In this document: in pieces, positions 1 through 64,000 of the stretch | Layout: the number at the start of each line of letters is the position of its first letter | Position numbering within the stretch: the first letter of the stretch is position 1 | Assembly (NCBI GenBank): GCA_945874895.1 | Contig: CAMCIC010000001.1 | Location: 186,001 to 250,000, forward strand | Length of the DNA stretch: 64,000 bases | From: Akkermansia muciniphila | GTDB lineage: Bacteria; Verrucomicrobiota; Verrucomicrobiia; Verrucomicrobiales; Akkermansiaceae | Direction: 5' to 3' | Notes under the pieces: generated by a model | Told to the model about the DNA's origin: nothing | Databases searched by the model: none | Seen by the model: the letters and a program-made list of their open reading frames with translations, nothing else | Program-made: the position numbers and the translations under genes

Positions 1-575
1 GGTGGAATGCGCACCAGCGCGCGATCCATGGGCGGATCCGAAAGGTTCCGATCCTGCAGGGGAAATAGGCAACTCTCGTGAGTGACCTCATGATTGAACA
101 CACTAAAGAAAGGTTGTTCCCGTTTGCCACGCTTCCGCCAATGAGCCTGATTGCCACTGGCATCCCACGTGTCCTTGATGGATACCGAGGCGTTGTAATC
201 GGTCTTCGCATTGTTGGTGGTGTAATAGCCCGCCTCGCGCAGCAAGGCAGGAAAACCTCTCATCAACTGCGGGATGTTACCATGCGCGCGCATGTGGCCG
301 GCTGGCCCCGAACTCACAGCAAAAGATCCCGTGATGAGCGCAAAACGCGAGGGCGCGCAGACAGGCTGAGCGAAGCAACGTTCATAGAGAATGCCTTCTT
401 TGGCCAGTTTGTCGAGAGTGGGCGTGCGAGCGAGTTTGTCGCCATAGCAACCGAGAAACGTGTGATTGTCCTCGCTGGTGAGCCATAGGATGTTAGGCCG
501 ATCTGCTTGCGCGCCAAACAAAAACGACGTGAGCCCGGCTAGAAAAACGACAACTGGTATCCAAAGTTTTTTCAT
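1..575 (-). CDS. Sulfatase, N-terminal part (cut by window edge)
   Basis: About 191 residues are visible from an ATG at 575; the reading frame stays open to base 1, so the gene is partial. The protein begins with a hydrophobic signal peptide (MKKLWIPVVVFLAGLTSFLF) and then RPNILWLTSEDN, the usual N-terminal metal-binding strand of type I sulfatases. The catalytic signature C-A-P-S-R lies at residues 73-77; Cys73 would be converted to formylglycine. The protein would hydrolyse sulfate esters in the periplasm or outside the cell. It resembles the N-sulphoglucosamine sulphohydrolase-like subgroup, but substrate cannot be read from sequence. It starts 15 bp after the stop of the upstream sulfatase gene and is probably the third gene of one operon. 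Confidence 0.9.
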   Translation of the reverse strand, partial: MKKLWIPVVVFLAGLTSFLFGAQADRPNILWLTSEDNHTFLGCYGDKLARTPTLDKLAKEGILYERCFAQPVCAPSRFALITGSFAVSSGPAGHMRAHGNIPQLMRGFPALLREAGYYTTNNAKTDYNASVSIKDTWDASGNQAHWRKRGKREQPFFSVFNHEVTHESCLFPLQDRNLSDPPMDRALVRIP

Positions 576-590
576 GATCAATGGTGAGAT

Positions 591-2099
591 TCATTCTCCC
601 GCGCCCGAGTTCCGCAAATCCACACCCGCTGTGATTTCGGCAAACCGTTGACGCATCATCTGCAGGGTCTCTCGTTGGGTAGTGGCGAGGTTGGTCGTTT
701 GTGCGAGGTCTTGGGCGAGATCGTAGAGCTGTTCCTTGGGCGCACCAGCTTTGACCTGTCCGCGTTCATCGACATCGCTGGTGACAGTCTTCATATCGCG
801 ATAGGCCATGCTCCAGGGCTTTTCGGGTTCCGGCACGGTCTTCCCACCGGAGCCTTGCTGGGGCATGTAGATCCATTGTCGATGACGCAATGCCAGGCCG
901 CGCGTGCCGTGGTGCATGCCCTCGGTTCGCTTGACCGGAGCGGAAACAGGATCGAGAAATGAGGATTTTTCCGAGGCACCATCGGGCGAAGCACCCGCAG
1001 GCAATGCCGCGCCCGCAAGATCGGTGAGTGTTGCGATGAGATCGACATGATGAAAATATTCTTTGCGCACGCTACCGCCTGGGATGCGTCCGATCCAGCG
1101 AGCCAGAACCGCTACCCGATGACCGCCTTCCCACACATCGGTCTTCTGACCTAACAACTCGCCGTTCGGTCTATGACCTTTACGCATGGCCTCGCCATGA
1201 TAGCGACCACCGTTGTCACTGGTGAAAACGAGGATGGTATCGCGGTCCTGCTTGTTTTTTTCCAGAGCATCGAGCACCACCCCCACGCAATGATCGAGTT
1301 GCTGGATGTAGTCGCCATATATGCCCGCCTTGCTTTTGCCGCGGAAGTCACTGCTGGGATTGATCGGGTTGTGCGGAGCCTGCCAAGCAAGATACAAGAA
1401 AAACGGCTGAGTCGTTTTTTTCGACGCAATAAATGAAACCGCTTCATCGGCGGAAATCATATCGATCTTTTCGTCCGGCCGCAATGCCATCGCCTTTTTC
1501 CCGCCGATCTGCTTGCCGTGCGCTCCAGTGCCGGGCGATTTGTCCACCTGTATCGGATCGTTCTTATCCCATCCAAGAATCACATGATCGCGCACAAACA
1601 CCAGTGGTGGCTCAGAGTGAGTACGTGGTGTTCCGAAAAACGAATCAAAGCCGAACTCCAGCGGTCCAGGTTTCAGTGGAGCGTTCCAATCGACCACGCG
1701 CTGGGTGCCGAAACCATTGTGCCACTTGCCGATCGCTGCGGTACGATAGCCAGCATCGCGAAACACCTGTGGCATCAGCACCTGACCGGCATCGAAGTTG
1801 CACGCGTATTCCATGGGCCGCTTCAATCGGTAGCCATAGCGCCCTGATAGAATGGTGTAGCGCGAAGGCATGCAGATGCCGCTGTAGGAGTGGGCATCGG
1901 TGAAACGCACCCCATCACGGGCAAGAGAATCGATGCGCGGCGTGGCGAGTTTCGTGGCTCCGTAGCACGACAGATCTTGATAGCCTAGATCATCGGCCAC
2001 CATGAGAATGACGTTTGGCTTTTCCGCCGCAACCACGAGACCCGATAGAATGAAGCACGAGATTGCGCGCACTACAGTAAAAGAAAATGATTTCTTCAT
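591..2099 (-). CDS. Sulfatase (arylsulfatase family)
   Basis: A 502-residue secreted sulfatase. The chosen ATG at 2099 gives a normal signal peptide (MKKSFSFTVVRAISCFILSG) followed by KPNVILMVADDLG, the metal-binding strand of the family. An in-frame ATG further upstream at 2138 would overlap the preceding gene and put extra charged residues before the signal. The signature C-M-P-S-R is at residues 76-80, so Cys76 is the formylglycine precursor. IGKWHNG and VFTSDNGG further on are further active-site blocks. Length is normal for the family. It sits 22 bp after the preceding sulfatase and 15 bp before the next, consistent with co-transcription. Substrate unknown. Confidence 0.93.
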   Translation of the reverse strand: MKKSFSFTVVRAISCFILSGLVVAAEKPNVILMVADDLGYQDLSCYGATKLATPRIDSLARDGVRFTDAHSYSGICMPSRYTILSGRYGYRLKRPMEYACNFDAGQVLMPQVFRDAGYRTAAIGKWHNGFGTQRVVDWNAPLKPGPLEFGFDSFFGTPRTHSEPPLVFVRDHVILGWDKNDPIQVDKSPGTGAHGKQIGGKKAMALRPDEKIDMISADEAVSFIASKKTTQPFFLYLAWQAPHNPINPSSDFRGKSKAGIYGDYIQQLDHCVGVVLDALEKNKQDRDTILVFTSDNGGRYHGEAMRKGHRPNGELLGQKTDVWEGGHRVAVLARWIGRIPGGSVRKEYFHHVDLIATLTDLAGAALPAGASPDGASEKSSFLDPVSAPVKRTEGMHHGTRGLALRHRQWIYMPQQGSGGKTVPEPEKPWSMAYRDMKTVTSDVDERGQVKAGAPKEQLYDLAQDLAQTTNLATTQRETLQMMRQRFAEITAGVDLRNSGAGE

Positions 2100-2121
2100 G
2101 ATCGGTATTTCAGTGCGTCTC

Positions 2122-3480
2122 TTACTTTGCTTGCTCACGAAGTTTTACCAAACGGGCGCGCATGTCCGCCAGCCTTTGTGCCTGCGACGGGTCATCGATG
2201 AGATCTTTTTCCTCGCGAGGATCCTCCGTGAGATGAAACAACTGCTCGCGCTGAAAATCGGGCCAGACCATATACTTCCACTCCTTGCTCACGAGCGCCT
2301 GCGAACTCGGAATGCGATGGATGTTACCACCGAAGGCACTAAACTCATAAAAGTATTCCTGGCGCCAGTTGGGCTTGGCATCGGCCAAATACAATGGAGA
2401 AAGGTCCTGCCCCTGCATGGTCTGCGGCGCCTGTGTATCCGTGGCGGCAAGAATGGTGGGTGCAAGATCGGCATTGAGAGCGAAATCATCATTCGTCATG
2501 CCGCGTTTGTCCTGCTTCAATCTCGGATCGCGCACGATGAGCGGCACGCGGATGCTTTCCTGATGCGGATACCATTTGTCGGCTAGGCCGTGCTCGCCAT
2601 GGAAATACCCGTTGTCTCCTGCGAAGATCACCAAAGTGTTTTCTAACAATCCTTGTCTTTTCAATTCATCGATCACCTTGCCGCAGGTCGCGTCTACCTC
2701 TGTGGCAAGTCGGTAGTAGTTTTTCATCATCTCCTGGTATTTTTCCGGAGTGTCGAAACGCCAGTGCCAACGCACACGTCCTTCGTTGCGGGCATCCGAG
2801 AGAAATGGCGGCAAGCGTTTCAGCGATTCCTCGCTAGCATTAGGCGGCACCGGTATGGCGATGTTTTGATAGAGCGACATACTCTGCGGCTGAGGCAGGA
2901 ATTGCTTGGGGTTTTCATCCTCCGCATGCGTAGCGAAAAACGCCAGCGTTAGGCAAAACGGTTTGTCCTTGGGTCGCTCTTGTAGGAACTCGAGCGCGTC
3001 GTTTTCGTTTTTCTGCGTCACGTGGATTTTGTTGCCATCCTTCTGCTTGACCCAGTGAACGCCAGAATAGGATCGCCCGAAGTCGAACTCCTTGGCTGGG
3101 AAATCGCCATTGTGCCACTTGCCGATGTGACCCACATGATACCCCCGTTTTCGCAGCAAACCTGGATACGTTTCACTCCAAGGTGTTTTGAATGCCTTCA
3201 TCGCCATGTTTCCGTGGCGCGACATCCATTGCCCCGTGAACAAAGTCGCACGGCTCACACCGCAGATCGATGTCGTAACGCAGCTGCGCGTGAAACGACA
3301 TCCCTCCTTCGCCAATTGATCGAGATTCGGTGTTTGCAAAAACGGATGTCCCGCGCAGCCCAGCGTGTCGTGACGCCAGTCATCGGCGAACAGCACGACC
3401 ACATTCATCGGCTTCTCGGCATGAGAAAAGCCACCCGTCAGAACGGCAAACAGAAAGGATAAGAAAGGTTTCATTTTCAT
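2122..3480 (-). CDS. Sulfatase with atypical signature C-G-V-S-R
   Basis: A 452-residue secreted sulfatase, first gene of the three-sulfatase run. It has a signal peptide ([21 protein letters not shown]), the strand [17 protein letters not shown], and later [10 protein letters not shown] and [15 protein letters not shown], all typical of the fold. The active-site motif at residues 73-77 reads C-G-V-S-R, so the proline of the usual C-x-P-S-R core is replaced by valine while Cys73 and Arg77 remain. The known formylglycine-generating enzymes favour CxPxR, so maturation may be less efficient or use a tolerant enzyme. Start could be Met1 or Met3. Substrate cannot be predicted. Confidence 0.92.
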
Positions 3481-3627
3481 CGATGACTACGCGGTGCGTG
3501 ACACCGAACCTACAACTTTCTCTCGCATCAGGCAAGACACAGAAAGGGTCTCTGTCGCTCCTCTGATCGAGAGAGCACAGTCGTCGTTTGACTTGTCATC
3601 GTTCCGTTTGCTCTCTAACGTGCATTC

Positions 3628-4215
3628 ATGTTGATAGAGCAACATAATCGGAAATGTCTGATGGGGGCTATCGGTTGGCTGTTCATTTCCCCACTCGGCT
3701 GGATAGCGGCCTGGTGGTTTTTCCGTCATGTTCCCGCATGGTCACTGCGGCGATTTGAGCTAACCTTACCTGCCGCTCTTGCGACTGGCATCACCTTAGT
3801 CTGCATGTTGGTCCTGTGCGCATCGGCATGGAAGATATGGAAGCAACAAACGAGTTTGTTGGATGACATGGTGCAATGGGATCACCGGGGCCTCACAGAA
3901 GAAACTGCCGGAGCTGTCGCGATCCAATTTTATACTTCGCAGGTCACGGCTCCCGCGCTGCTCATCAGCCGATTTTTTCTCCTCGGACCTCTTGCTTTGC
4001 TGCGCGCTTGGCATAACTGGAAACGACGCCTGCCGAGTGACGCCGAAACTGAGCGTCGCGTTCGCTGCAAATGGGAGGATCTACAAAAAATCGGGAAATG
4101 GCAGGGCATGTCCGAGCATAAAGGCGATGAAATCCAAATCCTTCAGTTGGCGATGATGGGGTTGATTGACTTCAGCACGAAACCCACGGTTCGATTCAAA
4201 GCAAGACAACCATGA
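3628..4215 (+). CDS. Hypothetical membrane protein
   Basis: A 195-residue protein not recognised as a known family. Two long hydrophobic segments near residues 12-32 and 46-68 (ATGITLVCMLVLCASAWKIW) predict an inner-membrane hairpin, and a third weaker one is near residues 108-128. The C-terminal third is soluble and charged. It overlaps the next small membrane-protein gene by four bases (ATGA), so the two are probably translated as a pair. It is divergent from the sulfatase genes. No function is claimed. Confidence 0.7.
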   Translation: MLIEQHNRKCLMGAIGWLFISPLGWIAAWWFFRHVPAWSLRRFELTLPAALATGITLVCMLVLCASAWKIWKQQTSLLDDMVQWDHRGLTEETAGAVAIQFYTSQVTAPALLISRFFLLGPLALLRAWHNWKRRLPSDAETERRVRCKWEDLQKIGKWQGMSEHKGDEIQILQLAMMGLIDFSTKPTVRFKARQP

Positions 4216-4451
4216 TCTCTTTCCCACTGCTCTATCTCTATTCTCGCAGTCCCTTTACGCTACTCGCTTTGGGTCTTCTGTGCACCGTGCTTGGCATCCG
4301 TCAATTTTACAAAGTCCATCAAGGGGACACCTTGATGCCCGGCACAAATTTCACCTACTTACCCAACTGGTTCTTTTATGTTACGGGAGTTTTGCTGCAA
4401 ATCCCCCTACCGCTAGCGTGGTGGTTTCTGCACTCCATAGGCAGAATCTAA
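4212..4451 (+). CDS. Small hypothetical membrane protein
   Basis: A 79-residue protein that starts inside the stop of the upstream gene (ATGA overlap), which supports translational coupling. It has hydrophobic segments at about residues 12-30 and 50-70 (FFYVTGVLLQIPLPLAWWFL) with a short polar loop between. No family recognised. The ATGA arrangement and the matching topology with its neighbour are the main reasons to accept it as a real gene. Confidence 0.6.
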   Translation: MISFPLLYLYSRSPFTLLALGLLCTVLGIRQFYKVHQGDTLMPGTNFTYLPNWFFYVTGVLLQIPLPLAWWFLHSIGRI

Positions 4452-4637
4452 GGGGTGCCTCTCGGTTTTTCGTTAGAAACCAATCAACGGCTGTGAGAAA
4501 GGGGCTTTTGCGGAAAACTATTGGCTAAAAATGGCCTTCCTAGGTCGATGGGACTTACGAATATTCTTCAGGGAAGTTTGAAATGGGAAGATCGGATGAA
4601 TTTGCCTTTCAAATGGATGATTAATGAACCTCATCAC

Positions 4638-4661
4638 AAAAAAGGGAGCCCGAAGGCTCCC
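4638..4661 (-). terminator. Rho-independent terminator of tRNA-Tyr
   Basis: Read on the minus strand, GGGAGCC is followed by a TTCG tetraloop, GGCTCCC and six T residues. This is a perfect 7-bp stem with a very stable loop, 18 bp beyond the CCA end of the tRNA gene. It implies the tRNA is a single-gene transcript. Confidence 0.85.
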
Positions 4662-4679
4662 AGATAGAGATCACTGAAA

Positions 4680-4765
4680 TGGTGGGCAGAGTTGGATTCG
4701 AACCAACGTAGGCGCAAGCCAGCAGATTTACAGTCTGCCCCCTTTAGCCACTCGGGCATCTACCC
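4680..4765 (-). tRNA. tRNA-Tyr (anticodon GTA)
   Basis: An 86-nt class II tRNA gene on the minus strand. The acceptor stem GGGTAGA pairs with TCTGCCC, followed by A and an encoded CCA. The anticodon loop CTGTAAA lies between GCAGA and TCTGC and gives anticodon GTA, which reads tyrosine codons UAU and UAC. The TTCGAAT T-loop is present, and the long variable arm is the form expected of bacterial tRNA-Tyr. A terminator follows directly. Confidence 0.96.
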
Positions 4766-4857
4766 CCTATTTCGGTGGACGGCGAGCGTAATCCGATACG
4801 GAGAACCTTGGCAAGCGGAAAAATTGCATTTTGCCAAAAAACTTCCGCATCGCGAAT

Positions 4858-5673
4858 TCACTTGAAAACGAATTTCAGGCGCCCCTTGCCGAGCTTGTCC
4901 TTGACGGCATCGGCACGCCAGATCACGGAAAAGCCTTCACGAGGCGGTGCGGCCTGTCCGCGCAGGCTTTCCATGATCAGAAGGCCATCGCCCATCAGCG
5001 AGTATTCAAACTTGCGATCTTCGTAACATTTGATTTCCACCATCAATTGTGTGAGGCCTTTGCCACTTACTTCATCACTCCCGAGATTGATGGGTTCCAG
5101 CCATTCGGCTTTGCCTTTTTTCTTATCGGTGCGCACATAATCCAATCGATCTTTTTTTGCCTCTGTCAGCACGCGCGCGTCTTGCATTTTGTCATAGACA
5201 TCGTAGTGACGAGCGCGGATCTGGAATTGCAGGGGATTGGTGAGTGTGCCAGAGCTCAGCAAGCGACCTCCCATAAAGATGGTGGCGCCATCAAATTCCA
5301 AAAAGACCTCAAACTCCGCATCGCCCGTAACCTTGCCGCGGTATGTGATTTTCGTCGGTTTATCGGTGGGCTTGTCCACACTCACAAGGCTCTCTGGAAT
5401 GATTTGTTTGATGATAGGTTTGCCTCCTACCATCTCGACTACCTCTGGATTGATGTTCACGGATCTGACGAAGCCCATGAAAGTGCCTTTGTCGTTTTTC
5501 GCTTCGAACACCATTTTGCCATCTTCTTTCACACCGAACTGAAAACCTCTTTGTTGGTAGCCAAGAAAATGGCCAAGCCATGGCTTTTCCAACAAAGTTG
5601 GCAATTGGGCCATGACGGGGGGCATCGACATCAGAAACAATACGGCACACAGAGGTTTTGACACTTTCATCAT
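4858..5673 (-). CDS. Secreted hypothetical protein
   Basis: About 271 residues from the ATG at 5673. Upstream in-frame codons up to 5799 give a non-signal-like stretch and run over the divergent gene at 5737, so the shorter start is preferred. The N-terminus MMKVSKPLCAVLFLMSMPPV followed by MAQ is a signal peptide. The mature part is rich in beta-strand pattern and charged residues with no motif I recognise. It stands alone, next to tRNA-Tyr and divergent from a small gene. Location is probably periplasmic. Confidence 0.75.
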   Translation of the reverse strand: MMKVSKPLCAVLFLMSMPPVMAQLPTLLEKPWLGHFLGYQQRGFQFGVKEDGKMVFEAKNDKGTFMGFVRSVNINPEVVEMVGGKPIIKQIIPESLVSVDKPTDKPTKITYRGKVTGDAEFEVFLEFDGATIFMGGRLLSSGTLTNPLQFQIRARHYDVYDKMQDARVLTEAKKDRLDYVRTDKKKGKAEWLEPINLGSDEVSGKGLTQLMVEIKCYEDRKFEYSLMGDGLLIMESLRGQAAPPREGFSVIWRADAVKDKLGKGRLKFVFK

Positions 5674-5736
5674 GAGGAAGTTATCATGAGCGGGAGGAAA
5701 AACAATGATTTCCTTCGTCCTATTTTCTAAAAAGAC

Positions 5737-6039
5737 ATGATGATTACAGCCCAAGAACTTGCTCGGTCCGCACGCGCTGACGCCTGCGCTCCCGCCCATC
5801 TGAATGCCGCCCTACGTTGCCTATGGCTGAGCAAAGCGGGACGATGGGATGAGGCGCACGATGCTTGTCAGAATATTTCTGATCCTGTAGGCGCTTGGAT
5901 TCATGCCCATCTTCATCGCGAGGAAGGCGATCATGGTAACGCCGCCTATTGGTATCATCGAGCCAATCAACCGGTGCCGCCGCGGGCGCTGAGCATCGAG
6001 AAAGAATGGGAGCAGTTGGTGGAAAAGCTTCGCAGCTGA
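5737..6039 (+). CDS. Small conserved-looking hypothetical protein
   Basis: A 100-residue soluble protein with no signal peptide. It is helix-rich, and residues 15-75 show a TPR-like pattern of paired amphipathic helices (ALRCLWLSKAGRWDEAHDAC, later GDHGNAAYWYHRANQ). Two adjacent ATG codons at 5737 and 5740 could both serve as start. It is divergent from the secreted protein at 5673 and convergent with hisF. Function unknown; a protein-binding role is a guess from the helical pattern. Confidence 0.7.
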   Translation: MMITAQELARSARADACAPAHLNAALRCLWLSKAGRWDEAHDACQNISDPVGAWIHAHLHREEGDHGNAAYWYHRANQPVPPRALSIEKEWEQLVEKLRS

Positions 6040-6093
6040 GAGGCAGCAAAACAAGTCATCCCAATCGCATGATGGGGTCTCTTGCCGTTTTCC

Positions 6094-6873
6094 TCACGAT
6101 GGTCTCACGGGAATGCCACGCTCTGCAAAATATTGCTTTGCTTCGCCCACCGTGTGTTTGCCGAAGTGAAAGATCGAGGCTGCCAGGACGGCATCGGCGT
6201 GTCCTTTTTCCAAGACCTCTACCATGTGTTCGAGGTTCCCAGCTCCCCCGCTGGCGATCACGGGAATGCCGACGGCCTGGGAAATCGCTGCGGTGAGTTC
6301 GATATCGTAGCCATTTTGCGTGCCATCGGCATCCATGCTGGTGAGAAGAATTTCACCCGCTCCCCGCTCGTAAATTTCCTTCGCCCAGGCTACGGCATCG
6401 AGGCCCACGGGCGTGCGGCCGCCGTGGGTATAGACGCCCCATTTGCCCGGGCCCTCGCGTTTGGCATCGATGGCTACCACGATGCACTGGCTGCCGAATG
6501 CCTTCGCACCGGCATCGACGAGTGAGGGTTCCTTCACCGCAGAGGTATTGATACCGACCTTGTCCGCACCTGCCAGCAGCATGGTGCGCATGTCTTCTAC
6601 CGAGCGAATTCCGCCGCCCACCGTGAGAGGAATGAAACAATGTTCCGCCGTGCGCCGCACCACATCGGCCATGGTGGCGCGATTGTCAGAAGATGCCGTA
6701 ATGTCGAGAAAGACCAACTCGTCGGCTTTTTGGGCGTTGTAAGCCATGGCGCATTCCACTGGATCACCGGCGTCGATCAGATCTACAAAATTGACGCCCT
6801 TGACCACGCGGCCACCGGTGACGTCGAGACAAGGAATGATGCGTTTAGCCAGCACGGGCACACTGCAACGCAT
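6094..6873 (-). CDS. hisF: Imidazole glycerol phosphate synthase cyclase subunit HisF
   Basis: A 259-residue (beta/alpha)8-barrel that, with HisH, converts PRFAR and ammonia to imidazole glycerol phosphate and AICAR in histidine synthesis in the cytoplasm. The diagnostic opening [11 protein letters not shown] carries the first catalytic Asp (residue 17), and VVAIDAKR carries the second. Phosphate-binding loops TVGGGIRS and IASGGAG are both present. The start used adds seven residues before the usual L-A-K-R-I-I-P; a shorter start is not excluded. No other his gene is adjacent, so the pathway is dispersed. Confidence 0.97.
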
Positions 6874-7008
6874 CGCGGCACGCCTGACAAGTCATCAATG
6901 CGTATCCCATGAAAAAATCATCGTGCTCGGTGCCCCCTCAGAAAAAGAATCCAGTAAGTCAATTTCCTCATTGCCGAACCATTCATTTCCGATAGGCTGA
7001 AAACACCG

Positions 7009-7602
7009 ATGAATTTTCCCCTTTCACTCCGCTTCAAACTATTAGCCTTATCGCCGCAGATTTACGTCACAGATGCCGCGCAGCAACCTGTGCTCTATGT
7101 GAAACAAAAGCTGTTCAAGCTGCGCGAAAAGATCGAAGTCTTTCGCGATGAATCGCGCTCCCAGTTGCTTTGCACCATCCAAGCCAACAAGATCATCGAC
7201 TGGTCGGCTCGATATTTCTTCACTGCCGCCGATGGCAGCGATCTTGGTTCGGTAGGACGCAAGGGCATGCGCTCACTGTGGCGCGCACACTATGAAATCT
7301 TCGCCCCCGGTGACAACAATCCTGACTTTGTGATCCGTGAGGAAAATCCTTGGGCCAAGGTAGGTGACCGATTTTTCGGTGAATTGCCTATCATCGGCAT
7401 TTTCGCGGGCTACGTATTTCATCCGCGCTATCTTGTCACCCGCAAGTCCACGGGGCAGCCCGTATTCCGATTGTCCAAACAAAGCGCACTGTGGGAAGGA
7501 AAATTCCTCATTGAAAAATTCGGTGACGCCAACGAACAAGAGGAAACGTCCCTCACACTATCCCTTCTCATGCTGATTTTGTTGGAAAAACGACGCGGCT
7601 GA
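7009..7602 (+). CDS. LURP-one-related family protein
   Basis: A 197-residue protein with the alternating short-strand pattern of the LURP-one/Tubby-like fold: QIYVTDAAQQPVLYVKQKLF, later KLREKIEVFRDESRSQLL, then FFGELPIIGIFAGYVFHPRY and a C-terminal helix. No signal peptide or catalytic motif is visible. Members of this family in bacteria have no firmly assigned role; the fold suggests ligand or membrane binding. It stands alone between hisF and a DUF1080 gene. Family assignment is by pattern only. Confidence 0.65.
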   Translation: MNFPLSLRFKLLALSPQIYVTDAAQQPVLYVKQKLFKLREKIEVFRDESRSQLLCTIQANKIIDWSARYFFTAADGSDLGSVGRKGMRSLWRAHYEIFAPGDNNPDFVIREENPWAKVGDRFFGELPIIGIFAGYVFHPRYLVTRKSTGQPVFRLSKQSALWEGKFLIEKFGDANEQEETSLTLSLLMLILLEKRRG

Positions 7603-7682
7603 TTTCCTTCCCTATGCACCGTGATGGCGCGATTGCCGCTTGCCATCCGCATGGGGATCATTAGCACAAGAATGAAAAAAAT

Positions 7683-8318
7683 ATGAAAAAGCTCACACGA
7701 CTGTTGTTCGTTGTCTCGATGTTGCATTCCGCGCCAGCCCAAGACAAAGACGGATTTTCTAACCTATTTGATGGTAAGACCACGGCGGGTTGGACCAATC
7801 CTTACTCCTGGGGTGAGATCAAGGTGGTTGATGGAGAAATCCATCTGACCGCCAATCAAAAGTTTTTCCTGGTCACAGAGAAAACCTACAGCGATTTCAT
7901 TTTTGAAGGTGAGATCCTTCTGCCCGCAGGCAAGGCCAACAGCGGGTTCATGTTCCGTGCTCATGCAGCACCGAACAAGGTCTTTGGCTATCAGGCTGAA
8001 GTTGATGGCGATGCCAAACGCAAGTGGTCTGGTGGTCTCTATGACGAAGGGCGCCGCACCTGGTTCATTAGTCCGATCAAGGGCAAAAAGGAGAGCGAAG
8101 ATGCCTTCCGCCAGCGGGCTGGTGACACGTTCAAACGCAATGATTGGAACAAGTATCGCATCACCTGCAAAGGCAAGAGCATCAAGATCGAGGTCAACGG
8201 TGTGGTGACTACCGATGTGGAGGACGACAAGGATGCTTCCGGAGTCATCGGCATGCAGCACCACGGGGAAAAAGGCCAAACATACAAGTTCCGCAATTTG
8301 CGAATCAAAGAACTGTAA
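7683..8318 (+). CDS. DUF1080 (3-keto-disaccharide hydrolase-like) secreted protein
   Basis: A 211-residue protein with a signal peptide (MKKLTRLLFVVSMLHSAPAQ) and a single concanavalin-like DUF1080 domain from about residue 25. Hallmarks are FSNLFDGKTTAGW, GKANSGFMFR, YQAEVDG and the end motif FRNLRIKEL. The family is very abundant in Verrucomicrobiota and Planctomycetota, and some members act on 3-keto-glycosides. Its role here is probably extracellular carbohydrate binding or hydrolysis. It is convergent with the Dabb lipoprotein gene, with a strong hairpin between them. Confidence 0.88.
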   Translation: MKKLTRLLFVVSMLHSAPAQDKDGFSNLFDGKTTAGWTNPYSWGEIKVVDGEIHLTANQKFFLVTEKTYSDFIFEGEILLPAGKANSGFMFRAHAAPNKVFGYQAEVDGDAKRKWSGGLYDEGRRTWFISPIKGKKESEDAFRQRAGDTFKRNDWNKYRITCKGKSIKIEVNGVVTTDVEDDKDASGVIGMQHHGEKGQTYKFRNLRIKEL

Positions 8319-8325
8319 GGTTGAA

Positions 8326-8347
8326 CCCGCCTCTGCATCGAGGCGGG
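8326..8347. terminator. Hairpin between convergent genes (possible bidirectional terminator)
   Basis: CCCGCCTC and GAGGCGGG form a perfect 8-bp GC-rich stem with a 6-base loop. It lies 7 bp after the DUF1080 stop and 15 bp before the stop of the opposing gene. There is no good T-run on either side, so it may act as a transcript-end stabiliser rather than a classical terminator. Confidence 0.5.
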
Positions 8348-8362
8348 CGGTGCGATCAGCCC

Positions 8363-8743
8363 TCAGCGCGTAAAATCATACACTTGAATTTTCTTCGTGA
8401 GAGGGAGAAGCACCTCCTTCACCTCCTTGGTATGGCGTGGATCGCTTTCATAGGCGTGCAAAGCATCTACGTTCTTGAATCGCACCAGCAAAGCGACATC
8501 GAAGGAATCATCGACGACTGGACGATCGCTGGGAACCGCCGTTCCGTAATCGAGAAATGTGATGCCCTCGATCACACGCAAACGGTCCATGGCAGCAGTG
8601 ATTTTTTGGCGATCCGCAACATCACCTGGGTTTTTCTGCCAGAACATCACCACATGATCGACGGATGACTTGGGTGCGGGAGGCGCGATGGTGGCGCAGG
8701 AACTCAGCAAAGCGGCAACGGTAAGAGCGAGAAAGATTTTCAT
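8363..8743 (-). CDS. Dabb-domain lipoprotein
   Basis: A 126-residue predicted lipoprotein. The lipobox L-S-S-C at residues 13-16 ends a short signal sequence. The rest is a stress-responsive alpha/beta barrel (Dabb) domain: VDHVVMFWQK at the first strand, then LRVIEGITFLDYG, DVALLVRF and the helix ALHAYESDPRHTKEVKEVL. Dabb proteins are dimeric ferredoxin-like folds of mostly unknown function. A lipid-anchored version is less usual than the cytoplasmic form. Confidence 0.85.
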   Translation of the reverse strand: MKIFLALTVAALLSSCATIAPPAPKSSVDHVVMFWQKNPGDVADRQKITAAMDRLRVIEGITFLDYGTAVPSDRPVVDDSFDVALLVRFKNVDALHAYESDPRHTKEVKEVLLPLTKKIQVYDFTR

Positions 8744-8796
8744 ATCAAATGCGATTACTACGCAAGCCTTGGGAACATTTCAATCGGCTGTGTCAT

Positions 8797-9285
8797 TCAC
8801 CAAAATCCGCGACGTATCTTGCGTTTATAGGCACCGTCACCCACGGATAAAACCTCCACTTCCACCGTAGCAAGCCCGCGCTCTTTCATTCCGATTTTCG
8901 CCGCGGCCCGAGGTGACAGATCGATGATACGCCCCGCGATAAAAGGTCCACGGTCATTGACACGGACCTTGACTGATGCCCCATTGGCACGGTTCGTCAC
9001 TCTCACCACACATGGCAGAGGCAGCGTTTTGTGAGCGGCGATCAGATGCCATGGCATGACTTTTTCGCCCAAGGAAGTATTGCCTCGAATCAGGCCGAAA
9101 AATTTCGATTCGTTGAACCACGATGCCTCCCCCACTTCCCTGTATGAAAGTGCGGCATCCACCGACATGGGATGATAGCGCTTTCCACGAACGCTGTAGG
9201 ATTTTGTCAAGATGCCCTCATGTCCCCCAGGACGGGCGCAAGACGCCAGCAACAACCAAGGAAGAAAGAAACAAACCATTTTCAT
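8797..9285 (-). CDS. RlpA-like septal ring lipoprotein
   Basis: A 162-residue predicted lipoprotein (lipobox L-A-S-C at residues 13-16) with one double-psi beta-barrel domain. Typical RlpA blocks are GEASWFNESKFFG, TLPLPCVVRVTN, SVKVRVNDRGPF and IIDLSPRAAAKIG. RlpA proteins bind denuded peptidoglycan and in some species cleave it as lytic transglycosylases. There is no SPOR domain here, so septal targeting through glycan strands would need another partner. The gene is solitary. Confidence 0.88.
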   Translation of the reverse strand: MKMVCFFLPWLLLASCARPGGHEGILTKSYSVRGKRYHPMSVDAALSYREVGEASWFNESKFFGLIRGNTSLGEKVMPWHLIAAHKTLPLPCVVRVTNRANGASVKVRVNDRGPFIAGRIIDLSPRAAAKIGMKERGLATVEVEVLSVGDGAYKRKIRRGFW

Positions 9286-9350
9286 ACTACAATCGTTACA
9301 TCGATACAGGGTCTTTTGGAAAGAACTCTATCACTTCTTTTCATTTCCTC

Positions 9351-10589
9351 TTATTTCTTCTCATAGATGCCCGAGCGACCGCTGACAAAAAATGCGCACA
9401 AGCATGCAATGGCGAAAAGAATCGTGTAATGAGGACCAAACAACTCCATGCCCAGTATCGTGCAGGTCAGAGGCGCGTTAGCTGCCCCCGCAAAGACTGC
9501 CAGCATTCCCAATCCGGCCCATAACTCCACTGGTTGCCCTGAGAGCATCGCCAACGCATTACCGAGGGCGGCTCCGATGAAAAAAAGCGGTGTGACTTCG
9601 CCGCCTTTGAAGCCGCTCGACAACGTGATGACTGTGAAGAGCATCTTCCAAAACCAGCTCCATGTGTCGGCCCCACCGACTGAAAAACAGGACAGTAAGT
9701 CTATTCCACCGGCCCTCTGCGCGGAAACGCCTAGTCCTAGATAATCTGCTGTGCCCAGAACATAAACCATGGCGATCAAGAAAAAACCCCCTACACAAGG
9801 ACGAGCCCATGTATTGGGACTCAAACTCGCGATGAGATCCGGTGCTTTGTGCGATATCCAAACAAAAACGCGACTGCAGATGCCGAAGGCAAACGCCGCA
9901 AGAATGACGATACCCACTGTGCTCCACGTCATGCCCCAAAACCCCTCACGTGTCAGTCCAAGTGTCCGGTAATCGATATGAACCACCCCCCATCCACGGC
10001 AAGTCACATGGCCGATCCATGCACTCAACCAGCAAGGGAGCAACATCCCGGTTTGCCACCGACCGCGCACGGGCAACTCAGCCGCAAATATGCCTCCAGC
10101 CCAAGGAGTCCCGAATACCGAGCCAAATCCACCCGCAATGCCGGCCATCAATAGCATTCTCCGCTGCGTCGGAGTGAGCGAAAACAGCCGCGACAACCAA
10201 GCCGATATCGCTCCACCCATCTGCACCGCCGTGCCCTCCCTTCCCGCAGATCCGCCGCACAGGTGGGTCAGCAGAGTCGACACCAAAACCATAGGCGCCA
10301 TACGCAAAGGCACATTACCTTCATTCTGCCGAATCTCCTCAACTAGCAACACGTTGCCCCGCGCCGCGAGCGCACCGTAACGATCGTAGAACCAAACCAT
10401 CCCCATGCCTGCAAAAGGAAGCAGCAACAGGAGCCAAGGATTTCTCCCGTACCACTCTGTCACGCAGTCGAGACTCACCAAAAACAAAGCACTGAGAGAT
10501 CCGCAGATCACCCCGGTCAAGCCCAAGGCAGCAACGAAACGCAAATTCCGCAGCGCATCGTTCCCCTCTATGGCTGGATCGTCAGGCAT
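9351..10589 (-). CDS. CLC-family antiporter or channel, probably fluoride-type
   Basis: A 412-residue polytopic inner-membrane protein of the CLC family. The motif GREGT occurs in CGGSAGREGTAVQMGG, with the gating Glu retained, and the later block GFKGGEVTPLFFIG replaces the usual GxFxP loop. As I recall, these variants, together with RGNVLL in place of GSGIP, are features of the CLC(F) fluoride/proton antiporters, so fluoride export is a reasonable inference but not proven. No fluoride riboswitch is possible directly upstream because the gene starts 12 bp after kdsD. It may therefore be read through from kdsD. Confidence 0.85.
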   Translation of the reverse strand: MPDDPAIEGNDALRNLRFVAALGLTGVICGSLSALFLVSLDCVTEWYGRNPWLLLLLPFAGMGMVWFYDRYGALAARGNVLLVEEIRQNEGNVPLRMAPMVLVSTLLTHLCGGSAGREGTAVQMGGAISAWLSRLFSLTPTQRRMLLMAGIAGGFGSVFGTPWAGGIFAAELPVRGRWQTGMLLPCWLSAWIGHVTCRGWGVVHIDYRTLGLTREGFWGMTWSTVGIVILAAFAFGICSRVFVWISHKAPDLIASLSPNTWARPCVGGFFLIAMVYVLGTADYLGLGVSAQRAGGIDLLSCFSVGGADTWSWFWKMLFTVITLSSGFKGGEVTPLFFIGAALGNALAMLSGQPVELWAGLGMLAVFAGAANAPLTCTILGMELFGPHYTILFAIACLCAFFVSGRSGIYEKK

Positions 10590-10600
10590 CCGCGATCTCG

Positions 10601-11575
10601 TTAGACAATGCGCAAACGCGCCAAGTCCTGGGTATCCACAAGACCGACAGGCATACCCTCGTCGTCCAGCACCACCACATCATCAATCCGGTGCGACCCG
10701 ATCGTGTTCACCGCCTGAACGGCGAGTGAGGAAGCGCGCACAGTCACGGGTTGACGCGTCATGAATCGAGCCACGGCTTGTAATCCGAGCTGAGGATCAC
10801 GTTGAAAAGATCTTACGAAATCCCCGTGCGTAAAAACGCCAGCGAGGGAGCCGTCATCGGTCAGCACGACACAGGCGCCTGAGCGCGCACGAGTCATCGC
10901 CACCAAAGCATCATTCACTGTCGCCGTTTCTTGAATCGTCGCCCAAGCGTCGCCACTGCGCATGATATCTGCCACCTTGGTCAGAAGCGCGCGCCCCAAT
11001 GATCCACCGGGATGATAACGGGCGAAATCATCTTCCGTAAATCCTCTCAGTTGCAACAAAGCCATGGCTATGGCATCGCCCATGACCAGCATGGCGGTGG
11101 AAGAAGAAGTGGGCGCCAAGTTCAGCGGACAGGCTTCGCGCTCGACGGAGGTGTCGAGGATGAGATCCGCATGCTCGGCAAGCGTGGAGTTCTGCCTACC
11201 CGTCAATGCAATCAATACGCCTGCTGACCGTTTCAAGTGCGGCAGCAAGTGCAACAATTCCGCGGTCTCACCCGAATAGGACAAGGCTAACACCGCATCT
11301 CCTTCGCTGAGCAGACCGAGGTCTCCGTGCAGGGCATTTTGTGAGTGCAATACGACCGCGGTGGCGCCGGTGGAATTCAAAGTCGCCGCGATTTTGTGAC
11401 CAACGTTGCCCGATTTCCCCACACCCACGACCACGATCTTGCCCCGTTTTTCCAGCACTTCGCGCAAGGCTTCTACAGCCTGGGAGAAAGAAGAATCGAG
11501 CCGGTTCGCCATCACCTGCAAGGCATCTGCCTCTTGCAGAATCACTTGTTTTGCCAAATCTATCACACGACTCAT
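10601..11575 (-). CDS. kdsD: Arabinose-5-phosphate isomerase (KdsD)
   Basis: A 324-residue cytoplasmic enzyme that interconverts ribulose-5-phosphate and arabinose-5-phosphate, the first step to the KDO sugar of lipopolysaccharide. The N-terminal SIS domain has VVVGVGKSGNVG and LALSYSGETAELL; the middle shows HPGGSLGRALL, a KdsD/GutQ block. Two CBS domains follow from about residue 205 (VADIMRSGDAW and FMTRQPVTV). Length and domain order match the family. It is the first gene of a pair with the CLC transporter and divergent from uxaC. Confidence 0.95.
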   Translation of the reverse strand: MSRVIDLAKQVILQEADALQVMANRLDSSFSQAVEALREVLEKRGKIVVVGVGKSGNVGHKIAATLNSTGATAVVLHSQNALHGDLGLLSEGDAVLALSYSGETAELLHLLPHLKRSAGVLIALTGRQNSTLAEHADLILDTSVEREACPLNLAPTSSSTAMLVMGDAIAMALLQLRGFTEDDFARYHPGGSLGRALLTKVADIMRSGDAWATIQETATVNDALVAMTRARSGACVVLTDDGSLAGVFTHGDFVRSFQRDPQLGLQAVARFMTRQPVTVRASSLAVQAVNTIGSHRIDDVVVLDDEGMPVGLVDTQDLARLRIV

Positions 11576-11887
11576 AGCTCAGAAAAAATGCCGCCCAAAG
11601 GCGATTTGAAGTGATTCCTCATTTCTGCCGCTTGGGTTCATCTTTGGGGTCATCCAAAGATTTTCGCGCGATGAAACATGTGGGTCCGTCATTGTTTTAG
11701 TAGGGATTGTCGTGTGATGCTCGTTTTTCCCCATTTGACACGGCTCAGCAAGAAAAGAATTTTTAATTTTTGCGCGCGACCTATGTGAGGCAGCGATTCG
11801 AGCACAAATGAAGCATCGAGCGGAAATTTGTCTGAAAAATGCACGGTGCTTGACTTGTATTGTGGAATCAGCCATTTCCACTTGAAA
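11576..11887. other. Divergent intergenic region between kdsD and uxaC
   Basis: This 312-bp stretch has no convincing gene. It must hold the promoters for both divergent genes. A TTGACA hexamer near 11736 on the plus strand is a possible -35 box, but no convincing -10 box stands at the right distance. No riboswitch or strong hairpin was recognised. Confidence 0.4.
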
Positions 11888-13285
11888 ATGAACTACTTGC
11901 ACAACGACTTTTTTCTCCATAGCGCGACAGCGCAGCGACTGTATCATGAAGTGGCGGAGCACGCCCCCATCTACGACTACCACTGTCACCTTTCACCGGC
12001 CGAGATCGCCACGAATCACCGCTGGAATAACATCACAGAACTTTGGTTAGGAGGAGACCACTACAAATGGCGCTTGTTGAGAGCCAATGGTGTGGCGGAA
12101 AAATTCATCACCGGCGATGCCTCGCCACGGGAGAAATTCCAGGCGTGGGCAGAAACCGTTCCGTTCACGTTGCGCAATCCCATGCACCATTGGGTTCACA
12201 TGGAGCTGCGTCGATACTTCGGCATCGAAGAACTCCTCACGCCCGACACCGCCGAGTCGATTTGGACACGCTGCAACGCCGCATTGGCCGAGGCTGATTT
12301 CTGTGTGCACGGCTTACTGAAAAAATTCCGCGTGGAAATGGTTGGCACCACCGATGACCCGGCAGATTCCCTCGATCATCATCACACCATCCGCGAGTCA
12401 TCCCTGACCACCAAAGTTTTGCCGACCTTTCGCCCTGACAAAGCATTTGCCATCGACCAAGGATCAGCCTACGCGGCATGGATCGAAAAACTTGCCGCAA
12501 CCTGCGGAAAAACGATTTCCTCACTCGACGATCTGTGTGCAGCTCTGCGCCAACGCCACGATGACTTTCACGCTGCAGGAGCTAGGATGTCAGACCATGG
12601 TCTGGACCACTGCCCGGCGGTCGATTGCGATGAAGCCACGGCGGCATCGATTTTCCAAAAAGCCATAACTGGGGGCAGTGTCACGCTGATGGAGAAAGAG
12701 CAATTTACGCACCATTTGATGGTGCTATTCGGCGAGCTCGACGCAGAAAAAGGTTGGACCAAACAACTTCACCTCGGTCCGTTCCGAAATGTCAATTCGC
12801 GCATGGCACGGCAGCTCGGACCCGATAGCGGTTTTGACACGATCGGCGACAGCCCGCAAGGTCACGGACTGGTGCACTACCTCGATACACTCGCTTCACG
12901 CGACAAACTTCCTGGCGTGATTCTTTACAATATCAATCCTCGCGACAACTACCTTTTCTCTGCTCTTACCGGTGCGTTTCAGGATGGAACCCGCGCCGGA
13001 AAAATCCAGTTCGGCTCGGGCTGGTGGTTTCTTGATCAAAAGGACGGCATGGAACTTCAATTGAATGCTCTATGCTCCACTGGGCTGCTTTCCCGCTTCG
13101 TCGGCATGCTAACGGACTCCCGCAGCTTCCTCTCTTTTCCACGGCACGAGTATTTCCGCCGCATCCTCTGTGAAATGATCGGCAGCGAGGCCGAGCGGGG
13201 CGAATTGCCCGATGACTTCGGAGTGCTATCGAAACTGATCGCGGACGTCTGCTCGGAAAATGCCAGAAACATGTTAGATCTCTGA
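11888..13285 (+). CDS. uxaC: Glucuronate isomerase (uronate isomerase)
   Basis: A 465-residue amidohydrolase-superfamily enzyme that isomerises D-glucuronate to D-fructuronate and D-galacturonate to D-tagaturonate. The start at 11888 is chosen because MNYLHNDFFLHSATAQRLYH matches the family N-terminus. Metal and substrate blocks are visible: IYDYHCHLSP (HxH), VGTTDDPADSLDHH, FRPDKA, LHLGPFRNVN and GWWFLDQKDGM. Length is normal. It points to use of uronic acids, for example from glycosaminoglycans or pectin. A CAP-domain gene follows 5 bp later. Confidence 0.96.
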   Translation: MNYLHNDFFLHSATAQRLYHEVAEHAPIYDYHCHLSPAEIATNHRWNNITELWLGGDHYKWRLLRANGVAEKFITGDASPREKFQAWAETVPFTLRNPMHHWVHMELRRYFGIEELLTPDTAESIWTRCNAALAEADFCVHGLLKKFRVEMVGTTDDPADSLDHHHTIRESSLTTKVLPTFRPDKAFAIDQGSAYAAWIEKLAATCGKTISSLDDLCAALRQRHDDFHAAGARMSDHGLDHCPAVDCDEATAASIFQKAITGGSVTLMEKEQFTHHLMVLFGELDAEKGWTKQLHLGPFRNVNSRMARQLGPDSGFDTIGDSPQGHGLVHYLDTLASRDKLPGVILYNINPRDNYLFSALTGAFQDGTRAGKIQFGSGWWFLDQKDGMELQLNALCSTGLLSRFVGMLTDSRSFLSFPRHEYFRRILCEMIGSEAERGELPDDFGVLSKLIADVCSENARNMLDL

Positions 13286-13290
13286 GCCCT

Positions 13291-14310
13291 ATGTCGGCCG
13301 TGACGAAACCCCTGCTTGTCCTTCTGCTCTCCTCAACTTTGCTCCTAGCCGCCCCACCGGCATCGGATGAATTGCTCGCAGGCTTGCAAACCTGCATGGG
13401 AAATGGCACTCGGGTCGATCCTTTGCTCGAGCACCTGAAGGAAATGCCTTCACCAGAGCGGAAAAAACTCTCGGCAGCGCTCGAACGAGCCTGGCCGCAG
13501 ATTCGCTCGCAATACCTATCCAGTTTGGAAAAAGCGGCAAAAACCATAAGCTCGGGAGCGCAAAAAAGCAAAAGTCAGGCGCGCATTCGCGAATTGCGAG
13601 CTCAGTTTCTGGAGGTTTACGGAATGGGAGAAGACACCATGAAACCCCTGCTGAATAGCAAAAGCATGCCCGCAGTCGAAGAATTGCAAGCCCTCATGCT
13701 TCCCTCCACAGATTCCGTTATCCAGGCCGGTGGCGACGCACTCGCCAAGTTGCATCACAAGGCGAACGTCTTAGCGACTTTTCGTGATGCCGCGCTCAAA
13801 GCCGACATCACCACCATTCCTGCTGATTCCATGACAACGCTGCTAGAAGCAGAGAAAAAGACAGTCGGTGACATCTCGCGGATCGATCGAGACGCCCAAC
13901 GCATCCTCGCGATGAATGCCAAGATTGCCGCTAAGGAAAAAATCCCTGCGGAAGAAACCAAAGGCATCGAAGAATGCAACCTCTGGCGTTTGTTGGTAGG
14001 ATTGAAGGCTTGTGTCATCGACCCTAAGCTATGCGATACCGCGCGCGATCACTCCAAAGACATGGCCGAGCAGGGATTTTTTGCACACGAAAGTCCCGTC
14101 GCAGGAAAAAAAACACCGTGGGATCGCGCAAAGAACTTCGGAACCAGTGCCGCGGGAGAGAACATTTTCGCGGGATCCCCGTCAGCCCACGAGGCCAATC
14201 GCGGTTGGTTCTATTCGCCGGGTCACCACAAAAACATGTTCCATCCCGGACAAGTGCGCATCGGACTCGGCCAGCACGGCCAGCACTGGACGCAGATGTT
14301 CGGTCACTGA
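13291..14310 (+). CDS. Secreted CAP/SCP-domain protein
   Basis: A 339-residue secreted protein with a signal peptide (residues 1-20). Residues 20-225 are helical and charged with no family recognised. The C-terminal 110 residues form a CAP (SCP/PR-1) domain: CDTARDHSKDMAEQGFFAH, ESPVAGKKTPWDRA, AGENIFAG, and GWFYSPGHHKNMFHP with the conserved His pair. Bacterial CAP proteins bind lipids or act at the envelope; the activity is unknown. It starts 5 bp after uxaC and is probably co-transcribed, although the functional link is not obvious. Confidence 0.85.
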   Translation: MSAVTKPLLVLLLSSTLLLAAPPASDELLAGLQTCMGNGTRVDPLLEHLKEMPSPERKKLSAALERAWPQIRSQYLSSLEKAAKTISSGAQKSKSQARIRELRAQFLEVYGMGEDTMKPLLNSKSMPAVEELQALMLPSTDSVIQAGGDALAKLHHKANVLATFRDAALKADITTIPADSMTTLLEAEKKTVGDISRIDRDAQRILAMNAKIAAKEKIPAEETKGIEECNLWRLLVGLKACVIDPKLCDTARDHSKDMAEQGFFAHESPVAGKKTPWDRAKNFGTSAAGENIFAGSPSAHEANRGWFYSPGHHKNMFHPGQVRIGLGQHGQHWTQMFGH

Positions 14311-14478
14311 TGGGGACCAGCTTCCTACGCTCCGAGCCTTGGTTGCGATGCCTCTTGCAAGCATGGCCGCGGAGATGAATGAACCGATGCCGAAATCGAG
14401 ATCCTCATCACACGAAATAAGACCACATCTCCCCCTGCGATGATGCATTTTGTCAGCCTCTGGCAAACGAAAATTTTC

Positions 14479-14507
14479 TTGACACCCAAAGCGCCGACAC
14501 GCATAGT
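14479..14507 (+). promoter_or_regulatory. Sigma-70-like promoter of the TPR-Exb operon
   Basis: TTGACA at 14479-14484 is a perfect -35 box. After a 17-bp spacer, CATAGT at 14502-14507 matches four of six -10 bases. The first gene starts at 14534. An inverted repeat, GCGCCG at 14491 and CGGCGC at 14509-14514 with inner CAC/GTG, spans the -10 box and could be an operator. Confidence 0.7.
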
Positions 14508-14533
14508 GCGGCGCAAGCAAAAAACCTATTGCT

Positions 14534-17365
14534 ATGAACATTTTCCGATACGGGCACATCTCTTTCTTACTATTCACATCGTTTCTTACCTCCGCGAATG
14601 CACAGGTGGATTTGAATGTAGCCATGAGCGAGGGCCTCAAATCGTATTCTGCCAAGGATTATGCCAAAGCGATTGAGAATTTCACCAAAATCACCAACTC
14701 AGTCAAAGAAAAATCACCCGAATCGGTGGTCTACTGCCTTGCTTTTTCTTACTACAACCAACTGATGTATGAGGATGCGAGCAAAATGTTCTCCATGCAT
14801 GCTGCGAGCTACCCGACTCACAAAAACGCCTCCGAGGTCCAGTTGTTCTTGGGGCGCAGCCTGCTCACTCTCGAGGGTCGTGAGTCCGATGCCTTGAAGG
14901 CACTCGGCCTCGCCGCAAAGGATCCGAATTACATCGAAGAGGCTCGCCTGTATGCTGCTGAAGCATACATCAAGAAAAACGACACCGAAAAGGCGGCCAA
15001 TGTGCTCAAAATGGCCATCGCTGACAAACTTTCCGGAGTGGGATTGATCCGCGCCTGCCTTCAACTAGCAGACCTCTACATCGAAAAAGACGAGCTCGAC
15101 AAAGCCGCCGAGCAGCTCAAAATGGTTCAGTCCACTCCCAACTACCCTGACGTGATCGTCGCGGTCAATCATCGCTTTGTGCAGATTGGCGATAAGCACT
15201 TGGATGGGAAAAAATACAACAGCGCGCTCTCGGTTTACTCATCCGTCAAGCCTCACGCCCAGGTGGTCGCCACCCAAGAGGACCGTCTGCAAACACTCGA
15301 AAAAAACATCGTGTTGTTGAGCAGGAGACTTGAAGAAGACCGCAAGGCGAACAGAAACGTGCTGCGCACGCAAGAAGACCAACTCGCCATCATGAAAGCA
15401 ACGGCGGAGCAGTTGACCAAAATTTTGGCAGAGGTCAAAGCGCTGAAGGAATACGATGCCGTTCTGAGATATCGCATCTCACGATGCTACTTCAACATGG
15501 AGCGCTACTGGATTGCCACCTCAGCCTTTGAATCCATCTACAAAGACTACCCTACATTTGACGATGCTTCCACATCGCTCTTCGGAGCCGTCATTTGTCA
15601 CACAAAGCTGAACTTGGTGGATGGCACTCTCAAGCTCTGCTCCGTGTATCTTGAAAAATACAAAGACGGCAAATATGTCGATCAGATTGCAGAAATCAAA
15701 GCATCGACATTGATCAACCAGAACCGAGCCAAGGAAACCATTGAATTCATCACGAAATTCCTCGATACAAATCCCAAAACGACAAACAAAGAGAAATTTT
15801 TCTTTCTGCTGACGAACACGCGTTTCTCGAATTCCCAGTATGACGAGGCTGCTGCAGGATACGACACACTGATCAAAGACTACCCCCAATCCCTCAACAA
15901 AGAAGACTATGTCTACCGTAGGGCTCTTTGCAGCTTTTTGAGAAATCAATACGAAGAGACCCTGGATGGTTTCAACAACTACGAAAAAAGCTACCCATCG
16001 GGTCTTTACAATACGGACATCCAGTATCGTCGCGGTATCATCTTGCTCGCACAGGCAGCTCAAGAAAAAGATCCTAAAAAACAAGCGGACACCTACGAAA
16101 ATCTCTACAAAACGATGGATCGTTTGCTGCAGAATCAGAATACGATCGATTTCCGCGGACAGATTTACACCTTGATCGCCGATGCAAAAAATGCCCAAGG
16201 CGACAACGGCGCGGCGGCCACGAACTACGCACTAGCCGTTAAGTTTGCCAACGGCGACCAAAATGTGATTCAGTATGCACTTGAAGAGGCCACAAACTCC
16301 CTCAAGGGCAATCGTCGGTGGACTGAGTTGCGCGAGTTGTGGGAACTGTTTTTGCAGAAAAATCCTGGCCATGCGATGGAGCTGAGAGGCGTCAGTGAGC
16401 TTTGCAAGCTATACATCCGAGAGCAACAGGAAGCCAAAGCGAAAGAGACCTTGCTGACCTATGTCATGAAGGACATTCACAATCCCCGCTCGGAATATGT
16501 GGAAATGCTTTTGAGCCAATTCGCATCGCTCTACGTTCCAAAACGCAAAGTAAAAGTCGCAAATGCAGCCACCCAACCGGCACCTCTTCCTCCTGAAAAA
16601 GTCATCGCCGAGATCATGTCGGCGTTGCAACTGCCCGAAGAGAATCACAGCATGACCTACTTGGCACGCCTGCAGTTTGTGAAAGCAGAATATGCCCGGA
16701 TGGTCCGAGATGACCGGATGTATAAGTCTGCACTCAACATCATCGGCACCACCTACTCTCCCGAATCTCTGAGCCCCACAGTGCTTGCTCTGGTGGGTAA
16801 CCAATTGTTTGAGGAAAAGAGATACGATGAGGCCAAAAAGTTTTACAGCCGCCTGCGCACTTCCTACCCTGATTCTTACTACGGCGAAGCTGGACCTATC
16901 GGAATCGGTCTCATTGAACTGCAAATGCGTAACTTCCAAGACGCACTGGACGCCTTCAACGAATCTCTCAGCAAGCCCACCAGTGGAATGATCAAGGAGG
17001 CCACCTTCGGCAAAGGCCGCGCGCTCATGGGTCTTGGGAAGATCCAAGAAGCTGCAGAGCTCTTCAAAGAAGTCATTGCCACCAAAGAATGGAGAGGTGC
17101 TGAGAAAGCCGGCGCGATCTACTACATGGGCGAAATCTCCGCGAAGCAAGGAGATTCCGGAACGGCACATGGCTATTTTCAACGAGTGTATCTCAGCCAC
17201 GCAGCCTATCCCGAATATGCCGCTAAGTCCTACTTGCGTGCTGTCGACATGCTGCGCAATGGTCTCAAACACGATGAAGCGAGAGCCACTTTGCAGGAAT
17301 TGATCAACCATCCCAAACTCAAAGACACCCCCGAAGCGAAAGAGGCGGCCAAGTCTATGAGATAA
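14534..17365 (+). CDS. Large secreted TPR protein of the Exb operon
   Basis: A 943-residue protein with a signal peptide ending near ANA (residues 22-24). Nearly the whole mature length is tetratricopeptide repeats, for example YAKAIENFTKITNS, YDEAAAGYDTLIKDYPQS and YDEAKKFYSRLRTSYPDS. A charged coiled-coil-like stretch is near residues 250-300. TPR solenoids of this sort act in the periplasm as scaffolds, like YbgF or BamD at smaller scale. It is the first gene of the operon with ExbB and ExbD homologues, so a role in linking an energised inner-membrane complex to the wall or outer membrane is inferred. Confidence 0.88.
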   Translation: MNIFRYGHISFLLFTSFLTSANAQVDLNVAMSEGLKSYSAKDYAKAIENFTKITNSVKEKSPESVVYCLAFSYYNQLMYEDASKMFSMHAASYPTHKNASEVQLFLGRSLLTLEGRESDALKALGLAAKDPNYIEEARLYAAEAYIKKNDTEKAANVLKMAIADKLSGVGLIRACLQLADLYIEKDELDKAAEQLKMVQSTPNYPDVIVAVNHRFVQIGDKHLDGKKYNSALSVYSSVKPHAQVVATQEDRLQTLEKNIVLLSRRLEEDRKANRNVLRTQEDQLAIMKATAEQLTKILAEVKALKEYDAVLRYRISRCYFNMERYWIATSAFESIYKDYPTFDDASTSLFGAVICHTKLNLVDGTLKLCSVYLEKYKDGKYVDQIAEIKASTLINQNRAKETIEFITKFLDTNPKTTNKEKFFFLLTNTRFSNSQYDEAAAGYDTLIKDYPQSLNKEDYVYRRALCSFLRNQYEETLDGFNNYEKSYPSGLYNTDIQYRRGIILLAQAAQEKDPKKQADTYENLYKTMDRLLQNQNTIDFRGQIYTLIADAKNAQGDNGAAATNYALAVKFANGDQNVIQYALEEATNSLKGNRRWTELRELWELFLQKNPGHAMELRGVSELCKLYIREQQEAKAKETLLTYVMKDIHNPRSEYVEMLLSQFASLYVPKRKVKVANAATQPAPLPPEKVIAEIMSALQLPEENHSMTYLARLQFVKAEYARMVRDDRMYKSALNIIGTTYSPESLSPTVLALVGNQLFEEKRYDEAKKFYSRLRTSYPDSYYGEAGPIGIGLIELQMRNFQDALDAFNESLSKPTSGMIKEATFGKGRALMGLGKIQEAAELFKEVIATKEWRGAEKAGAIYYMGEISAKQGDSGTAHGYFQRVYLSHAAYPEYAAKSYLRAVDMLRNGLKHDEARATLQELINHPKLKDTPEAKEAAKSMR

Positions 17366-17394
17366 GCTTTTCATCCCTATTCCCGATCTTTTTT

Positions 17395-18210
17395 ATGCGC
17401 ACCCTGTTATACGCCTCAGTTTACTTTGTTTTCTGTGCGATTTCGAACGGACAACAGTATCAATTGAAAAACGGACGACGTTTCGCTTTGAGCGAAGTCA
17501 AGATCGTCGACAAGAAGTTCGTCGCTTCCATTGTCACTCCTACCGGACTTCAAGAATATAACTTCACTTCCGCCGATATTTCCTCGGTGACCTTTCCTTA
17601 CTCAGAGCCTTTTGCAGAGGCTCAGAAATTATTCGTTCAGGAAAAATACAAGGACGCTTTGGACCAGCTTGAGCAGGTTTTCCAATCTCAAAAAGCTTAC
17701 ATCATGCTACCTGGTTCCTTGTGGTCCCAAGCCTTGATGCTACAGCTCGATATCATGGCAAAGACTGGCAAGAATGCGGACGACGCGAAGCAGATGAAGG
17801 ATGTCAACCTCATGGACCCTTCCGACATCGAAGCCGTAAATGAATTGGCGGATATTTTGAAAACACGGGAGATTTCCAAACTTCAAGAGACCGTCAAAAC
17901 CTCCGAAAACGTTCAAGTCCAGTCCCGCTCGCTGCTTCGCTGCGGCGACCTGCTCAAGGCCGAAGGCAAAATCGAAGAGGCTGCTAAGACTTACATGCTC
18001 GTTACCGCGTTTTTCTCCACTGAGCCGATGCTTTCTTTGCGAGCCACGGTCGCCGCTGCCGAATGCGTGTATCAAATGCAACGCAGAGAGGACGCCGTCA
18101 AACTCCTATCGGACTACATGATTGACAACCCCAACACGCCCTATAAAGACATATTTGAAACGAAAATAAAAATGTTCAAAACCACTGAAAAACCAAAAGT
18201 TGAAAAATGA
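17395..18210 (+). CDS. Secreted helical-repeat (TPR-like) protein
   Basis: A 271-residue protein with a signal peptide (MRTLLYASVYFVFCAISNG). The first 60 mature residues are beta-rich (YQLKNGRRFALSEVKIVDKK), followed by helical repeats: AQKLFVQEKYKDALDQLEQV, LLRCGDLLKAEGKIEEAAKT and AAECVYQMQRREDAVKLLSD. Two degenerate TPR pairs are likely. Its end overlaps the earliest possible start of the ExbB gene by four bases, which supports coupled translation. Probably a periplasmic partner of the larger TPR protein. Confidence 0.82.
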   Translation: MRTLLYASVYFVFCAISNGQQYQLKNGRRFALSEVKIVDKKFVASIVTPTGLQEYNFTSADISSVTFPYSEPFAEAQKLFVQEKYKDALDQLEQVFQSQKAYIMLPGSLWSQALMLQLDIMAKTGKNADDAKQMKDVNLMDPSDIEAVNELADILKTREISKLQETVKTSENVQVQSRSLLRCGDLLKAEGKIEEAAKTYMLVTAFFSTEPMLSLRATVAAAECVYQMQRREDAVKLLSDYMIDNPNTPYKDIFETKIKMFKTTEKPKVEK

Positions 18211-18257
18211 AAGACCAGACCCTTAATTACACTTCGAAAACCAACAACCCTACAATC

Positions 18258-19118
18258 ATGCAACGTTCCATCAAGAATTTCACCAAACGTATCAGATCCA
18301 TTTCCTTCATGATTTTCGCTGTTGCTTTTATGGCGATGTCATGCCCCGTGGTAGTAGCTGCTGAAGAGTCCGCGCCTGCCGCAACAGAAGAAGCTGCGAG
18401 CAAAGCGCCCAAGAAAAAAACACTTTTCGCCACCATCGCTCAAGGTGGATGGGTGATGTGGCCCATCGGTTTGTGCTCCGTGTTTACCATTTACCTGGTG
18501 GTCGACATGTATCTCAGACTGTCTCAGAAAAAATTGTGCCCTGAAGCAGAAGTGGAAAAGGCTAAGCAAATGTTTATGGCTGGGGACTACGTCAACTGCG
18601 TGCAAGCACTCAAGACCGTCAATTGCGCATTCAACAACTGCGTTCGCTACGGACTGAGTTTCGTAGGCAAGGGCAAGGAGCAGACGGAATCCGCTTTGCT
18701 GGCTGAAGTGGACCGTGAGAGCAACCGCCTCCAGAACCGAATCAATTACCTGTCCGTTATCGGTGTTTGTACTCCCATGATCGGATTGTTGGGCACAGTG
18801 GTGGGTATGATGGGTGCCTTCGATTCGCTCGGTTCCGGCGGTGCTGCTGGCGGTGGCGACGATACATCCGCGCTCTCCCACCACATCGGTGAGGTTTTGG
18901 TGGCAACGGCATCCGGTTTGTTCATCGCGATTCCAGCGTTCATGTTCTTCTACATGCTGCGCAACCGTCTTGCAGCTCAAATGCACGAGCTGGAAGATCA
19001 AGTCACATCTCTGTTCCGGAACATGCCTTATGAATACTTCCACGGTCTTGAAATCGGAGAAGATGTAACATATGCGGCGCTTCCGAATTGGTTAGAGCAG
19101 GCTCCTGCCAACGCTTGA
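18258..19118 (+). CDS. MotA/TolQ/ExbB proton channel protein
   Basis: A 286-residue inner-membrane protein of the ExbB/TolQ family. The start at 18258 gives a basic N-terminus and signal-like segment (RSISFMIFAVAFMAMS); an alternative ATG at 18207 overlaps the previous stop (ATGA) and adds 17 residues. Three membrane segments follow: WVMWPIGLCSVFTIYLVV, YLSVIGVCTPMIGLLGTVVG and VLVATASGLFIAIPAFMFFY. The block LLGTVVGMMGAF and the GEVLVATASGLFIAIPA segment are the family hallmarks. An N-terminal secretory segment before TM1 is an extra compared with E. coli ExbB. It would form the pentameric stator that uses proton flow with ExbD. Confidence 0.93.
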   Translation: MQRSIKNFTKRIRSISFMIFAVAFMAMSCPVVVAAEESAPAATEEAASKAPKKKTLFATIAQGGWVMWPIGLCSVFTIYLVVDMYLRLSQKKLCPEAEVEKAKQMFMAGDYVNCVQALKTVNCAFNNCVRYGLSFVGKGKEQTESALLAEVDRESNRLQNRINYLSVIGVCTPMIGLLGTVVGMMGAFDSLGSGGAAGGGDDTSALSHHIGEVLVATASGLFIAIPAFMFFYMLRNRLAAQMHELEDQVTSLFRNMPYEYFHGLEIGEDVTYAALPNWLEQAPANA

Positions 19119-19145
19119 CCTTCCGAAAACCAACTTTTTTGAATT

Positions 19146-19583
19146 ATGGCTGGCAGTGTAGGTGGAGATGGAAGCGATCCGGAGTTTCAGGTCGCTCCCA
19201 TGATTGATGTTTTGTTGGTGTTGCTCATATTTTTCATGAGCATCACCACCGATCAGATACTGAAGGTTGACAAGTCGATTTCTCTACCTCTGGCGCCTAA
19301 CGCCAAGGTGCGGAAGGTCGATTTGCAAAACCAGGCCGTGGTCAACATTGACTGGAATGCCAGCCAAAACAAAGCCGTCGTGCGATTCGGTCAACAGCTA
19401 TGCGATCCTATTGAAAAACTCTCGGAGTTCGTGAAACCCATGAAGGATGCCAACCCAAAACTGCAGATGATCATCCGCAGCGATGGCGACACTCCCTCGG
19501 TAGAAGTTCAAAAAGTGATCGAACAGGTTGCCATCGGTGGTGTGGACAACATTTCGTTGTCGGGTGTAAATCGTAAGAAATGA
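19146..19583 (+). CDS. ExbD/TolR biopolymer transport protein (first copy)
   Basis: A 145-residue protein with one N-terminal membrane helix and a periplasmic ExbD/TolR domain. The essential membrane aspartate is Asp21 in VAPMIDVLLVLLIFFMS. The periplasmic part ends with the family pattern LQMIIRSDGDTPSVEVQKVI. It lies 27 bp after the ExbB gene and 7 bp before a second ExbD. Two different ExbD copies beside one ExbB suggest a hetero-dimeric ExbD rod. Confidence 0.93.
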   Translation: MAGSVGGDGSDPEFQVAPMIDVLLVLLIFFMSITTDQILKVDKSISLPLAPNAKVRKVDLQNQAVVNIDWNASQNKAVVRFGQQLCDPIEKLSEFVKPMKDANPKLQMIIRSDGDTPSVEVQKVIEQVAIGGVDNISLSGVNRKK

Positions 19584-19590
19584 AACGGTA

Positions 19591-20040
19591 ATGAGCAGAA
19601 ACAAGGTTCGTAGAAGATCTTCTGAAATTCATATTGGATTCCAAATCGCTCCGATGATCGACGTGGTCTTCGTGATTATGTTGTTCTTCATGGTGATGGC
19701 GGGCAAAGTTCAGAAAGAGCAGGAATTGAATCTCAAACTCCCTGGCTCGATGCCCCCAGAGGCTCCCGTAGATGTCATCGAAGAAACGCAAATCAGCGTG
19801 ATGGAAACAGGAGAAATTCTCCTCAACGATGAAATGTTGGCCGAGCCAGCAGATGCCAAGTTGGCACAACTGACGGCGACACTGATCCGTCTCAAAGCTT
19901 CCTCGGATGCTGCCAAAAGCAAAATTGTCTGCACCATCATCGCAAGTGAATATTCCCAGTTCCAGCGTGTGGTGGATGTCTTGAATGCGCTTTCCGTGGC
20001 GCAAATTGAAAACGTTACTTTTGAAGTACCTGTTCAGTGA
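19591..20040 (+). CDS. ExbD/TolR biopolymer transport protein (second copy)
   Basis: A 149-residue ExbD/TolR protein distinct from the preceding copy. The membrane aspartate is Asp24 in IAPMIDVVFVIMLFFMV. The N-terminus is basic (KVRRRSS), giving the inside orientation, and the C-terminal domain contains IVCTIIASEYSQFQRVVDVL. The two copies share mainly the membrane segment, so they are likely old paralogues with separate roles in the rod dimer. Confidence 0.93.
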   Translation: MSRNKVRRRSSEIHIGFQIAPMIDVVFVIMLFFMVMAGKVQKEQELNLKLPGSMPPEAPVDVIEETQISVMETGEILLNDEMLAEPADAKLAQLTATLIRLKASSDAAKSKIVCTIIASEYSQFQRVVDVLNALSVAQIENVTFEVPVQ

Positions 20041-20071
20041 TCCCTAAACTTCCTAACCATCTCCGACACCC

Positions 20072-21736
20072 ATGAATCCCAATGACCCCATTCCAGAAAA
20101 TGTTATCGTAACAGGCGATGTCCTACCCCCAAAGAAGAAGAGGGGTCTTGCCTATTTGCTGGCTCAAATGGGCCTGAGTTCCTTTTTGGTTTCCGTCATC
20201 GTGCACATCGTTTTTGTGCTGCTCGCTATCTTCATTTTCTACAGGATTGTAGAACCACCCAAAGAGAAACCTGTTGATTTCTTACCCGGCGGCGGCGGCG
20301 GTGGCGGATCAGGTGGCGAAACGGCACACAAAATCAAGAGCACGATGCGTCGTTCGGTTTCTACGGCGGTCTCGAACAAGAAAATTCTCTCTTCAAGTGC
20401 GAATGCCAGCTTCTCTCTTCCCGAAACCTCGGACATGATGGATTCGGCTTTGCCTATGGATGTCACAGCCGGTGCAGGCTCCGGTGGCGGTGCAGGCGGC
20501 GGTAGGGGAACAGGAACGGGCACCGGTGCTGGAAGCGGCACGGGACCCGGAAAAGGATTTGGTGATGGTCAGCTCGGTTTGGGAGCGCTTATCCCTACCT
20601 TGATGAAAGGACGCTGCTCAGATAGCGAGAGAAGCATCATGTTGAGAGACGCGGGCGGCCCTCCCGAAATTGAAGCAGCTGTGAAAAAATCCCTTGCGTG
20701 GCTCAAGAAAACACAAAAGTCAAACGGCTCATGGGGAGCAAACCGTGAGGTTGCGATGACAGGACTTGCCTTGCTCTGCTACTTGGGTCACTGCGAAAGT
20801 ACCCAATCTCCCGAATACGGTGAAAATGTATCAAAGGGCATTACCTTTTTGATCAATAACTCGCTCAAGAATCAAGGGAAATTGGCCACCAGTCTGGCTG
20901 ATAAGCACTGGGTTTACGAACATGCCATTGCTACCTATGCCCTGGCTGAGGCCTTTACCTTCTCGAAAAACCTCCAGTTTCCCATTCCTGAACTAGAAAA
21001 CGCTGTCGTCAAGGGAGCCATGGAAATCATCGGAGGACAGAATCAAAACGGATCATGGGACTACGGATACGATATCGAATCCAAGCGCAATGACCTTTCG
21101 GTGGCAGGTTGGCAGCTACAAGCACTCAAGGCCGCAAAAGCCACAGGTCTGAAATTCGAGGGTTTTGATAGCTGCATTCGCCGCGCGGTGGATTGTATCC
21201 AAGACAAAACTTCCGAAAAAGGCTGCTACGTGAATGACGGTGGCTTCGCCTATGCAGGCAGTGGCAGCGTCAAGCCGCCGATGACATCTGTCGCAGTGTT
21301 GTGTTTGCAGCACTGGAACAAGGAAACATCCAAGCCTGCCAAAGAAGGGGTCAAGTTCATGATGGACGGACTCGAAGACCGAGGCAAAAACGGCAGAGAA
21401 AAGTTCGCGGGCAAACCTAGAGGGGAATATGCTTTCAAGTATGATGGCGATGATGATCGATGCAATTTGTATTCCTTCTATTACGCGAGCCAGTGCATGC
21501 GTAACGCGGGAGGAAGCGAGTGGAAGGAAATGAACAAAGCCATTATCGAAGAGATTTTGCCTGCGCAAAATTCGGATGGTTCTTTCAAAAGCAATAATAC
21601 GCCACTCAGCAATTACCCTTGCAAATCGACTTATCTCCATTGCCTGAACACCTTGATTCTCGAGGTCTACTATCGATTCCTCCCCGCTACCAGTTCGGGC
21701 TCAGGTCGATCATCCGCTTTTGATGATCTCAGGTAA
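20072..21736 (+). CDS. Membrane-anchored alpha/alpha-toroid protein in TonB position
   Basis: A 554-residue protein in the place where TonB or TolA would be expected. Residues 35-60 form one membrane anchor (FLVSVIVHIVFVLLAIFIFY) after a short basic cytoplasmic tail. Glycine-rich linkers follow at about 72-81 and 132-170. From about residue 195 to 535 lies a prenyltransferase/squalene-cyclase-type helical toroid with QW-like repeats: KKTQKSNGSWG, GGQNQNGSWDYGYD and LPAQNSDGSFKSNN. No DxDD cyclase motif is evident, so a binding rather than catalytic role is likely. There is no TonB C-terminal domain. Last gene of the operon, followed by a strong terminator. Confidence 0.87.
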   Translation: MNPNDPIPENVIVTGDVLPPKKKRGLAYLLAQMGLSSFLVSVIVHIVFVLLAIFIFYRIVEPPKEKPVDFLPGGGGGGGSGGETAHKIKSTMRRSVSTAVSNKKILSSSANASFSLPETSDMMDSALPMDVTAGAGSGGGAGGGRGTGTGTGAGSGTGPGKGFGDGQLGLGALIPTLMKGRCSDSERSIMLRDAGGPPEIEAAVKKSLAWLKKTQKSNGSWGANREVAMTGLALLCYLGHCESTQSPEYGENVSKGITFLINNSLKNQGKLATSLADKHWVYEHAIATYALAEAFTFSKNLQFPIPELENAVVKGAMEIIGGQNQNGSWDYGYDIESKRNDLSVAGWQLQALKAAKATGLKFEGFDSCIRRAVDCIQDKTSEKGCYVNDGGFAYAGSGSVKPPMTSVAVLCLQHWNKETSKPAKEGVKFMMDGLEDRGKNGREKFAGKPRGEYAFKYDGDDDRCNLYSFYYASQCMRNAGGSEWKEMNKAIIEEILPAQNSDGSFKSNNTPLSNYPCKSTYLHCLNTLILEVYYRFLPATSSGSGRSSAFDDLR

Positions 21737-21769
21737 GATTCGTTAGCTCCATTGTCATTCCATAAGACA

Positions 21770-21808
21770 AAAGCCGGCATCCGTCATTCGGACGCCGGCT
21801 TTCCTTTT
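21770..21808 (+). terminator. Rho-independent terminator of the Exb operon
   Basis: AAAGCCGGC-A-TCCG and CGGA-C-GCCGGCTTT form a long stem around a short loop, followed by TTCCTTTT. It lies 34 bp after the stop of the toroid gene and closes the plus-strand operon. Confidence 0.85.
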
Positions 21809-21909
21809 GATTTGTCATGCAGGCGACTATTGCCCCTATAGAGTATTGCTTGTCCTGAGATTGAGAAGGACAGGATCGAGTCGAGGAAAGAACTCTGTAA
21901 GACAGGGGT

Positions 21910-22413
21910 TTATTTCTCGACGTTGCGCAGGGCGGCTTTCAACTGCTGTTTGAATTCACTGTTGCTCGGGGCACCATGCCAAAGCAACTTGCCATTGACT
22001 CCGTAGATGGCCACATGCGGAATGTCATTGTGCTCGAGGCCTATGCTCCCCCCTTGCATAACGGGATACGTCACGCGCGCGTTTTTGAGAATTTTGAGTA
22101 TCGCATCCTTGGGGCTATTTTGCGCTTCCAATCCCACAACGATCAGACCTTTCTTTTCTCCCGATTGGGACAGCTTTTGCATTTCTGGCAGACTGGCAAG
22201 GCATGGCGGGCAATTGACGCCCCAAGACTCCACAACCAGCACTTTTCCCGTCAGGGCTTTCGCATCAAACGGAGCATCGTTGACCTGCGGACCAAACTGG
22301 ACCTTATCAACACTCACATCCGGCATTGAGATTGCTACTTTTTCCTTCGCATGGAGCAAAAACGGTAGAATGGCGAGGGAGGCGAACCATGGGTAGACTT
22401 TAGATAGTTTCAT
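21910..22413 (-). CDS. TlpA-like periplasmic thioredoxin
   Basis: A 167-residue secreted protein with a signal peptide (MKLSKVYPWFASLAILPFLL). The redoxin motif is C-P-P-C in ESWGVNCPPCLASLPEMQKL, and the cis-Pro loop IPHVAIYGVNGKLLWHG is present. TlpA/ResA-type proteins reduce disulfides outside the cytoplasm, for example in cytochrome c maturation. No cytochrome maturation gene is adjacent, so the partner is unknown. It is convergent with the Exb operon. Confidence 0.9.
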   Translation of the reverse strand: MKLSKVYPWFASLAILPFLLHAKEKVAISMPDVSVDKVQFGPQVNDAPFDAKALTGKVLVVESWGVNCPPCLASLPEMQKLSQSGEKKGLIVVGLEAQNSPKDAILKILKNARVTYPVMQGGSIGLEHNDIPHVAIYGVNGKLLWHGAPSNSEFKQQLKAALRNVEK

Positions 22414-22489
22414 AAGGAGGATGTGGTGACGTGTTAAAAAAGTTTCTATTCTTTGATACTACGAAGTAGAAGGTCGAATCCATCAGAAA

Positions 22490-23926
22490 CTAAAGGAATT
22501 TTTTCCATCGACTATGACGCAACACCTCGGAGGGAACCCATCGCTCCCACGTAGGATCACCCTTGAGCCACATCTCACGCACTTCGTAACTACTGATGCG
22601 CATCAACTCCGGATCACCTTGGGCAATCTCGCGCACTTGTCCGATTTCCAGCAGATATTCCAGCAGTTTTTTCTGTTCGGCAGGAACGCGTGCCGTTCTT
22701 GCGGTAGAAATCTGCCCGTCATCGGATCGCGTCATCGGATAAACGTAAAGGCGCAATCCATGACGCAGCATACGACCGAAGGATTCCAAAAGGCCGCCGG
22801 GAATTTCCTCATACCATTTTTCCTGAAACAGCTCTTCGAATAGCGGCACTCCCAGAACGATGCCTACGGGCTTGCGCGTATAACGCGTGACAAACTCGCT
22901 CACTCGGAAAAACCGTGCATATTTCGAAATCAATACATGCTTGCCCAATGACTGCAGCACATCGGCACGTGCCAGAAAGTCTTCTTTGTTCACCTTGCCC
23001 TCATGCGTCAGCAAATTGTTCATGGTCAGCTCCATCACTTCGAGACAGGCATCCGTTTCCTCACCAAAATCCTCTCGAAATGCCATGGCTCCGCGCGCCA
23101 GCATGTCCATGTGCAATCTCGTAACCGGATCGAAACTACCGCGCTTCAGCAAGACGGATTTGCCATAAAATACATCCGATGCTTGTTGGATCGATCCATC
23201 GGGACAGAATAACGCTGAATCCGCGAGGCCTTCTTCGACAAGAGAAAGAGCGCACACACGATCTTCAAACTCCGCTCTCTCAAACATCGTTCCTTCGGTA
23301 TGCAGCATATCGATTTCCACTCGTCTGCGATCCAATCCCTCCATCAATTCGCGCAACATCGACGCCAGAGATTCCCTACGATAATAAGCGGCCGACAAAA
23401 GGTTCACTCCAAGAATTCCGAGGGCGGAGGCCTGCTCCGCATTGGTGTCATCCAACAAACGCACGTGCAACACGATTTGTTGGATGGCCCCGCGCGGTTG
23501 GGCCTGGAATCTCACCCCCATCCAGCCTTGGCAGGCACTGCTGTCCGTGTCGCGGAATCCGCGCGCCCTTACGGTATCCGCAAGGGCGAAAAACGTTGTA
23601 TTCTCACCGCGCTTTTCCTCCAAGCGCTGGCGCAGAATCGCAAACTCATGATCGAGCATAGCTTTGAGCCGCTGTTGCGAGACATAGCGATCGCAACGAC
23701 CATAAATTTCATCGCTGAAAGTCATATCGTAGGCCGACATTGTCTTGGCGACGGTTCCAGCCGCTCCGCCGGCGCGGAAAAACCAATTGGCAATTTCCTG
23801 TCCTGCGCCAATTTCTGCAATGGTGCCGTAGATCAGAGGATCCAGATTGATGGCGAGGGCTTTCTCCAGAGTGCCCCTCGTTTTCGCAGCGATCAAATCG
23901 TCTTGCATGCGCGAACCATGCGTCAT
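22490..23926 (-). CDS. Conserved hypothetical protein, about 478 residues
   Basis: A long soluble protein without signal peptide or membrane segment. The start at 23926 (MTHGSRMQDDLIAAK) is preferred to one at 24019, which would overlap the upstream gene by about 70 bases; the chosen start leaves a 20-bp gap. Recognisable stretches are SAYDMTFSDEIYGRCDRYVS, GWMGVRFQAQPRG and ASALGILGVNLLSAAYY. I recall such proteins, common in cyanobacteria and other phyla, being labelled TonB-dependent receptor or nicotinate-nucleotide adenylyltransferase; nothing here supports either name. It is probably co-transcribed with the SH3 gene. Confidence 0.78.
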   Translation of the reverse strand: MTHGSRMQDDLIAAKTRGTLEKALAINLDPLIYGTIAEIGAGQEIANWFFRAGGAAGTVAKTMSAYDMTFSDEIYGRCDRYVSQQRLKAMLDHEFAILRQRLEEKRGENTTFFALADTVRARGFRDTDSSACQGWMGVRFQAQPRGAIQQIVLHVRLLDDTNAEQASALGILGVNLLSAAYYRRESLASMLRELMEGLDRRRVEIDMLHTEGTMFERAEFEDRVCALSLVEEGLADSALFCPDGSIQQASDVFYGKSVLLKRGSFDPVTRLHMDMLARGAMAFREDFGEETDACLEVMELTMNNLLTHEGKVNKEDFLARADVLQSLGKHVLISKYARFFRVSEFVTRYTRKPVGIVLGVPLFEELFQEKWYEEIPGGLLESFGRMLRHGLRLYVYPMTRSDDGQISTARTARVPAEQKKLLEYLLEIGQVREIAQGDPELMRISSYEVREMWLKGDPTWERWVPSEVLRHSRWKKFL

Positions 23927-23946
23927 TTTCCGCACTGCGGCAACGC

Positions 23947-24291
23947 TCAATCCAGACTCTTGAGCAAATAATCCGCCACCCAGCCCTCGTGACCGTGCTG
24001 ATTGCGACACCAATGCCAACGGTGGATTTGCCGCAGGGAATCTAACACATCCCCGCGTTTCAAAGTCAGGACCGTGGGATCAAATGCGGCGATCGCACTG
24101 AAACGGCCCTCGCCCAGAGGTTCGAGTATTTCCTCCGGCACATAGCCTTTTTTGCCATCGCGATTCTCTGCCCAGACCCAGCCCGGCCAGGTGGGATCAC
24201 ACACGCCCGTGGTGACTTCATCACCTGGCTGCAGAAACAAGGGATCACCATCCTTGTCTTCGTAATCGGCATTGGCCACATAAGTTGACAT
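23947..24291 (-). CDS. Small protein of two SH3-like domains
   Basis: A 114-residue cytoplasmic protein that appears to be two eukaryote-like SH3 folds in tandem. The first (about residues 4-60) shows the ADYEDKDGDPLFLQPGDEV start, a WVWAE strand and the G-YVPEEILE end. The second (about 65-112) shows IAAFDPTVLTLKRGDVL, HWCRNQHGHEGWV and a final helix ADYLLKSL. These are the ALYDY, WW and G-YVP landmarks of SH3 domains rather than the secreted SH3_3 type. The absence of a signal peptide is notable. It lies 20 bp ahead of the 478-residue unknown and is probably its partner. Confidence 0.72.
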   Translation of the reverse strand: MSTYVANADYEDKDGDPLFLQPGDEVTTGVCDPTWPGWVWAENRDGKKGYVPEEILEPLGEGRFSAIAAFDPTVLTLKRGDVLDSLRQIHRWHWCRNQHGHEGWVADYLLKSLD

Positions 24292-24332
24292 GCGTTGAGC
24301 TTAGAAATTCAGGCGACAATGGCAAGAGATTC

Positions 24333-25376
24333 TCACCGCGGCGCCAACTGCACCATCAAATCGCGGAAAATCGCATCACCACCCACACGACCGCTACGGT
24401 CCAAGCTGACCTCTTTCAGTGGACCTATGTCGGATGCATCGAATTCTCTACTTGTGCGGAAACTTTTCTCTTCACCATGGATTTCCACACTCAGTTTCAC
24501 ACGATGGTTCGCCACTCGCTCCGTTTCAACGCGCATGTGATACAGGGCATGGGATTTCGGCGTGAAACCCATGTCCTCATTGCTTGTCAGTTCGCCAGGA
24601 TCATGGACGGGCTGGAAGCGAAATCCCCCGCCATCATGTCCTGGATGAAACAAGGCACGCATCCGGCCCACAGCAATCCCCACATGATAGCCCCCTTCTC
24701 CGCCCGCTTTGGCGCCGATTTTCACATCGATGCGCAAACGGTCCGGGAATGCCTCTTTTCCCGTCGCACTTTGCGCAGTGAGAACCAGTCGTTGATCGCC
24801 TTCGATCTGCGGGCGTTTGCCGCTGAGAAACAGCGAACCATCGGCGACTGACCCGTCCAATCCCTGATCGCCGCGCCAGACCATACGATGATAGCCTTTA
24901 CGCAGTGAGTCCGCTGGTTGTCGGAAAAATTCCACATGCATCTGCCGCGATGGATGCGTCTTTCCTGGATGCTCGCGTTCGTAGAGCAATCCTTCCACCG
25001 CCACTCGCATGAGATCCCGTTTGTCTCTTGGTTCCATCCACTCGATACGACTGCGGATCATGTTGACACGCAACCGTATCTCAGGTTCCGAATTCTCTGG
25101 TAGCCCGCGCAAGTGTGCGAGAACCATTTCACGATCCATGCGTAAAATTTCTTCATAGGCCGCTTGACGTTTTTCCCGCTGATCTGTCCCTAGTTGGGAA
25201 ATCGCACGGCTCAGGTCAGCTGCCGTTTTATCATCGGACAATCGCAATTTCCGCAACGACTCCGAATCAGTCGCTACCTTAGCATCGTGAAGAAACTCGA
25301 GCCTCCAATCGCCCTGTGCCGATACGGGCTTGAACAGAAAAGTGAATGCACATAGGATCAAAACGCTCTGTTTCAT
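24333..25376 (-). CDS. Secreted hypothetical protein
   Basis: About 347 residues from the ATG at 25376, chosen because it begins a signal peptide (MKQSVLILCAFTFLFKPVSA); codons further upstream encode an unlikely Cys- and Trp-rich sequence. Residues 25-120 are helical and resemble HEAT-like pairs (KRQAAYEEILRMDREMVLAH). The C-terminal part from about 140 is beta-rich and resembles a concanavalin-like jelly roll, as in DUF1080 proteins, but below the level at which I would name it. The end RVGGDAIFRDLMVQLAPR fits such a domain. Probably periplasmic. Confidence 0.72.
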   Translation of the reverse strand: MKQSVLILCAFTFLFKPVSAQGDWRLEFLHDAKVATDSESLRKLRLSDDKTAADLSRAISQLGTDQREKRQAAYEEILRMDREMVLAHLRGLPENSEPEIRLRVNMIRSRIEWMEPRDKRDLMRVAVEGLLYEREHPGKTHPSRQMHVEFFRQPADSLRKGYHRMVWRGDQGLDGSVADGSLFLSGKRPQIEGDQRLVLTAQSATGKEAFPDRLRIDVKIGAKAGGEGGYHVGIAVGRMRALFHPGHDGGGFRFQPVHDPGELTSNEDMGFTPKSHALYHMRVETERVANHRVKLSVEIHGEEKSFRTSREFDASDIGPLKEVSLDRSGRVGGDAIFRDLMVQLAPR

Positions 25377-25551
25377 ATCGCCAATAGGATGTAGGGGAAC
25401 ACAAGCATATCCTGCAGGAACACAACAAGGAAAATCACCGAATCTACCACTCCCGCAGAACCATGGGTATGATGCTCGGTCACGGGTTACCCAAAAGCAG
25501 TAATTGAATGATCCACCAGAGATCACGGCAGGTGTTCCATGCAAATGGACT

Positions 25552-26547
25552 TCATTTGCCTAGCATCTCCCTGACCTCTTCACTGCTGATTCCCGACGAA
25601 TACGGATGACTGGTGACGGCGGAGTTCCAGCGTATGGCTCCTGCAGGCTGATAACCTAGAGCAATGAGGCGCTTCTGCATGTCAGCAAAATGCGCGGCAC
25701 CGTAAAAAATCGCGATGCGTTTATGGGATTCTCGCTTCGTAATAATCCGCAACTCCTTGATCACATGAGCATTGCGGTCTTCCACGATCAATTGCTGCAA
25801 GCGGGTATCGAGCGTATCGTCCGTATCCTTTCGGGCCCCTGATGCGACCAACATGAAACGCACACGCTCCCGCAACATCGGACTGCTACCTACCCATCCA
25901 ATCACACCATTCATCAGCCAGGATTTACCACTCATCATGCGCCCCACTTGACGCAATTCCTTGTTCGCGGATGCCGCATGAGCGGACGTATGATCCCCAC
26001 GCTTCATTTCCTCCTCTAAGATCACCTGCATGGCTTGGAACGTAAGATCACAATTGCGAAAGCTCTTTTGCCGATAATGGATGCCCATGTGCTGGGTGAC
26101 CAGTCCCAATGCTGCAGCCAGTCGACCATAGCCTGATTTCTGGTGATCTTGCTCACTAGGCCATTTGATCGACCCCTTCTGTGCCGCATCAGTCACGCCT
26201 TCGTAGAGGACCAGATCGGACATTCCAAGAATGGCCTGCAATTCTCGATAATAAGCTGGTTCTGCCGCGTGCATGGCACCCACGAGGTCCACATCAGGGG
26301 CGCCAGCTTTGCGAAACAAACGACTGCCCGTCTGAACCGAAAAGGTATCAGATCCGCTCTGAATCGTGCGCACGTAAGAACTCTTGACGGACTGATGGAC
26401 GATAGGCAAATCCCCGGCCTTCACTGGAGGGGGGGTGACGGGAGCGACTGAGCAAGAAATCAGAATGCCGCAAGCGATTGCGGGAATCAAGATACGGAAT
26501 GATGTGTGCAAAAGCATTGCGAACAGGATGAGAATTCGAATCATCAA
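25552..26547 (-). CDS. TraB/GumN-like lipoprotein
   Basis: A 331-residue protein with a hydrophobic N-terminus and lipobox L-I-S-C at residues 29-32, so probably a lipoprotein; Met11 (26517) is an alternative start. The core matches the TraB/PrgY/GumN family: the first G-x-x-H motif in DLVGAMHAAEPAYYRELQ, VLYEGV with the conserved Glu, a conserved Arg-Asn in EDRNAHVI, and the second G-x-x-H in IFYGAAHFADMQKRL. These residues resemble a metal-binding site related to TIKI-type proteases. Substrate unknown. It is solitary, with 52 bp to the next upstream gene. Confidence 0.82.
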   Translation of the reverse strand: MMIRILILFAMLLHTSFRILIPAIACGILISCSVAPVTPPPVKAGDLPIVHQSVKSSYVRTIQSGSDTFSVQTGSRLFRKAGAPDVDLVGAMHAAEPAYYRELQAILGMSDLVLYEGVTDAAQKGSIKWPSEQDHQKSGYGRLAAALGLVTQHMGIHYRQKSFRNCDLTFQAMQVILEEEMKRGDHTSAHAASANKELRQVGRMMSGKSWLMNGVIGWVGSSPMLRERVRFMLVASGARKDTDDTLDTRLQQLIVEDRNAHVIKELRIITKRESHKRIAIFYGAAHFADMQKRLIALGYQPAGAIRWNSAVTSHPYSSGISSEEVREMLGK

Positions 26548-26599
26548 GCGTTTGTCAAAAACCCTCTTGTCTTCTGACTCCCGATTTTCTCACAGGCCT

Positions 26600-28126
26600 T
26601 CATGGCACTGGTGTTGGATCGCAAGTGCTTATCATATAAGCGGGGAGACCAGCACGATTGTATAGATTGCCCTCGGCCATCTTGGCCCAATTGTAACGCA
26701 CTGCGACAGGCGCTTTGATTTGATCGCAGCTCACCACGACAGTATCGCCCTCGATGGATGCTGTTGCGGGCAAGAATTTTTGATCTGATCCTGCGATGGC
26801 AAATCCTCGGAGCTCGCCACCTTTTGCCATCAAACCGCCACTGCAATGAGAAAAGGAAATGATGGCACGGTCAGCCTGAATTTTCATGCTCTCAAACAGC
26901 GGACCGGAGGATTCCACGGACTCCCCACCACAGAGAGAACGAGCAGCAAGTGCGAGGCGCTCGCCCACGGGGCGCTTGCGAATCGGATGAATATTCGCGG
27001 CATCGCCAACATCGGTGGTGACGACCAATGCCGTATGTGCCGTCTTTTGCCAGATGCGTTGCTGGGCGAGACGAAATGCCGGATGAGTATCGCGGTAGGA
27101 AGCGAGCTGAACGAACAGAAAGGGCATTTCCTTACCCCATGCCTGTCTCCAATCGGCAATCATCGCGGGAAGAAGTTTTTCATAGGACTTCGGTTGTGAG
27201 GAGTTTGACTCTCCCTGATACCAAATCACTCCACGGATCGCGTATGGTTGTAGCGGTGCAATCATTCCATGATGGAGTGAACTGGGGCAGTCATGACATC
27301 TCGTTCGGGGTTGTTTCGGCGCAGGCGGAATCGGTTCACCCTTGGCTCTTGCCGCAGAAACTTGATGGGGATGCGCATGATCGCGCTGATACTGGAAGGC
27401 CCGGTATTCCGCTGCAATTTTCTGGAATTCATCCGCGGACATCTTTTTCCACTGATCCACGAGCGATCTTGATTCCCCCGTGGCGGCAATCGTCTCCGGG
27501 CGCATCCATGACTCGATGCGCGTGCCACCAACAGAGCTCACTAACAATCCGATCGGTAGGTCCGACTTCTTCTGCAGTTCTGCGCCAAAGTAGTAGGCTA
27601 CGGCCGAGCATGAAGCAATGGTTTCCGCAGTAGCGCCCTGCCACTTGCCTGCCACGTCGTGAGCTGGTGCTTGCGCCAATTGCTCCCCGACCGTAAAAAA
27701 ACGCAGCAGCGGCTGATGCGCGGCGGCGATTTCCGCCTTCGCATTCTCGACTCCCGCCATCCTGAAATGCATGTTCGATTGACCGGAGCACAACCAGACA
27801 TCGCCTACCACCACATCAGAGATCTTCACTGCTCGATTTTCCTTCTTCGAACTGACAGACAAGTCACGACTCTCGCGGCTCGCCTTGAGCGGAGACAATC
27901 GGATCATCCATCGACCATCTCGAAGGCAAACCGTGGATTTTTTCTGATCGGCGAACACCACGGAAATTTCATCACCAGGGGCAGCATCACCCCACACTGT
28001 GACTTCTTGCTCTCTTTGGAGCACCATGTGATCGCTGAACAATGAAGAGACGCGCAATGATGGCTGGGCATCCAATGATATGGGCCATAGCAGTAGGAAA
28101 ACGAGAGATAAAAAGCATCTTGGCAT
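26600..28126 (-). CDS. Sialate O-acetylesterase family protein
   Basis: A 508-residue secreted SGNH-type esterase. Signal peptide MPRCFLSLVFLLLWPISLDA is followed by a beta-sandwich (HMVLQREQEVTVWGDAAPG). The catalytic block is WLCSGQSNM with the nucleophile Ser117. Later SSVGGTRIESWM and VIWYQGESNS are the Gly and Asn blocks, and TDVGDAANIHPIRK carries the Asp and His. Known members remove O-acetyl groups from sialic acids, and close relatives deacetylate xylan or other glycans. Function fits the sulfatases and mucinase-like protein in this window. Confidence 0.93.
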   Translation of the reverse strand: MPRCFLSLVFLLLWPISLDAQPSLRVSSLFSDHMVLQREQEVTVWGDAAPGDEISVVFADQKKSTVCLRDGRWMIRLSPLKASRESRDLSVSSKKENRAVKISDVVVGDVWLCSGQSNMHFRMAGVENAKAEIAAAHQPLLRFFTVGEQLAQAPAHDVAGKWQGATAETIASCSAVAYYFGAELQKKSDLPIGLLVSSVGGTRIESWMRPETIAATGESRSLVDQWKKMSADEFQKIAAEYRAFQYQRDHAHPHQVSAARAKGEPIPPAPKQPRTRCHDCPSSLHHGMIAPLQPYAIRGVIWYQGESNSSQPKSYEKLLPAMIADWRQAWGKEMPFLFVQLASYRDTHPAFRLAQQRIWQKTAHTALVVTTDVGDAANIHPIRKRPVGERLALAARSLCGGESVESSGPLFESMKIQADRAIISFSHCSGGLMAKGGELRGFAIAGSDQKFLPATASIEGDTVVVSCDQIKAPVAVRYNWAKMAEGNLYNRAGLPAYMISTCDPTPVP

Positions 28127-28162
28127 GGGGTCATTACGCCCGAATCATGTCGAACTGAACAG

Positions 28163-28191
28163 AAAAAACCAAAGCATCGATAAGACGATGC
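28163..28191 (-). terminator. Probable terminator downstream of gatB
   Basis: On the minus strand GCATCG-TCTTAT-CGATGC is followed by TTTGGTTTTTT. It is 114 bp after the gatB stop. An overlapping longer inverted repeat, AAAGCATCG at 28171 and CGATGCTTT at 28215, allows an alternative pairing. Confidence 0.55.
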
Positions 28192-28304
28192 GGCTCATGC
28201 TCTCCGACAGGATGCGATGCTTTAGGCCATTGCGGACTAAGATTTTCCGCATCACCATACACCTATCCGGCTTTCACGCCTTCAGGCACAAAACACGCTC
28301 CCAC

Positions 28305-29762
28305 CTAGCTGCTGGGAAGGATTTTTTCACGCAGCACATCGGTCACCATTTTGGGGTTCGGTTTGCTGGGCGCGGCTTTCATGACCTGACCGGTGAGGAA
28401 ATTGAGAATTCGGTCATTGCCAGCTTGAATCTCTGCAACCTTATCGGGAAACTGTGCTATGATTTGATCACAGATTTCATGCAAGGCTCCGGTATCAGTG
28501 GGCTTGTAGCCCATTTCATCGGCGATGGTAGCGGCAGATTTTGCGGGATCTTCCAACATCTCAACCAAGACTTCCCGCGCTTGATTCGCAGCTAGGGTCC
28601 CATTCTCAACGAGCGCCAGAAGTCCGCGCATGCGCTCCGGAGTGACGGCGCAATCTTGAATGGCGATATCGCGCTCATTGATGGTTCCCAACAGATTGTT
28701 GATGAGGAAATTCGCCGTTTTTTTCGCGGGAATCGCATCATCAAGGGTGGCCTCAAAGTAAAGTGCCAAGTGCAGATCGGACGATAGTACATTCGCATCG
28801 TAAAGCGTAAGAGAAAAATCGTTTTGGTAGCGAGCGGCACGCGCGTGCGGAAGCTCAGGCACGACCTGCTTCATCCGATCTACTAGATCCGTAGTAGCGA
28901 GAGGAAGCAAATCAGGACACGGGAAGTAGCGGTAATCGTGAGCATCCTCTTTGGTGCGCATCATCTGCGTTTCGCCGCGGTCATCATCCCAGCGACGGGT
29001 CGATTGGATTTGAGGAATGCCTGCATTGAGCTCTTCGGTCTGGCGATCAATCTCAAAGAGGATCGCACGACGCACGGCGGAGGTGGAGTTGAGATTTTTC
29101 AACTCGATCTTGGCACCAAGAGGGTCAGTGGCATGGCGACGCAAGGAAATGTTCACATCACAGCGCATCTGACCTTTTTCCATGTCGGCATCGGATACGC
29201 CCCCCTGCACCAGAATCATCTGCAGGCTGCGCAGATAGGCGAAGGCTTCCTCGGCAGATTCGAGATCAGGCTCGCTTACAATCTCCATCAGGGGAGTGCC
29301 GGCGCGGTTAAAATCGATGAGGGAGGCGTTGCCCAAGTGAGTGGATTTTGCGACGTCCTCCTCCAGGTGAATGCGATTGAGACGGATCACTTGGTTCGGG
29401 CGCTTGATCGATTTTTGTGCATCGGAGGGGTAGCAGTGATCGTAGAGTGGAACAGCGCCACCGATGCAGAGCGGCAGGTCCATCTGGGTGGTCTGGTAAT
29501 TTTTCGGCATGTCCGGATAGAAATAATTCTTCCGGTCCCACTTCGAGATGGGCGGTGTGGAGCAACCGAGCAACATGCCCGTGAGGATGGTTTTTTCAAT
29601 CGCTACCTGATTCAGCACAGGCAAGGCCCCAGGGAGCCCGAGACATGTGGGGCAGATGTTGACGTTCGGTTCGTCGCCAAACGAAGTGGCACAGGCACAA
29701 AACATTTTCGTGCGGGTATTGACTTGGCAATGAACTTCGAGGCCTATGGTGACGAGATACAT
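28305..29762 (-). CDS. gatB: Aspartyl/glutamyl-tRNA amidotransferase subunit B
   Basis: A 485-residue protein, part of the GatCAB complex that converts Glu-tRNA(Gln) and Asp-tRNA(Asn) to the amidated forms. The start at 29762 (MYLVTIGLEVHCQVNTRTKM) matches the family; the frame stays open upstream but that stretch has no homology. Blocks seen: FCACATSFG, CPTCLGLPGALPVLN, KWDRKNYFYPDMPKNYQTTQ, HLEEDVAKSTH and the C-terminal YqeY-like domain ending in KPNPKMVTDVLREKI. gatA and gatC are not adjacent. Divergent from the large fusion gene, with only 109 bp between starts. Confidence 0.97.
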   Translation of the reverse strand: MYLVTIGLEVHCQVNTRTKMFCACATSFGDEPNVNICPTCLGLPGALPVLNQVAIEKTILTGMLLGCSTPPISKWDRKNYFYPDMPKNYQTTQMDLPLCIGGAVPLYDHCYPSDAQKSIKRPNQVIRLNRIHLEEDVAKSTHLGNASLIDFNRAGTPLMEIVSEPDLESAEEAFAYLRSLQMILVQGGVSDADMEKGQMRCDVNISLRRHATDPLGAKIELKNLNSTSAVRRAILFEIDRQTEELNAGIPQIQSTRRWDDDRGETQMMRTKEDAHDYRYFPCPDLLPLATTDLVDRMKQVVPELPHARAARYQNDFSLTLYDANVLSSDLHLALYFEATLDDAIPAKKTANFLINNLLGTINERDIAIQDCAVTPERMRGLLALVENGTLAANQAREVLVEMLEDPAKSAATIADEMGYKPTDTGALHEICDQIIAQFPDKVAEIQAGNDRILNFLTGQVMKAAPSKPNPKMVTDVLREKILPSS

Positions 29763-29871
29763 AGTGAAATCTGCTGAGAGCAGCGAAAAACTGCCTTGTT
29801 TGACCACGAAAGTAAAGCATGGGATTTCGTTGAAATATTGCACGGCGCATTCCGTAAAGGTAGTTTTGCTT

Positions 29872-32800
29872 ATGAATCCACCACGTTCTCGATGGCTCGG
29901 CCTGTTCGCTTCTTGCATCGCCTCGCTTTCTGTCTCTTATGCCGCAGAACCCCTCGTTGCGCTCAAACCCCATGACCACGTCGCCATCGTAGGGAGCGGA
30001 CTCGCCGACCGCCAACAGCATCATGCGTGGTTTGAAGCCATGATCCATGCCGCACATCCCGATGCCCAGCTCACCGTGCGCAATCTCGGCTTCGCCGCCG
30101 ATGAAATCACCGTGCAACGTCGATCCGATGACGTGCCCACCACCGATTGGTTTCTCGGCATGAAAAAAGGCGACACCACCAAGCCGGGCAACGCTGGCGT
30201 TGTTTACAAAGCCGGCACGGAGTTCGGCGCCGATGTAATTTTCGCCTACTGGGGCTTCAATGAATCCTTCAAAGGGCCCGATGGAGTGGAAGCTTTCAAA
30301 CGTGATCTCGATGCCTATCTCGGCAAGCTTCTCGCAGCCAAGTACAATGGCGAAAGCGCGCCGCGTGTGGTATTGTTTTCTCCCATTGCCCACGAGAATC
30401 TCAAAAGCCCGCACTTTTCCGATGGTTCGGAAAACAATAGGAATCTTTCTTTATACACCGAGGCCATGGCGGCAGTAGCCAAGGCGAAAAACGTGCCCTT
30501 CGTCGATCTCTTCCGCCCCTCACAGGAACTCTATCAACAAACCGATTCCCCGCTGACCATCAACGGCATTCATTTGAACGAGAATGGCGACAAAGCCCTC
30601 GCCGCCTTGCAGTATCAAGCCGTTTTCGGTAAGAAACCACCTGCGACAAAAGGCCAACAACTCGAAAAAATCCGCGCCGCGGTCATCGAAAAAAACACCG
30701 AGTGGCATCATCGTTACCGCACCGTAGACCAATACAACATTTTCGGTGGACGCTCACGCATCGCGTATGAGGGCGTCACGAACGCGAAAATTCTCGGCGA
30801 AGAACTCGCGCAACGCGATGTAAAAACCGCCAACCGCGACCAACTGGTCTGGGCCACGGCGCAGGGGAAATCCTACTCTGTCAAAGACGACAATCTTCCT
30901 CCCGTCAATCTCACTCCTCCAAACCGCAAGGAGGCCGTGCCCTACATGGATCCGCAGGAAGCGATTCAACATCTGAAACTCGCACCCGGTTGCAAGATCG
31001 AGCTCGTCGCTTGCGAAAAAACCTTTCCCGATCTGATCAATCCGGTGCAGATGAACTTCGACACCAAGGGCCGGCTGTGGATCGCCGCATGGCCGAATTA
31101 TCCTGAAACCACACCCACGACCAAGGTTTTCGATAAACTGTTGGTCTTCGATCTTGATCCCAAAACCGGCAAGGCGATCAAGTCCACCGTGTTTGCCGAT
31201 GGCCTCAATTGCCCGACCGGATTCCAGTTTTATAAAGACGGTGTGCTCGTGATGCAGTCGCCCGATTTGTGGTTCCTGCGTGATACCAATGGCGATGGCA
31301 AGGCCGATACGAAAGAGCGCATGCTCCACGGCCTCGATGCCGCGGACTCGCACCACGAAACGAACTCGATGTGCCTCGAACCTGGCGGCGCCGTCTACCT
31401 CAGCGATGGCGTGTTCCACCGCACCAATGTGGAGACCTACCTTGGCCCCGTACGCAATACCGATGGTGCCATCTACCGCTACGAGCCGAACACCGGAAAA
31501 TTCATGCGCCACGTGCCCTACGGCTTCGCCAATCCACACGGTCGTGTGTTCGACTATTGGGGCAATGACCTCATCACCGATGCCACCGGAAATTCGAACT
31601 ACTTCGGTCCTGCGTTCAGTGGTCATCTCGACAGCGGCAGCCACCCTGGCATGAACCAGTTCTGGAATCGCCCGTCGCGCCCCTGCCCCGGCACCGCGAT
31701 TCTTTCCAGTCGCCATTTCCCCGATGACTGGCAAGGCCTTTTCCTCAATACCAACGTCATCAGCATCCAGGGGATTTTCCGCGCGAAAATCACCGAGGAA
31801 GGCTCTGGCCTCAAAGGCGAAACACTGGAACATCTGGTCACGACCGACATCGCGAAGAACCCGAACTTCCGCCCCTCCGGCATCACCGTCGCGCCCGATG
31901 GCTCGCTGTATTTCATGGACTGGTCGCAAATGCTCATAGGCCACCTCCAGCACCACCTGCGCGACCCGAATCGGGACCACAATCATGGTCGACTCTATCG
32001 CATCACCTACGAAGGGCGGCCCTTGTTAGAGCCAAAAAAAATCGACGGTCAGCCCATCCCGGCACTGTTAGAGTTGCTCAAAGAACCCGAAAACGACGTG
32101 CGCCTGCGCGCGAAGATCGAACTCGGCAAACACGATGGCAAAAAAGTCACTGACTCCGTCATGAAGTGGATCAAGATACTCGATGCCAAGGACCCCGCAT
32201 TCGAGCACCACATGCTCGAGGCGCTGTGGGTGCATCAGTGGCACGATATCGTCAACGAGGCCCTGCTCACCCGCATGCTGAAATCCTCCGAGCCCCGCGC
32301 CCGCGCCCAGGCCGTGCGCGTCATGGGCTACTGGCGCGATCGTTTGCCCGACTCCGTGAAATGGCTGAAAACCGCCGCCGAGGACGAACATCCCCGCGTG
32401 CGTCTCGAAGCCGTGCGCGTCGCCAGTTTCTATCGCGAAACCGCCGCTGCTGATGCCGCGCTCACCGCACTCAAGCGTCCGATGGATTACTACATCGAGT
32501 ATTGCTTTAAACAAACCATGCGCCAGCTTCAGCCCTGGTGGAAAAACGCCGTGGCCGAGGGCAAAGAAATCGCTGTCGATAATCCCGCTGGCGTCTCCTA
32601 TTTGTTAGATTCCGTACGCAGCGCCGATCTCGGGAAATTGCCGAAATCCCCCGTGGTCTTCACCGCCATGCTCACGCGTCCAGACGTCGCTGCCGATCAA
32701 CGTCAGACCGCTCTTACGGAACTTTCCGCGCTGAGAAAAATCACACCCGCCCAGACCTTGCTCGGCGTGCTGGAACCCATCGCCGGAGAATCGCATGCCG

Positions 32801-34293
32801 GCACCATGGCGCTGGCCCAGATGCTTGTCGGCCTACCCGCGGCCGATCTTTCCGCCGTGCGTTCCTCCTTGGAAAAACTCGCCACAGGTAGCAACAACTC
32901 GGGTATCGCGCCCCACGCGTTGGCAGCACTGATGATCTGCGATGGCTCCTTGGATAAGCAATGGACAGCCGCCCAACAAACGCCTGCCGCCTTGCAATTG
33001 TTTCTGCGCTCCGTGACGCTGCTGCCCGAAGCCATGCGCCACGGTTCCTTCGACCGGATTCGCTCGGTATTCGGTCAACTCCCCCCCGCGATCGCGAAAG
33101 CGCTCGACGGGCGTCAAGGCACTCGCGGACGCTTCATCCGCATCGAGCTTCCACGCAACGGCACCCTTTCCCTCGCCGAGGTGCAAGTCATGAGCGGAGG
33201 CAACAACATTGCCCTCTCCGGAAAAGCCAGCCAGAACAATACCAGCAATGATGGCGAGGCAAAACGCGCCATCGATGGCAATACCAACGGAAACTACGGC
33301 AGCGGGACCATCACCCACAGCATCGAAAACACCAACAACCCTTGGTGGGAAGTGGATCTGGGTAACGAGGCCAGCATCGATGAAGTGATCGTCTGGAACC
33401 GCAACGAGGATTCGTTAGGCTCCCGTTTGCAAGGTTACACCATCAGCGTGCTCGATGGACAACGCGGCGTGATCAATTCCCTCACCAACCAACCCGCCCC
33501 CGCGCCCAGCAGCAGCCACAAGTTTGCTGGTGATCCCATCGGCGACATCCATCGTGAAGCCATCCGCGCACTGCCTAAGGTCAGCGCCGATCCCACCAAG
33601 GCCTTCACGCTGCTCACCGATCTGATTCAGAAACAAACCGAGCCCGCCACTGCCGTGCAGACCATAGCGCAACTGCCGACCAGTGCTTGGCAACAAGCCG
33701 ATGCCGCCCGCGCCGTGGCCGGTGTGATCCAGTGGGCTCGCACCCAGTCGAGTGAAGGCCGCACCTCGAAACAATACCTCTCAAGCATCGCGGTCACGCA
33801 GAAACTCATCGCCTTGCTCACGCCCGAGGAGAAAACCAAAGCGAACCAGGCCCTCGCCGATCTGAACGTACCGGTCTTTGTGATCAAGGCCGTAAAAGAC
33901 GAACTGCGCTACGATACCAAACAAATCATCGTCGCCGCTGGAAAGGACTTCGAGGTCAAGTTCGAGAACCCCGACCTCATCCCGCACAACGTCGTATTCG
34001 TGCAACCGGGCACCCTGCAAGCCGTGGCCGAATCCGTGCAAACCCAGGCCCCTGACAAGCTCGACTCCCAAGGCCGCGCCTACGTCCCCGCCAACGACAA
34101 CCGCGTTCTCGCCGCGACCAAAATGATCGAGGCCGGGAAGAGTGAGACACTCAAGCTCACCGCCCCCAGCGCCGAAGGCACTTACCCATTCCTCTGCACC
34201 TTCCCGGGCCACTGGTCTGTGATGCGCGGCGAACTCATCGTCACTAAGGATGTGGAGGCCTACCGCAAGGCGCATCCGGAAGCCGGGAAGTGA
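29872..34293 (+). CDS. Secreted SGNH / PVC-type dehydrogenase / HEAT / discoidin / cupredoxin fusion
   Basis: A 1473-residue secreted protein; the ATG at 29872 starts a signal peptide (MNPPRSRWLGLFASCIASL). Domains in order: an SGNH/GDSL-like region (about 30-265, with FAYWGFNE and GIHLNENGDKAL); a PVC-type membrane-bound dehydrogenase beta-propeller (about 355-710, with MNFDTKGRLWIAAWPNYPE and NPHGRVFDYWGN); HEAT repeats (about 735-1070); an F5/8 type C domain (about 1083-1200, with NPWWEVDLG); more helices; and a cupredoxin (about 1335-1468). The cupredoxin has possible copper ligands in IPHNVVF, LCTFPGHW and VMRG (His, Cys, His, Met). No CxxCH haem site is seen, unlike many relatives. Confidence 0.9.
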   Translation: MNPPRSRWLGLFASCIASLSVSYAAEPLVALKPHDHVAIVGSGLADRQQHHAWFEAMIHAAHPDAQLTVRNLGFAADEITVQRRSDDVPTTDWFLGMKKGDTTKPGNAGVVYKAGTEFGADVIFAYWGFNESFKGPDGVEAFKRDLDAYLGKLLAAKYNGESAPRVVLFSPIAHENLKSPHFSDGSENNRNLSLYTEAMAAVAKAKNVPFVDLFRPSQELYQQTDSPLTINGIHLNENGDKALAALQYQAVFGKKPPATKGQQLEKIRAAVIEKNTEWHHRYRTVDQYNIFGGRSRIAYEGVTNAKILGEELAQRDVKTANRDQLVWATAQGKSYSVKDDNLPPVNLTPPNRKEAVPYMDPQEAIQHLKLAPGCKIELVACEKTFPDLINPVQMNFDTKGRLWIAAWPNYPETTPTTKVFDKLLVFDLDPKTGKAIKSTVFADGLNCPTGFQFYKDGVLVMQSPDLWFLRDTNGDGKADTKERMLHGLDAADSHHETNSMCLEPGGAVYLSDGVFHRTNVETYLGPVRNTDGAIYRYEPNTGKFMRHVPYGFANPHGRVFDYWGNDLITDATGNSNYFGPAFSGHLDSGSHPGMNQFWNRPSRPCPGTAILSSRHFPDDWQGLFLNTNVISIQGIFRAKITEEGSGLKGETLEHLVTTDIAKNPNFRPSGITVAPDGSLYFMDWSQMLIGHLQHHLRDPNRDHNHGRLYRITYEGRPLLEPKKIDGQPIPALLELLKEPENDVRLRAKIELGKHDGKKVTDSVMKWIKILDAKDPAFEHHMLEALWVHQWHDIVNEALLTRMLKSSEPRARAQAVRVMGYWRDRLPDSVKWLKTAAEDEHPRVRLEAVRVASFYRETAAADAALTALKRPMDYYIEYCFKQTMRQLQPWWKNAVAEGKEIAVDNPAGVSYLLDSVRSADLGKLPKSPVVFTAMLTRPDVAADQRQTALTELSALRKITPAQTLLGVLEPIAGESHAGTMALAQMLVGLPAADLSAVRSSLEKLATGSNNSGIAPHALAALMICDGSLDKQWTAAQQTPAALQLFLRSVTLLPEAMRHGSFDRIRSVFGQLPPAIAKALDGRQGTRGRFIRIELPRNGTLSLAEVQVMSGGNNIALSGKASQNNTSNDGEAKRAIDGNTNGNYGSGTITHSIENTNNPWWEVDLGNEASIDEVIVWNRNEDSLGSRLQGYTISVLDGQRGVINSLTNQPAPAPSSSHKFAGDPIGDIHREAIRALPKVSADPTKAFTLLTDLIQKQTEPATAVQTIAQLPTSAWQQADAARAVAGVIQWARTQSSEGRTSKQYLSSIAVTQKLIALLTPEEKTKANQALADLNVPVFVIKAVKDELRYDTKQIIVAAGKDFEVKFENPDLIPHNVVFVQPGTLQAVAESVQTQAPDKLDSQGRAYVPANDNRVLAATKMIEAGKSETLKLTAPSAEGTYPFLCTFPGHWSVMRGELIVTKDVEAYRKAHPEAGK

Positions 34294-34465
34294 CACAGCG
34301 GCAGCGCTTCATCGAAGATTGTTAGGCAAGCCATTCGACGCCATTTAAGCATTCGGCTTGGACAACGAATGGTTTGCTGAGCGCCTCACGATGAGCCATC
34401 CTGTTGAGATAGGCTGAAATGGATAGCAAAACATAAAAATGCTCCCATTCAAGGGCTGAACTCAT

Positions 34466-35815
34466 TTACTCGTTTGCATTGCGGCAAACTTTCCAGCCCC
34501 ACCATAGCGCAAAAATTCCTGCGCTCCATGTGACCAGAGACATGCCCCACCAGATGCCTGCGATGCCCCAACCAAGAGTGAAAGCGAGCCAATGATAGAT
34601 GGCGATCGGTGCGACAACTTGCCGGTAAATTCCGATCCATAATCCATAACTGGGACGCTTCAATCCCTGCATCATAAACACCGTGACGAAAAGGATCGGA
34701 TAGGCAGCTAAGATGATTGCCGCAAAACGCAGATAGCGAGTGCCGATGACAATCACTTCGGGATCTTTCGACAAAACGCCCATCATCCATCCTCCAAGCA
34801 TCCACACCAGCGCACCGCCTAGTACCATCATGCCGACACCATGGCGGATATTTGTCAGCCATGCCTCGCGCACCCGATGCGGCAGTCCAGCTCCGTGGTT
34901 TTGCCCTACAATGCTCAAGATCGCAGTCCCCAGTCCAATCGCAGGCATCAAGACGATTTGTTCGATGCGTGTCGCAATCCCTATCGCCGCCACTGCCGCT
35001 TGCCCAAAGTGTTTCACATACCAAACCATCACTACGATCCCAAGGAAGATGGTGATCATGTTCAAGGCCGCTGGGATCGATTGTCCCGCAATCTCACGAA
35101 TCGACTTCAAATCAGGTCGAAAATCCTCAACCTTCATACCCTCTGCGAGCTTTGTTTTGCTGACACCTTTCCACAACATCAAGCAGCCGCCCACTTGGAT
35201 GATCACCGTGGATAGCGCCAAACCTACTACTCCCATCGCAGGAACTGGAGCCCAACCCCACATCAACAATGGGTTCAGTGCACAGTTCGCAAAAAATCCG
35301 ACGATCAAAAAATTTTGATACACCCGCGATTCTCCCTGAGCCGACAGACCTGCATTCAAGGCCATACAAACCACGAAAAAGACCGCTCCAGAGAAGATCA
35401 CATTCATGTAACTGAGCGTCTGCGCGAGCCAACTTCCCTCCGCTCCTAACATCCGAAAACAGGTCGGTCCCGCATACAACCCGATAGCCATGAGTAAAAT
35501 TCCTGCGGACATCGCAAAAACGATCGATTGCACAAACAAGCGCCTCGCCGATGCGACATCCCCCGCCCCAAGCGCATGGGAGATCATCGTCGTAGCGCCC
35601 TGACTGAGGCCACTTCCGACGGCGATCATCAGGAAAAACAGCGGAAATGAAACCGATAACGCCGCCAAGGCCTCCGTGCCTAAAAGTCCAGCGCAATAGG
35701 TATCCACGAAATTGAACATCGTGTTGAAAAACATCCCTACACTCGTTGGCAAGGCGATCCGCCAAGTGAGTTGCGGAATCGGATCTGTCGTCAGCGATAA
35801 AGGACGGCTCATCAT
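34466..35815 (-). CDS. MATE-family multidrug efflux protein
   Basis: A 449-residue polytopic membrane protein with about twelve hydrophobic segments in the two-lobe MATE arrangement. Landmarks are the N-terminal LPTSVGMFFNTMFNFVDTYC, ALSVSFPLFFLMIAVGSGLS, GATTMISHALGAGD and, at the start of the second lobe, GQSIPAALNMITIFLG. MATE proteins export drugs and other organic compounds using sodium or proton gradients. Its start immediately abuts the stop of the upstream DinB-like gene (no gap), so the two are translationally coupled. The HxlR regulator upstream is a plausible controller. Confidence 0.94.
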   Translation of the reverse strand: MMSRPLSLTTDPIPQLTWRIALPTSVGMFFNTMFNFVDTYCAGLLGTEALAALSVSFPLFFLMIAVGSGLSQGATTMISHALGAGDVASARRLFVQSIVFAMSAGILLMAIGLYAGPTCFRMLGAEGSWLAQTLSYMNVIFSGAVFFVVCMALNAGLSAQGESRVYQNFLIVGFFANCALNPLLMWGWAPVPAMGVVGLALSTVIIQVGGCLMLWKGVSKTKLAEGMKVEDFRPDLKSIREIAGQSIPAALNMITIFLGIVVMVWYVKHFGQAAVAAIGIATRIEQIVLMPAIGLGTAILSIVGQNHGAGLPHRVREAWLTNIRHGVGMMVLGGALVWMLGGWMMGVLSKDPEVIVIGTRYLRFAAIILAAYPILFVTVFMMQGLKRPSYGLWIGIYRQVVAPIAIYHWLAFTLGWGIAGIWWGMSLVTWSAGIFALWWGWKVCRNANE

Positions 35816-36403
35816 TTACTGTCCTTTTAAAATTCGCTCCATCTGCGTCCGATGAATCTCCATGTGCACGCCGCTCAAGGCCAGCCAGCCATGTGCATCC
35901 ATTGGCCCAAACCACGGATGCGGAAATGCGGCCGATGTTTTAAAATTCGAGATCTTGGCGACCGATGCCAGCAACGCATCGCACGAGGCCTCATACTCCG
36001 CAATCACCGATGCTGTGACCGCTTCATCCGGCTTGACTGCCGCTGTGCTTGCCTCCCCCCATGGCACTTGCTCATTCGCCAACGACACCAGCACACCGAT
36101 CATGCTATGATGCACGATGCGAAGATGATCCAAGGTCATCCACACCGACCAATGGCGACTGCTGTCTTCCAATCCTCGCGGGCGGGCAATCAATACCTGC
36201 TTCGATAGAACCGTATCGCTCTTTTCAGCAATGAGAGAACGGATCAACTGCCGTTCTGCTACGAACTTCGCAGTGAAAGATTGCGGATTTCCTGTCCAGC
36301 GCCTGATCCGTAACAGCATACGCGCAATGTGATTTTCAGGAAACGGCAACCCTGCGCCAGGCGGAGCGAGTTGAGGAGTGTTACTTGTCGTCATGTCGGC
36401 CAT
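35816..36403 (-). CDS. DinB-like (DUF1569-type) protein
   Basis: A 195-residue cytoplasmic protein with the four-helix layout of the DinB/YfiT superfamily. WMTLDHLRIVHHSMIGVLVS carries the first conserved His positions, and the C-terminal HPWFGPMDAHGWLALSGVHM followed by EIHRTQMERIL carries the others of the usual metal-binding three-His set. Such proteins include thiol-dependent transferases, but this one has no assigned reaction. It is coupled to the MATE pump and divergent from HxlR, which suggests an inducible detoxification unit. Confidence 0.8.
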   Translation of the reverse strand: MADMTTSNTPQLAPPGAGLPFPENHIARMLLRIRRWTGNPQSFTAKFVAERQLIRSLIAEKSDTVLSKQVLIARPRGLEDSSRHWSVWMTLDHLRIVHHSMIGVLVSLANEQVPWGEASTAAVKPDEAVTASVIAEYEASCDALLASVAKISNFKTSAAFPHPWFGPMDAHGWLALSGVHMEIHRTQMERILKGQ

Positions 36404-36411
36404 ACATTTTC

Positions 36412-36460
36412 ATATTACTTTCAAAATGCAAGCAAGATACTTTTGGATTGCAAGTAATAT
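36412..36460. promoter_or_regulatory. Putative HxlR operator between divergent genes
   Basis: ATATTACTT at 36412-36420 and its exact reverse complement AAGTAATAT at 36452-36460 flank 31 bp. A third half-site TACTT lies at 36438-36442, facing AAGTA at 36452-36456. The whole 75-bp gap between the DinB-like gene and the HxlR gene is AT-rich. HxlR-family regulators usually bind repeats next to their own gene, so this is a good candidate operator for both transcripts. Confidence 0.55.
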
Positions 36461-36478
36461 TTGTGCTACGCTATTCCC

Positions 36479-36862
36479 ATGCCGAAAAAGAAACACATAC
36501 CCGCCCTCACCAACGCTGCAGGCGACACTTTGCGCTCGCCGTGCCCTGTGGCCTGTTTTCTCGATATTTGCGGCGATCGTTGGACCTTACTCGTCATCCG
36601 TGACCTAATCTTGGGCCGATCGCGCTTCAAAGATTTTAGCGCCTCACCCGAGGGCATTCCGACCAACATCCTCAGCGATCGACTCGCCCGACTCCTGCGT
36701 CACGGCATCGCCGAGCAAGTGCCCGCCAAAGATGGATCGCTGCACCAAGCCTACCAGCTCACAAAAAAAGGATACGCCCTCAAACCCCTCCTAAAAGCGA
36801 TGCGCGACTGGGGATTGAAATGGGAACCCGACACCAGCATAGGAATGATGAAGCCTTCTTAG
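36479..36862 (+). CDS. HxlR-family transcriptional regulator
   Basis: A 127-residue winged-helix regulator. The start at 36479 (MPKKKHIPALTNAAGD) is preferred; an ATG 18 bases earlier would add six residues reaching the half-site. Family features are the conserved cysteine in CPVACFLDICGDRWTLLVIR, the helix-turn-helix FKDFSASPEGIPTNILSDRL and the wing YQLTKKGYALKPLL. HxlR members often sense reactive electrophiles or redox stress through this cysteine. It is divergent from the DinB-like and MATE genes. Confidence 0.93.
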   Translation: MPKKKHIPALTNAAGDTLRSPCPVACFLDICGDRWTLLVIRDLILGRSRFKDFSASPEGIPTNILSDRLARLLRHGIAEQVPAKDGSLHQAYQLTKKGYALKPLLKAMRDWGLKWEPDTSIGMMKPS

Positions 36863-37062
36863 CAAAAAATGCGTATAATGAGTATGTGGAAAGGCGCACT
36901 TTTCTTTTTCTGTTCGACTGATGTATCATAGAATTTAAATTGCCCTTACAAAGTGAGATACGGCGACGAGCGGATGATTTTGAGCCGATCAAATCTGTAC
37001 AATTTTTCAGATCAAATCCGAATTTTCATGATTGCCATCACCTCGTGGATCTTTTAGTCTCC

Positions 37063-38970
37063 ATGCCCATGCACTTGACATTGCCTGCTTTTGCTCAAAT
37101 CCAGTTGACGACCATCGACTGGGTCATCGTCGCTGCTTCGATTCTGATCTGCTTCATACCCGCGCTATTTGTGGGCAAAAAATCCTCGGAGAGCACCTCG
37201 GAGTTTTTTGCCTCCGGTCAAAGTGTGCCCTGGTGGCTAGCGGGCCTGTCGATGGTGGCAACGACGTTTTCGTCTGATACGCCGAACTGGGTGACCGAGC
37301 AGGTGCGCAAGTTCGGAGTTGCTGGCAACTGGCAGTGGTGGGCCTTCGTGCTGACAGGCGTGTCCACCGTATTTTTCTTCGCGCGCCTGTGGCGTCGATC
37401 CGGTGTGATGACTGACCTCGAATTCTACGAGGCGCGCTATTCTGGTAAGGCTGCCTCACTGGTCCGTGGTTTCCGAGCCGTTTATCTTGGATTGTTTTTC
37501 AACTGCTTCATCATGGGCATGGTGACGCTCGCTGCCTGCAAGATTGCCAACATCATGTTCGGCATGCCGGCTTGGCAAACCATCGTAATCTGCGGTGTGC
37601 TCAACGTGGTCTTCGCCGCCCACTCGGGATTGTGGGGCGTGCTGATCATCGACATGATCCAGTTTTTCATCAAGATGACCGCCGTATTCGCCGCCGCATA
37701 TTTCTCCCTCAAGGCTGTGGCCGTGAAAACAGGCGTGGGAGAATCAGCGCTCGCAGGTCTTCATAAGATGGTGGAAATTCTGGGCTCCCAACAGGTGATC
37801 ACGGATGGCAAGGGAGTGCCGACCATGAGCGACAAAGCCAATGGTTTAGGCCAGCCGATCCTCGATATCATGCCCAACTTTGGCATGTCGGAACTGGCAC
37901 TGATGATTTTCATCGTTCCCATCGCGATCGGTTGGTGGGCGAACTGGTATCCCGGCGCGGAACCCGGTGGCGGCTCCTACATCGCCCAGCGCATGCTCGC
38001 GTCCAAGTCCGAAAAAGACTCGCTCGGCGGCACGCTGTTTTTCAACGTGGCCCACTACGTGCTGCGCCCTTGGCCTTGGATCATCACGGGTCTGTGCTCC
38101 ATCATCATTTTCCCCAATCTCGACTCGATCCGCGCCGCCTTCCCGAATGCCAATCCTGACATGATCGGCCACGACAGCGCATTCCCCGCAATGTTGCAGT
38201 TCCTCCCCGTGGGTTTCATGGGTCTGATGGTGGGAGGTCTGATTGCAGCGAATTCCTCTACCATTCTCACCCATTTGAATTGGGGCGCTTCCTACCTCGT
38301 CCACGATTTTTATCGGCGCTTTGTCAAACCTGATGCGACCGAACGCCACTGCGTGCAAGTGGGACGTCTCTGCACCTTACTGCTCTACGTGGTAGCTGCA
38401 GTCATCAGCTATTTCATCAACTCCGCTCAGGAGGCTTTCCAGATTCTCATCGGCATCGGCGCGGGCACAGGCTTGATCTACATCCTGCGCTGGTTCTGGT
38501 GGCGTGTGAATGCTTGGTGCGAAGTAGTAGCGATGATCTCCTCCTTCATCGCGACCATCGTGTTTTTCATCCTATCGAAAAACGACATCGATCTCGGCTT
38601 TGCGAACACTACCCTGATGACCGTGGGCTTCACCAGCATCTGCTGGCTGGTTGCCGCTTTCCTGGGGCCGCAGACGGATCGCTCAGTGTTGATCAGCTTC
38701 TACAAAAAAGTCCGGCCCTCCGGCCCGGGTTGGGGTAGCATCCGCACGGAAGTGGAAGCCGCCGACCCGCAACCCGAAAACGAAAAGGACAATATGCCCA
38801 TGGCCTTCGTCGGTTGGATCTCGGGCTGCATCCTGATTTGGTCGTCTCTTTTCTGCATCGGGAAATTCCTCTACGGCCAGATGACTGAAGGTTATCTTCT
38901 GCTAGGATCTACCATCATCAGCGGTATCGTTTTGCTGCGCGTGATCAATCGCTTGTGGGTTAAGTCCTGA
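37063..38970 (+). CDS. Sodium:solute symporter (SSS family)
   Basis: A 635-residue inner-membrane transporter with about fourteen hydrophobic segments. The start at 37063 (or Met at 37069) is chosen because TM1 begins soon after (TIDWVIVAASILICFIPALF). Family blocks are SEFFASGQSVPWWLAGLSMV followed by FSSDTPNWVTEQV, and MVGGLIAANSSTILTHLNWG. SSS members take up sugars, uronates or other organic solutes with sodium. Substrate unknown; sialic acid or sugar would fit the glycan-degrading genes nearby. No catabolic gene is adjacent. Confidence 0.92.
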   Translation: MPMHLTLPAFAQIQLTTIDWVIVAASILICFIPALFVGKKSSESTSEFFASGQSVPWWLAGLSMVATTFSSDTPNWVTEQVRKFGVAGNWQWWAFVLTGVSTVFFFARLWRRSGVMTDLEFYEARYSGKAASLVRGFRAVYLGLFFNCFIMGMVTLAACKIANIMFGMPAWQTIVICGVLNVVFAAHSGLWGVLIIDMIQFFIKMTAVFAAAYFSLKAVAVKTGVGESALAGLHKMVEILGSQQVITDGKGVPTMSDKANGLGQPILDIMPNFGMSELALMIFIVPIAIGWWANWYPGAEPGGGSYIAQRMLASKSEKDSLGGTLFFNVAHYVLRPWPWIITGLCSIIIFPNLDSIRAAFPNANPDMIGHDSAFPAMLQFLPVGFMGLMVGGLIAANSSTILTHLNWGASYLVHDFYRRFVKPDATERHCVQVGRLCTLLLYVVAAVISYFINSAQEAFQILIGIGAGTGLIYILRWFWWRVNAWCEVVAMISSFIATIVFFILSKNDIDLGFANTTLMTVGFTSICWLVAAFLGPQTDRSVLISFYKKVRPSGPGWGSIRTEVEAADPQPENEKDNMPMAFVGWISGCILIWSSLFCIGKFLYGQMTEGYLLLGSTIISGIVLLRVINRLWVKS

Positions 38971-39024
38971 GTCTTCCCATCCGCAAGAACATACAAACGT
39001 TCCCTGCAAATCAACGAGGAATCC

Positions 39025-39657
39025 ATGCCTCATCTCGAATACGAAAACGCGGCACGCTTGCAGGGATTGACCGCGGTGTGTGGCATCGATGAAGCCGGAC
39101 GCGGGCCACTGGCCGGGCCTGTATCCGTGGCCGCCGTGGTCCTCCCACCCGACTTTTCCTTGCCCGGTCTCAACGACTCGAAAAAACTCAGCGCCAAAAA
39201 ACGTGATGAGCTGTATGAACAATTGACCACTGATGCCACGGTCCTCTGGGCGCAGGTAGAAGTCGATGCCGCCACCATTGATGCACTCAACATCCTCCGC
39301 GCCACTCACCAGGGAATGGCCGCCGCAGCCCTGAGCTTGCAGGAAAAATACCAGATCACCATCGATCACTGCCTCATCGATGGACTACCCGTGAAACACT
39401 TTCCCTTCCCGCACCAAGGCATCGTTAAGGGTGACAGCAAGTCCCTCTCCATCGCCGCTGCCAGCATCATAGCCAAGGTCAGTCGCGATCGCCTGATGGC
39501 CGCATACGCGAAGGAATTTCCGCAATATGGCTTTGAACGCCACAGCGGCTATGGTACAAAGCATCATCTCCATGCCCTCCATCTTCACGGACCTTGTCGC
39601 ATTCATCGTCGCTCGTTTCAGCCGGTTGCTCAACTCGCCCTGCCACTTGATTCATAA
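39025..39657 (+). CDS. rnhB: Ribonuclease HII
   Basis: A 210-residue cytoplasmic nuclease that removes RNA from RNA-DNA hybrids and single ribonucleotides from DNA. The catalytic opening GIDEAGRGPLAGPV holds Asp22 and Glu23. LNDSKKLSAKKRDEL, the third Asp in IDHCLIDGLPV, and GDSKSLSIAAASIIAKVSRD are all present, as is the end block ERHSGYGTKHH. The C-terminal coding region overlaps yraN. Confidence 0.97.
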   Translation: MPHLEYENAARLQGLTAVCGIDEAGRGPLAGPVSVAAVVLPPDFSLPGLNDSKKLSAKKRDELYEQLTTDATVLWAQVEVDAATIDALNILRATHQGMAAAALSLQEKYQITIDHCLIDGLPVKHFPFPHQGIVKGDSKSLSIAAASIIAKVSRDRLMAAYAKEFPQYGFERHSGYGTKHHLHALHLHGPCRIHRRSFQPVAQLALPLDS

Positions 39658-40027
39658 AGACGGCAGCGCGTGGACGCCTCAGGAGGTCGGCGAAATCGGC
39701 GAAAAAATCGCCTGTCAATGGCTGCGAGCACGAGGCGTAAAGGTGTTGTATCGGAACTACCGTGCACCCCAAGGCGGCGAGGTCGACATCGTCGCGCGAC
39801 GCGGCAAACTGCTGCTCTTCATCGAGGTCAAGACCCGACGAGCTGGTGGTGTGGGTCGACCTCTCGATGCCGTGGATCGCGGAAAACAGGAACTGATCGA
39901 ACGCGGCGCTAATTCCTGGCTCCAGTTGCTCAAGACTCGCCGCATTCCTTGGCGCTTCGATGTCATCGAAATCATTCTGGATGAAGGAAAAAAGCCCCAT
40001 ATTCACCGAGTGGAAAACGCGTTCTGA
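39572..40027 (+). CDS. yraN: YraN family (UPF0102) nuclease-like protein
   Basis: About 151 residues from the ATG at 39572; other in-frame starts exist at 39527 and 39554. It overlaps the end of rnhB by about 86 bases in another frame. The family core is GEIGEKIACQWLRARGVKVL, then RNYRAPQGGEVDIVARRGKL and FIEVKTRRAGGVG, which matches a PD-(D/E)xK nuclease centre (Glu-Val-Asp and Glu-Val-Lys). Function in cells is unknown; the rnhB-yraN pairing is common in bacteria. Confidence 0.9.
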   Translation: MPSIFTDLVAFIVARFSRLLNSPCHLIHKDGSAWTPQEVGEIGEKIACQWLRARGVKVLYRNYRAPQGGEVDIVARRGKLLLFIEVKTRRAGGVGRPLDAVDRGKQELIERGANSWLQLLKTRRIPWRFDVIEIILDEGKKPHIHRVENAF

Positions 40028-40128
40028 TCGGAACACTGGATTTTTTTTCCCACAGGCTTGCCAAGAGGCGATGGGATTTGCACAATCCGTTCGAAATTTT
40101 CCCACGACTTTAAAAAACACCAATCACC

Positions 40129-41514
40129 ATGCCTGAAATTACCGATAAAGAACTGCCCCAATCCGCGCGTGCCTATTGGCTTAAGGCCATCGCTGCAGTA
40201 GAAGTGAAAAACCACGCTTACGCGGTTACGCTGTTGCAAGCGATTCTCAAGGAGAATCCCGGCTTTTTGCCAGGTCGCGAGCTTGTTCGTAAGTGCGAGG
40301 GGGTTCTTACGGGTGGTCCGAAAAAGAAGCAGAAAATTTTTGGTCTGGAATCTGGTGGTCCTGGCATGAAGCTCCAGGGAGCCGCCAAAAAAGATCCGGT
40401 ATCCGCTGTGCCGCTCATCGAAAAAGAACTGGAAAAAGATCCATACAATGATGGACTGAACGACTTGCTGCACGATTGCCTCGCCAAGATGGAGTTGTTC
40501 GATAGCGCAGCCTTTGCGTTGGAAACGGTGCGTAAAGGTCATCCAGACAACACCAAAAACATGCACAAGTTGGCGACCTTCTACCTTGAGCGAGGTCGCG
40601 CCGATCTGGCCGGTGATGTCTACAACGACATTTTGAAAACGGATCCTACCGATGGCAAAGCCGTCAAGGGAGCGAAGGACTGCGCCGCTCAGCACTCCAT
40701 GCAGCGTCAGAACTGGACGGAAAATTCCAATGTCAAGGACCTCATGAAGGACCAAAGCGAGTTCCAAGAACTGGAAGCCGCTTCGCGCGCAGGCATGACC
40801 AAGGATCAGATGTATGAAAAACGCGATCGCCTCATCGCCCGCTACAATGAGGATCCGAACCACTTGGGCAACGCGAAAGAACTCGCGAACATCTTCGAAC
40901 AACTCGAAGACTGGGAAAATGCCACTACTTTCTACGACTGGGCATTTAGCTTGAGCAATGGCGACGCCGCTCTGAAGACGAAAGGTCGCCAGATGGCCGA
41001 TAAATTCATCGCCCAGCAAATGGATTCTCTCCAAGCTGCTGTGGATGCCGATCCGGACAACGCCGAACTGCGCGCGCAACTCGACGAAGTGCTCAAGGCC
41101 CGCTCTGCGGAAATGGTGGCCAATGCCAAGCAACGTGTCGAGGAGAACCCCACCGACCCGCAACTGCGTTTCGAACTCGGCAGTGCCCTCTACAATGCCG
41201 GCGATTTCAGTGCAGCGATTCCGCACCTGCAACAGGCCAAGAGTAACCCTCACATCCGCACCAAGGTTCTCCTGCTATTAGGTCGCACCTTCAAGGCCAA
41301 GTCCATGTTCGACCTTTCCCTGAAGCAATTGAGCGATGCCCTCGCCGATCTGCATGGCATGGACAACATCAAAAAGGAAGTGCTCTTTGACAAAGGCCTC
41401 ATTCACGAGGAAATGGGCGACAAGCAATCCGCACTCGACTGCTTCAAGCAGATCTACGAAGTTGACTACGGTTATCGTGATGTTGCCCAGCGTGTGGAAT
41501 CCTCGTATTCCTAA
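40129..41514 (+). CDS. Cytoplasmic TPR-repeat protein
   Basis: A 461-residue soluble protein without signal peptide. Helical repeats run throughout: AYWLKAIAAVEVKNHAYAVT, KLATFYLERGRADLAGDVYN, NIFEQLEDWENATTFYDWA and GSALYNAGDFSAAIPHLQQA. A basic linker GGPKKKQKIFGLESGG lies near residues 62-77. It follows yraN by 101 bp. A scaffold role in a cytoplasmic complex is likely; no partner is indicated by neighbours. Confidence 0.85.
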   Translation: MPEITDKELPQSARAYWLKAIAAVEVKNHAYAVTLLQAILKENPGFLPGRELVRKCEGVLTGGPKKKQKIFGLESGGPGMKLQGAAKKDPVSAVPLIEKELEKDPYNDGLNDLLHDCLAKMELFDSAAFALETVRKGHPDNTKNMHKLATFYLERGRADLAGDVYNDILKTDPTDGKAVKGAKDCAAQHSMQRQNWTENSNVKDLMKDQSEFQELEAASRAGMTKDQMYEKRDRLIARYNEDPNHLGNAKELANIFEQLEDWENATTFYDWAFSLSNGDAALKTKGRQMADKFIAQQMDSLQAAVDADPDNAELRAQLDEVLKARSAEMVANAKQRVEENPTDPQLRFELGSALYNAGDFSAAIPHLQQAKSNPHIRTKVLLLLGRTFKAKSMFDLSLKQLSDALADLHGMDNIKKEVLFDKGLIHEEMGDKQSALDCFKQIYEVDYGYRDVAQRVESSYS

Positions 41515-41548
41515 ACGCATCGGGTTTTATCTACGATAGGATTGGATC

Positions 41549-41580
41549 AAATCGCGCGCGATTATGGCGACGCGATTTTT
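41549..41580 (+). terminator. Possible terminator after the TPR gene
   Basis: AAATCGCG at 41549-41556 pairs with CGCGATTT at 41571-41578 and is followed by further T residues. It lies between the convergent TPR and metalloprotease genes. The loop is long (14 bases) and itself contains an alternative pairing, so strength is uncertain. Confidence 0.45.
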
Positions 41581-41587
41581 CCTCTTG

Positions 41588-44500
41588 TCACGGTCCCGTA
41601 ACACGAAGGCGAGCGAATCGTTTGCTAGTCATGGGCTTGGGAAAGGTGTAGCGCACATGGTGACCGGTGAGGGTCACATGGATTCCAAGAGTTTCCTGCT
41701 CCCATGGTCCTGCAAGAGATGTGGCGGTTTCAACCACAAAGTCGGAGGCGTAGGAGCCAGGATAGTTCGCGGATTTGATCCAAGTGATGCTGAAAGTGCC
41801 TGCGTCATGGACGATGCTGGGAAGGACTGTCGAACCACTGGTGTTGGATGGACCGCCGAGGAAAAACTCGATGCCGTTGGAAACGCCATCGTTATCGCTG
41901 TCCTGACTGAAACCTGCCGACGTGCCATTGGCAGATTGCCACATGGCGAAAGAGTTGGCGGGGATGCCGACAAGATACCCGCTGCTGTTGAGTGAAAAAC
42001 GAGCGATGCCGGGCGAGGTGATCTGGGAAAGTTGAGCGGATGTAAGGCCGTTCGCCGATGTGCCGAAACGCAGCGAGCTACCAGAAACAAAGGTGCCCGT
42101 GAGGGCGAGGCTTCCACCTATCCAGCTAACGGCACTGCTATCCGCAAAGGCAAGTGCTGCTCCGGTAGCAAGGCTGATCGTTGCAGCAGCAGTAGGGTCA
42201 AGCGTGCCGGTCGTGTCGGTTCGGTTCGCCACATCAAGCGTGGCCGCCCCGATGGATACAGGTGTGTTCGGTAAGACGTTGTTTGCGCCCAATGCCAGCG
42301 TGCCGGCACTGATGACAGTTGAGCCAGCATACGTACAAGCGCCGGCTAACGTCAAAGTGCCAGCACCGGATTTCTGCAGACCACCCGTGCTGTTGCCGCC
42401 GAAATTAAGCAAAGGATCAGAAAAGGTAAAAGAAGATCCATTGGTGTCGATCTTCGCACCACCATCTTTGACCTGCAAGGCGAGCCCGGAAAAAGCTGGC
42501 AAATTTGCGGCAGCAATGAATTGACCTCCATTGAAATGGAGCTGCTTGGTAAGTCCACTGGTGACGGTGATGTTGGAGACCGTCAACGTGCCTCCATCGA
42601 GGTTAACAATGGCATGGGTCTTGGCTCCAGAATTGCCTGCATGGAAACGTAGGGTATGAATGAGCGCCGATCCACTGCTCATGGTCAAAGTGCCGCTGGC
42701 CTGACCATTGCCCAGACTCAGAGTCCCTGTGTTGGCCGTATTGACGTAGGCTCCACCATCGATGATGAATGTGCCATCACCCACGCCAACCGCTGCCCCG
42801 AGCACATCGCTATTGACGGAACCGCCACTGGAAGTGAAAGAGCCGCCACTCAGAGTCAAGGTGCCCGCGCCGTTGTTTCCCACTAGTAGACCACGCTGAA
42901 AGCTATCCGCGCCGCCAGATCGAATCTCACCGGCAGTGATTTGATTCCCACTGCCCAAAATGCTCAGACGAGTGATCGTGAGAACGCCACTGGAAGAGAT
43001 GGTCGTTCCTCCGGTGGTGCTCAGTCCTGTGGAACTGCTGGTGGTAACAAAGCCGCTAGAACCTGTGCCGTTGATCGATTGATTGGCAGCGAGGGTAAAG
43101 CCCGCCGTGCTCTGCAGTGCAGCGGTGTTTCCGATGGAGATAAGCGGAGAACTAGCGATAAGATTCGAACTGACGAGCAAAGTCCCAGCGGAAATGGTCG
43201 TGTTACCTGTGTAGGTGTTAGCCGCGGATAGCTTCCACACGCCACTGCCGCTCTTGGTAAGGCTGATTCTGTTCGCGGGCGAGGTGGCGCCATTGAGAGA
43301 ATTGTCCCCGATCACACCTTGAACCTCATTGGGTGTGATGCTAGTGCCGAAATTGCCCCCGAGCACGAGTGCGCGAGCAGCACTGCCGGCCGTAATGCCT
43401 ACGGGCGTATTCAGGACACCAGCAGTGAAAACAAGTGGACCAGTTCCGTTATTGGCAAGGGTGGCGGTGACGGCTGCGGATGTAGTAGGACCAATCTGAA
43501 TCGTGCGATTCGTGGTATCGCCCGCACCCGTATAGTTGAGAGTGCTGGAATTTGTGGTCGCTAGAGTGATGCCGCCTGATGCAGGAGCTCCGAGGGAACA
43601 CGGTGCGCCGTAATTTCTCAGCGTATTGATTTGCAGCGTGGATTGTTTCACATTCGTGATGCCCGAATATGTATTGAGACCGTTGAGAATCAATGTGCCT
43701 GAGCCTTGTTTGTTGATACCAAAAGCTCCACTCACAACTCCACCGATGGTGAGATTGCCCGCGACGATGTCTTGCGTGGCATTGGCAGTGAGAGCAACGG
43801 AGCCGCTGCCTGCATCCAACCCATTGCCGCCATGGCGGAAATTTCCTGCCCAGATCATGGGAATGTTCGGCAAAAGAATGGCCGCTCCGCTATCGTTTCG
43901 CAGTTGCGGATTGCTCGCGCTTCCCAACGTCAACGTTCCTGATCCCACGGCATTCGCATGGTTGAGGGTCATTGTACCGTTGATAAGCGAAGTGCCCCCA
44001 GTGAAGGTGCTGGAGGCATTGAGAACAAGGGTGCCTGCACCGGTTTTGGAGAGCCCCGCTGTGCCGGCGAGCGAGCAATCCATGGTGACTGTATTGTTGA
44101 CCACTTCGATGGTCGGCTCGTCCCCCGCCAGTGTGAGCACGTTGCCCGAAATGATCCGCCAAGTTTGCGCGCCACTGGTATCGCCGAATTTCCATACGCC
44201 ACCCGTTCGGTTCGCCGCAAGATTGAGTGACGTATCCGCAGCGAGATCGACGGTGCTAAAATCCAGCGTGTCGCCATAAGATGACAAGGGCACAGTCGCG
44301 TTGCTCCAATTCGAAGCTGTGCTCCATGATTGTGACCCGCCCGCAGTTTGAGTCCAGATGCCCATCGGCAAGCTCTCGGCAAGAAATTCCACCGCGGCTG
44401 TGCAAATGCTGAAACTCGTTCCCGTGCTTGTGGCAAAAGTGGGTGTGATGCTGCTGGGTGTGGACACAAACTGCCGTCCCGAGGAAAAACCGCCCCACTG

Positions 44501-46966
44501 ACTGCCCCAACTGGCACTGTGGTTCTGGGTGAGTGGAGTGCTCGCAGTGGGAGTGCCAGCGGAGTTAGGGCTGCCTGAATTCAATAATGCGGCAATGACG
44601 AGAGAGTTGGAAGCCGAAGTGGTAAGCGGGACCGAGTTCGTCGCAGTGCCAGATCGGCTGTTCGTCGAACCAAAGCCTGGCTTGGTTCCCGACAGAGCAT
44701 AGGCAGTGCCAAGCCCCCCGTTGGGATTGTATCCTGACACGGTAATACCCGTTCCCACGGACCCAGGATTATCGAGATAATAAATGGCCAGCGCGCCGGT
44801 TTTTGTACCGCCGGTTTGTTGCACTGCTTCAATCATCTGAATGCCGTTGTAACGGACACCCGCAATAGCAGCATGATCATTGTTGCCATTTTCTAGTCCG
44901 ATCGCTACTACCAGCTTATCGGCTCCTGCGGCATTGAATGTTCCAAGCCCCGTCACGGACTTGTAGCCGCTGCCACTTGCAACGGAGAAAGGCTCCGTCG
45001 ATAGAATCGAAATGTTTCCTGGGATAGAGGAGGCGGCGGTGGTGGCACTTCTTGCAGTCGATGCGGGACTAGACAAAGTGCCCGCCCGCATGGAGACCGT
45101 ATAAGAATACGTCGTATTGGGCTGGAGACCAGTATCTGTATAACTGCGCGATGTTTGCCAACTGCTCGACGTGCCACCTGGATTTCCTGATGTTTCCGTG
45201 AACAAATATTCGACAGTTCCACCTGAGAATCCGTATTCCACTTCACCGGGGACTGCGGCCATGGTCACGGCGGATGATCCATTCGCCATAGGAGGCTGGT
45301 CAAATGTGCCCGTAGCTGGCATCAGCGGCGCCCATGTGTAAAAAACGGTAGGATTCGCTGGCATGCCGACATCCTCCGCGTTCGGAGTGGAGAGTAGCTC
45401 AATGCGCGTGACTGCACCATCAGCAGCCGGCAGGTTGATCGCCTCAGTTTCCAAACTAGATGCATCGGTGAGGGCGGGTGAAGTGAGCGAGGAAGCGGCA
45501 AGCATGTAGGTTTTTGTCACCCCACCCTGAATGACGCGCACACAATAATCGGAGCCATTGCTGGGGCTGAAAATCGACTGCGCCGCCGTCCGATCAGCGG
45601 CAACCTGGGGATCAAACAATCGGATCATGCCAGCGGTGTAGGGGCCTATGGGTGGATAGACCATATTGACGGCAGGCTTCGCACCGGACATGGAAGCAAG
45701 TATGGTGATCACCTGAGTGTCACGCGTAGTGGGGAACTGCACGCCGTTATTGCTCACTCGAGTCGTGTAGGCGCCAGCCGTTTGATTCCATTGCGCCCAA
45801 CTGCTCAATGCCGTATTCCATACCACAATATGACTGTTGAGGTAACTGCGCATTTGATTCACAGAATAGTCAGAAAAATGATTCAGAATGTATGCTGGTT
45901 CCTGCCAACCCTCGCCTCCGCCCTGCATCGGATCGACCTTGAACGTACCCGCTGGTTTCGCCCCGACATTGTTCGACTGCACTGTCGGCGGAATGTAGGC
46001 ACCATTGACGGGATGAAAACCCCATGCGGGACCGACATGAGTCCCGTTGTAATTGCTCGGCGCGCGGATTCCATGCATATCGCCCTTGTAGGGGTATGCG
46101 GCACTGTCGCCCCAGTGGGGAAGCGAAAGGGCGTGACCCAGTTCGTGGTGAAGAATGCCCTCAGATGTACCATTGCCCACCCCTGCGAATCCGCCAGCCT
46201 GACCACCCGCGACAGCATTGTAGACATTGAGATAATAGAGACTCCACCGTCCTGCAGTGCCTGCGGCTCGTTTCAATGCACCATTCCAATCCAATGCGGC
46301 GGCCTGTTCACCGTCGAAGCTAAGACCCGTTTGCGCATAATACTCTGCCTTGGAACGCACCCGCACCGCTTGCGCACTCACGTCTTCACGGGGAGGAATC
46401 ACCAGTTCTCGAAACACCACGTTGTTGAGTCGGCGGACTTCCAGATCGGTGACAGGCCATTTCGACTCGATCTCCGCAAAAGTACCTGACACATAGTCTC
46501 CCGTAGTCTTTGCAAAATAATGAACATCGGTCATAGTCATCACCACCTTACTCGGTGCGCTAACTTTCATGTCCGTAATTGCGGTGTTAACAGTGCCCGC
46601 ATTGACAGTGACCTGAAGGCCCTTCTTCACCCATGCCGCAGGGATGGTGGCAATAAAACTATTGGCGTTGGTATGCTGAACGACTCCTGGTCCATCAGGA
46701 ATGGAAGCAGGTAGCTTAGCGGGGCCAGTGAGCGACAAAACGAGAGTCTGACCGCTCAAACTGAGTGTGGCACTCACAGGTGGCGCGGCGGGAATCGCCG
46801 GATCAGTGACATGCACTTTGATCAAGGTATTGCGCTCACCCACGAGACCAAAATAGGGGGCGTTCGCTTGGAGCATATGAGTTTGTCCAAAATACACAGC
46901 ATCGATCGACACCGCCCAGACCATGGGCGAGCAGAGCAGCAGAGCGAGACAAGCGATGCGTATCAT
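41588..46966 (-). CDS. Giant secreted M66-like metalloprotease with autotransporter beta-strand repeats
   Basis: A 1792-residue secreted protein. Signal peptide MIRIACLALLLCSPMVWA opens it. Residues 100-400 look like an M66 (StcE/dictomallein-like) zinc protease: HELGH at 274-278 with a third ligand His284 in HELGHALSLPH. The glycine usual at the eighth position of the metzincin-like motif is Ser281. A fibronectin III-like domain follows near 550-650, then at least four autotransporter-associated beta-strand repeats (patterns like KSGAGTLTLAGACTYAGSTV). Near the C-terminus is a calcium-type DSDNDGVSNGIEFFLGG. No outer-membrane barrel is present. M66 enzymes cleave mucin-like glycoproteins. 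Confidence 0.88.
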   Translation of the reverse strand: MIRIACLALLLCSPMVWAVSIDAVYFGQTHMLQANAPYFGLVGERNTLIKVHVTDPAIPAAPPVSATLSLSGQTLVLSLTGPAKLPASIPDGPGVVQHTNANSFIATIPAAWVKKGLQVTVNAGTVNTAITDMKVSAPSKVVMTMTDVHYFAKTTGDYVSGTFAEIESKWPVTDLEVRRLNNVVFRELVIPPREDVSAQAVRVRSKAEYYAQTGLSFDGEQAAALDWNGALKRAAGTAGRWSLYYLNVYNAVAGGQAGGFAGVGNGTSEGILHHELGHALSLPHWGDSAAYPYKGDMHGIRAPSNYNGTHVGPAWGFHPVNGAYIPPTVQSNNVGAKPAGTFKVDPMQGGGEGWQEPAYILNHFSDYSVNQMRSYLNSHIVVWNTALSSWAQWNQTAGAYTTRVSNNGVQFPTTRDTQVITILASMSGAKPAVNMVYPPIGPYTAGMIRLFDPQVAADRTAAQSIFSPSNGSDYCVRVIQGGVTKTYMLAASSLTSPALTDASSLETEAINLPAADGAVTRIELLSTPNAEDVGMPANPTVFYTWAPLMPATGTFDQPPMANGSSAVTMAAVPGEVEYGFSGGTVEYLFTETSGNPGGTSSSWQTSRSYTDTGLQPNTTYSYTVSMRAGTLSSPASTARSATTAASSIPGNISILSTEPFSVASGSGYKSVTGLGTFNAAGADKLVVAIGLENGNNDHAAIAGVRYNGIQMIEAVQQTGGTKTGALAIYYLDNPGSVGTGITVSGYNPNGGLGTAYALSGTKPGFGSTNSRSGTATNSVPLTTSASNSLVIAALLNSGSPNSAGTPTASTPLTQNHSASWGSQWGGFSSGRQFVSTPSSITPTFATSTGTSFSICTAAVEFLAESLPMGIWTQTAGGSQSWSTASNWSNATVPLSSYGDTLDFSTVDLAADTSLNLAANRTGGVWKFGDTSGAQTWRIISGNVLTLAGDEPTIEVVNNTVTMDCSLAGTAGLSKTGAGTLVLNASSTFTGGTSLINGTMTLNHANAVGSGTLTLGSASNPQLRNDSGAAILLPNIPMIWAGNFRHGGNGLDAGSGSVALTANATQDIVAGNLTIGGVVSGAFGINKQGSGTLILNGLNTYSGITNVKQSTLQINTLRNYGAPCSLGAPASGGITLATTNSSTLNYTGAGDTTNRTIQIGPTTSAAVTATLANNGTGPLVFTAGVLNTPVGITAGSAARALVLGGNFGTSITPNEVQGVIGDNSLNGATSPANRISLTKSGSGVWKLSAANTYTGNTTISAGTLLVSSNLIASSPLISIGNTAALQSTAGFTLAANQSINGTGSSGFVTTSSSTGLSTTGGTTISSSGVLTITRLSILGSGNQITAGEIRSGGADSFQRGLLVGNNGAGTLTLSGGSFTSSGGSVNSDVLGAAVGVGDGTFIIDGGAYVNTANTGTLSLGNGQASGTLTMSSGSALIHTLRFHAGNSGAKTHAIVNLDGGTLTVSNITVTSGLTKQLHFNGGQFIAAANLPAFSGLALQVKDGGAKIDTNGSSFTFSDPLLNFGGNSTGGLQKSGAGTLTLAGACTYAGSTVISAGTLALGANNVLPNTPVSIGAATLDVANRTDTTGTLDPTAAATISLATGAALAFADSSAVSWIGGSLALTGTFVSGSSLRFGTSANGLTSAQLSQITSPGIARFSLNSSGYLVGIPANSFAMWQSANGTSAGFSQDSDNDGVSNGIEFFLGGPSNTSGSTVLPSIVHDAGTFSITWIKSANYPGSYASDFVVETATSLAGPWEQETLGIHVTLTGHHVRYTFPKPMTSKRFARLRVTGP

Positions 46967-47253
46967 GTGCGGTGGACTTGGATCAAAAATTCAGCGACTT
47001 CCGCCATGCTAGCATAGCCGAAATGCGTTTTCTTTTGGGTTAACACGCACAACGTAGCCTGTCTCCCCCACCGCAATCAACGGAAAAGAGGCGCAAAAAA
47101 CCCGCTCCACTTTTTCTTTCATAAAATCAACGGGTGACAGTCGTCGGGCTGCACGCGGGCTGCTCCGCATGCCATGCTACCGCCACCGCCCGCCGCAGAG
47201 AATTTATCTCACTTCTGATTGCCATCACGAGAGAGCTTTGCTATGGTGTTGCC

Positions 47254-47565
47254 ATGACTGACGCACAGGATACTCGCGACTGGACTGACAACACGGCCAT
47301 GGCGGCACCGGCTCTTCTGGGAACTGCTGCTGGATTGCTGCTGGGAGAACTGATGCACCGCAGTGCACGTCGCGGGATCGCCTTTGGTCTTTTAGCGTTG
47401 GGTATCGCTGCGCTGGCACCTTACACGGTCGGAGAAATCAAACAGCGCATCAATTCCCCCGCAACCAAACGCGGAGCGCAACGACGCCTCCGTTCCATCC
47501 GCGAAGCGGGCGCCTATGGTTTTGACGATGTAGATGAGCAATTGCGTGAGCAGGGGCTTCTGTGA
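47254..47565 (+). CDS. Small hypothetical membrane protein
   Basis: A 103-residue protein from the ATG at 47254; the frame is open further upstream but without likely coding sequence. A glycine- and alanine-rich hydrophobic segment at about 16-34 (AAPALLGTAAGLLLGELMH) and a second at 40-58 (GIAFGLLALGIAALAPYTV) suggest two membrane helices. The C-terminal half is basic and soluble (KRGAQRRLRSIREAGAYG). It overlaps the next gene by four bases (GTGA). Similar to YtxH-like envelope proteins only in general shape. Confidence 0.65.
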   Translation: MTDAQDTRDWTDNTAMAAPALLGTAAGLLLGELMHRSARRGIAFGLLALGIAALAPYTVGEIKQRINSPATKRGAQRRLRSIREAGAYGFDDVDEQLREQGLL

Positions 47566-48413
47566 AAATCGCTATCACAGGCACTCGTGGTCGAGTGGGA
47601 GGAGCCTTAGCCGATCACCTGCGCAAGGCGGGTCATGACGTGATTGCATTGACACGGCAAGACGTCCCGCTCGATCATCCCCCATTGCTGCGAGAAGCGA
47701 TTTCTTCGATCGACGCTGATTGTTGGATCAACCCAGCAGCGATGAGCTCACCCGATGCCTGTGAGCAGGATCCACTCACCAGTCATGCTGTGAATGCATT
47801 GGCTCCATCGATCATGGCTCAGGCCTGTCGGCAACACGATCGCTATTTGCTGCATTTCAGCACCGACTACGTATTTTCCGGAAAGGAAACAGGTAAAAGA
47901 CAGGAACTGGATGTCACCGAGCCGATCAATGCGTATGGCAAACACAAACGCGAAGGCGAAGAGGCAGTGCTTGCTAGCGGCGCACGCGCTGCTGTACTCC
48001 GTGTATCGTGGGTGTATGGTGCGGAGGTCCCGGCTTTTGTCGAACAATGCCTGCAGCGTTTATCGACAGGTGAAACCATACAGGCGATAGACGACAAATG
48101 GTCCATCCCCACCGCAATGCCGGACCTCTGCCAGTGGGTAGAGCACATTCTCCATCAACAACCCAGTGCCGTTCTTCATGGATGCCATGCGGGGGATCCC
48201 GTGAGTTGGCATGGCATCGCCACGCACCTTCGAGATACCCATATGCCAGACAGCGCGAGTGAAATTCGTGCTACGAGTTTGGCCGAAGCTTCTCATTTCG
48301 TTGCCAAGCGCCCGGTTCACACAGCCATGGCACATCAGCTACTCTCGGGACTCTTGCCACATCCCATCGAGGATTGGCGGGCGGCGATGGCGCGCGTCAT
48401 TTCTCAAGCCTGA
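47562..48413 (+). CDS. dTDP-4-dehydrorhamnose reductase-like SDR
   Basis: A 283-residue extended short-chain dehydrogenase that starts with GTG overlapping the previous stop. The nucleotide loop GTRGRVGGAL, the NPAAMSSPDACE block, and the catalytic Y-x-x-x-K in AYGKHKREGEEAVL are present, along with LHFSTDYVFSGKE. It is closest in pattern to RmlD/RfbD, which makes dTDP-L-rhamnose, but no other rml gene is near, so the sugar substrate could differ. It is convergent with ftsW. Confidence 0.88.
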   Translation: MKIAITGTRGRVGGALADHLRKAGHDVIALTRQDVPLDHPPLLREAISSIDADCWINPAAMSSPDACEQDPLTSHAVNALAPSIMAQACRQHDRYLLHFSTDYVFSGKETGKRQELDVTEPINAYGKHKREGEEAVLASGARAAVLRVSWVYGAEVPAFVEQCLQRLSTGETIQAIDDKWSIPTAMPDLCQWVEHILHQQPSAVLHGCHAGDPVSWHGIATHLRDTHMPDSASEIRATSLAEASHFVAKRPVHTAMAHQLLSGLLPHPIEDWRAAMARVISQA

Positions 48414-48419
48414 AGACGA

Positions 48420-49571
48420 TCAGAGCTTCATCGACAAAGGCTTGGGAATGCAGGCCTCCGATTCGATGATCGCACGGCGTTGAGTGGCACGGTTCACGCT
48501 CATCAGCAAAGCCACCGAACAAAGCGAAAACATGAGATTGGTTCCGCCATAACTGACAAACGGCAGAGGCAAGCCGGCATTGGGTAAGGATCCGATCGTG
48601 ACACCGATGTTGATCAGAGCTGGCAGCAGCAACATCATGGTCAAGCCCAAAGCGAGAGTGCGACTGAACACGTCTACAGCATTCAGCGACACCAGAAATC
48701 CCCCAATTGCCAGCGCAACATAACATAGCAAAACACCCAAGGTGTAATAAAGCCCCAGTTCCTCTCCAATCACGGGGTAGATGAAATCCGTGTGCGCTTC
48801 TGGCAAATAGCCGTGCTTTTCGACTCCATTGCCCAGCCCTACCCCCTCCGGTCCACCATTGCCAAAAGCCAACAAAGAACGCCATTGCTGACGATTGGTA
48901 TCCTGATATTCCTTCAGATTTTCTTCCAGATGCGTCCATGCATCGATGCGCGCGCGCCGCGTTTCATCTCGCATTACCATCGTGGTGCCGAGATAGCCGC
49001 CGATCAAAATCACTGGCACCATGTAACGGAATTTCACACCGATGCAGTATAAAGCCGTGCCGCAGGAAAGCCCCAGCGCCAAAGCGGTATCCATATCCTT
49101 TTCAAACAAAATCAACAATACAGGACACGAGAGGATGATGCCCGGAATCACAAATCCTTTCCAAAAAGTACGGATCTCGGTGACGTAGCGGGCATAGTAG
49201 GCCGCGATGCCAAGAATGGTGGTAATTTTCCCGATTTCTGATGGTTGAAACTGAGGCAAGCCAGGAAGCCTGACCCAACGCTTGGCGCCATTCACCTCCA
49301 CCCCGATGCGAGGAATGTAACAAAGGACCAGCATTGCCACTCCGAATAAGAAAATCCATGGTGCTAACTTGCGCAATAGCTCCGGTTGGAACCGATGGAT
49401 CACAACGCCACAAAGAACGGATACGATCAGAATTTTCGCTTGCTTGCCGACCAACAAATGCGGGTGTTCGATGCCGTTCGCCCAATAACTCGTACTCGCC
49501 AGCATGACCATTCCCAAGGCGACCAGCAGGCCGACGGAAACAAGGATCAAGCATGAGGCGAGGCGAGTCAT
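48420..49571 (-). CDS. ftsW: Peptidoglycan glycosyltransferase FtsW
   Basis: A 383-residue SEDS-family membrane protein that polymerises lipid II at the division septum together with FtsI. About ten hydrophobic segments are visible. Signatures include VNGAKRWVRLPGLPQFQPSE, NVNGA-type first block, AHTDFIYPVIGEELG and GLPLPFVSYGGTNL. It is the last gene of the cluster and overlaps the LysM gene by one base (TGATG). RodA is the alternative within this family, but the cluster context decides for FtsW. Confidence 0.93.
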   Translation of the reverse strand: MTRLASCLILVSVGLLVALGMVMLASTSYWANGIEHPHLLVGKQAKILIVSVLCGVVIHRFQPELLRKLAPWIFLFGVAMLVLCYIPRIGVEVNGAKRWVRLPGLPQFQPSEIGKITTILGIAAYYARYVTEIRTFWKGFVIPGIILSCPVLLILFEKDMDTALALGLSCGTALYCIGVKFRYMVPVILIGGYLGTTMVMRDETRRARIDAWTHLEENLKEYQDTNRQQWRSLLAFGNGGPEGVGLGNGVEKHGYLPEAHTDFIYPVIGEELGLYYTLGVLLCYVALAIGGFLVSLNAVDVFSRTLALGLTMMLLLPALINIGVTIGSLPNAGLPLPFVSYGGTNLMFSLCSVALLMSVNRATQRRAIIESEACIPKPLSMKL

Positions 49572-50386
49572 CAGTGCTGCATTGTCGGGATTTTCAAAAC
49601 CTGACCGACCTTGAGCCCTTTTTCGTTGGCAATGCCATTCGCGCTCATCAATGTAGATACGGAAACTTTTTGGTCACGAGCAATTTTGTAGAAGGTATCA
49701 CCTTTGCGCACGCTGTAGGTTTTCCCAGCTGCATTCTCACGTTGATCTGCGACTGGTGTGGCGCGGGGCGCGGTTTCCAAGTCGAAATTCGGACGAACGA
49801 GAATCGCGCGGGGCGAGGGTCCTTCGACCTTGCCGCCATTGCGCAGGCGTTGCATTTCCTCCGGCTCGAGACCTACGATTTCACGCGGCGGCACGCGCAA
49901 GACCAATCCCGAGCAAAGATTGACGTTGTTGTTTGCCGTGCGCAAAGCCTGCTCGCTGATGTTCCATTTCCGTGCGATCGAGAGGTAGGTATCGCCCGCT
50001 AGCACCATATGACGGTCATCCCCGCGCTGGATCTGCGGTAGATCCGTCATGCTGGTCAATGCGGTGGAACCGTAACTGGGGCGATCGCTCGCGACTGCGG
50101 CGGCGGCAGCTGCCAACGGTTTTTGTGAGGGCGATGGACCTCCCGGAGCCTGCGTTACGCGCTGATTTTCATAATATCGATGTGCGAAAAAACCGAGCAC
50201 TCCGATCACATGGACCAAGGCAATCACGATCAGCACGCGGCCGACATTCATGCGCGGAATGTCTCCTTCCAGTTCTGCAGGGTTCGCTGCCGCGGTGGCG
50301 GCAGGGCGTTTGATTTTCGCGTGCAAGATGCGAAACAGTCCTTTTTTGATAGGCTGGCGTTTGGCGGGTAATTCTCGTGGTTTCAT
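49571..50386 (-). CDS. Membrane-anchored two-LysM protein in the dcw cluster
   Basis: A 271-residue single-pass membrane protein. A basic cytoplasmic tail of about 45 residues precedes the anchor VGRVLIVIALVHVIGVLGFF, then comes an Ala/Pro-rich linker. Two LysM domains follow, MVLAGDTYLSIARKWNIS at about 126-170 and YSVRKGDTFYKIARDQKVS at about 222-268. LysM binds peptidoglycan GlcNAc chains. Its place between murD and ftsW, with a one-base overlap to ftsW, suggests a division-specific wall-binding factor. It is not a standard dcw member in E. coli. Confidence 0.9.
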   Translation of the reverse strand: MKPRELPAKRQPIKKGLFRILHAKIKRPAATAAANPAELEGDIPRMNVGRVLIVIALVHVIGVLGFFAHRYYENQRVTQAPGGPSPSQKPLAAAAAAVASDRPSYGSTALTSMTDLPQIQRGDDRHMVLAGDTYLSIARKWNISEQALRTANNNVNLCSGLVLRVPPREIVGLEPEEMQRLRNGGKVEGPSPRAILVRPNFDLETAPRATPVADQRENAAGKTYSVRKGDTFYKIARDQKVSVSTLMSANGIANEKGLKVGQVLKIPTMQH

Positions 50387-50400
50387 AATGAAATGCGGAT

Positions 50401-51702
50401 TTATGCGAGTTGATGAACAAGTTGTCGAAACGTGTCCCCGCGGTGTTCATAGCCGCGGAACATGTCGAAAGAAGAAGTGCCGGGAGAAAACAAAACGGTG
50501 GACCCAGGGGGAGCGAGTTTTCTTGCTGCGAGAATCGCCTGCTCCAAAGTTTGTACCACCTCCGTAGGAACGGCATCGCGCATGACATCGCCCAAAGGCT
50601 CGGCGATCTGTCCGAAGGTCACGGCCGCTATAGCTTTCTGTTGCATCAGTGGCACGACGGATCGGTAATCCAAGCCTTTCTCTTTGCCACCAGCAATCAA
50701 CACCACGGGTCTTGTTTGCGAGCGTAGAGCGCTTTCCAAAGCATGGAGATTCGTGGCTTTGGAGTCGTTCAAATATTCCACACCATCGAGCGTGCGGACC
50801 CATTCACAACGGTGCGGAGGAGGCACATAATCGGCGAAAGCGGCCTTCAAATCCAGAGGTCGGCCCAATGCACGACAAGCCGCAATCGCGGCCATGATGT
50901 TTTCCGCATTATGCAAGCCTCGCAGACAAGTATCATTCTCGACATGCAGGACCTGTGTGCCCGCCTGCTCAATGGTGATCCCATTTGATGTCCAATCGCT
51001 GTCCCCATCGATGCTCGAAAACGTAATCGTCTTTGCACGTAAAAGCGGAAGATTCTCGCCCTTGCGAATCACTGCCGTGCAGTCCGCATCCTGATTTTCG
51101 AAGATGCGCAACTTCGCCTGATGATACTTTTCTATGGTGGGATAACGATCCATGTGATCCGGTGCAAAGTTCAGCCACACGGCAACATGCGGCTTAAATG
51201 CTTCGATCGTTTCCAACTGGAATGAGCTGGCTTCTAATGAAATGACTTCGGGCATCGGAGATTCCATCACAACTTCGGCCAGTGGTTTGCCATAGTTGCC
51301 ACAAGGCACACAGGAAATGCCACTCTTATTTAAGATCTGATGAACCATCTCGGTGGTCGTGGTTTTGCCATTGGTTCCAGTAATGGCGATGGTGAAACCT
51401 GGGTAATAGTGCCAAGCGAATTCCATCTCGCCGACCACACGAATGGCATTTCGGGAAAATGCGCCGACCAGTGGACCAAAAGTATCGATGCCAGGGCTCA
51501 CAATGAGCAGATCGCATTGCACCGTGGCGCCGATTTCTGCGGTGGTAGAAGGATGCAGAGAGACCACCTCCGCAAAGCCCGTGATGATAGGCGCCTCATC
51601 GTAGACACTCACGCAGGCGCCTTCGCGTAAGGCCAAGGCAGCGGCCGCGCGGCCACTGCGTCCCGCGCCCAATACGACGACTTTTTGTCCCTGAAGTGTC
51701 AT
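50401..51702 (-). CDS. murD: UDP-N-acetylmuramoylalanine--D-glutamate ligase
   Basis: A 433-residue cytoplasmic Mur ligase that adds D-Glu to UDP-MurNAc-L-Ala with ATP. The N-terminal nucleotide-fold VVVLGAGRSGRAAA, the P-loop TGTNGKTTTTEM, LNFAPDHMDRYPT and YLNDSKATN (carbamylated Lys region nearby) are all present, and the C-terminal LSPGTSSFDMF is typical of MurD. The start overlaps the mraY stop by four bases, showing tight coupling. Confidence 0.97.
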   Translation of the reverse strand: MTLQGQKVVVLGAGRSGRAAAALALREGACVSVYDEAPIITGFAEVVSLHPSTTAEIGATVQCDLLIVSPGIDTFGPLVGAFSRNAIRVVGEMEFAWHYYPGFTIAITGTNGKTTTTEMVHQILNKSGISCVPCGNYGKPLAEVVMESPMPEVISLEASSFQLETIEAFKPHVAVWLNFAPDHMDRYPTIEKYHQAKLRIFENQDADCTAVIRKGENLPLLRAKTITFSSIDGDSDWTSNGITIEQAGTQVLHVENDTCLRGLHNAENIMAAIAACRALGRPLDLKAAFADYVPPPHRCEWVRTLDGVEYLNDSKATNLHALESALRSQTRPVVLIAGGKEKGLDYRSVVPLMQQKAIAAVTFGQIAEPLGDVMRDAVPTEVVQTLEQAILAARKLAPPGSTVLFSPGTSSFDMFRGYEHRGDTFRQLVHQLA

Positions 51703-52892
51703 CGGATTTTCAATAAGGCTAGACCGAACAACGCCAGCATAATGGAGAGCAACCAGAAACGGATGATGACCTGGCTTTCATGCCATCCTCCCAGCTCAAA
51801 ATGATGATGAATGGGCGACATTCGAAAAATCCTCTTTTTTCTTAATTTGTAACTGCCCACCTGAAGGATCACCGACATGGCCTCCATGACAAAAACACCG
51901 CCGATGATCACCAATAGCAATTCCTGTTTGGTCGCAATCGCAGCGGATCCCAGTGCGCCGCCAATCGCAAGAGATCCAGTGTCCCCCATAAAGACCTTGG
52001 CAGGATGGCAATTGAACCAGAGGAATCCCAGACCCGCCCCGACCAATGCCATCAGAAAAACGGCAAGCTCGCCGATGTATTGATTGTGAGGAATCACCAG
52101 GTAGTCGGTGGCGAGGAAAAAATGCCCCGCAAGATACGCCAGTACCGAATACGCAAGTGCCGTTGTGATCGTGCAACCCGTCGCCAACCCGTCCAGTCCG
52201 TCGGTGAGGTTCACCGCATTCGAACAACCGATGATGATCAGCGCAAAAAAGGGAATGACCAACCAGCCCAGATGAATGATCGGTGTTTTCCACAAGGGAA
52301 AACAAATTGCATCAATCCCCATCGGTTCCTTGCCTAACAGAAAACCGTGCCCTGGTTGAGCGGAGCCGGAAATTTCCGGTTTGTAGTAAATGAAAGCCGC
52401 TGCGATCAATGCAATGACCAACTGCCAAAAGAGTTTCTGTCGACTGCTAAGACCATCAGACTTCCGCTCTCTGACTTTCTTGTAATCATCGCAATACCCG
52501 AGCAACCCGCAGGCTCCCATGGTGCATGCACACACGGCGACGAAAGGATTGAGCGGATTGGCGCAGATCAAGGTGGCGATCAGGACCGAACTCAGGATCA
52601 TCACGCCGCCCATGGTGGGCGTGCCGATTTTTCCGCCGTGCAACTCGGCCAACTTGTGCACTTCTTCCGCCGTGCGGATCGGTTGACCTAGTTTGAGGGA
52701 AATCAATTTGCGAATCACACGAGGGCCAATGATTAGACTGATGCTGAATGCCATGAGACAAGACACCGCCGCACGGAATGTGATGTATCGGAATAAGTTC
52801 AGCGCATCAAACGTGTGAGCCCAATCCGGCACGCCGCTGGCTTTCTCCGCCTCGAAGGCCTCCTTCCAAAATTGATAGATCCAGTATAACAT
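51699..52892 (-). CDS. mraY: Phospho-N-acetylmuramoyl-pentapeptide transferase
   Basis: A 397-residue ten-helix membrane enzyme that makes lipid I from UDP-MurNAc-pentapeptide and undecaprenyl phosphate. The signature KIGTPTMGGVMILSS, YCDDYKKVRERKSDGL with the paired Asp, NAVNLTDGLDGLA, and FMGDTGSLAIGG followed by PIHHHFELGGW are all visible. Its last bases overlap murD (4 nt) and its first base overlaps the murF stop. Confidence 0.98.
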   Translation of the reverse strand: MLYWIYQFWKEAFEAEKASGVPDWAHTFDALNLFRYITFRAAVSCLMAFSISLIIGPRVIRKLISLKLGQPIRTAEEVHKLAELHGGKIGTPTMGGVMILSSVLIATLICANPLNPFVAVCACTMGACGLLGYCDDYKKVRERKSDGLSSRQKLFWQLVIALIAAAFIYYKPEISGSAQPGHGFLLGKEPMGIDAICFPLWKTPIIHLGWLVIPFFALIIIGCSNAVNLTDGLDGLATGCTITTALAYSVLAYLAGHFFLATDYLVIPHNQYIGELAVFLMALVGAGLGFLWFNCHPAKVFMGDTGSLAIGGALGSAAIATKQELLLVIIGGVFVMEAMSVILQVGSYKLRKKRIFRMSPIHHHFELGGWHESQVIIRFWLLSIMLALFGLALLKIR

Positions 52893-54256
52893 CAGTCGTT
52901 GGGGAAAATTTGTTTCATCACACGCTCCATCGCAGCGGTGCGGCTACCCTTGAAAAGCACCACATCGCCAGCGCGCAGTTCAGCCGAGAGAAAATTCGCT
53001 GCTTCGTCTCGACAGGCGAAATGCTTGGCAGTGGGACCTGCATGCATCGAAATGAGATCTGCCTCATCACCCACCGTGACCACGATCAGGTCAAGCTCCG
53101 CGGCACATAGCCCAACCCGCCTACCGCCATCCGCCGCGTGTTCTCCCAGTTCGCCCATGCGACCCAATACGGCGAAGCGACGCCCACCTTCTGCGGTAGG
53201 CTGCGCAGCCAGAGTATGCAGGCCAGCCATCATGGACTCTGGGTTCGCGTTATAGGTGTCGTCAAAAACCGTAATACCTCGACCCACAAAGCGGTGCAAC
53301 CGACCACTGGTCAAGCGGGCTTGACCAAGTCCGTGTGCGATTTGTTCAACAGAAATTCCACACAAAGAACCGGCCGCCGCGGCCAATAGAGCGTTTGCCA
53401 CCATGTGCCTTCCAGCCACGGGCAAATCGACTTGCGCGGAATCATCGCCACAAACCAAAAGAAACTTCATGTGCCCCTCATCCTCACGCACCTCGATGGC
53501 ACGAACTTCATCGTTTTCCCCTCCGGTGCTCATCACACGAGCACGAGTAAGACTTCGGATGATGGGCAGAAAATCACAATCATACGGCACAATCAGCGTC
53601 TCGTTTTCCGTGAGCAGCGAGGCGATCGAAGCTTTTTCACGAGCGATGTTCTCACGGGTGCCGAGAAATTCGATGTGACTGGAACCGATGTTGGTGATGA
53701 TGCAGATTTGCGGACGAGCGATGGCAGCGAGAGGGGCGATTTCACCAGCGTGATTCATACCCATCTCATACACAGCGGCCTGATGTGCATCGCCTGTTTC
53801 CAGCACCGTAAGCGGCAGTCCAATGTGATTATTCAGATTCCCGCGCGTGGCACAGGTGGCATACTTCCTTGAGAGCACCGCCGCAGTGAAGTCCTTGGTG
53901 CTGGTTTTTCCGTTAGAACCGGTCAAACCGATCACGTGCAAATCAAGTTGCGCACGCCACCAAGCGGCGAGAGTCTGCAGCGCCGCAAGCGTGTCAGGAA
54001 CGAGCAACACCGCACCGCCCTGTGCCGCGGTGCCTGACCACTGCGAGACAACAACCACAGCTGCTCCCTGTTGCAGAGCTTGTGAAGCAAAAACGTTCGC
54101 ATCAAAATGGTCTCCTTTGAGAGCGAAAAACACACATCCTGGCACCAGTTTGCGCGTATCAGTGCATACACCCGCATCAGCCCAAGCGGCAGCATCACCG
54201 GCGACCCACGTCGCACCAATGATGGCAGCCAGTTCTTGTGCGGTGAGGGCTTTCAC
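52892..54256 (-). CDS. murF: UDP-MurNAc-tripeptide--D-Ala-D-Ala ligase
   Basis: A 454-residue Mur ligase that adds D-Ala-D-Ala. The P-loop is TGSNGKTSTKDFTAAVL; EMGMNHAGEIAPLA, NIGSSHIEFLGT and DDTYNANPESM are MurF-type blocks. The C-terminal domain ends with VVLFKGSRTAAMERVM. The frame overlaps murE by four bases upstream and mraY by one base downstream. Confidence 0.97.
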   Translation of the reverse strand: MKALTAQELAAIIGATWVAGDAAAWADAGVCTDTRKLVPGCVFFALKGDHFDANVFASQALQQGAAVVVVSQWSGTAAQGGAVLLVPDTLAALQTLAAWWRAQLDLHVIGLTGSNGKTSTKDFTAAVLSRKYATCATRGNLNNHIGLPLTVLETGDAHQAAVYEMGMNHAGEIAPLAAIARPQICIITNIGSSHIEFLGTRENIAREKASIASLLTENETLIVPYDCDFLPIIRSLTRARVMSTGGENDEVRAIEVREDEGHMKFLLVCGDDSAQVDLPVAGRHMVANALLAAAAGSLCGISVEQIAHGLGQARLTSGRLHRFVGRGITVFDDTYNANPESMMAGLHTLAAQPTAEGGRRFAVLGRMGELGEHAADGGRRVGLCAAELDLIVVTVGDEADLISMHAGPTAKHFACRDEAANFLSAELRAGDVVLFKGSRTAAMERVMKQIFPND

Positions 54257-55806
54257 TTGTTAGAATCCTTGCGGCGGGGTTGATGGGTTTTACGGGGAGG
54301 GAGCGATTCGCGAAATTTTGCTGCTGCAACGACTCGCTCGCGCAGTGCTTGCGCGGCTTCCCTGCGATCATCGAAGTCGATCACCCGATCAGCGAACTGC
54401 TGATAGGTCTCGTGTCCTTTGCCAGCAATCAAAACAATGTCTCCGGCGCGAGTGGCGGCGATGGTGTCATGAATCGCTTTGGCACGATCGATGATGGTCA
54501 CATGCTGCGCGCCTCCCATACCAGCAATAATTTCACGTATGATGGCTTCAGGGTTTTCACTGCGGGGATTGTCGGATGTCACGACGCAATAATCACTGAG
54601 CCGCGATGCGACCTCGCCCATCATCGGACGCTTGCGTGAATCGCGATCGCCACCACAACCGAAGATGGTCAACAAGCGTCCGGGTTCCAGTTCGAGCAAA
54701 GTGCGACAGGCATTTTCCAAGGCATCAGGGGTATGGGCATAGTCGACAAAGACCGTCGCGCCTCCCGCATTGCCTACGTTTTCCATACGACCTGGAACCT
54801 GTGGCGCATCAGCCATCAGCGGTACAGAATCGCGAAGGGGAATGCCACATGCCGCGGCTGCTGCCAATGATCCCGTGATGTTGTAGGCGTTGAATCGGCC
54901 GATCAACGGCGCGCGCACAAGAAACTGCCGGCCCTTGTGATTCAGTTCAAATTCCATACCCCGCGCGCTCTGGCGCAAGTTGTTGATGCGGAAATCGCAA
55001 TGAACACCGAAACCAAAGGTCCAGACGGGCATTTTGCCTTGCAGAGATTCTGCCAACTCAGCGCCATAGGGATCATCGAGGTTGATGACAGCAACAGGCT
55101 TCTTTCCTAAAGGATCATTCGCTAAGGCATCAAACCAGGCTTTTTTCGCGGCAAAATACCGCTCCATGGTTCCGTGGTAATCGAGATGATCCTGCGTGAG
55201 ATTCGTAAAAACGCAGGCATCAAAGCCGATCCCTGACACCCGATGTTGGTGGATTCCGTGCGATGAAACTTCCATCGCCACACCGCGGCACGCGTGGTCA
55301 GCCATGCTCCGTAAAAGCGTCTGCAGTTCCACGGCACCAGGAGTGGTGCTGTTCGCTGCTCGCACTGCCTCACCATCATCGATGCGCACCGTGCCGAGCA
55401 TGCCCGCGCGATGCCAGCATTGTTTCATCAGATGATGCACGAGAAATGCGGTGGTGGTTTTGCCATTCGTACCTGTGACGCCGCAAAGCTTCATCGACCC
55501 TGCGGGGTTTTGCTTCAGTGCAACAGCGCATTGCGCCAGAGCATGACGCGCATCAGACACCTGCACCCAGGTTTGCGTGTGACTCCATCCGGCGGGCGGA
55601 GCTTTCTCAGAAAGGATCGCGACTGATCCTGCGGTCAGAGATTGTGTTACGTAATCATTGCCATCCACACTCTCTCCCTTGAAGGCTACAAAAATCACAC
55701 CTGGACCGGAGTTGCGAGAATCATCAGTCACCCCATGAACCTCAAGGTCGGTAGGACCCGAAGTGATAGGACGATGCAAAAGAGAGAGAAGATCGGAAAG
55801 TTTCAT
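54253..55806 (-). CDS. murE: UDP-MurNAc-L-Ala-D-Glu--diaminoacid ligase
   Basis: A 517-residue Mur ligase adding the third residue of the stem peptide. The P-loop is VTGTNGKTTTAFL and EVSSHGIHQHRV is the MurE block. The specificity loop reads DNPRSENP; the D-N-P-R form is the one that selects meso-diaminopimelate, so this organism should have DAP-type peptidoglycan. The C-terminus carries a short basic tail (RKTHQPRRKDSNK). It overlaps ftsI by four bases. Confidence 0.96.
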   Translation of the reverse strand: MKLSDLLSLLHRPITSGPTDLEVHGVTDDSRNSGPGVIFVAFKGESVDGNDYVTQSLTAGSVAILSEKAPPAGWSHTQTWVQVSDARHALAQCAVALKQNPAGSMKLCGVTGTNGKTTTAFLVHHLMKQCWHRAGMLGTVRIDDGEAVRAANSTTPGAVELQTLLRSMADHACRGVAMEVSSHGIHQHRVSGIGFDACVFTNLTQDHLDYHGTMERYFAAKKAWFDALANDPLGKKPVAVINLDDPYGAELAESLQGKMPVWTFGFGVHCDFRINNLRQSARGMEFELNHKGRQFLVRAPLIGRFNAYNITGSLAAAAACGIPLRDSVPLMADAPQVPGRMENVGNAGGATVFVDYAHTPDALENACRTLLELEPGRLLTIFGCGGDRDSRKRPMMGEVASRLSDYCVVTSDNPRSENPEAIIREIIAGMGGAQHVTIIDRAKAIHDTIAATRAGDIVLIAGKGHETYQQFADRVIDFDDRREAAQALRERVVAAAKFRESLPPRKTHQPRRKDSNK

Positions 55807-57719
55807 TGATTGGCAACGGAATTTTGAATCGCTTCGGTGGGCGTTAGATTCATGTGACGGGCGATTCGTGCAGACGCTTTGGCGAAGATGGGACCGGCGA
55901 TCGTGCCGCCGTAGCGAGCAACTTTATCAGTTTGCGGGTCATCGATGACCACGACGCAAACAAAGGCAGGCTTCTGTGCGGGCAACATACCAGCAAAGGA
56001 CACAGTGTAGCGGTTTTTGAAATATTTTTTTGTTTCTCGATCGTATTTCTGTGCCGTTCCGGTTTTACCGGCGACCTGATAACCAGGCACCGCGGCCTGA
56101 AATGCCGTGCCATCTTTGCTAACCACCGCTACCATGCAATCGCGAAGCTTCGCAGCGGCATCGGAACTGATCACCTGACGCACCACCTCGGGCCTCATGC
56201 GTTCGATGGGAGTGCCGTCATTGGCGATCACGGCTTGGAGCAATTGCGGCTTGAGCAGCTTCCCACCATTAGCAATCGCGGAATAGGCACATGCCACCTG
56301 AAGCGGTGTGACATTGACGGCATAGCCGAAGGTCATACTGGAAAAAGTCGTCGGGTTACTGCTTTCACGGAAGTATCCTTTGACCTCGCCGCTGAGTGGA
56401 ACATCCGTTTTTGCTCCAAATCCAAAATCACGAGTGTATTGATAAAAACGCTGCATTCCGAGCTGCGAGGCGATTTTATAAATGCCGATGTTGCTGGACT
56501 TGGCGATCACCATCTTCATGGGTATCGTCGGATAAGGGTGATGATCCTTGAGTTCCAACGATCCTTGCTTGTAAAAACCCTGTTGGCAATTGATCGGGGT
56601 TTCAGGTGTGATCAACTTTTCGTTCAGGGCGCCAGCCGCAGCGATGGCCTTGAAGGTCGACCCGGGTTCATACACCATTTGCGTAGCGAAATTGATGCCA
56701 TTGGTCGCAATGTTATCGAGAGTGTTGAGATGGAAGGAGGGATAGTTCGCCATCCCGAGGATACCTCCCGTTTGCGGATCCATGACGATTACGCAACCCC
56801 GTGGTGCCTTATGCTCATTGATTCCTGCCCACAATTCCTCCTGGATGATGGACTGAATTTCCATATCCAAAGTCAACTGCACATTCATGCCTGATCGCGG
56901 CGGCAAGGTCACACTCGGTTCGGGCGTGATCAGTAGCCCGCGGGCATTCGTCATGCTTGTGCGATGTCCATCTTTCCCCGCGAGGATCGGTTCTAGCACT
57001 TTTTCCACCCCGAAGGCTCCTATCTCTTTGTCATAGGTATAATTTCCATGCTGCACCTCCTTGATGATGGTGTAGCCGACTACGTGACTGGCCAGTTCAG
57101 GCGAAGCATAGCGGCGACGCGCAGATTTTTCCAAACTGAATCCTTGGATCTTTCGTTCATCGATCACCGCCTGAACGCGATCAAACATCTCTTCTTCCAT
57201 GTTCCGTTCGATCACGAACCACATGTTTTTGGGATTGGCCTCGATGCGAGCAAGAAGATCCTCGCGTTTCATGCGCATGACCGGAGCGAGATGAGTTACG
57301 GCATAGGCCAGATGTTTCTGCAGTAGCAACTTCTGATCTTCATTGCGCAGCATTTTTTTCACCAATGGCCGCAGCTTGTAGCGCTTCGCCTGTTCTGTGA
57401 GATTATTCCAACTTGGTTGCGCACTTAGTTCATCCCATGCCAAGCCAAAAGCCGCCAGTTCAGGATTGTTCAGGGCGTATCGATCCACTCGTAGTTTGGC
57501 TAAAGTGACACTACGCGCGATCAACTCATCGTGACAATCGAGAATATGACCACGCCCACCCGGCAGATAGGTCATGGTGGTATTGAAGTTCTTAGCCGCC
57601 TGTTGGTAATGCTTGCGATTGAAATACTGGATGTCGATCAAGCGCGAGGCGAGACTGCTGAATCCCGCAGCGATCAGCAGGAATAACAGGGTGCAACGGC
57701 TTTGATACGTAAACTTCAT
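55803..57719 (-). CDS. ftsI: Division transpeptidase FtsI (PBP3-like)
   Basis: A 638-residue class B penicillin-binding protein. One N-terminal membrane helix (TLLFLLIAAGFSSLASRLID) anchors it. The pedestal domain covers about 50-300, with GRGHILDC near the start. The transpeptidase motifs are in order: S-T-F-K in EPGSTFKAIAAAG (about 354), S-S-N in AKSSNIGIYKI (about 407) and K-T-G-T in VAGKTGTAQKY (about 549). No PASTA domain is present. It cross-links septal peptidoglycan with FtsW and lies directly after ftsL. Confidence 0.96.
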   Translation of the reverse strand: MKFTYQSRCTLLFLLIAAGFSSLASRLIDIQYFNRKHYQQAAKNFNTTMTYLPGGRGHILDCHDELIARSVTLAKLRVDRYALNNPELAAFGLAWDELSAQPSWNNLTEQAKRYKLRPLVKKMLRNEDQKLLLQKHLAYAVTHLAPVMRMKREDLLARIEANPKNMWFVIERNMEEEMFDRVQAVIDERKIQGFSLEKSARRRYASPELASHVVGYTIIKEVQHGNYTYDKEIGAFGVEKVLEPILAGKDGHRTSMTNARGLLITPEPSVTLPPRSGMNVQLTLDMEIQSIIQEELWAGINEHKAPRGCVIVMDPQTGGILGMANYPSFHLNTLDNIATNGINFATQMVYEPGSTFKAIAAAGALNEKLITPETPINCQQGFYKQGSLELKDHHPYPTIPMKMVIAKSSNIGIYKIASQLGMQRFYQYTRDFGFGAKTDVPLSGEVKGYFRESSNPTTFSSMTFGYAVNVTPLQVACAYSAIANGGKLLKPQLLQAVIANDGTPIERMRPEVVRQVISSDAAAKLRDCMVAVVSKDGTAFQAAVPGYQVAGKTGTAQKYDRETKKYFKNRYTVSFAGMLPAQKPAFVCVVVIDDPQTDKVARYGGTIAGPIFAKASARIARHMNLTPTEAIQNSVANQ

Positions 57720-57722
57720 CGG

Positions 57723-58061
57723 TCAGGGGCGAAGCGACTGCTGGGAGAGTGTGGGTGGTTTGGTTCGGATCCATTCGATGCGGTTGGCCGGTGTCGAAAT
57801 CAACTTGCTGCCGTTACGCTGCAATTTCTCTCGCAAATCATAACGCGCCAACTGTCGATCGATTTCCGCCTGAATGCTGGGAATATCGTCCTGCACCAAG
57901 GAAGCGATTCGTTTTTCGGTCGCTTCGATTTCACGGGCGACCTGAATCTGCAGATTCCGATAGGTTACATAGCTGATCGCGCCACTGGTGACGATTGCCA
58001 AGGCAACAAAGACCACAAACCACAGAAACAGATTGGAACGATGTTGGCGGGAAGAACTCAT
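57723..58061 (-). CDS. ftsL: FtsL-like small division protein
   Basis: A 112-residue bitopic protein: short N-terminal tail, one membrane helix (LFLWFVVFVALAIVTSGAIS) at about 10-29, and a periplasmic coiled coil (LQIQVAREIEATEKRIASLV with heptads). Sequence is poorly conserved in this family, so the call rests on size, topology and its place between rsmH and ftsI. It overlaps rsmH by four bases and ends three bases before ftsI. Confidence 0.75.
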   Translation of the reverse strand: MSSSRQHRSNLFLWFVVFVALAIVTSGAISYVTYRNLQIQVAREIEATEKRIASLVQDDIPSIQAEIDRQLARYDLREKLQRNGSKLISTPANRIEWIRTKPPTLSQQSLRP

Positions 58062-59032
58062 GATGCGATGACATTGAGGTTATTACGCACGGCGACCCGC
58101 AGTTTGGCGCTGCGGGCCCGAGGGTTGGATTTCAGTTCAGCGGCTCCTGCAGAGATCGCTTTTCGGATCGGCAGGGTGAAAACAAACTCAGGATTGTCTC
58201 GAGGTGCCGGCCAAGTTGGATCATCAATGTGCGGCTTCGACCTGTGTTGCAAAAATTGTTTGACCATCCGGTCCTCGAGGCTGTGGAAAGTGATAATCAG
58301 CAAGCGCCCACCGGGAGCCAGGCAGTCGATCGTAGCGTGCAAGGCTTGCTGCAACAGATGCAGTTCCTCATTGATGCGCATGCGTATCGCTTGAAACGTG
58401 CGGGTGGCGGGATGGGTGCGTCCGTGGCGACCCAATGCTTTTTCAATGCAATTCGCAAGATCCGAAGTGCGGGTGAAACGTGCGACGCGTCGACGTTCCA
58501 CAATCAACCGAGCAATGCGACGGGCCTGAGGTTCCTCGCCCCACTCCCGCAATGCTTGAAGGATTTCCGCTTCACTCGCTTCGTTGACGAACTCTTCCGC
58601 CGTCATCACTGCGTTCGGCCCCATGCGCATGTCCAACGGGCCATCGTGCTGAAAAGAAAATCCGCGCTCGGCACAATCGAGCTGATGAGACGATACGCCC
58701 AAATCCAGCAAGATGCCCTGCACTTTGCCCGTTGACGGCAACCCCGGGTGCTGTCTCATTTGTGAGTAGTTCGCTTGAAAGGGAACCAACATGTCAGCAT
58801 ACGCAGCAAGACGGAGTCGGGTGTGATCGATGGCTTGGGGATCGCGATCAATGCCGAGAACTTTAGCGCCTTCCTGCAAAAAAAGTGAAGTATGGCCACC
58901 GCCGCCCAAAGTGCCATCGATGATCACATCGCCCGGCTTGGCGTCCATCCATTGATCAACCTCAGCGGGCAAAACGGGCTTATGATATGGCGGGAGAGGA
59001 GCCGTCCCTTGCTCCTCCACCCGCCCAGCCAT
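58058..59032 (-). CDS. rsmH: 16S rRNA (cytosine-1402-N4)-methyltransferase RsmH with repeat-derived N-terminus
   Basis: The conserved body starts with YHKPVLPAEVDQW and is 309 residues, normal for RsmH (MraW). Motifs are DGTLGGGGHTSLFL (SAM loop), LDLGVSSHQLD, GFSFQHDGPLDMRM and ITFHSLEDRMVKQFL. The enzyme methylates C1402 of 16S rRNA. The nearest ATG before the conserved YHKP block is at 59032, inside a 51-bp palindromic repeat, giving 15 extra residues (MAGRVEEQGTAPLPP). The frame continues open to an ATG at 59314, eight bases after the mraZ stop, and includes a second in-frame copy of the repeat, so a 418-residue form is possible. Which start is used cannot be told from sequence. Confidence 0.93.
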   Translation of the reverse strand: MAGRVEEQGTAPLPPYHKPVLPAEVDQWMDAKPGDVIIDGTLGGGGHTSLFLQEGAKVLGIDRDPQAIDHTRLRLAAYADMLVPFQANYSQMRQHPGLPSTGKVQGILLDLGVSSHQLDCAERGFSFQHDGPLDMRMGPNAVMTAEEFVNEASEAEILQALREWGEEPQARRIARLIVERRRVARFTRTSDLANCIEKALGRHGRTHPATRTFQAIRMRINEELHLLQQALHATIDCLAPGGRLLIITFHSLEDRMVKQFLQHRSKPHIDDPTWPAPRDNPEFVFTLPIRKAISAGAAELKSNPRARSAKLRVAVRNNLNVIAS

Positions 59033-59038
59033 AAGAAA
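58988..59038. repeat. 51-bp palindromic repeat, copy A (inside rsmH N-terminus)
   Basis: Identical over 51 bp to copy B at 59135-59185. Its core folds as GGCGGG-A-GAGGAGC, loop of eight, GCTCCTC-CA-CCCGCC, a strong imperfect hairpin. In the minus-strand frame it encodes MAGRVEEQGTAPLPP and supplies an ATG at 59032. The shape is like bacterial REP/BIME-type elements, but here it lies in coding sequence. Confidence 0.85.
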
Positions 59039-59134
59039 TTCACCAGACGCGAGTTGTTGCGATACCGATGGCCCACATGCGGTAGAATCGGCAGATCCCG
59101 CTGCGGCGCAGCAGGACATCATCGCGGAAAAAAT

Positions 59135-59185
59135 TGGCGGGAGAGGAGCCGTCCCTTGCTCCTCCACCCGCCCAGCCATAAGAAA
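59135..59185. repeat. 51-bp palindromic repeat, copy B (between mraZ and rsmH body)
   Basis: Perfect direct copy of the element at 58988-59038 with 96 bp between them. Copy-to-copy distance is 147 bp, a multiple of three, so both read in the same minus-strand frame. The 96-bp spacer has no stop in that frame. Confidence 0.85.
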
Positions 59186-59322
59186 CCCATAAGTGACGGA
59201 AGACTTTTTTTTTGGTCTCACTTCACCGAACAACCCCACCCCCCAACGCGCGAGAAAAGTCTCCCATTGCGAAAGCAACAGGGACATTTTCAGGCATGGC
59301 AGAAATGGGATCATAAAAAATT

Positions 59323-59784
59323 TCAGAAAATACCGAGATCGCCGAAGCCCTCGCTCACGCGCGCTTGCTGGATCTCACTCACCTTGGCGTAGTCGGCACT
59401 GTTGTAGATGTCGAAATACTTGCCGCGACCTACCAACATCACGTTGGACTCAGCCTCGATATGGGCACGCAAACTCCACTCCTTGGGGATAAGCAGCTTG
59501 CCCTGATTGTTGACGTTCACCGGTAGGATGCCCGCGTGCAACAACTCCAATGCCTCGCGAATCTGACCAGCGGAACGGTTGGGGTATTCGCGGATATCGC
59601 GCTCCATGTCAGCAAAGGCAGCCAGCGTCAACACGCGAACGCAGCGAGTTCCGTAACGCTGGGACTCCTGCAAAATCAATTGCTGCCCCTCCTCCGGACG
59701 CCAAGCCACAGGAATGGACACCCGAAATTTCGGGTCCATCTTGTGCTCTTGAAAGCCATTGAATTGGGAGAGAACAAACGACAT
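59323..59784 (-). CDS. mraZ: Division/cell wall cluster transcriptional repressor MraZ
   Basis: A 153-residue protein of two AbrB-like swapped-hairpin domains, the first gene of the dcw cluster. The start at 59784 (MSFVLSQFNGFQEHKMDPKF) is used because HKMDPKFRVSIPVAWRP is the conserved first domain; the second is VNVNNQGKLLIPKEW. MraZ binds repeated short motifs upstream of its own gene and represses the cluster. The second domain ends with VMLVGRGKYFDIYNSADYAK, also typical. A promoter-like sequence lies just upstream. Confidence 0.93.
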   Translation of the reverse strand: MSFVLSQFNGFQEHKMDPKFRVSIPVAWRPEEGQQLILQESQRYGTRCVRVLTLAAFADMERDIREYPNRSAGQIREALELLHAGILPVNVNNQGKLLIPKEWSLRAHIEAESNVMLVGRGKYFDIYNSADYAKVSEIQQARVSEGFGDLGIF

Positions 59785-60204
59785 GATTGCTAATACGCCT
59801 AGGTGCAACCAAGTACACTTGAAAAATTTTCAGAGGTCAAACTTTTTTTCTCAGTACACTCGATTTTTTTTACCCCCGACAAACCCTGCGCGAAAAACCG
59901 AAAAAACCATTCATTTTCAATGGTTTTTCTTACCATTTTCAGATGAAAAAACTTTCAATATTTGCGGATATTTAGGCAATATTAACAAATAATCCTTGCC
60001 AAAACTCAAATTCTTCTCACCGCGCTTGTTTCCTTCTGCGCTTCCTGACTCGTCCATCGGTTCCCGCGATGCCGAATTTGCCTCGGATGCCATCGTTTCT
60101 ATTCCATTCCTGCGATCGCAAAATCGAGTCCTGTCTCCGATCGATTTCGTGCGCCAACCGCTATCGCATTGACGGCGCGGTCAAGGCATGGAATCTTCCT
60201 GTCG
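59785..60204. other. Divergent intergenic region between mraZ and ruvA
   Basis: About 420 bp with no convincing gene. It is AT-rich near mraZ and holds the mraZ promoter. A hairpin of AAAAACCATT at 59902-59911 and AATGGTTTTT at 59919-59928 sits further out and may be a regulatory site or transcript end. Nothing with the fold of a known structural RNA was recognised. Confidence 0.5.
59812..59840 (-). promoter_or_regulatory. Probable promoter of mraZ and the dcw cluster
   Basis: On the minus strand TTGACC (59840-59835) and TGTACT (59817-59812) are separated by 17 bp. The -35 matches five of six and the -10 four of six consensus bases. Transcription would start about 20 bp before the mraZ ATG. 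The word GTGTACT occurs twice here, about 36 bp apart, and could be part of an operator. Confidence 0.55.
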
Positions 60205-60798
60205 ATGATCGCTCGCATTCGTGGCAAGGTATGGGAAGCCTACCCCAATCGTCTGATCCTGGACGTGCAGGGCGTGGGTTATGAAATCCATGTGCCGCTG
60301 AGCACCTTTGATCATCTGCACCCACATGAGGGCGCTCCCGTGGAACTGCGCACATATCTCCATATTCGCGAAACAGCGCACACGCTCTACGGCTTCGCCA
60401 CCGAGGAGGAGCGCGACGTGTTTCTTTTGCTCATCGAGCGCGTTAGCGGGATCGGCCCTACGACGGCGATGTCCGTTCTCAGCGGCATGCGAGTCGCACG
60501 CTTCAAGGAGGCAGTGGTACGGGCTGATGTCGCCGAACTCTCGCGCATCAAGGGCTTAGGCAAAAAAACAGCGGAGCGTATCGTGCTCGAACTAAAAGAT
60601 AAGGTTGGTGTTACGGAAACTTGGGAATCCGCCGCTGGTGGCGGCATCAGCAACATCGCGGCGGATGCCGAACTGGCTCTGATCGCTCTCGGCTATAAGC
60701 AAGTGGAAGCACGCAAGGCCGTCAAACAAATCCTCGAACAGGAAACCAATGCCACGGTCGAGGAGCTCATCCGCGGCGCGTTGCGCTTGATGTCATGA
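60205..60798 (+). CDS. ruvA: Holliday junction branch migration protein RuvA
   Basis: A 197-residue DNA-binding subunit that holds Holliday junctions for the RuvB motor. The start at 60205 (MIARIRGKVWEAYPNRLILD) matches the family; an upstream in-frame ATG does not. Domain I is the OB fold to about residue 63, domain II has helix-hairpin-helix blocks ERVSGIGPTTAMSVLSG and IKGLGKKTAERIVLELKDK, and domain III ends with LIALGYKQVEARKAVKQIL. ruvB and ruvC are not adjacent. It overlaps the next gene by four bases. Confidence 0.97.
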   Translation: MIARIRGKVWEAYPNRLILDVQGVGYEIHVPLSTFDHLHPHEGAPVELRTYLHIRETAHTLYGFATEEERDVFLLLIERVSGIGPTTAMSVLSGMRVARFKEAVVRADVAELSRIKGLGKKTAERIVLELKDKVGVTETWESAAGGGISNIAADAELALIALGYKQVEARKAVKQILEQETNATVEELIRGALRLMS

Positions 60799-62084
60799 AC
60801 ATGACATCACCGCGACTATCTCTGGAGCAGATCCAACGGGCGATGCCCGAAGGCGGATTGTTTGGCGCAGGGACCTGGCGCTGGTCACCTGAGCCCCTGA
60901 CCCTCCCCCGCAAACTGCTCCGCGAACTCGAAGGCCTGGGCCACGTTTTGGCGCAATTCCAACGCGCGAGCGACGCGATTTATCGTCGCAGTGGCAAAGG
61001 AAAAATGGCCCCTTGGATTGCCGAAAGCCTTGACCGGGGTAAACCTGATTGGATGATCGCAGAGCAACGGCGCGGAGACAATGCCCAGCATTTTCCCCGC
61101 ATCATTCGTCCCGATCTGTTGCTCACGGAAGAAGGCTTTGCACTCACCGAGATCGACAGCGTACCGGGAGGAATCGGCATCACCTCATGGCTGGCGGGCC
61201 AATACGAAGCGGCAGGTTGTCCGGTCCTAGGTGGAGCCCATGGCATGCTAGAAGGATTCTCCGCCCTGCTCCCTCCGGGCGGTGCCGTTTTGCTGGCAGA
61301 GGAAGCCGCCGATTATCGTGCGGAAATGATATGGTTGCTGGAGCAACTGGGCGAGCAACGCGCTCTAGTGGATGCATCGGCTCTCACGGCCGATGAAACG
61401 CGCGCGCTGTATCGTTTTTTTGAATGTTTCGACTGGCAAAATGTGCCTCAACTGCAAGATTTCTGCGCGCGTGGGGGGCGAACCGAAGCGCCCATCAAGC
61501 CGCATCTTGAGGAAAAACTCTGGCTGGCCCTGTTTCACATGCCCGGACTCAAAAAACGATGGCAACAAGAACTGCGCGCGAACCAATGGCAGCAATTGCA
61601 AAATTTAATTCCAACCAGTTGGTTTGTTAGGGATGTGGATTTGCCTCCTGATGCTGTTTTGCCAGAACTGAATGTTTCTCGCTGGCAAGAGGTGATGGAT
61701 TTCAGTCAAAAGGAACGGCAACTGGTATTGAAAATTTCCGGTTTCGATCCGCGTGCTTGGGGCTCGCGCGGTGTATTCATCGGTCATGACCTGCCTGCGA
61801 ACGAATGGCGTGAGCGCCTGCAAGAGGCGCTCGATGACACCCAAAGTGCATGGATCATGCAGAAATTTCGCGAGACGAAAATCATCGAACACCCCGTATA
61901 CCAGGCCGATGGTTCCACGGCTGTGGAACGGGGTCGTGTTCGGCTCTGCCCCTACTATTTCACGGATGAGAAGGGCTACACGCGTTTGCGCGGTTGTTTG
62001 GCCACGATCGTCCCCATCGATAAAAAGAAAATCCACGGTATGAGCGATGGAGTGCTCACGGCCGTATCGGCCGCAGGCTCCTAG
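60795..62084 (+). CDS. Conserved hypothetical protein, possibly ATP-grasp-like
   Basis: A 429-residue soluble protein that starts in the ruvA stop (ATGA), so it is translated with ruvA. Blocks that stand out are the N-terminal FGAGTWRWSPEPLTLPRKLL, then RPDLLLTEEGFALTEIDSVP followed by GGIGITSWLAGQYEAAG, and the late KISGFDPRAWGSRGVFIGHD and RGRVRLCPYYFTDEKG. The middle TEIDSVPGG and the late Lys-rich patch recall ATP-grasp or glutathionylspermidine-synthase-like proteins, but no catalytic triad can be assigned. I do not recognise a named family. The coupling to a recombination gene may only be an operon accident. Confidence 0.75.
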   Translation: MNMTSPRLSLEQIQRAMPEGGLFGAGTWRWSPEPLTLPRKLLRELEGLGHVLAQFQRASDAIYRRSGKGKMAPWIAESLDRGKPDWMIAEQRRGDNAQHFPRIIRPDLLLTEEGFALTEIDSVPGGIGITSWLAGQYEAAGCPVLGGAHGMLEGFSALLPPGGAVLLAEEAADYRAEMIWLLEQLGEQRALVDASALTADETRALYRFFECFDWQNVPQLQDFCARGGRTEAPIKPHLEEKLWLALFHMPGLKKRWQQELRANQWQQLQNLIPTSWFVRDVDLPPDAVLPELNVSRWQEVMDFSQKERQLVLKISGFDPRAWGSRGVFIGHDLPANEWRERLQEALDDTQSAWIMQKFRETKIIEHPVYQADGSTAVERGRVRLCPYYFTDEKGYTRLRGCLATIVPIDKKKIHGMSDGVLTAVSAAGS

Positions 62085-62094
62085 AGATGAGCAT

Positions 62095-63291
62095 TCAGGT
62101 TTGGAGAAAAAATTCTCTGGTCGCGATCACTTCACCGTTCGCCTTGATCTCAAGACGGTGAATGCCCGGATGATAGACACGGGTGGTGATGACGCGGAAC
62201 GAGTGCCGCCGCGCGATCTGCAACGGTTGGGCAGGATCAAGTGTGAGATCTTTCCAACGAAACACTTTGGGAGTCATGGATCCCTTGGCCTTCTGGTGAT
62301 GAATCACATAATCTAGGCGCAGTGACTGAGAAATGGCGGCGCGCGATCTGATTTCGAGACGGAATTCCAAATTTTGCCCGATGGCAATGCGATCCGAAGA
62401 CAAGGACAAATCCGCTTTCTGCAGCTGTGGTTTGCCGAACTGATAGAGAGCAAGAGCCTGCGGATGACCTTGTTTCAGAAGATTTCTCAGCGCATGCCGG
62501 ATCAGGCGCTGGCGGTCCGATGGCGCGTTGCGATGCCACTCACAGGCCAGCTCCATGACCAGCTCGGGGTGATCACGGGCATTGTCATTCAGATGATTGG
62601 CGACTGACTTCCTGACATAGTCTGAAGGATCATCGCGCAGTGCTTCGAGAAGATGCCACGTGCTTTGCGGCTTCTCGATGAAAGCATTCAGTTGCAAGCC
62701 CCAAGGCAAACGCGGGCGTGAGCCCTCGGACACCAAGCGGCGAACATGTTCATTTTTATGATGAACCCATGGCGACACTAGAGCCATTGATTCATCAGGA
62801 TGACGAAGCCAAAGATGACGGATGCCGAATTCCGAAGTAAATCGCATGGTCAATTCTTTGAGCAAATCCATGGCCAACGGCAGGCAACCAGCTCCTTGAC
62901 GTCCTGCGAATTCCGTCAGCGGGAGGATGAGCCACCCTTGGATGCCATCAAGCGTCGTGCCTTCACCGCTGGCATTGGCATCGAGGGCTGGGTGCAGGGA
63001 TTGACGAATGGCGGTCGCCGCCACAGAAAAATCCGCGGGCAGAAATTGGCAAAGAGCTTGGTAGATTTGCTCGCTTCTTGCTTTGAGTTCCAATGCTTCA
63101 AGACCTTCGCTTGCGGCAGAGACAAACCCGCGACTATCCCAGGATGAGACATGTCGGGCCAACACGGCGCTCATGAGAGCGATTCCCTCTTGATGAAAAA
63201 CGTTTTTGACCTGATCCACATGAGCACTCTGCCTCGCGCTGAGGAGCTTGGTCAAGCCGCATGAGAAATCCTGTTTTTCCATCGCCTGCAT
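62095..63291 (-). CDS. AlkC-like DNA alkylation repair glycosylase
   Basis: A 398-residue protein of the HEAT-like DNA glycosylase group. The N-terminal part is helical; HEAT-like repeats run to about residue 285 (ESTWHL-type and DPSDYVRKSVANHLNDNARD, HALRNLLKQGHPQAL). The last 100 residues are beta-rich (LEFRLEIRSRAAISQSLRLD) and match the Ig-like domain described for AlkC. AlkC removes cationic 3-methyladenine and 3-methylcytosine lesions. Start could be 63291 or the next ATG at 63282, which has a better AGGCG upstream. Gene name is not given because the AlkC/AlkD split is by pattern only. Confidence 0.82.
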   Translation of the reverse strand: MQAMEKQDFSCGLTKLLSARQSAHVDQVKNVFHQEGIALMSAVLARHVSSWDSRGFVSAASEGLEALELKARSEQIYQALCQFLPADFSVAATAIRQSLHPALDANASGEGTTLDGIQGWLILPLTEFAGRQGAGCLPLAMDLLKELTMRFTSEFGIRHLWLRHPDESMALVSPWVHHKNEHVRRLVSEGSRPRLPWGLQLNAFIEKPQSTWHLLEALRDDPSDYVRKSVANHLNDNARDHPELVMELACEWHRNAPSDRQRLIRHALRNLLKQGHPQALALYQFGKPQLQKADLSLSSDRIAIGQNLEFRLEIRSRAAISQSLRLDYVIHHQKAKGSMTPKVFRWKDLTLDPAQPLQIARRHSFRVITTRVYHPGIHRLEIKANGEVIATREFFLQT

Positions 63292-63662
63292 AAGACGGCG
63301 ATCGAGCTAGGGAAATGATGTCATGCAGGAGAAAGCCTTCTGACTCGTGAGAGATCACTGGAATGGAAACGATGCCCGCGCGGCTCAAGTGCATATGACG
63401 TAAAACAAGAGCGGCTATGCAGGTCAAAAAGATCCGCTTTTTCACGACGGATTTACGGATTTCACGGATGAAAAGAGGCTGGCGGAAATGAAGGCATTTG
63501 GTGCATTCATCCGTAAATCCGTATCATCCGTCGTTTCTTTGGTCTTCATCATCACCAATGTTTCGAGCGTGGGGGTTCACACCCTGATTCCCTAGCTGGA
63601 TCGCCCTGCCTGTTGTGGGAAATAATTCTCGCGGATGACGGAATGTGGTTTAGAATACCACT
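63292..63662. other. Intergenic region before the LpxR-like gene
   Basis: About 370 bp without a supported gene. It contains a long quasi-palindrome built of ACGGAT units (listed separately). A GTG-started minus-strand frame of 103 codons here was not accepted because it runs into the alkC-like gene out of frame. Confidence 0.5.
63444..63534. repeat. Quasi-palindromic repeat of ACGGAT units
   Basis: The left arm (63444-63472) and the right arm (63506-63534) are inverted copies, each made of three GGAT-type units, with two one- or two-base differences and a 33-bp loop. The units are spaced by about 10 bp. I recall similar ACGGATTTCACGGAT-type runs being frequent between genes in Verrucomicrobiota, so this is probably a family of intergenic repeats. 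Confidence 0.7.
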
Positions 63663-64000
63663 ATGAAATGTATGCGTTACGCGCTGACTATCGCCATCCT
63701 CTGGCTTCCTTCGCGCGCGCATGCAGCACGAGAGACCCCGTTCGATTTCGGCCCAGGGTTTCTTAGTTTTTATCTGGACAACGACTTGTTTGCGAACCGT
63801 GACCGTGATTACACAAACGGAGCGAGATTATCCTGGATTTCCAGCAATCGCAGGATGAAGGACATCGGCGCGGTGCAGCGTGCGCTGAGACCGCTCACCA
63901 GTGACGACACGTCGCCGCAATTTCTGCAAACCCTCTCGGGCTTTGTTGATCCTGAACTCTTGTCCTACAACTACGGTTTTTCGCTGACGCAATTGATGTT
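63663..64000 (+). CDS. LpxR-like outer-membrane lipid A deacylase, N-terminal part
   Basis: About 112 residues are visible and the gene runs off the right edge. The signal peptide is MKCMRYALTIAILWLPSRAHA. The mature N-terminus FLSFYLDNDLFANRDRDYTN followed by GARLSWIS matches the LpxR (DUF2219) family, where the conserved Asn-Asp and Tyr-Thr-Asn-Gly lie on the first barrel strand near the calcium site. LpxR removes 3'-acyloxyacyl chains from lipid A. With kdsD it supports a lipid A-bearing outer membrane. Confidence 0.8.
   Translation, partial: MKCMRYALTIAILWLPSRAHAARETPFDFGPGFLSFYLDNDLFANRDRDYTNGARLSWISSNRRMKDIGAVQRALRPLTSDDTSPQFLQTLSGFVDPELLSYNYGFSLTQLM

Follow-up and report, generated by a model that had tools for sequence, protein, structure and literature searches.

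The window, i.e. the whole 64,000-nucleotide stretch of DNA analysed, contains an Exb/Tol-type operon that encodes two TPR proteins, an ExbB, two unlike ExbDs and a membrane protein with an alpha/alpha toroid as its C-terminal head. Cargo aside, we consider it probable (roughly 0.7) that this last protein is a motor-driven transducer. Here, we document the gene set and its operon, the predicted fold, the motif in the transmembrane (TM) helix, the co-occurrence of toroid and motor across genomes, and the shared ancestry of the motor; the machine is most likely a proton-driven periplasmic puller, for which we infer proton flow, docking and pulling.

Results

In the ORF list, six co-directional ORFs in the order TPR1-TPR2-ExbB-ExbD-ExbD-toroid span 14534-21736, with intergenic gaps of, from 5' to 3', 29, -4, 27, 7 and 31 bases. 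Their common direction, their Pfam matches and gaps of at most 31 bases support that the six-gene operon proposed in a preliminary description of this DNA is real. The features are as follows.

14479..14507, + strand: promoter-like hexamers TTGACA-17-CATAGT, 10/12 letters; weak
14534..17365, + strand: TPR1, a large TPR protein of the periplasm, 943 aa (Pfam TPRs, profile A1)
17395..18210, + strand: TPR2, periplasmic, TPR-like repeats after an N-terminal segment, 271 aa (NF052542, profile-profile comparison)
18207..19118, + strand: ExbB/TolQ, 303 aa (PF01618, named MotA_ExbB, 94 bits; tree)
19146..19583, + strand: first ExbD/TolR, 145 aa, TM Asp kept (PF02472, 63.7 bits; tree)
19591..20040, + strand: second ExbD/TolR, 149 aa, TM Asp kept (PF02472, 57.0 bits; tree)
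20072..21736, + strand: transducer, 554 aa (ORF, Pfam, predicted model, fold matches, alignment)
21765..21815, + strand: terminator hairpin with T-rich tail (sequence, fold)

Many Pfam TPR models match TPR1, and TPR2 is weakly matched (best 21.3 bits, cut-off 25); the signal peptides of both proteins were assessed by eye. The 5' neighbour is a CAP-domain protein gene ending at 14310, 223 bases from the operon, and the 3' neighbour (21910-22413) is convergent to it. One promoter and one terminator had been proposed to enclose the operon. The terminator was confirmed: the hairpin, missed by a consensus scanner and picked up by folding against shuffles, has -22.7 kcal/mol and a z of -4.66, and 0/200 shuffles were equally good. 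The promoter was not: the scan gave five promoter-like sites versus 6.7 +- 2.4 in shuffles and, therefore, TTGACA-17-CATAGT is no evidence by itself.

As previously proposed, the two ExbDs are different; in the tree, they separate deeply into a group of first and a group of second ExbDs, whatever the operon type. Moreover, both keep the Asp in 73/73 operons (four of the 146 ExbDs read by eye). An ancient pair of unlike ExbDs, with Asp in both, would fit a heterodimer.

ExbB-ExbD stators drive TonB or TolA by proton flow, and TonB and TolA dock on the stator via a TM helix. The transducer has a TonB-like layout, with a TM helix (36-59), a Gly-rich disordered linker (about 101-175) and the toroid (176-540), and the predicted model together with fold matches agrees with the proposal that a toroid follows a Gly-rich linker. 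The TM helix contains SVIVH, i.e. S41-x3-H45; in a comparison with the SHLS motif, using what we take to be the TonB residue numbering, Ser41 and His45 are at TonB spacing while the subsequent Leu and Ser are not. The operon shares with TonB-ExbB-ExbD and TolA-TolQ-TolR the stator subunits, the TM Ser/His, the linker and a C-terminal head, and differs from them by its toroid head without TonB_C, its two unlike ExbDs and its two TPR proteins. In Pfam searches, SQHop_cyclase_C matched the transducer (29.7 bits, cut-off 26.1), and no TonB_C or TolA C-terminal match was detected at E<=0.1. The N-terminal half of the protein is common to vWA- or PA14-headed proteins in sister operons.

The alpha/alpha toroid fold of the C-terminal domain is seen in the predicted model, and is common to squalene-hopene cyclase and other alpha/alpha toroids. 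The top fold match was squalene-hopene cyclase (2sqc; Z 25.4, 289 residues, 3.2 A), closely followed by a polysaccharide hydrolase (Z 24.2), cellobiose 2-epimerase (Z 24.1) and GH76 (Z 22.4). The fold, therefore, does not discriminate between sugar and isoprenoid ligands, and the earlier suggestion of a grip on an isoprenoid finds no support. By contrast with squalene-hopene cyclase, the toroid has no conserved DxDD, which is absent in 34/36 aligned toroid proteins; neither of the two matches lies in a conserved toroid column, as DGDDD of the window falls partly in alignment columns missing from most relatives and the other match lies in a linker. Invariant toroid residues occupy 25/95 inner-helix versus 7/98 outer-helix positions (p 4e-4).

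The TM His tracks the motor. It is present in 44/44 motor-linked TM toroids, and none of the 35 His-less toroids is linked to a motor, with two toroids (L044 and L045) whose nearby ExbB, at 3-5 kb, is not a chassis ExbB counted as unlinked. No chassis adjoins 23 toroids that bear the His and for which 6 kb or more of upstream DNA is available; the neighbours of orphan toroids were read from ORF lists. One chassis has a secreted toroid without TM helix nearby (L038:2349-3557). Among 57 relatives, profile A3 for the SxxxH-type transducer matched 19 and the chassis TPR1 (E<=1e-50) was found in 24, with both in 18 (Fisher p 7e-9); i.e. the chassis is present in 18/19 genomes matching A3, and an A3-type transducer is absent from 6/24 chassis genomes. 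Chance linkage of toroid and motor is rejected by the tracking of the TM His and this co-occurrence. Operon linkage, the TM His and co-occurrence together uphold the proposal of a stator-linked protein in which a toroid replaces the TonB or TolA domain. The window's genome also encodes two ordinary TonB_C proteins, each next to another ExbB; thus, the toroid machine is an additional system.

We sampled 73 operons with TPR1, ExbB and two ExbDs, taken from 110 ORFs labelled TPR1. Among the 37 ORFs left out are some under the score limit (L129, L130), some with fewer than two ExbDs found (L118, L123, L125, L126, L127:15179) and some with no motor gene found nearby (L131, L132, L134), as well as duplicates and the TPRs that belong to another, second ExbB-ExbD-TPR set. 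A toroid is present in 42 of these operons, a vWA domain in 19, PA14 in eight and no head in nine, some operons bearing two heads. The tree supports repeated head swapping on one chassis and, in the motor trees, vWA operons are interleaved with the operon of the window. Toroid-, vWA- or PA14-headed versions of the chassis occur across the phylum; TPR1 profile A1 (E<=1e-20) matched at least 91/288 phylum genomes, a lower bound with two candidates scored per genome. Of the 10 genomes listed under the window's genus, its own included, eight had neither chassis nor A3 transducer in profile scans, one of which scored at most 14 candidates per genome.

The arrangement is, therefore, widespread among relatives, and a one-off oddity is rejected. 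Since it is widespread and DxDD is not conserved, we obtained neither of the findings that the preliminary description had set against its own proposal, i.e. absence of the arrangement from related genomes, or intact catalytic residues in a toroid with no tie to the stator. The genes that flank toroid operons are mixed. We scanned 87 flank ORFs out of 113 listed; among the 25 families shown out of 118, the commonest was arginine decarboxylase (5/87 ORFs), with three 3-keto-disaccharide hydrolases and two GH20 proteins, and no common partner or substrate pointer was detected among the families listed for these 87 ORFs.

The chassis ExbB groups in the tree with the ExbB of Mul1, the mucin utilization locus 1 of Akkermansia muciniphila (support 96/91), and placement of Mul1 outside the chassis group was only just rejected (p-AU 0.048). 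TPR2 is a distant relative of Mul1B by profile-profile comparison (98.8%); against the Mul1B model NF052542, it scored 23.7 bits (E 2.4e-5), which does not reach the cut-off of 75. At 9/12 Mul1B loci taken, ExbB, two ExbDs and a large TPR protein are followed by a Mul1B-type protein, a set, as read from these loci, that is also present in the operon of the window. The motor genes come first in Mul1 and the TPR genes first in the window, and this order changes once on the tree. Moreover, by contrast with the window, no transducer gene was seen in cis at Mul1 loci. A gap of ~1.1 kb between ExbD2 and Mul1A in two Akkermansia loci held no recognisable relic transducer, and A3 had no match in three Akkermansia-type genomes (G167, G237, G279), suggesting that Mul1 either needs no transducer of this type or has an unlike one.

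BLAST comparisons were run between fetched loci rather than whole genomes. TPR1 matched Mul1A weakly (best E 0.003); thus, kinship with Mul1 rests on ExbB, the gene set and TPR2. The best match of the window ExbB was another ExbB of G167 (L246, 9e-19), followed by the Mul1 ExbB (9e-13), and the first ExbD also matched the ExbD of L246 best, although L064 carries a counterpart of the L246 ExbB itself (1e-58). With the Mul1 proteins as queries, the Mul1 ExbB was closest to the window ExbB (6e-18; next 1e-8) and Mul1 ExbD2 to the second ExbD of the window, and Mul1 ExbD1 was closest to the ExbD of L064.

MUL genes are needed for accumulation of mucin products, according to the available part of PMC12418764. 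The main text of PMC13174399 (2026) reports that aquatic Akkermansiaceae lack MUL1 synteny and regards MUL1, therefore, as a mucin-specific gut adaptation. We found a Mul1-type ExbB-ExbD-ExbD-TPR-TPR locus in three family members outside the Akkermansia-like genus (L133, L135, L136), which are placed by taxonomy and not by habitat.

Discussion

The vWA version of this machine is already known: vWA force-transducer operons of PVC bacteria were published in 2025 (Mol Biol Evol, PMC12204202). As described in the available text of that paper, these operons have a TPR gene, a tolQ-like gene, two unlike tolR-like genes and a single-TM transducer with TM Ser/His, as in the operon of the window, which differs by a toroid instead of a vWA head and by an extra second TPR gene. 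By this described gene set, we equate the vWA operons found here with the published ones. Toroid, squalene, cyclase, PA14, Akkermansia and mucin have no mention in its main text, and no mention of toroid heads, PA14 heads or the Mul1 link was found in the literature searched. A distinct machine had been proposed earlier; a stator-linked toroid stands, whereas its singularity does not, given the published vWA-headed chassis and the Mul1 kin.

In the machine that we propose, ExbB and the unlike ExbD pair would form the ion-driven stator of a cell-envelope force machine, on which the transducer would dock through its Ser/His TM helix, similarly to TonB and TolA. The Gly-rich linker may span the periplasm, the toroid head may bind a ligand or partner via its conserved inner-ring residues, and TPR1 and TPR2 would be the periplasmic scaffold. 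The machine would pull on an outer-membrane partner or a large glycan during uptake. We propose a job as uptake puller because of the kinship with Mul1 and the interchangeable heads, including PA14; that the job is glycan uptake is a tentative guess.

Alternatively, the machine could be analogous to Tol-Pal and serve envelope maintenance: its toroid, together with the TPR proteins, would hold or move the outer membrane or peptidoglycan in division, with no cargo uptake. The YbgF model matches TPR1 at 111.8 bits (cut-off 90.1), the BamD model is just under its cut-off on TPR1 (81.1 vs 81.4), and the operon lies amid mixed genes, like a general-purpose system. However, patchiness within the window's genus is unlike a maintenance system and, together with the swapping of heads among operons and the kinship with Mul1, MUL genes being reported as required for mucin products to accumulate (PMC12418764, available part), makes this explanation unlikely. 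We regard as somewhat less likely still that the toroid acts as an enzyme, tethered to the membrane on its periplasmic side in the manner of a sugar epimerase, a glycosidase or an isoprenoid cyclase, merely sharing a stator operon. Its inner-ring residues are conserved, its best fold matches are enzymes, and orphan toroids that lack the His and lie apart from the chassis share the same invariant residues; against this, the TM His tracks the motor, the same N-terminal half is joined to a vWA or PA14 head in sister operons, and neither of the DxDD matches in 2/36 proteins is in a conserved toroid column. Finally, a machine for protein export or gliding that resembles the PorLM or Agl motors, with TPR1 as a PorW/SprE-like part, is improbable: the authors of PMC12204202, in its available text, suggest gliding for the vWA form, but the PorW/SprE matches (TPR1 65.5 bits, TPR2 26.5 bits) are far under the curated cut-off (250 for TPR1) and TPR profiles cross-match freely.

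To our knowledge, the uptake of large polysaccharides by Verrucomicrobiota is largely an open question. In a bolder version, which we hold slightly more loosely than glycan uptake itself, an ancient proton-powered TPR1-TPR2-ExbB-ExbD-ExbD chassis, to which Mul1 would belong with no transducer in cis, may be a Verrucomicrobiota polymer importer whose interchangeable toroid, vWA or PA14 hooks reel large glycans or their outer-membrane ports inwards, i.e. a TonB-like yet separate form of selfish polysaccharide uptake. If true, the TM His, the ExbD Asp and the inner ring of the toroid would be direct test points, and Mul1 would be a single instance of a general envelope machine whose heads can be exchanged.

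A six-gene operon ending in a putative toroid transducer

The operon outlined in the preliminary description lies where it was placed, as six head-to-tail genes from 14534 to 21736 with inter-gene gaps of at most 31 bases in the ORF map of the window, 223 free bases upstream and a convergent neighbour gene downstream:

14534-17365 (+), TPR protein, TPR1
17395-18210 (+), TPR protein, TPR2
18207-19118 (+), ExbB
19146-19583 (+), first ExbD
19591-20040 (+), second ExbD
20072-21736 (+), toroid protein

We refer to the first five genes as the chassis, to the sixth as the transducer, and to its C-terminal domain as the head. The gene content was borne out by Pfam, i.e. TPR repeats, one MotA_ExbB domain, two ExbD/TolR domains and, in the last protein, a squalene-hopene-cyclase C-terminal match; TPR2 had matches below cut-off only. 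The terminator was confirmed as an operon-end hairpin of -22.7 kcal/mol, which beats 200 of 200 shuffles and is followed by a T-rich tail; the promoter suggested at 14479 is a fair match in sequence, but the number of such sites is not above chance. The source genome also encodes two TonB_C proteins adjoining other ExbBs and, therefore, the toroid operon is an additional system.

The two genes 5' of the operon (11828-14310) are uxaC and a CAP-domain gene. Both also adjoin, in different orientation, the genes Mul1A and Mul1B of the Akkermansia mucin utilization locus 1 (Mul1) in the same-genus genome G007 (L131:4017-6461), and the two regions are perhaps one ancestral site. Elsewhere, the window encodes a 1515-aa protein with DUF7133, HEAT, galactose-binding and copper-binding domains (29746-34293, +) and a 1792-aa M66-type peptidase with passenger-associated repeats (41588-46966, -). 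The source genome holds a second ExbB-ExbD-large-TPR set (L064:5969-9730); such a set adjoins a toroid operon in 14 fetched loci (L040:11461-15155 and 13 more; L040 and L178 are from one genome), and its ExbB has a close counterpart (L246, 1e-58) in the Akkermansia-type genome G167. G167 is probably A. muciniphila MucT, as its GH20 is identical over 521 residues to PDB 7cbn.

The toroid has a conserved inner face

An AlphaFold2 model of the transducer, with 36 relatives as input, predicts a TM helix (residues 36-59), a Gly-rich disordered linker and a toroid (176-540), with pLDDT mostly >90. In VIA-align, the top match of the toroid was squalene-hopene cyclase 2sqc (Z 25.4, 289 residues, 3.2 A); cellobiose 2-epimerase (Z 24.1) and GH76 (Z 22.4) also matched. 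In the alignment, the catalytic DxDD is missing in 34 of the 36 relatives; as to the two matches, DGDDD of the window protein is partly placed at positions absent from most relatives, and the second lies in a linker. The 53 residues invariant across the 36 relatives favour the inner helices, counted as every second toroid helix by order (25/95 positions versus 7/98 in outer helices, p = 4e-4), which points to a conserved pocket. In the TM helix, SVIVHIVFVLL, Ser and His are spaced as in TonB while the later Leu and Ser of the SHLS motif are off TonB spacing.

Motor-linked anchored toroids carry the TM histidine

The fetched loci contained 133 toroid genes, 122 after removal of duplicates, 113 of which encode a detectable TM helix. 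Toroids were scored as linked if a TPR1-type gene, an ExbB and an ExbD, all encoded on the strand of the toroid gene, lay no more than 9.5 kb away. The TM His was present in all 44 linked toroids, one of which (L160) adjoins the second ExbB-ExbD-large-TPR set only, its contig beginning just 5' of the toroid gene, and in all five that adjoin part of a motor set. Toroids without a motor set despite at least 6 kb of upstream sequence comprised 23 with and 25 without the His, and 16 (6 and 10, respectively) had too little upstream sequence to be judged. None of the 35 His-less TM toroids among the 113 was linked; one of these, L049:9664, appears to be secreted, not membrane-anchored. The nine toroids without a detectable TM helix were left out of this count; four are near a chassis. 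In L041, the helix was lost by the analysis cut and the His is present by eye; those of L155 and L160 are fragments; the fourth, L038:2349-3557, is a secreted toroid that has no TM anchor and immediately precedes the L038 toroid operon. We conclude that motor-linked anchored toroids carry the TM His without exception, in counts inflated by relatedness.

A stand-alone toroid in the source genome (L070:7122-8315) is similar to the secreted L038 toroid. In L042, L045, L049 and L053, tandem membrane-anchored toroids with a His-less TM helix are located away from a chassis and have the same invariant toroid residues.

Among 57 relative genomes, the N-terminal (SxxxH-type) transducer profile, A3, was found in 19, chassis TPR1 in 24, and both in 18 (Fisher p = 7e-9). 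The sole A3 genome without a chassis, G038, is fragmented and its match weak. Six chassis genomes had no A3 match (G035, G039, G042, G047, G049, G052); G039, G042, G047 and G049 encode His-bearing toroids with another linker type. Neither chassis nor A3 match was found in 8 of the 10 genomes listed under the genus of the window, the source genome included, with at most 14 candidates per genome scored in one of the searches.

Heads were exchanged on a conserved chassis

Operons with the chassis genes in common terminate in toroid, vWA or PA14 heads, and the N-terminal half of the transducer is common to all three. Of the transducers with other heads, 21 of 23 vWA and 10 of 10 PA14 proteins carry the motif [AST]xxxH; one of the two exceptions, L115, could not be judged, as its match begins near the ORF start. 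Heads were called from profiles built here and weak Pfam matches: the PA14 cut-off of 24 bits was exceeded in three of five proteins tried (24.5, 30.4 and 24.5), with one at 19.4 and no match in L109, and vWA matches were below cut-off in 3/3 tried. In 73 distinct operons, the heads were toroid alone (38), toroid and PA14 (4), vWA (18), PA14 (3), PA14 and vWA (1) or none (9); the operons were collected by toroid, TPR1 and Mul1B searches and, therefore, these counts are not natural frequencies. The set covers 73 of 110 TPR1-labelled ORFs.

On a tree of ExbB and both ExbDs, the head label required 13 changes (minimum possible 5; shuffled mean 31.6), and the starred branches force at least five changes for toroid and at least three for vWA. 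Thus, heads were swapped several times on a conserved chassis. Extra parts were also observed: three ExbDs (L051, L140), two transducer toroids (L051, L038) and adjacent vWA and PA14 heads (L108).

In a FastTree phylogeny, first and second ExbDs formed separate deep groups, three rows labelled first by distance being second by gene order. Both retain the TM Asp, with four cases judged by eye. Separate deep groups are the pattern that an obligate pair of unlike ExbDs would produce.

The chassis is related to Mul1

The NCBIfam Mul1B model, NF052542, matched TPR2 weakly (2.4e-5, far under cut-off), its sole match in the source genome, and 7 of 14 TPR2 relatives at E<=0.01. By our own count from two match lists, 10 of 27 sub-cut-off Mul1B matches adjoin a TPR1 match and 17 do not. 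Profile-profile comparison aligned TPR2 and Mul1B over 245 columns from the N terminus (98.8%, E 1e-16); the control, TPR2 versus TPR1, also scored (188 columns, 96.9%, E 1.9e-10) and, therefore, TPR repeats explain part of the former score. Unlike in the window, the gene order was ExbB-ExbD-ExbD-TPR1-TPR2 in 9 of 12 Mul1B loci taken; no motor gene was found near the Mul1B genes in L131, L132 and L134.

In a 46-row ExbB tree, the 34 chassis-operon ExbBs, Mul1 included, were split from 12 others (six from the source genome, three from G167, three from relatives) by one branch (96/91). The Mul1 ExbB falls within the chassis group beside that of L075 (98/97). Both placements are to be read with caution in view of long branches. 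In the L075 operon (489-8151), the genes are ordered as in Mul1 and a toroid gene sits between the second ExbD and TPR1; this operon may connect the two arrangements.

A putative energised machine, possibly for glycan uptake

The vWA version of the chassis operon is already described in PMC12204202; among the open-licence papers listed, no entry or passage described a toroid head, a PA14 head or a Mul1 link for ExbB/ExbD operons. MUL1 synteny is reported to be absent in aquatic Akkermansiaceae (PMC13174399); L133, L135 and L136, habitats left aside, speak against a purely Akkermansia-bound Mul1 locus.

The neighbours of toroid operons gave no substrate hint, the commonest family occurring in 5 of 87 flanking genes scanned (among 25 of 118 families). 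MUL1 and MUL2 are reported to mediate mucin transport and processing (PMC13174399). According to a review (PMC12418764), intracellular accumulation of mucin products depends on MUL genes, e.g. those for pili and periplasmic complexes, and one published figure legend marks enzymes associated with Mul1A.

The most likely mechanism is ion-flow-driven force transfer from motor to toroid: ions passing through ExbB and the two ExbDs would drive the docked TM helix of the transducer, and force would travel via the linker to the toroid, which may hold a partner or cargo, with the TPR proteins as a putative scaffold. Because of the kinship with Mul1 and the PA14 heads, we tentatively prefer glycan uptake, at a probability of roughly 0.4, as the job that this machine may perform.
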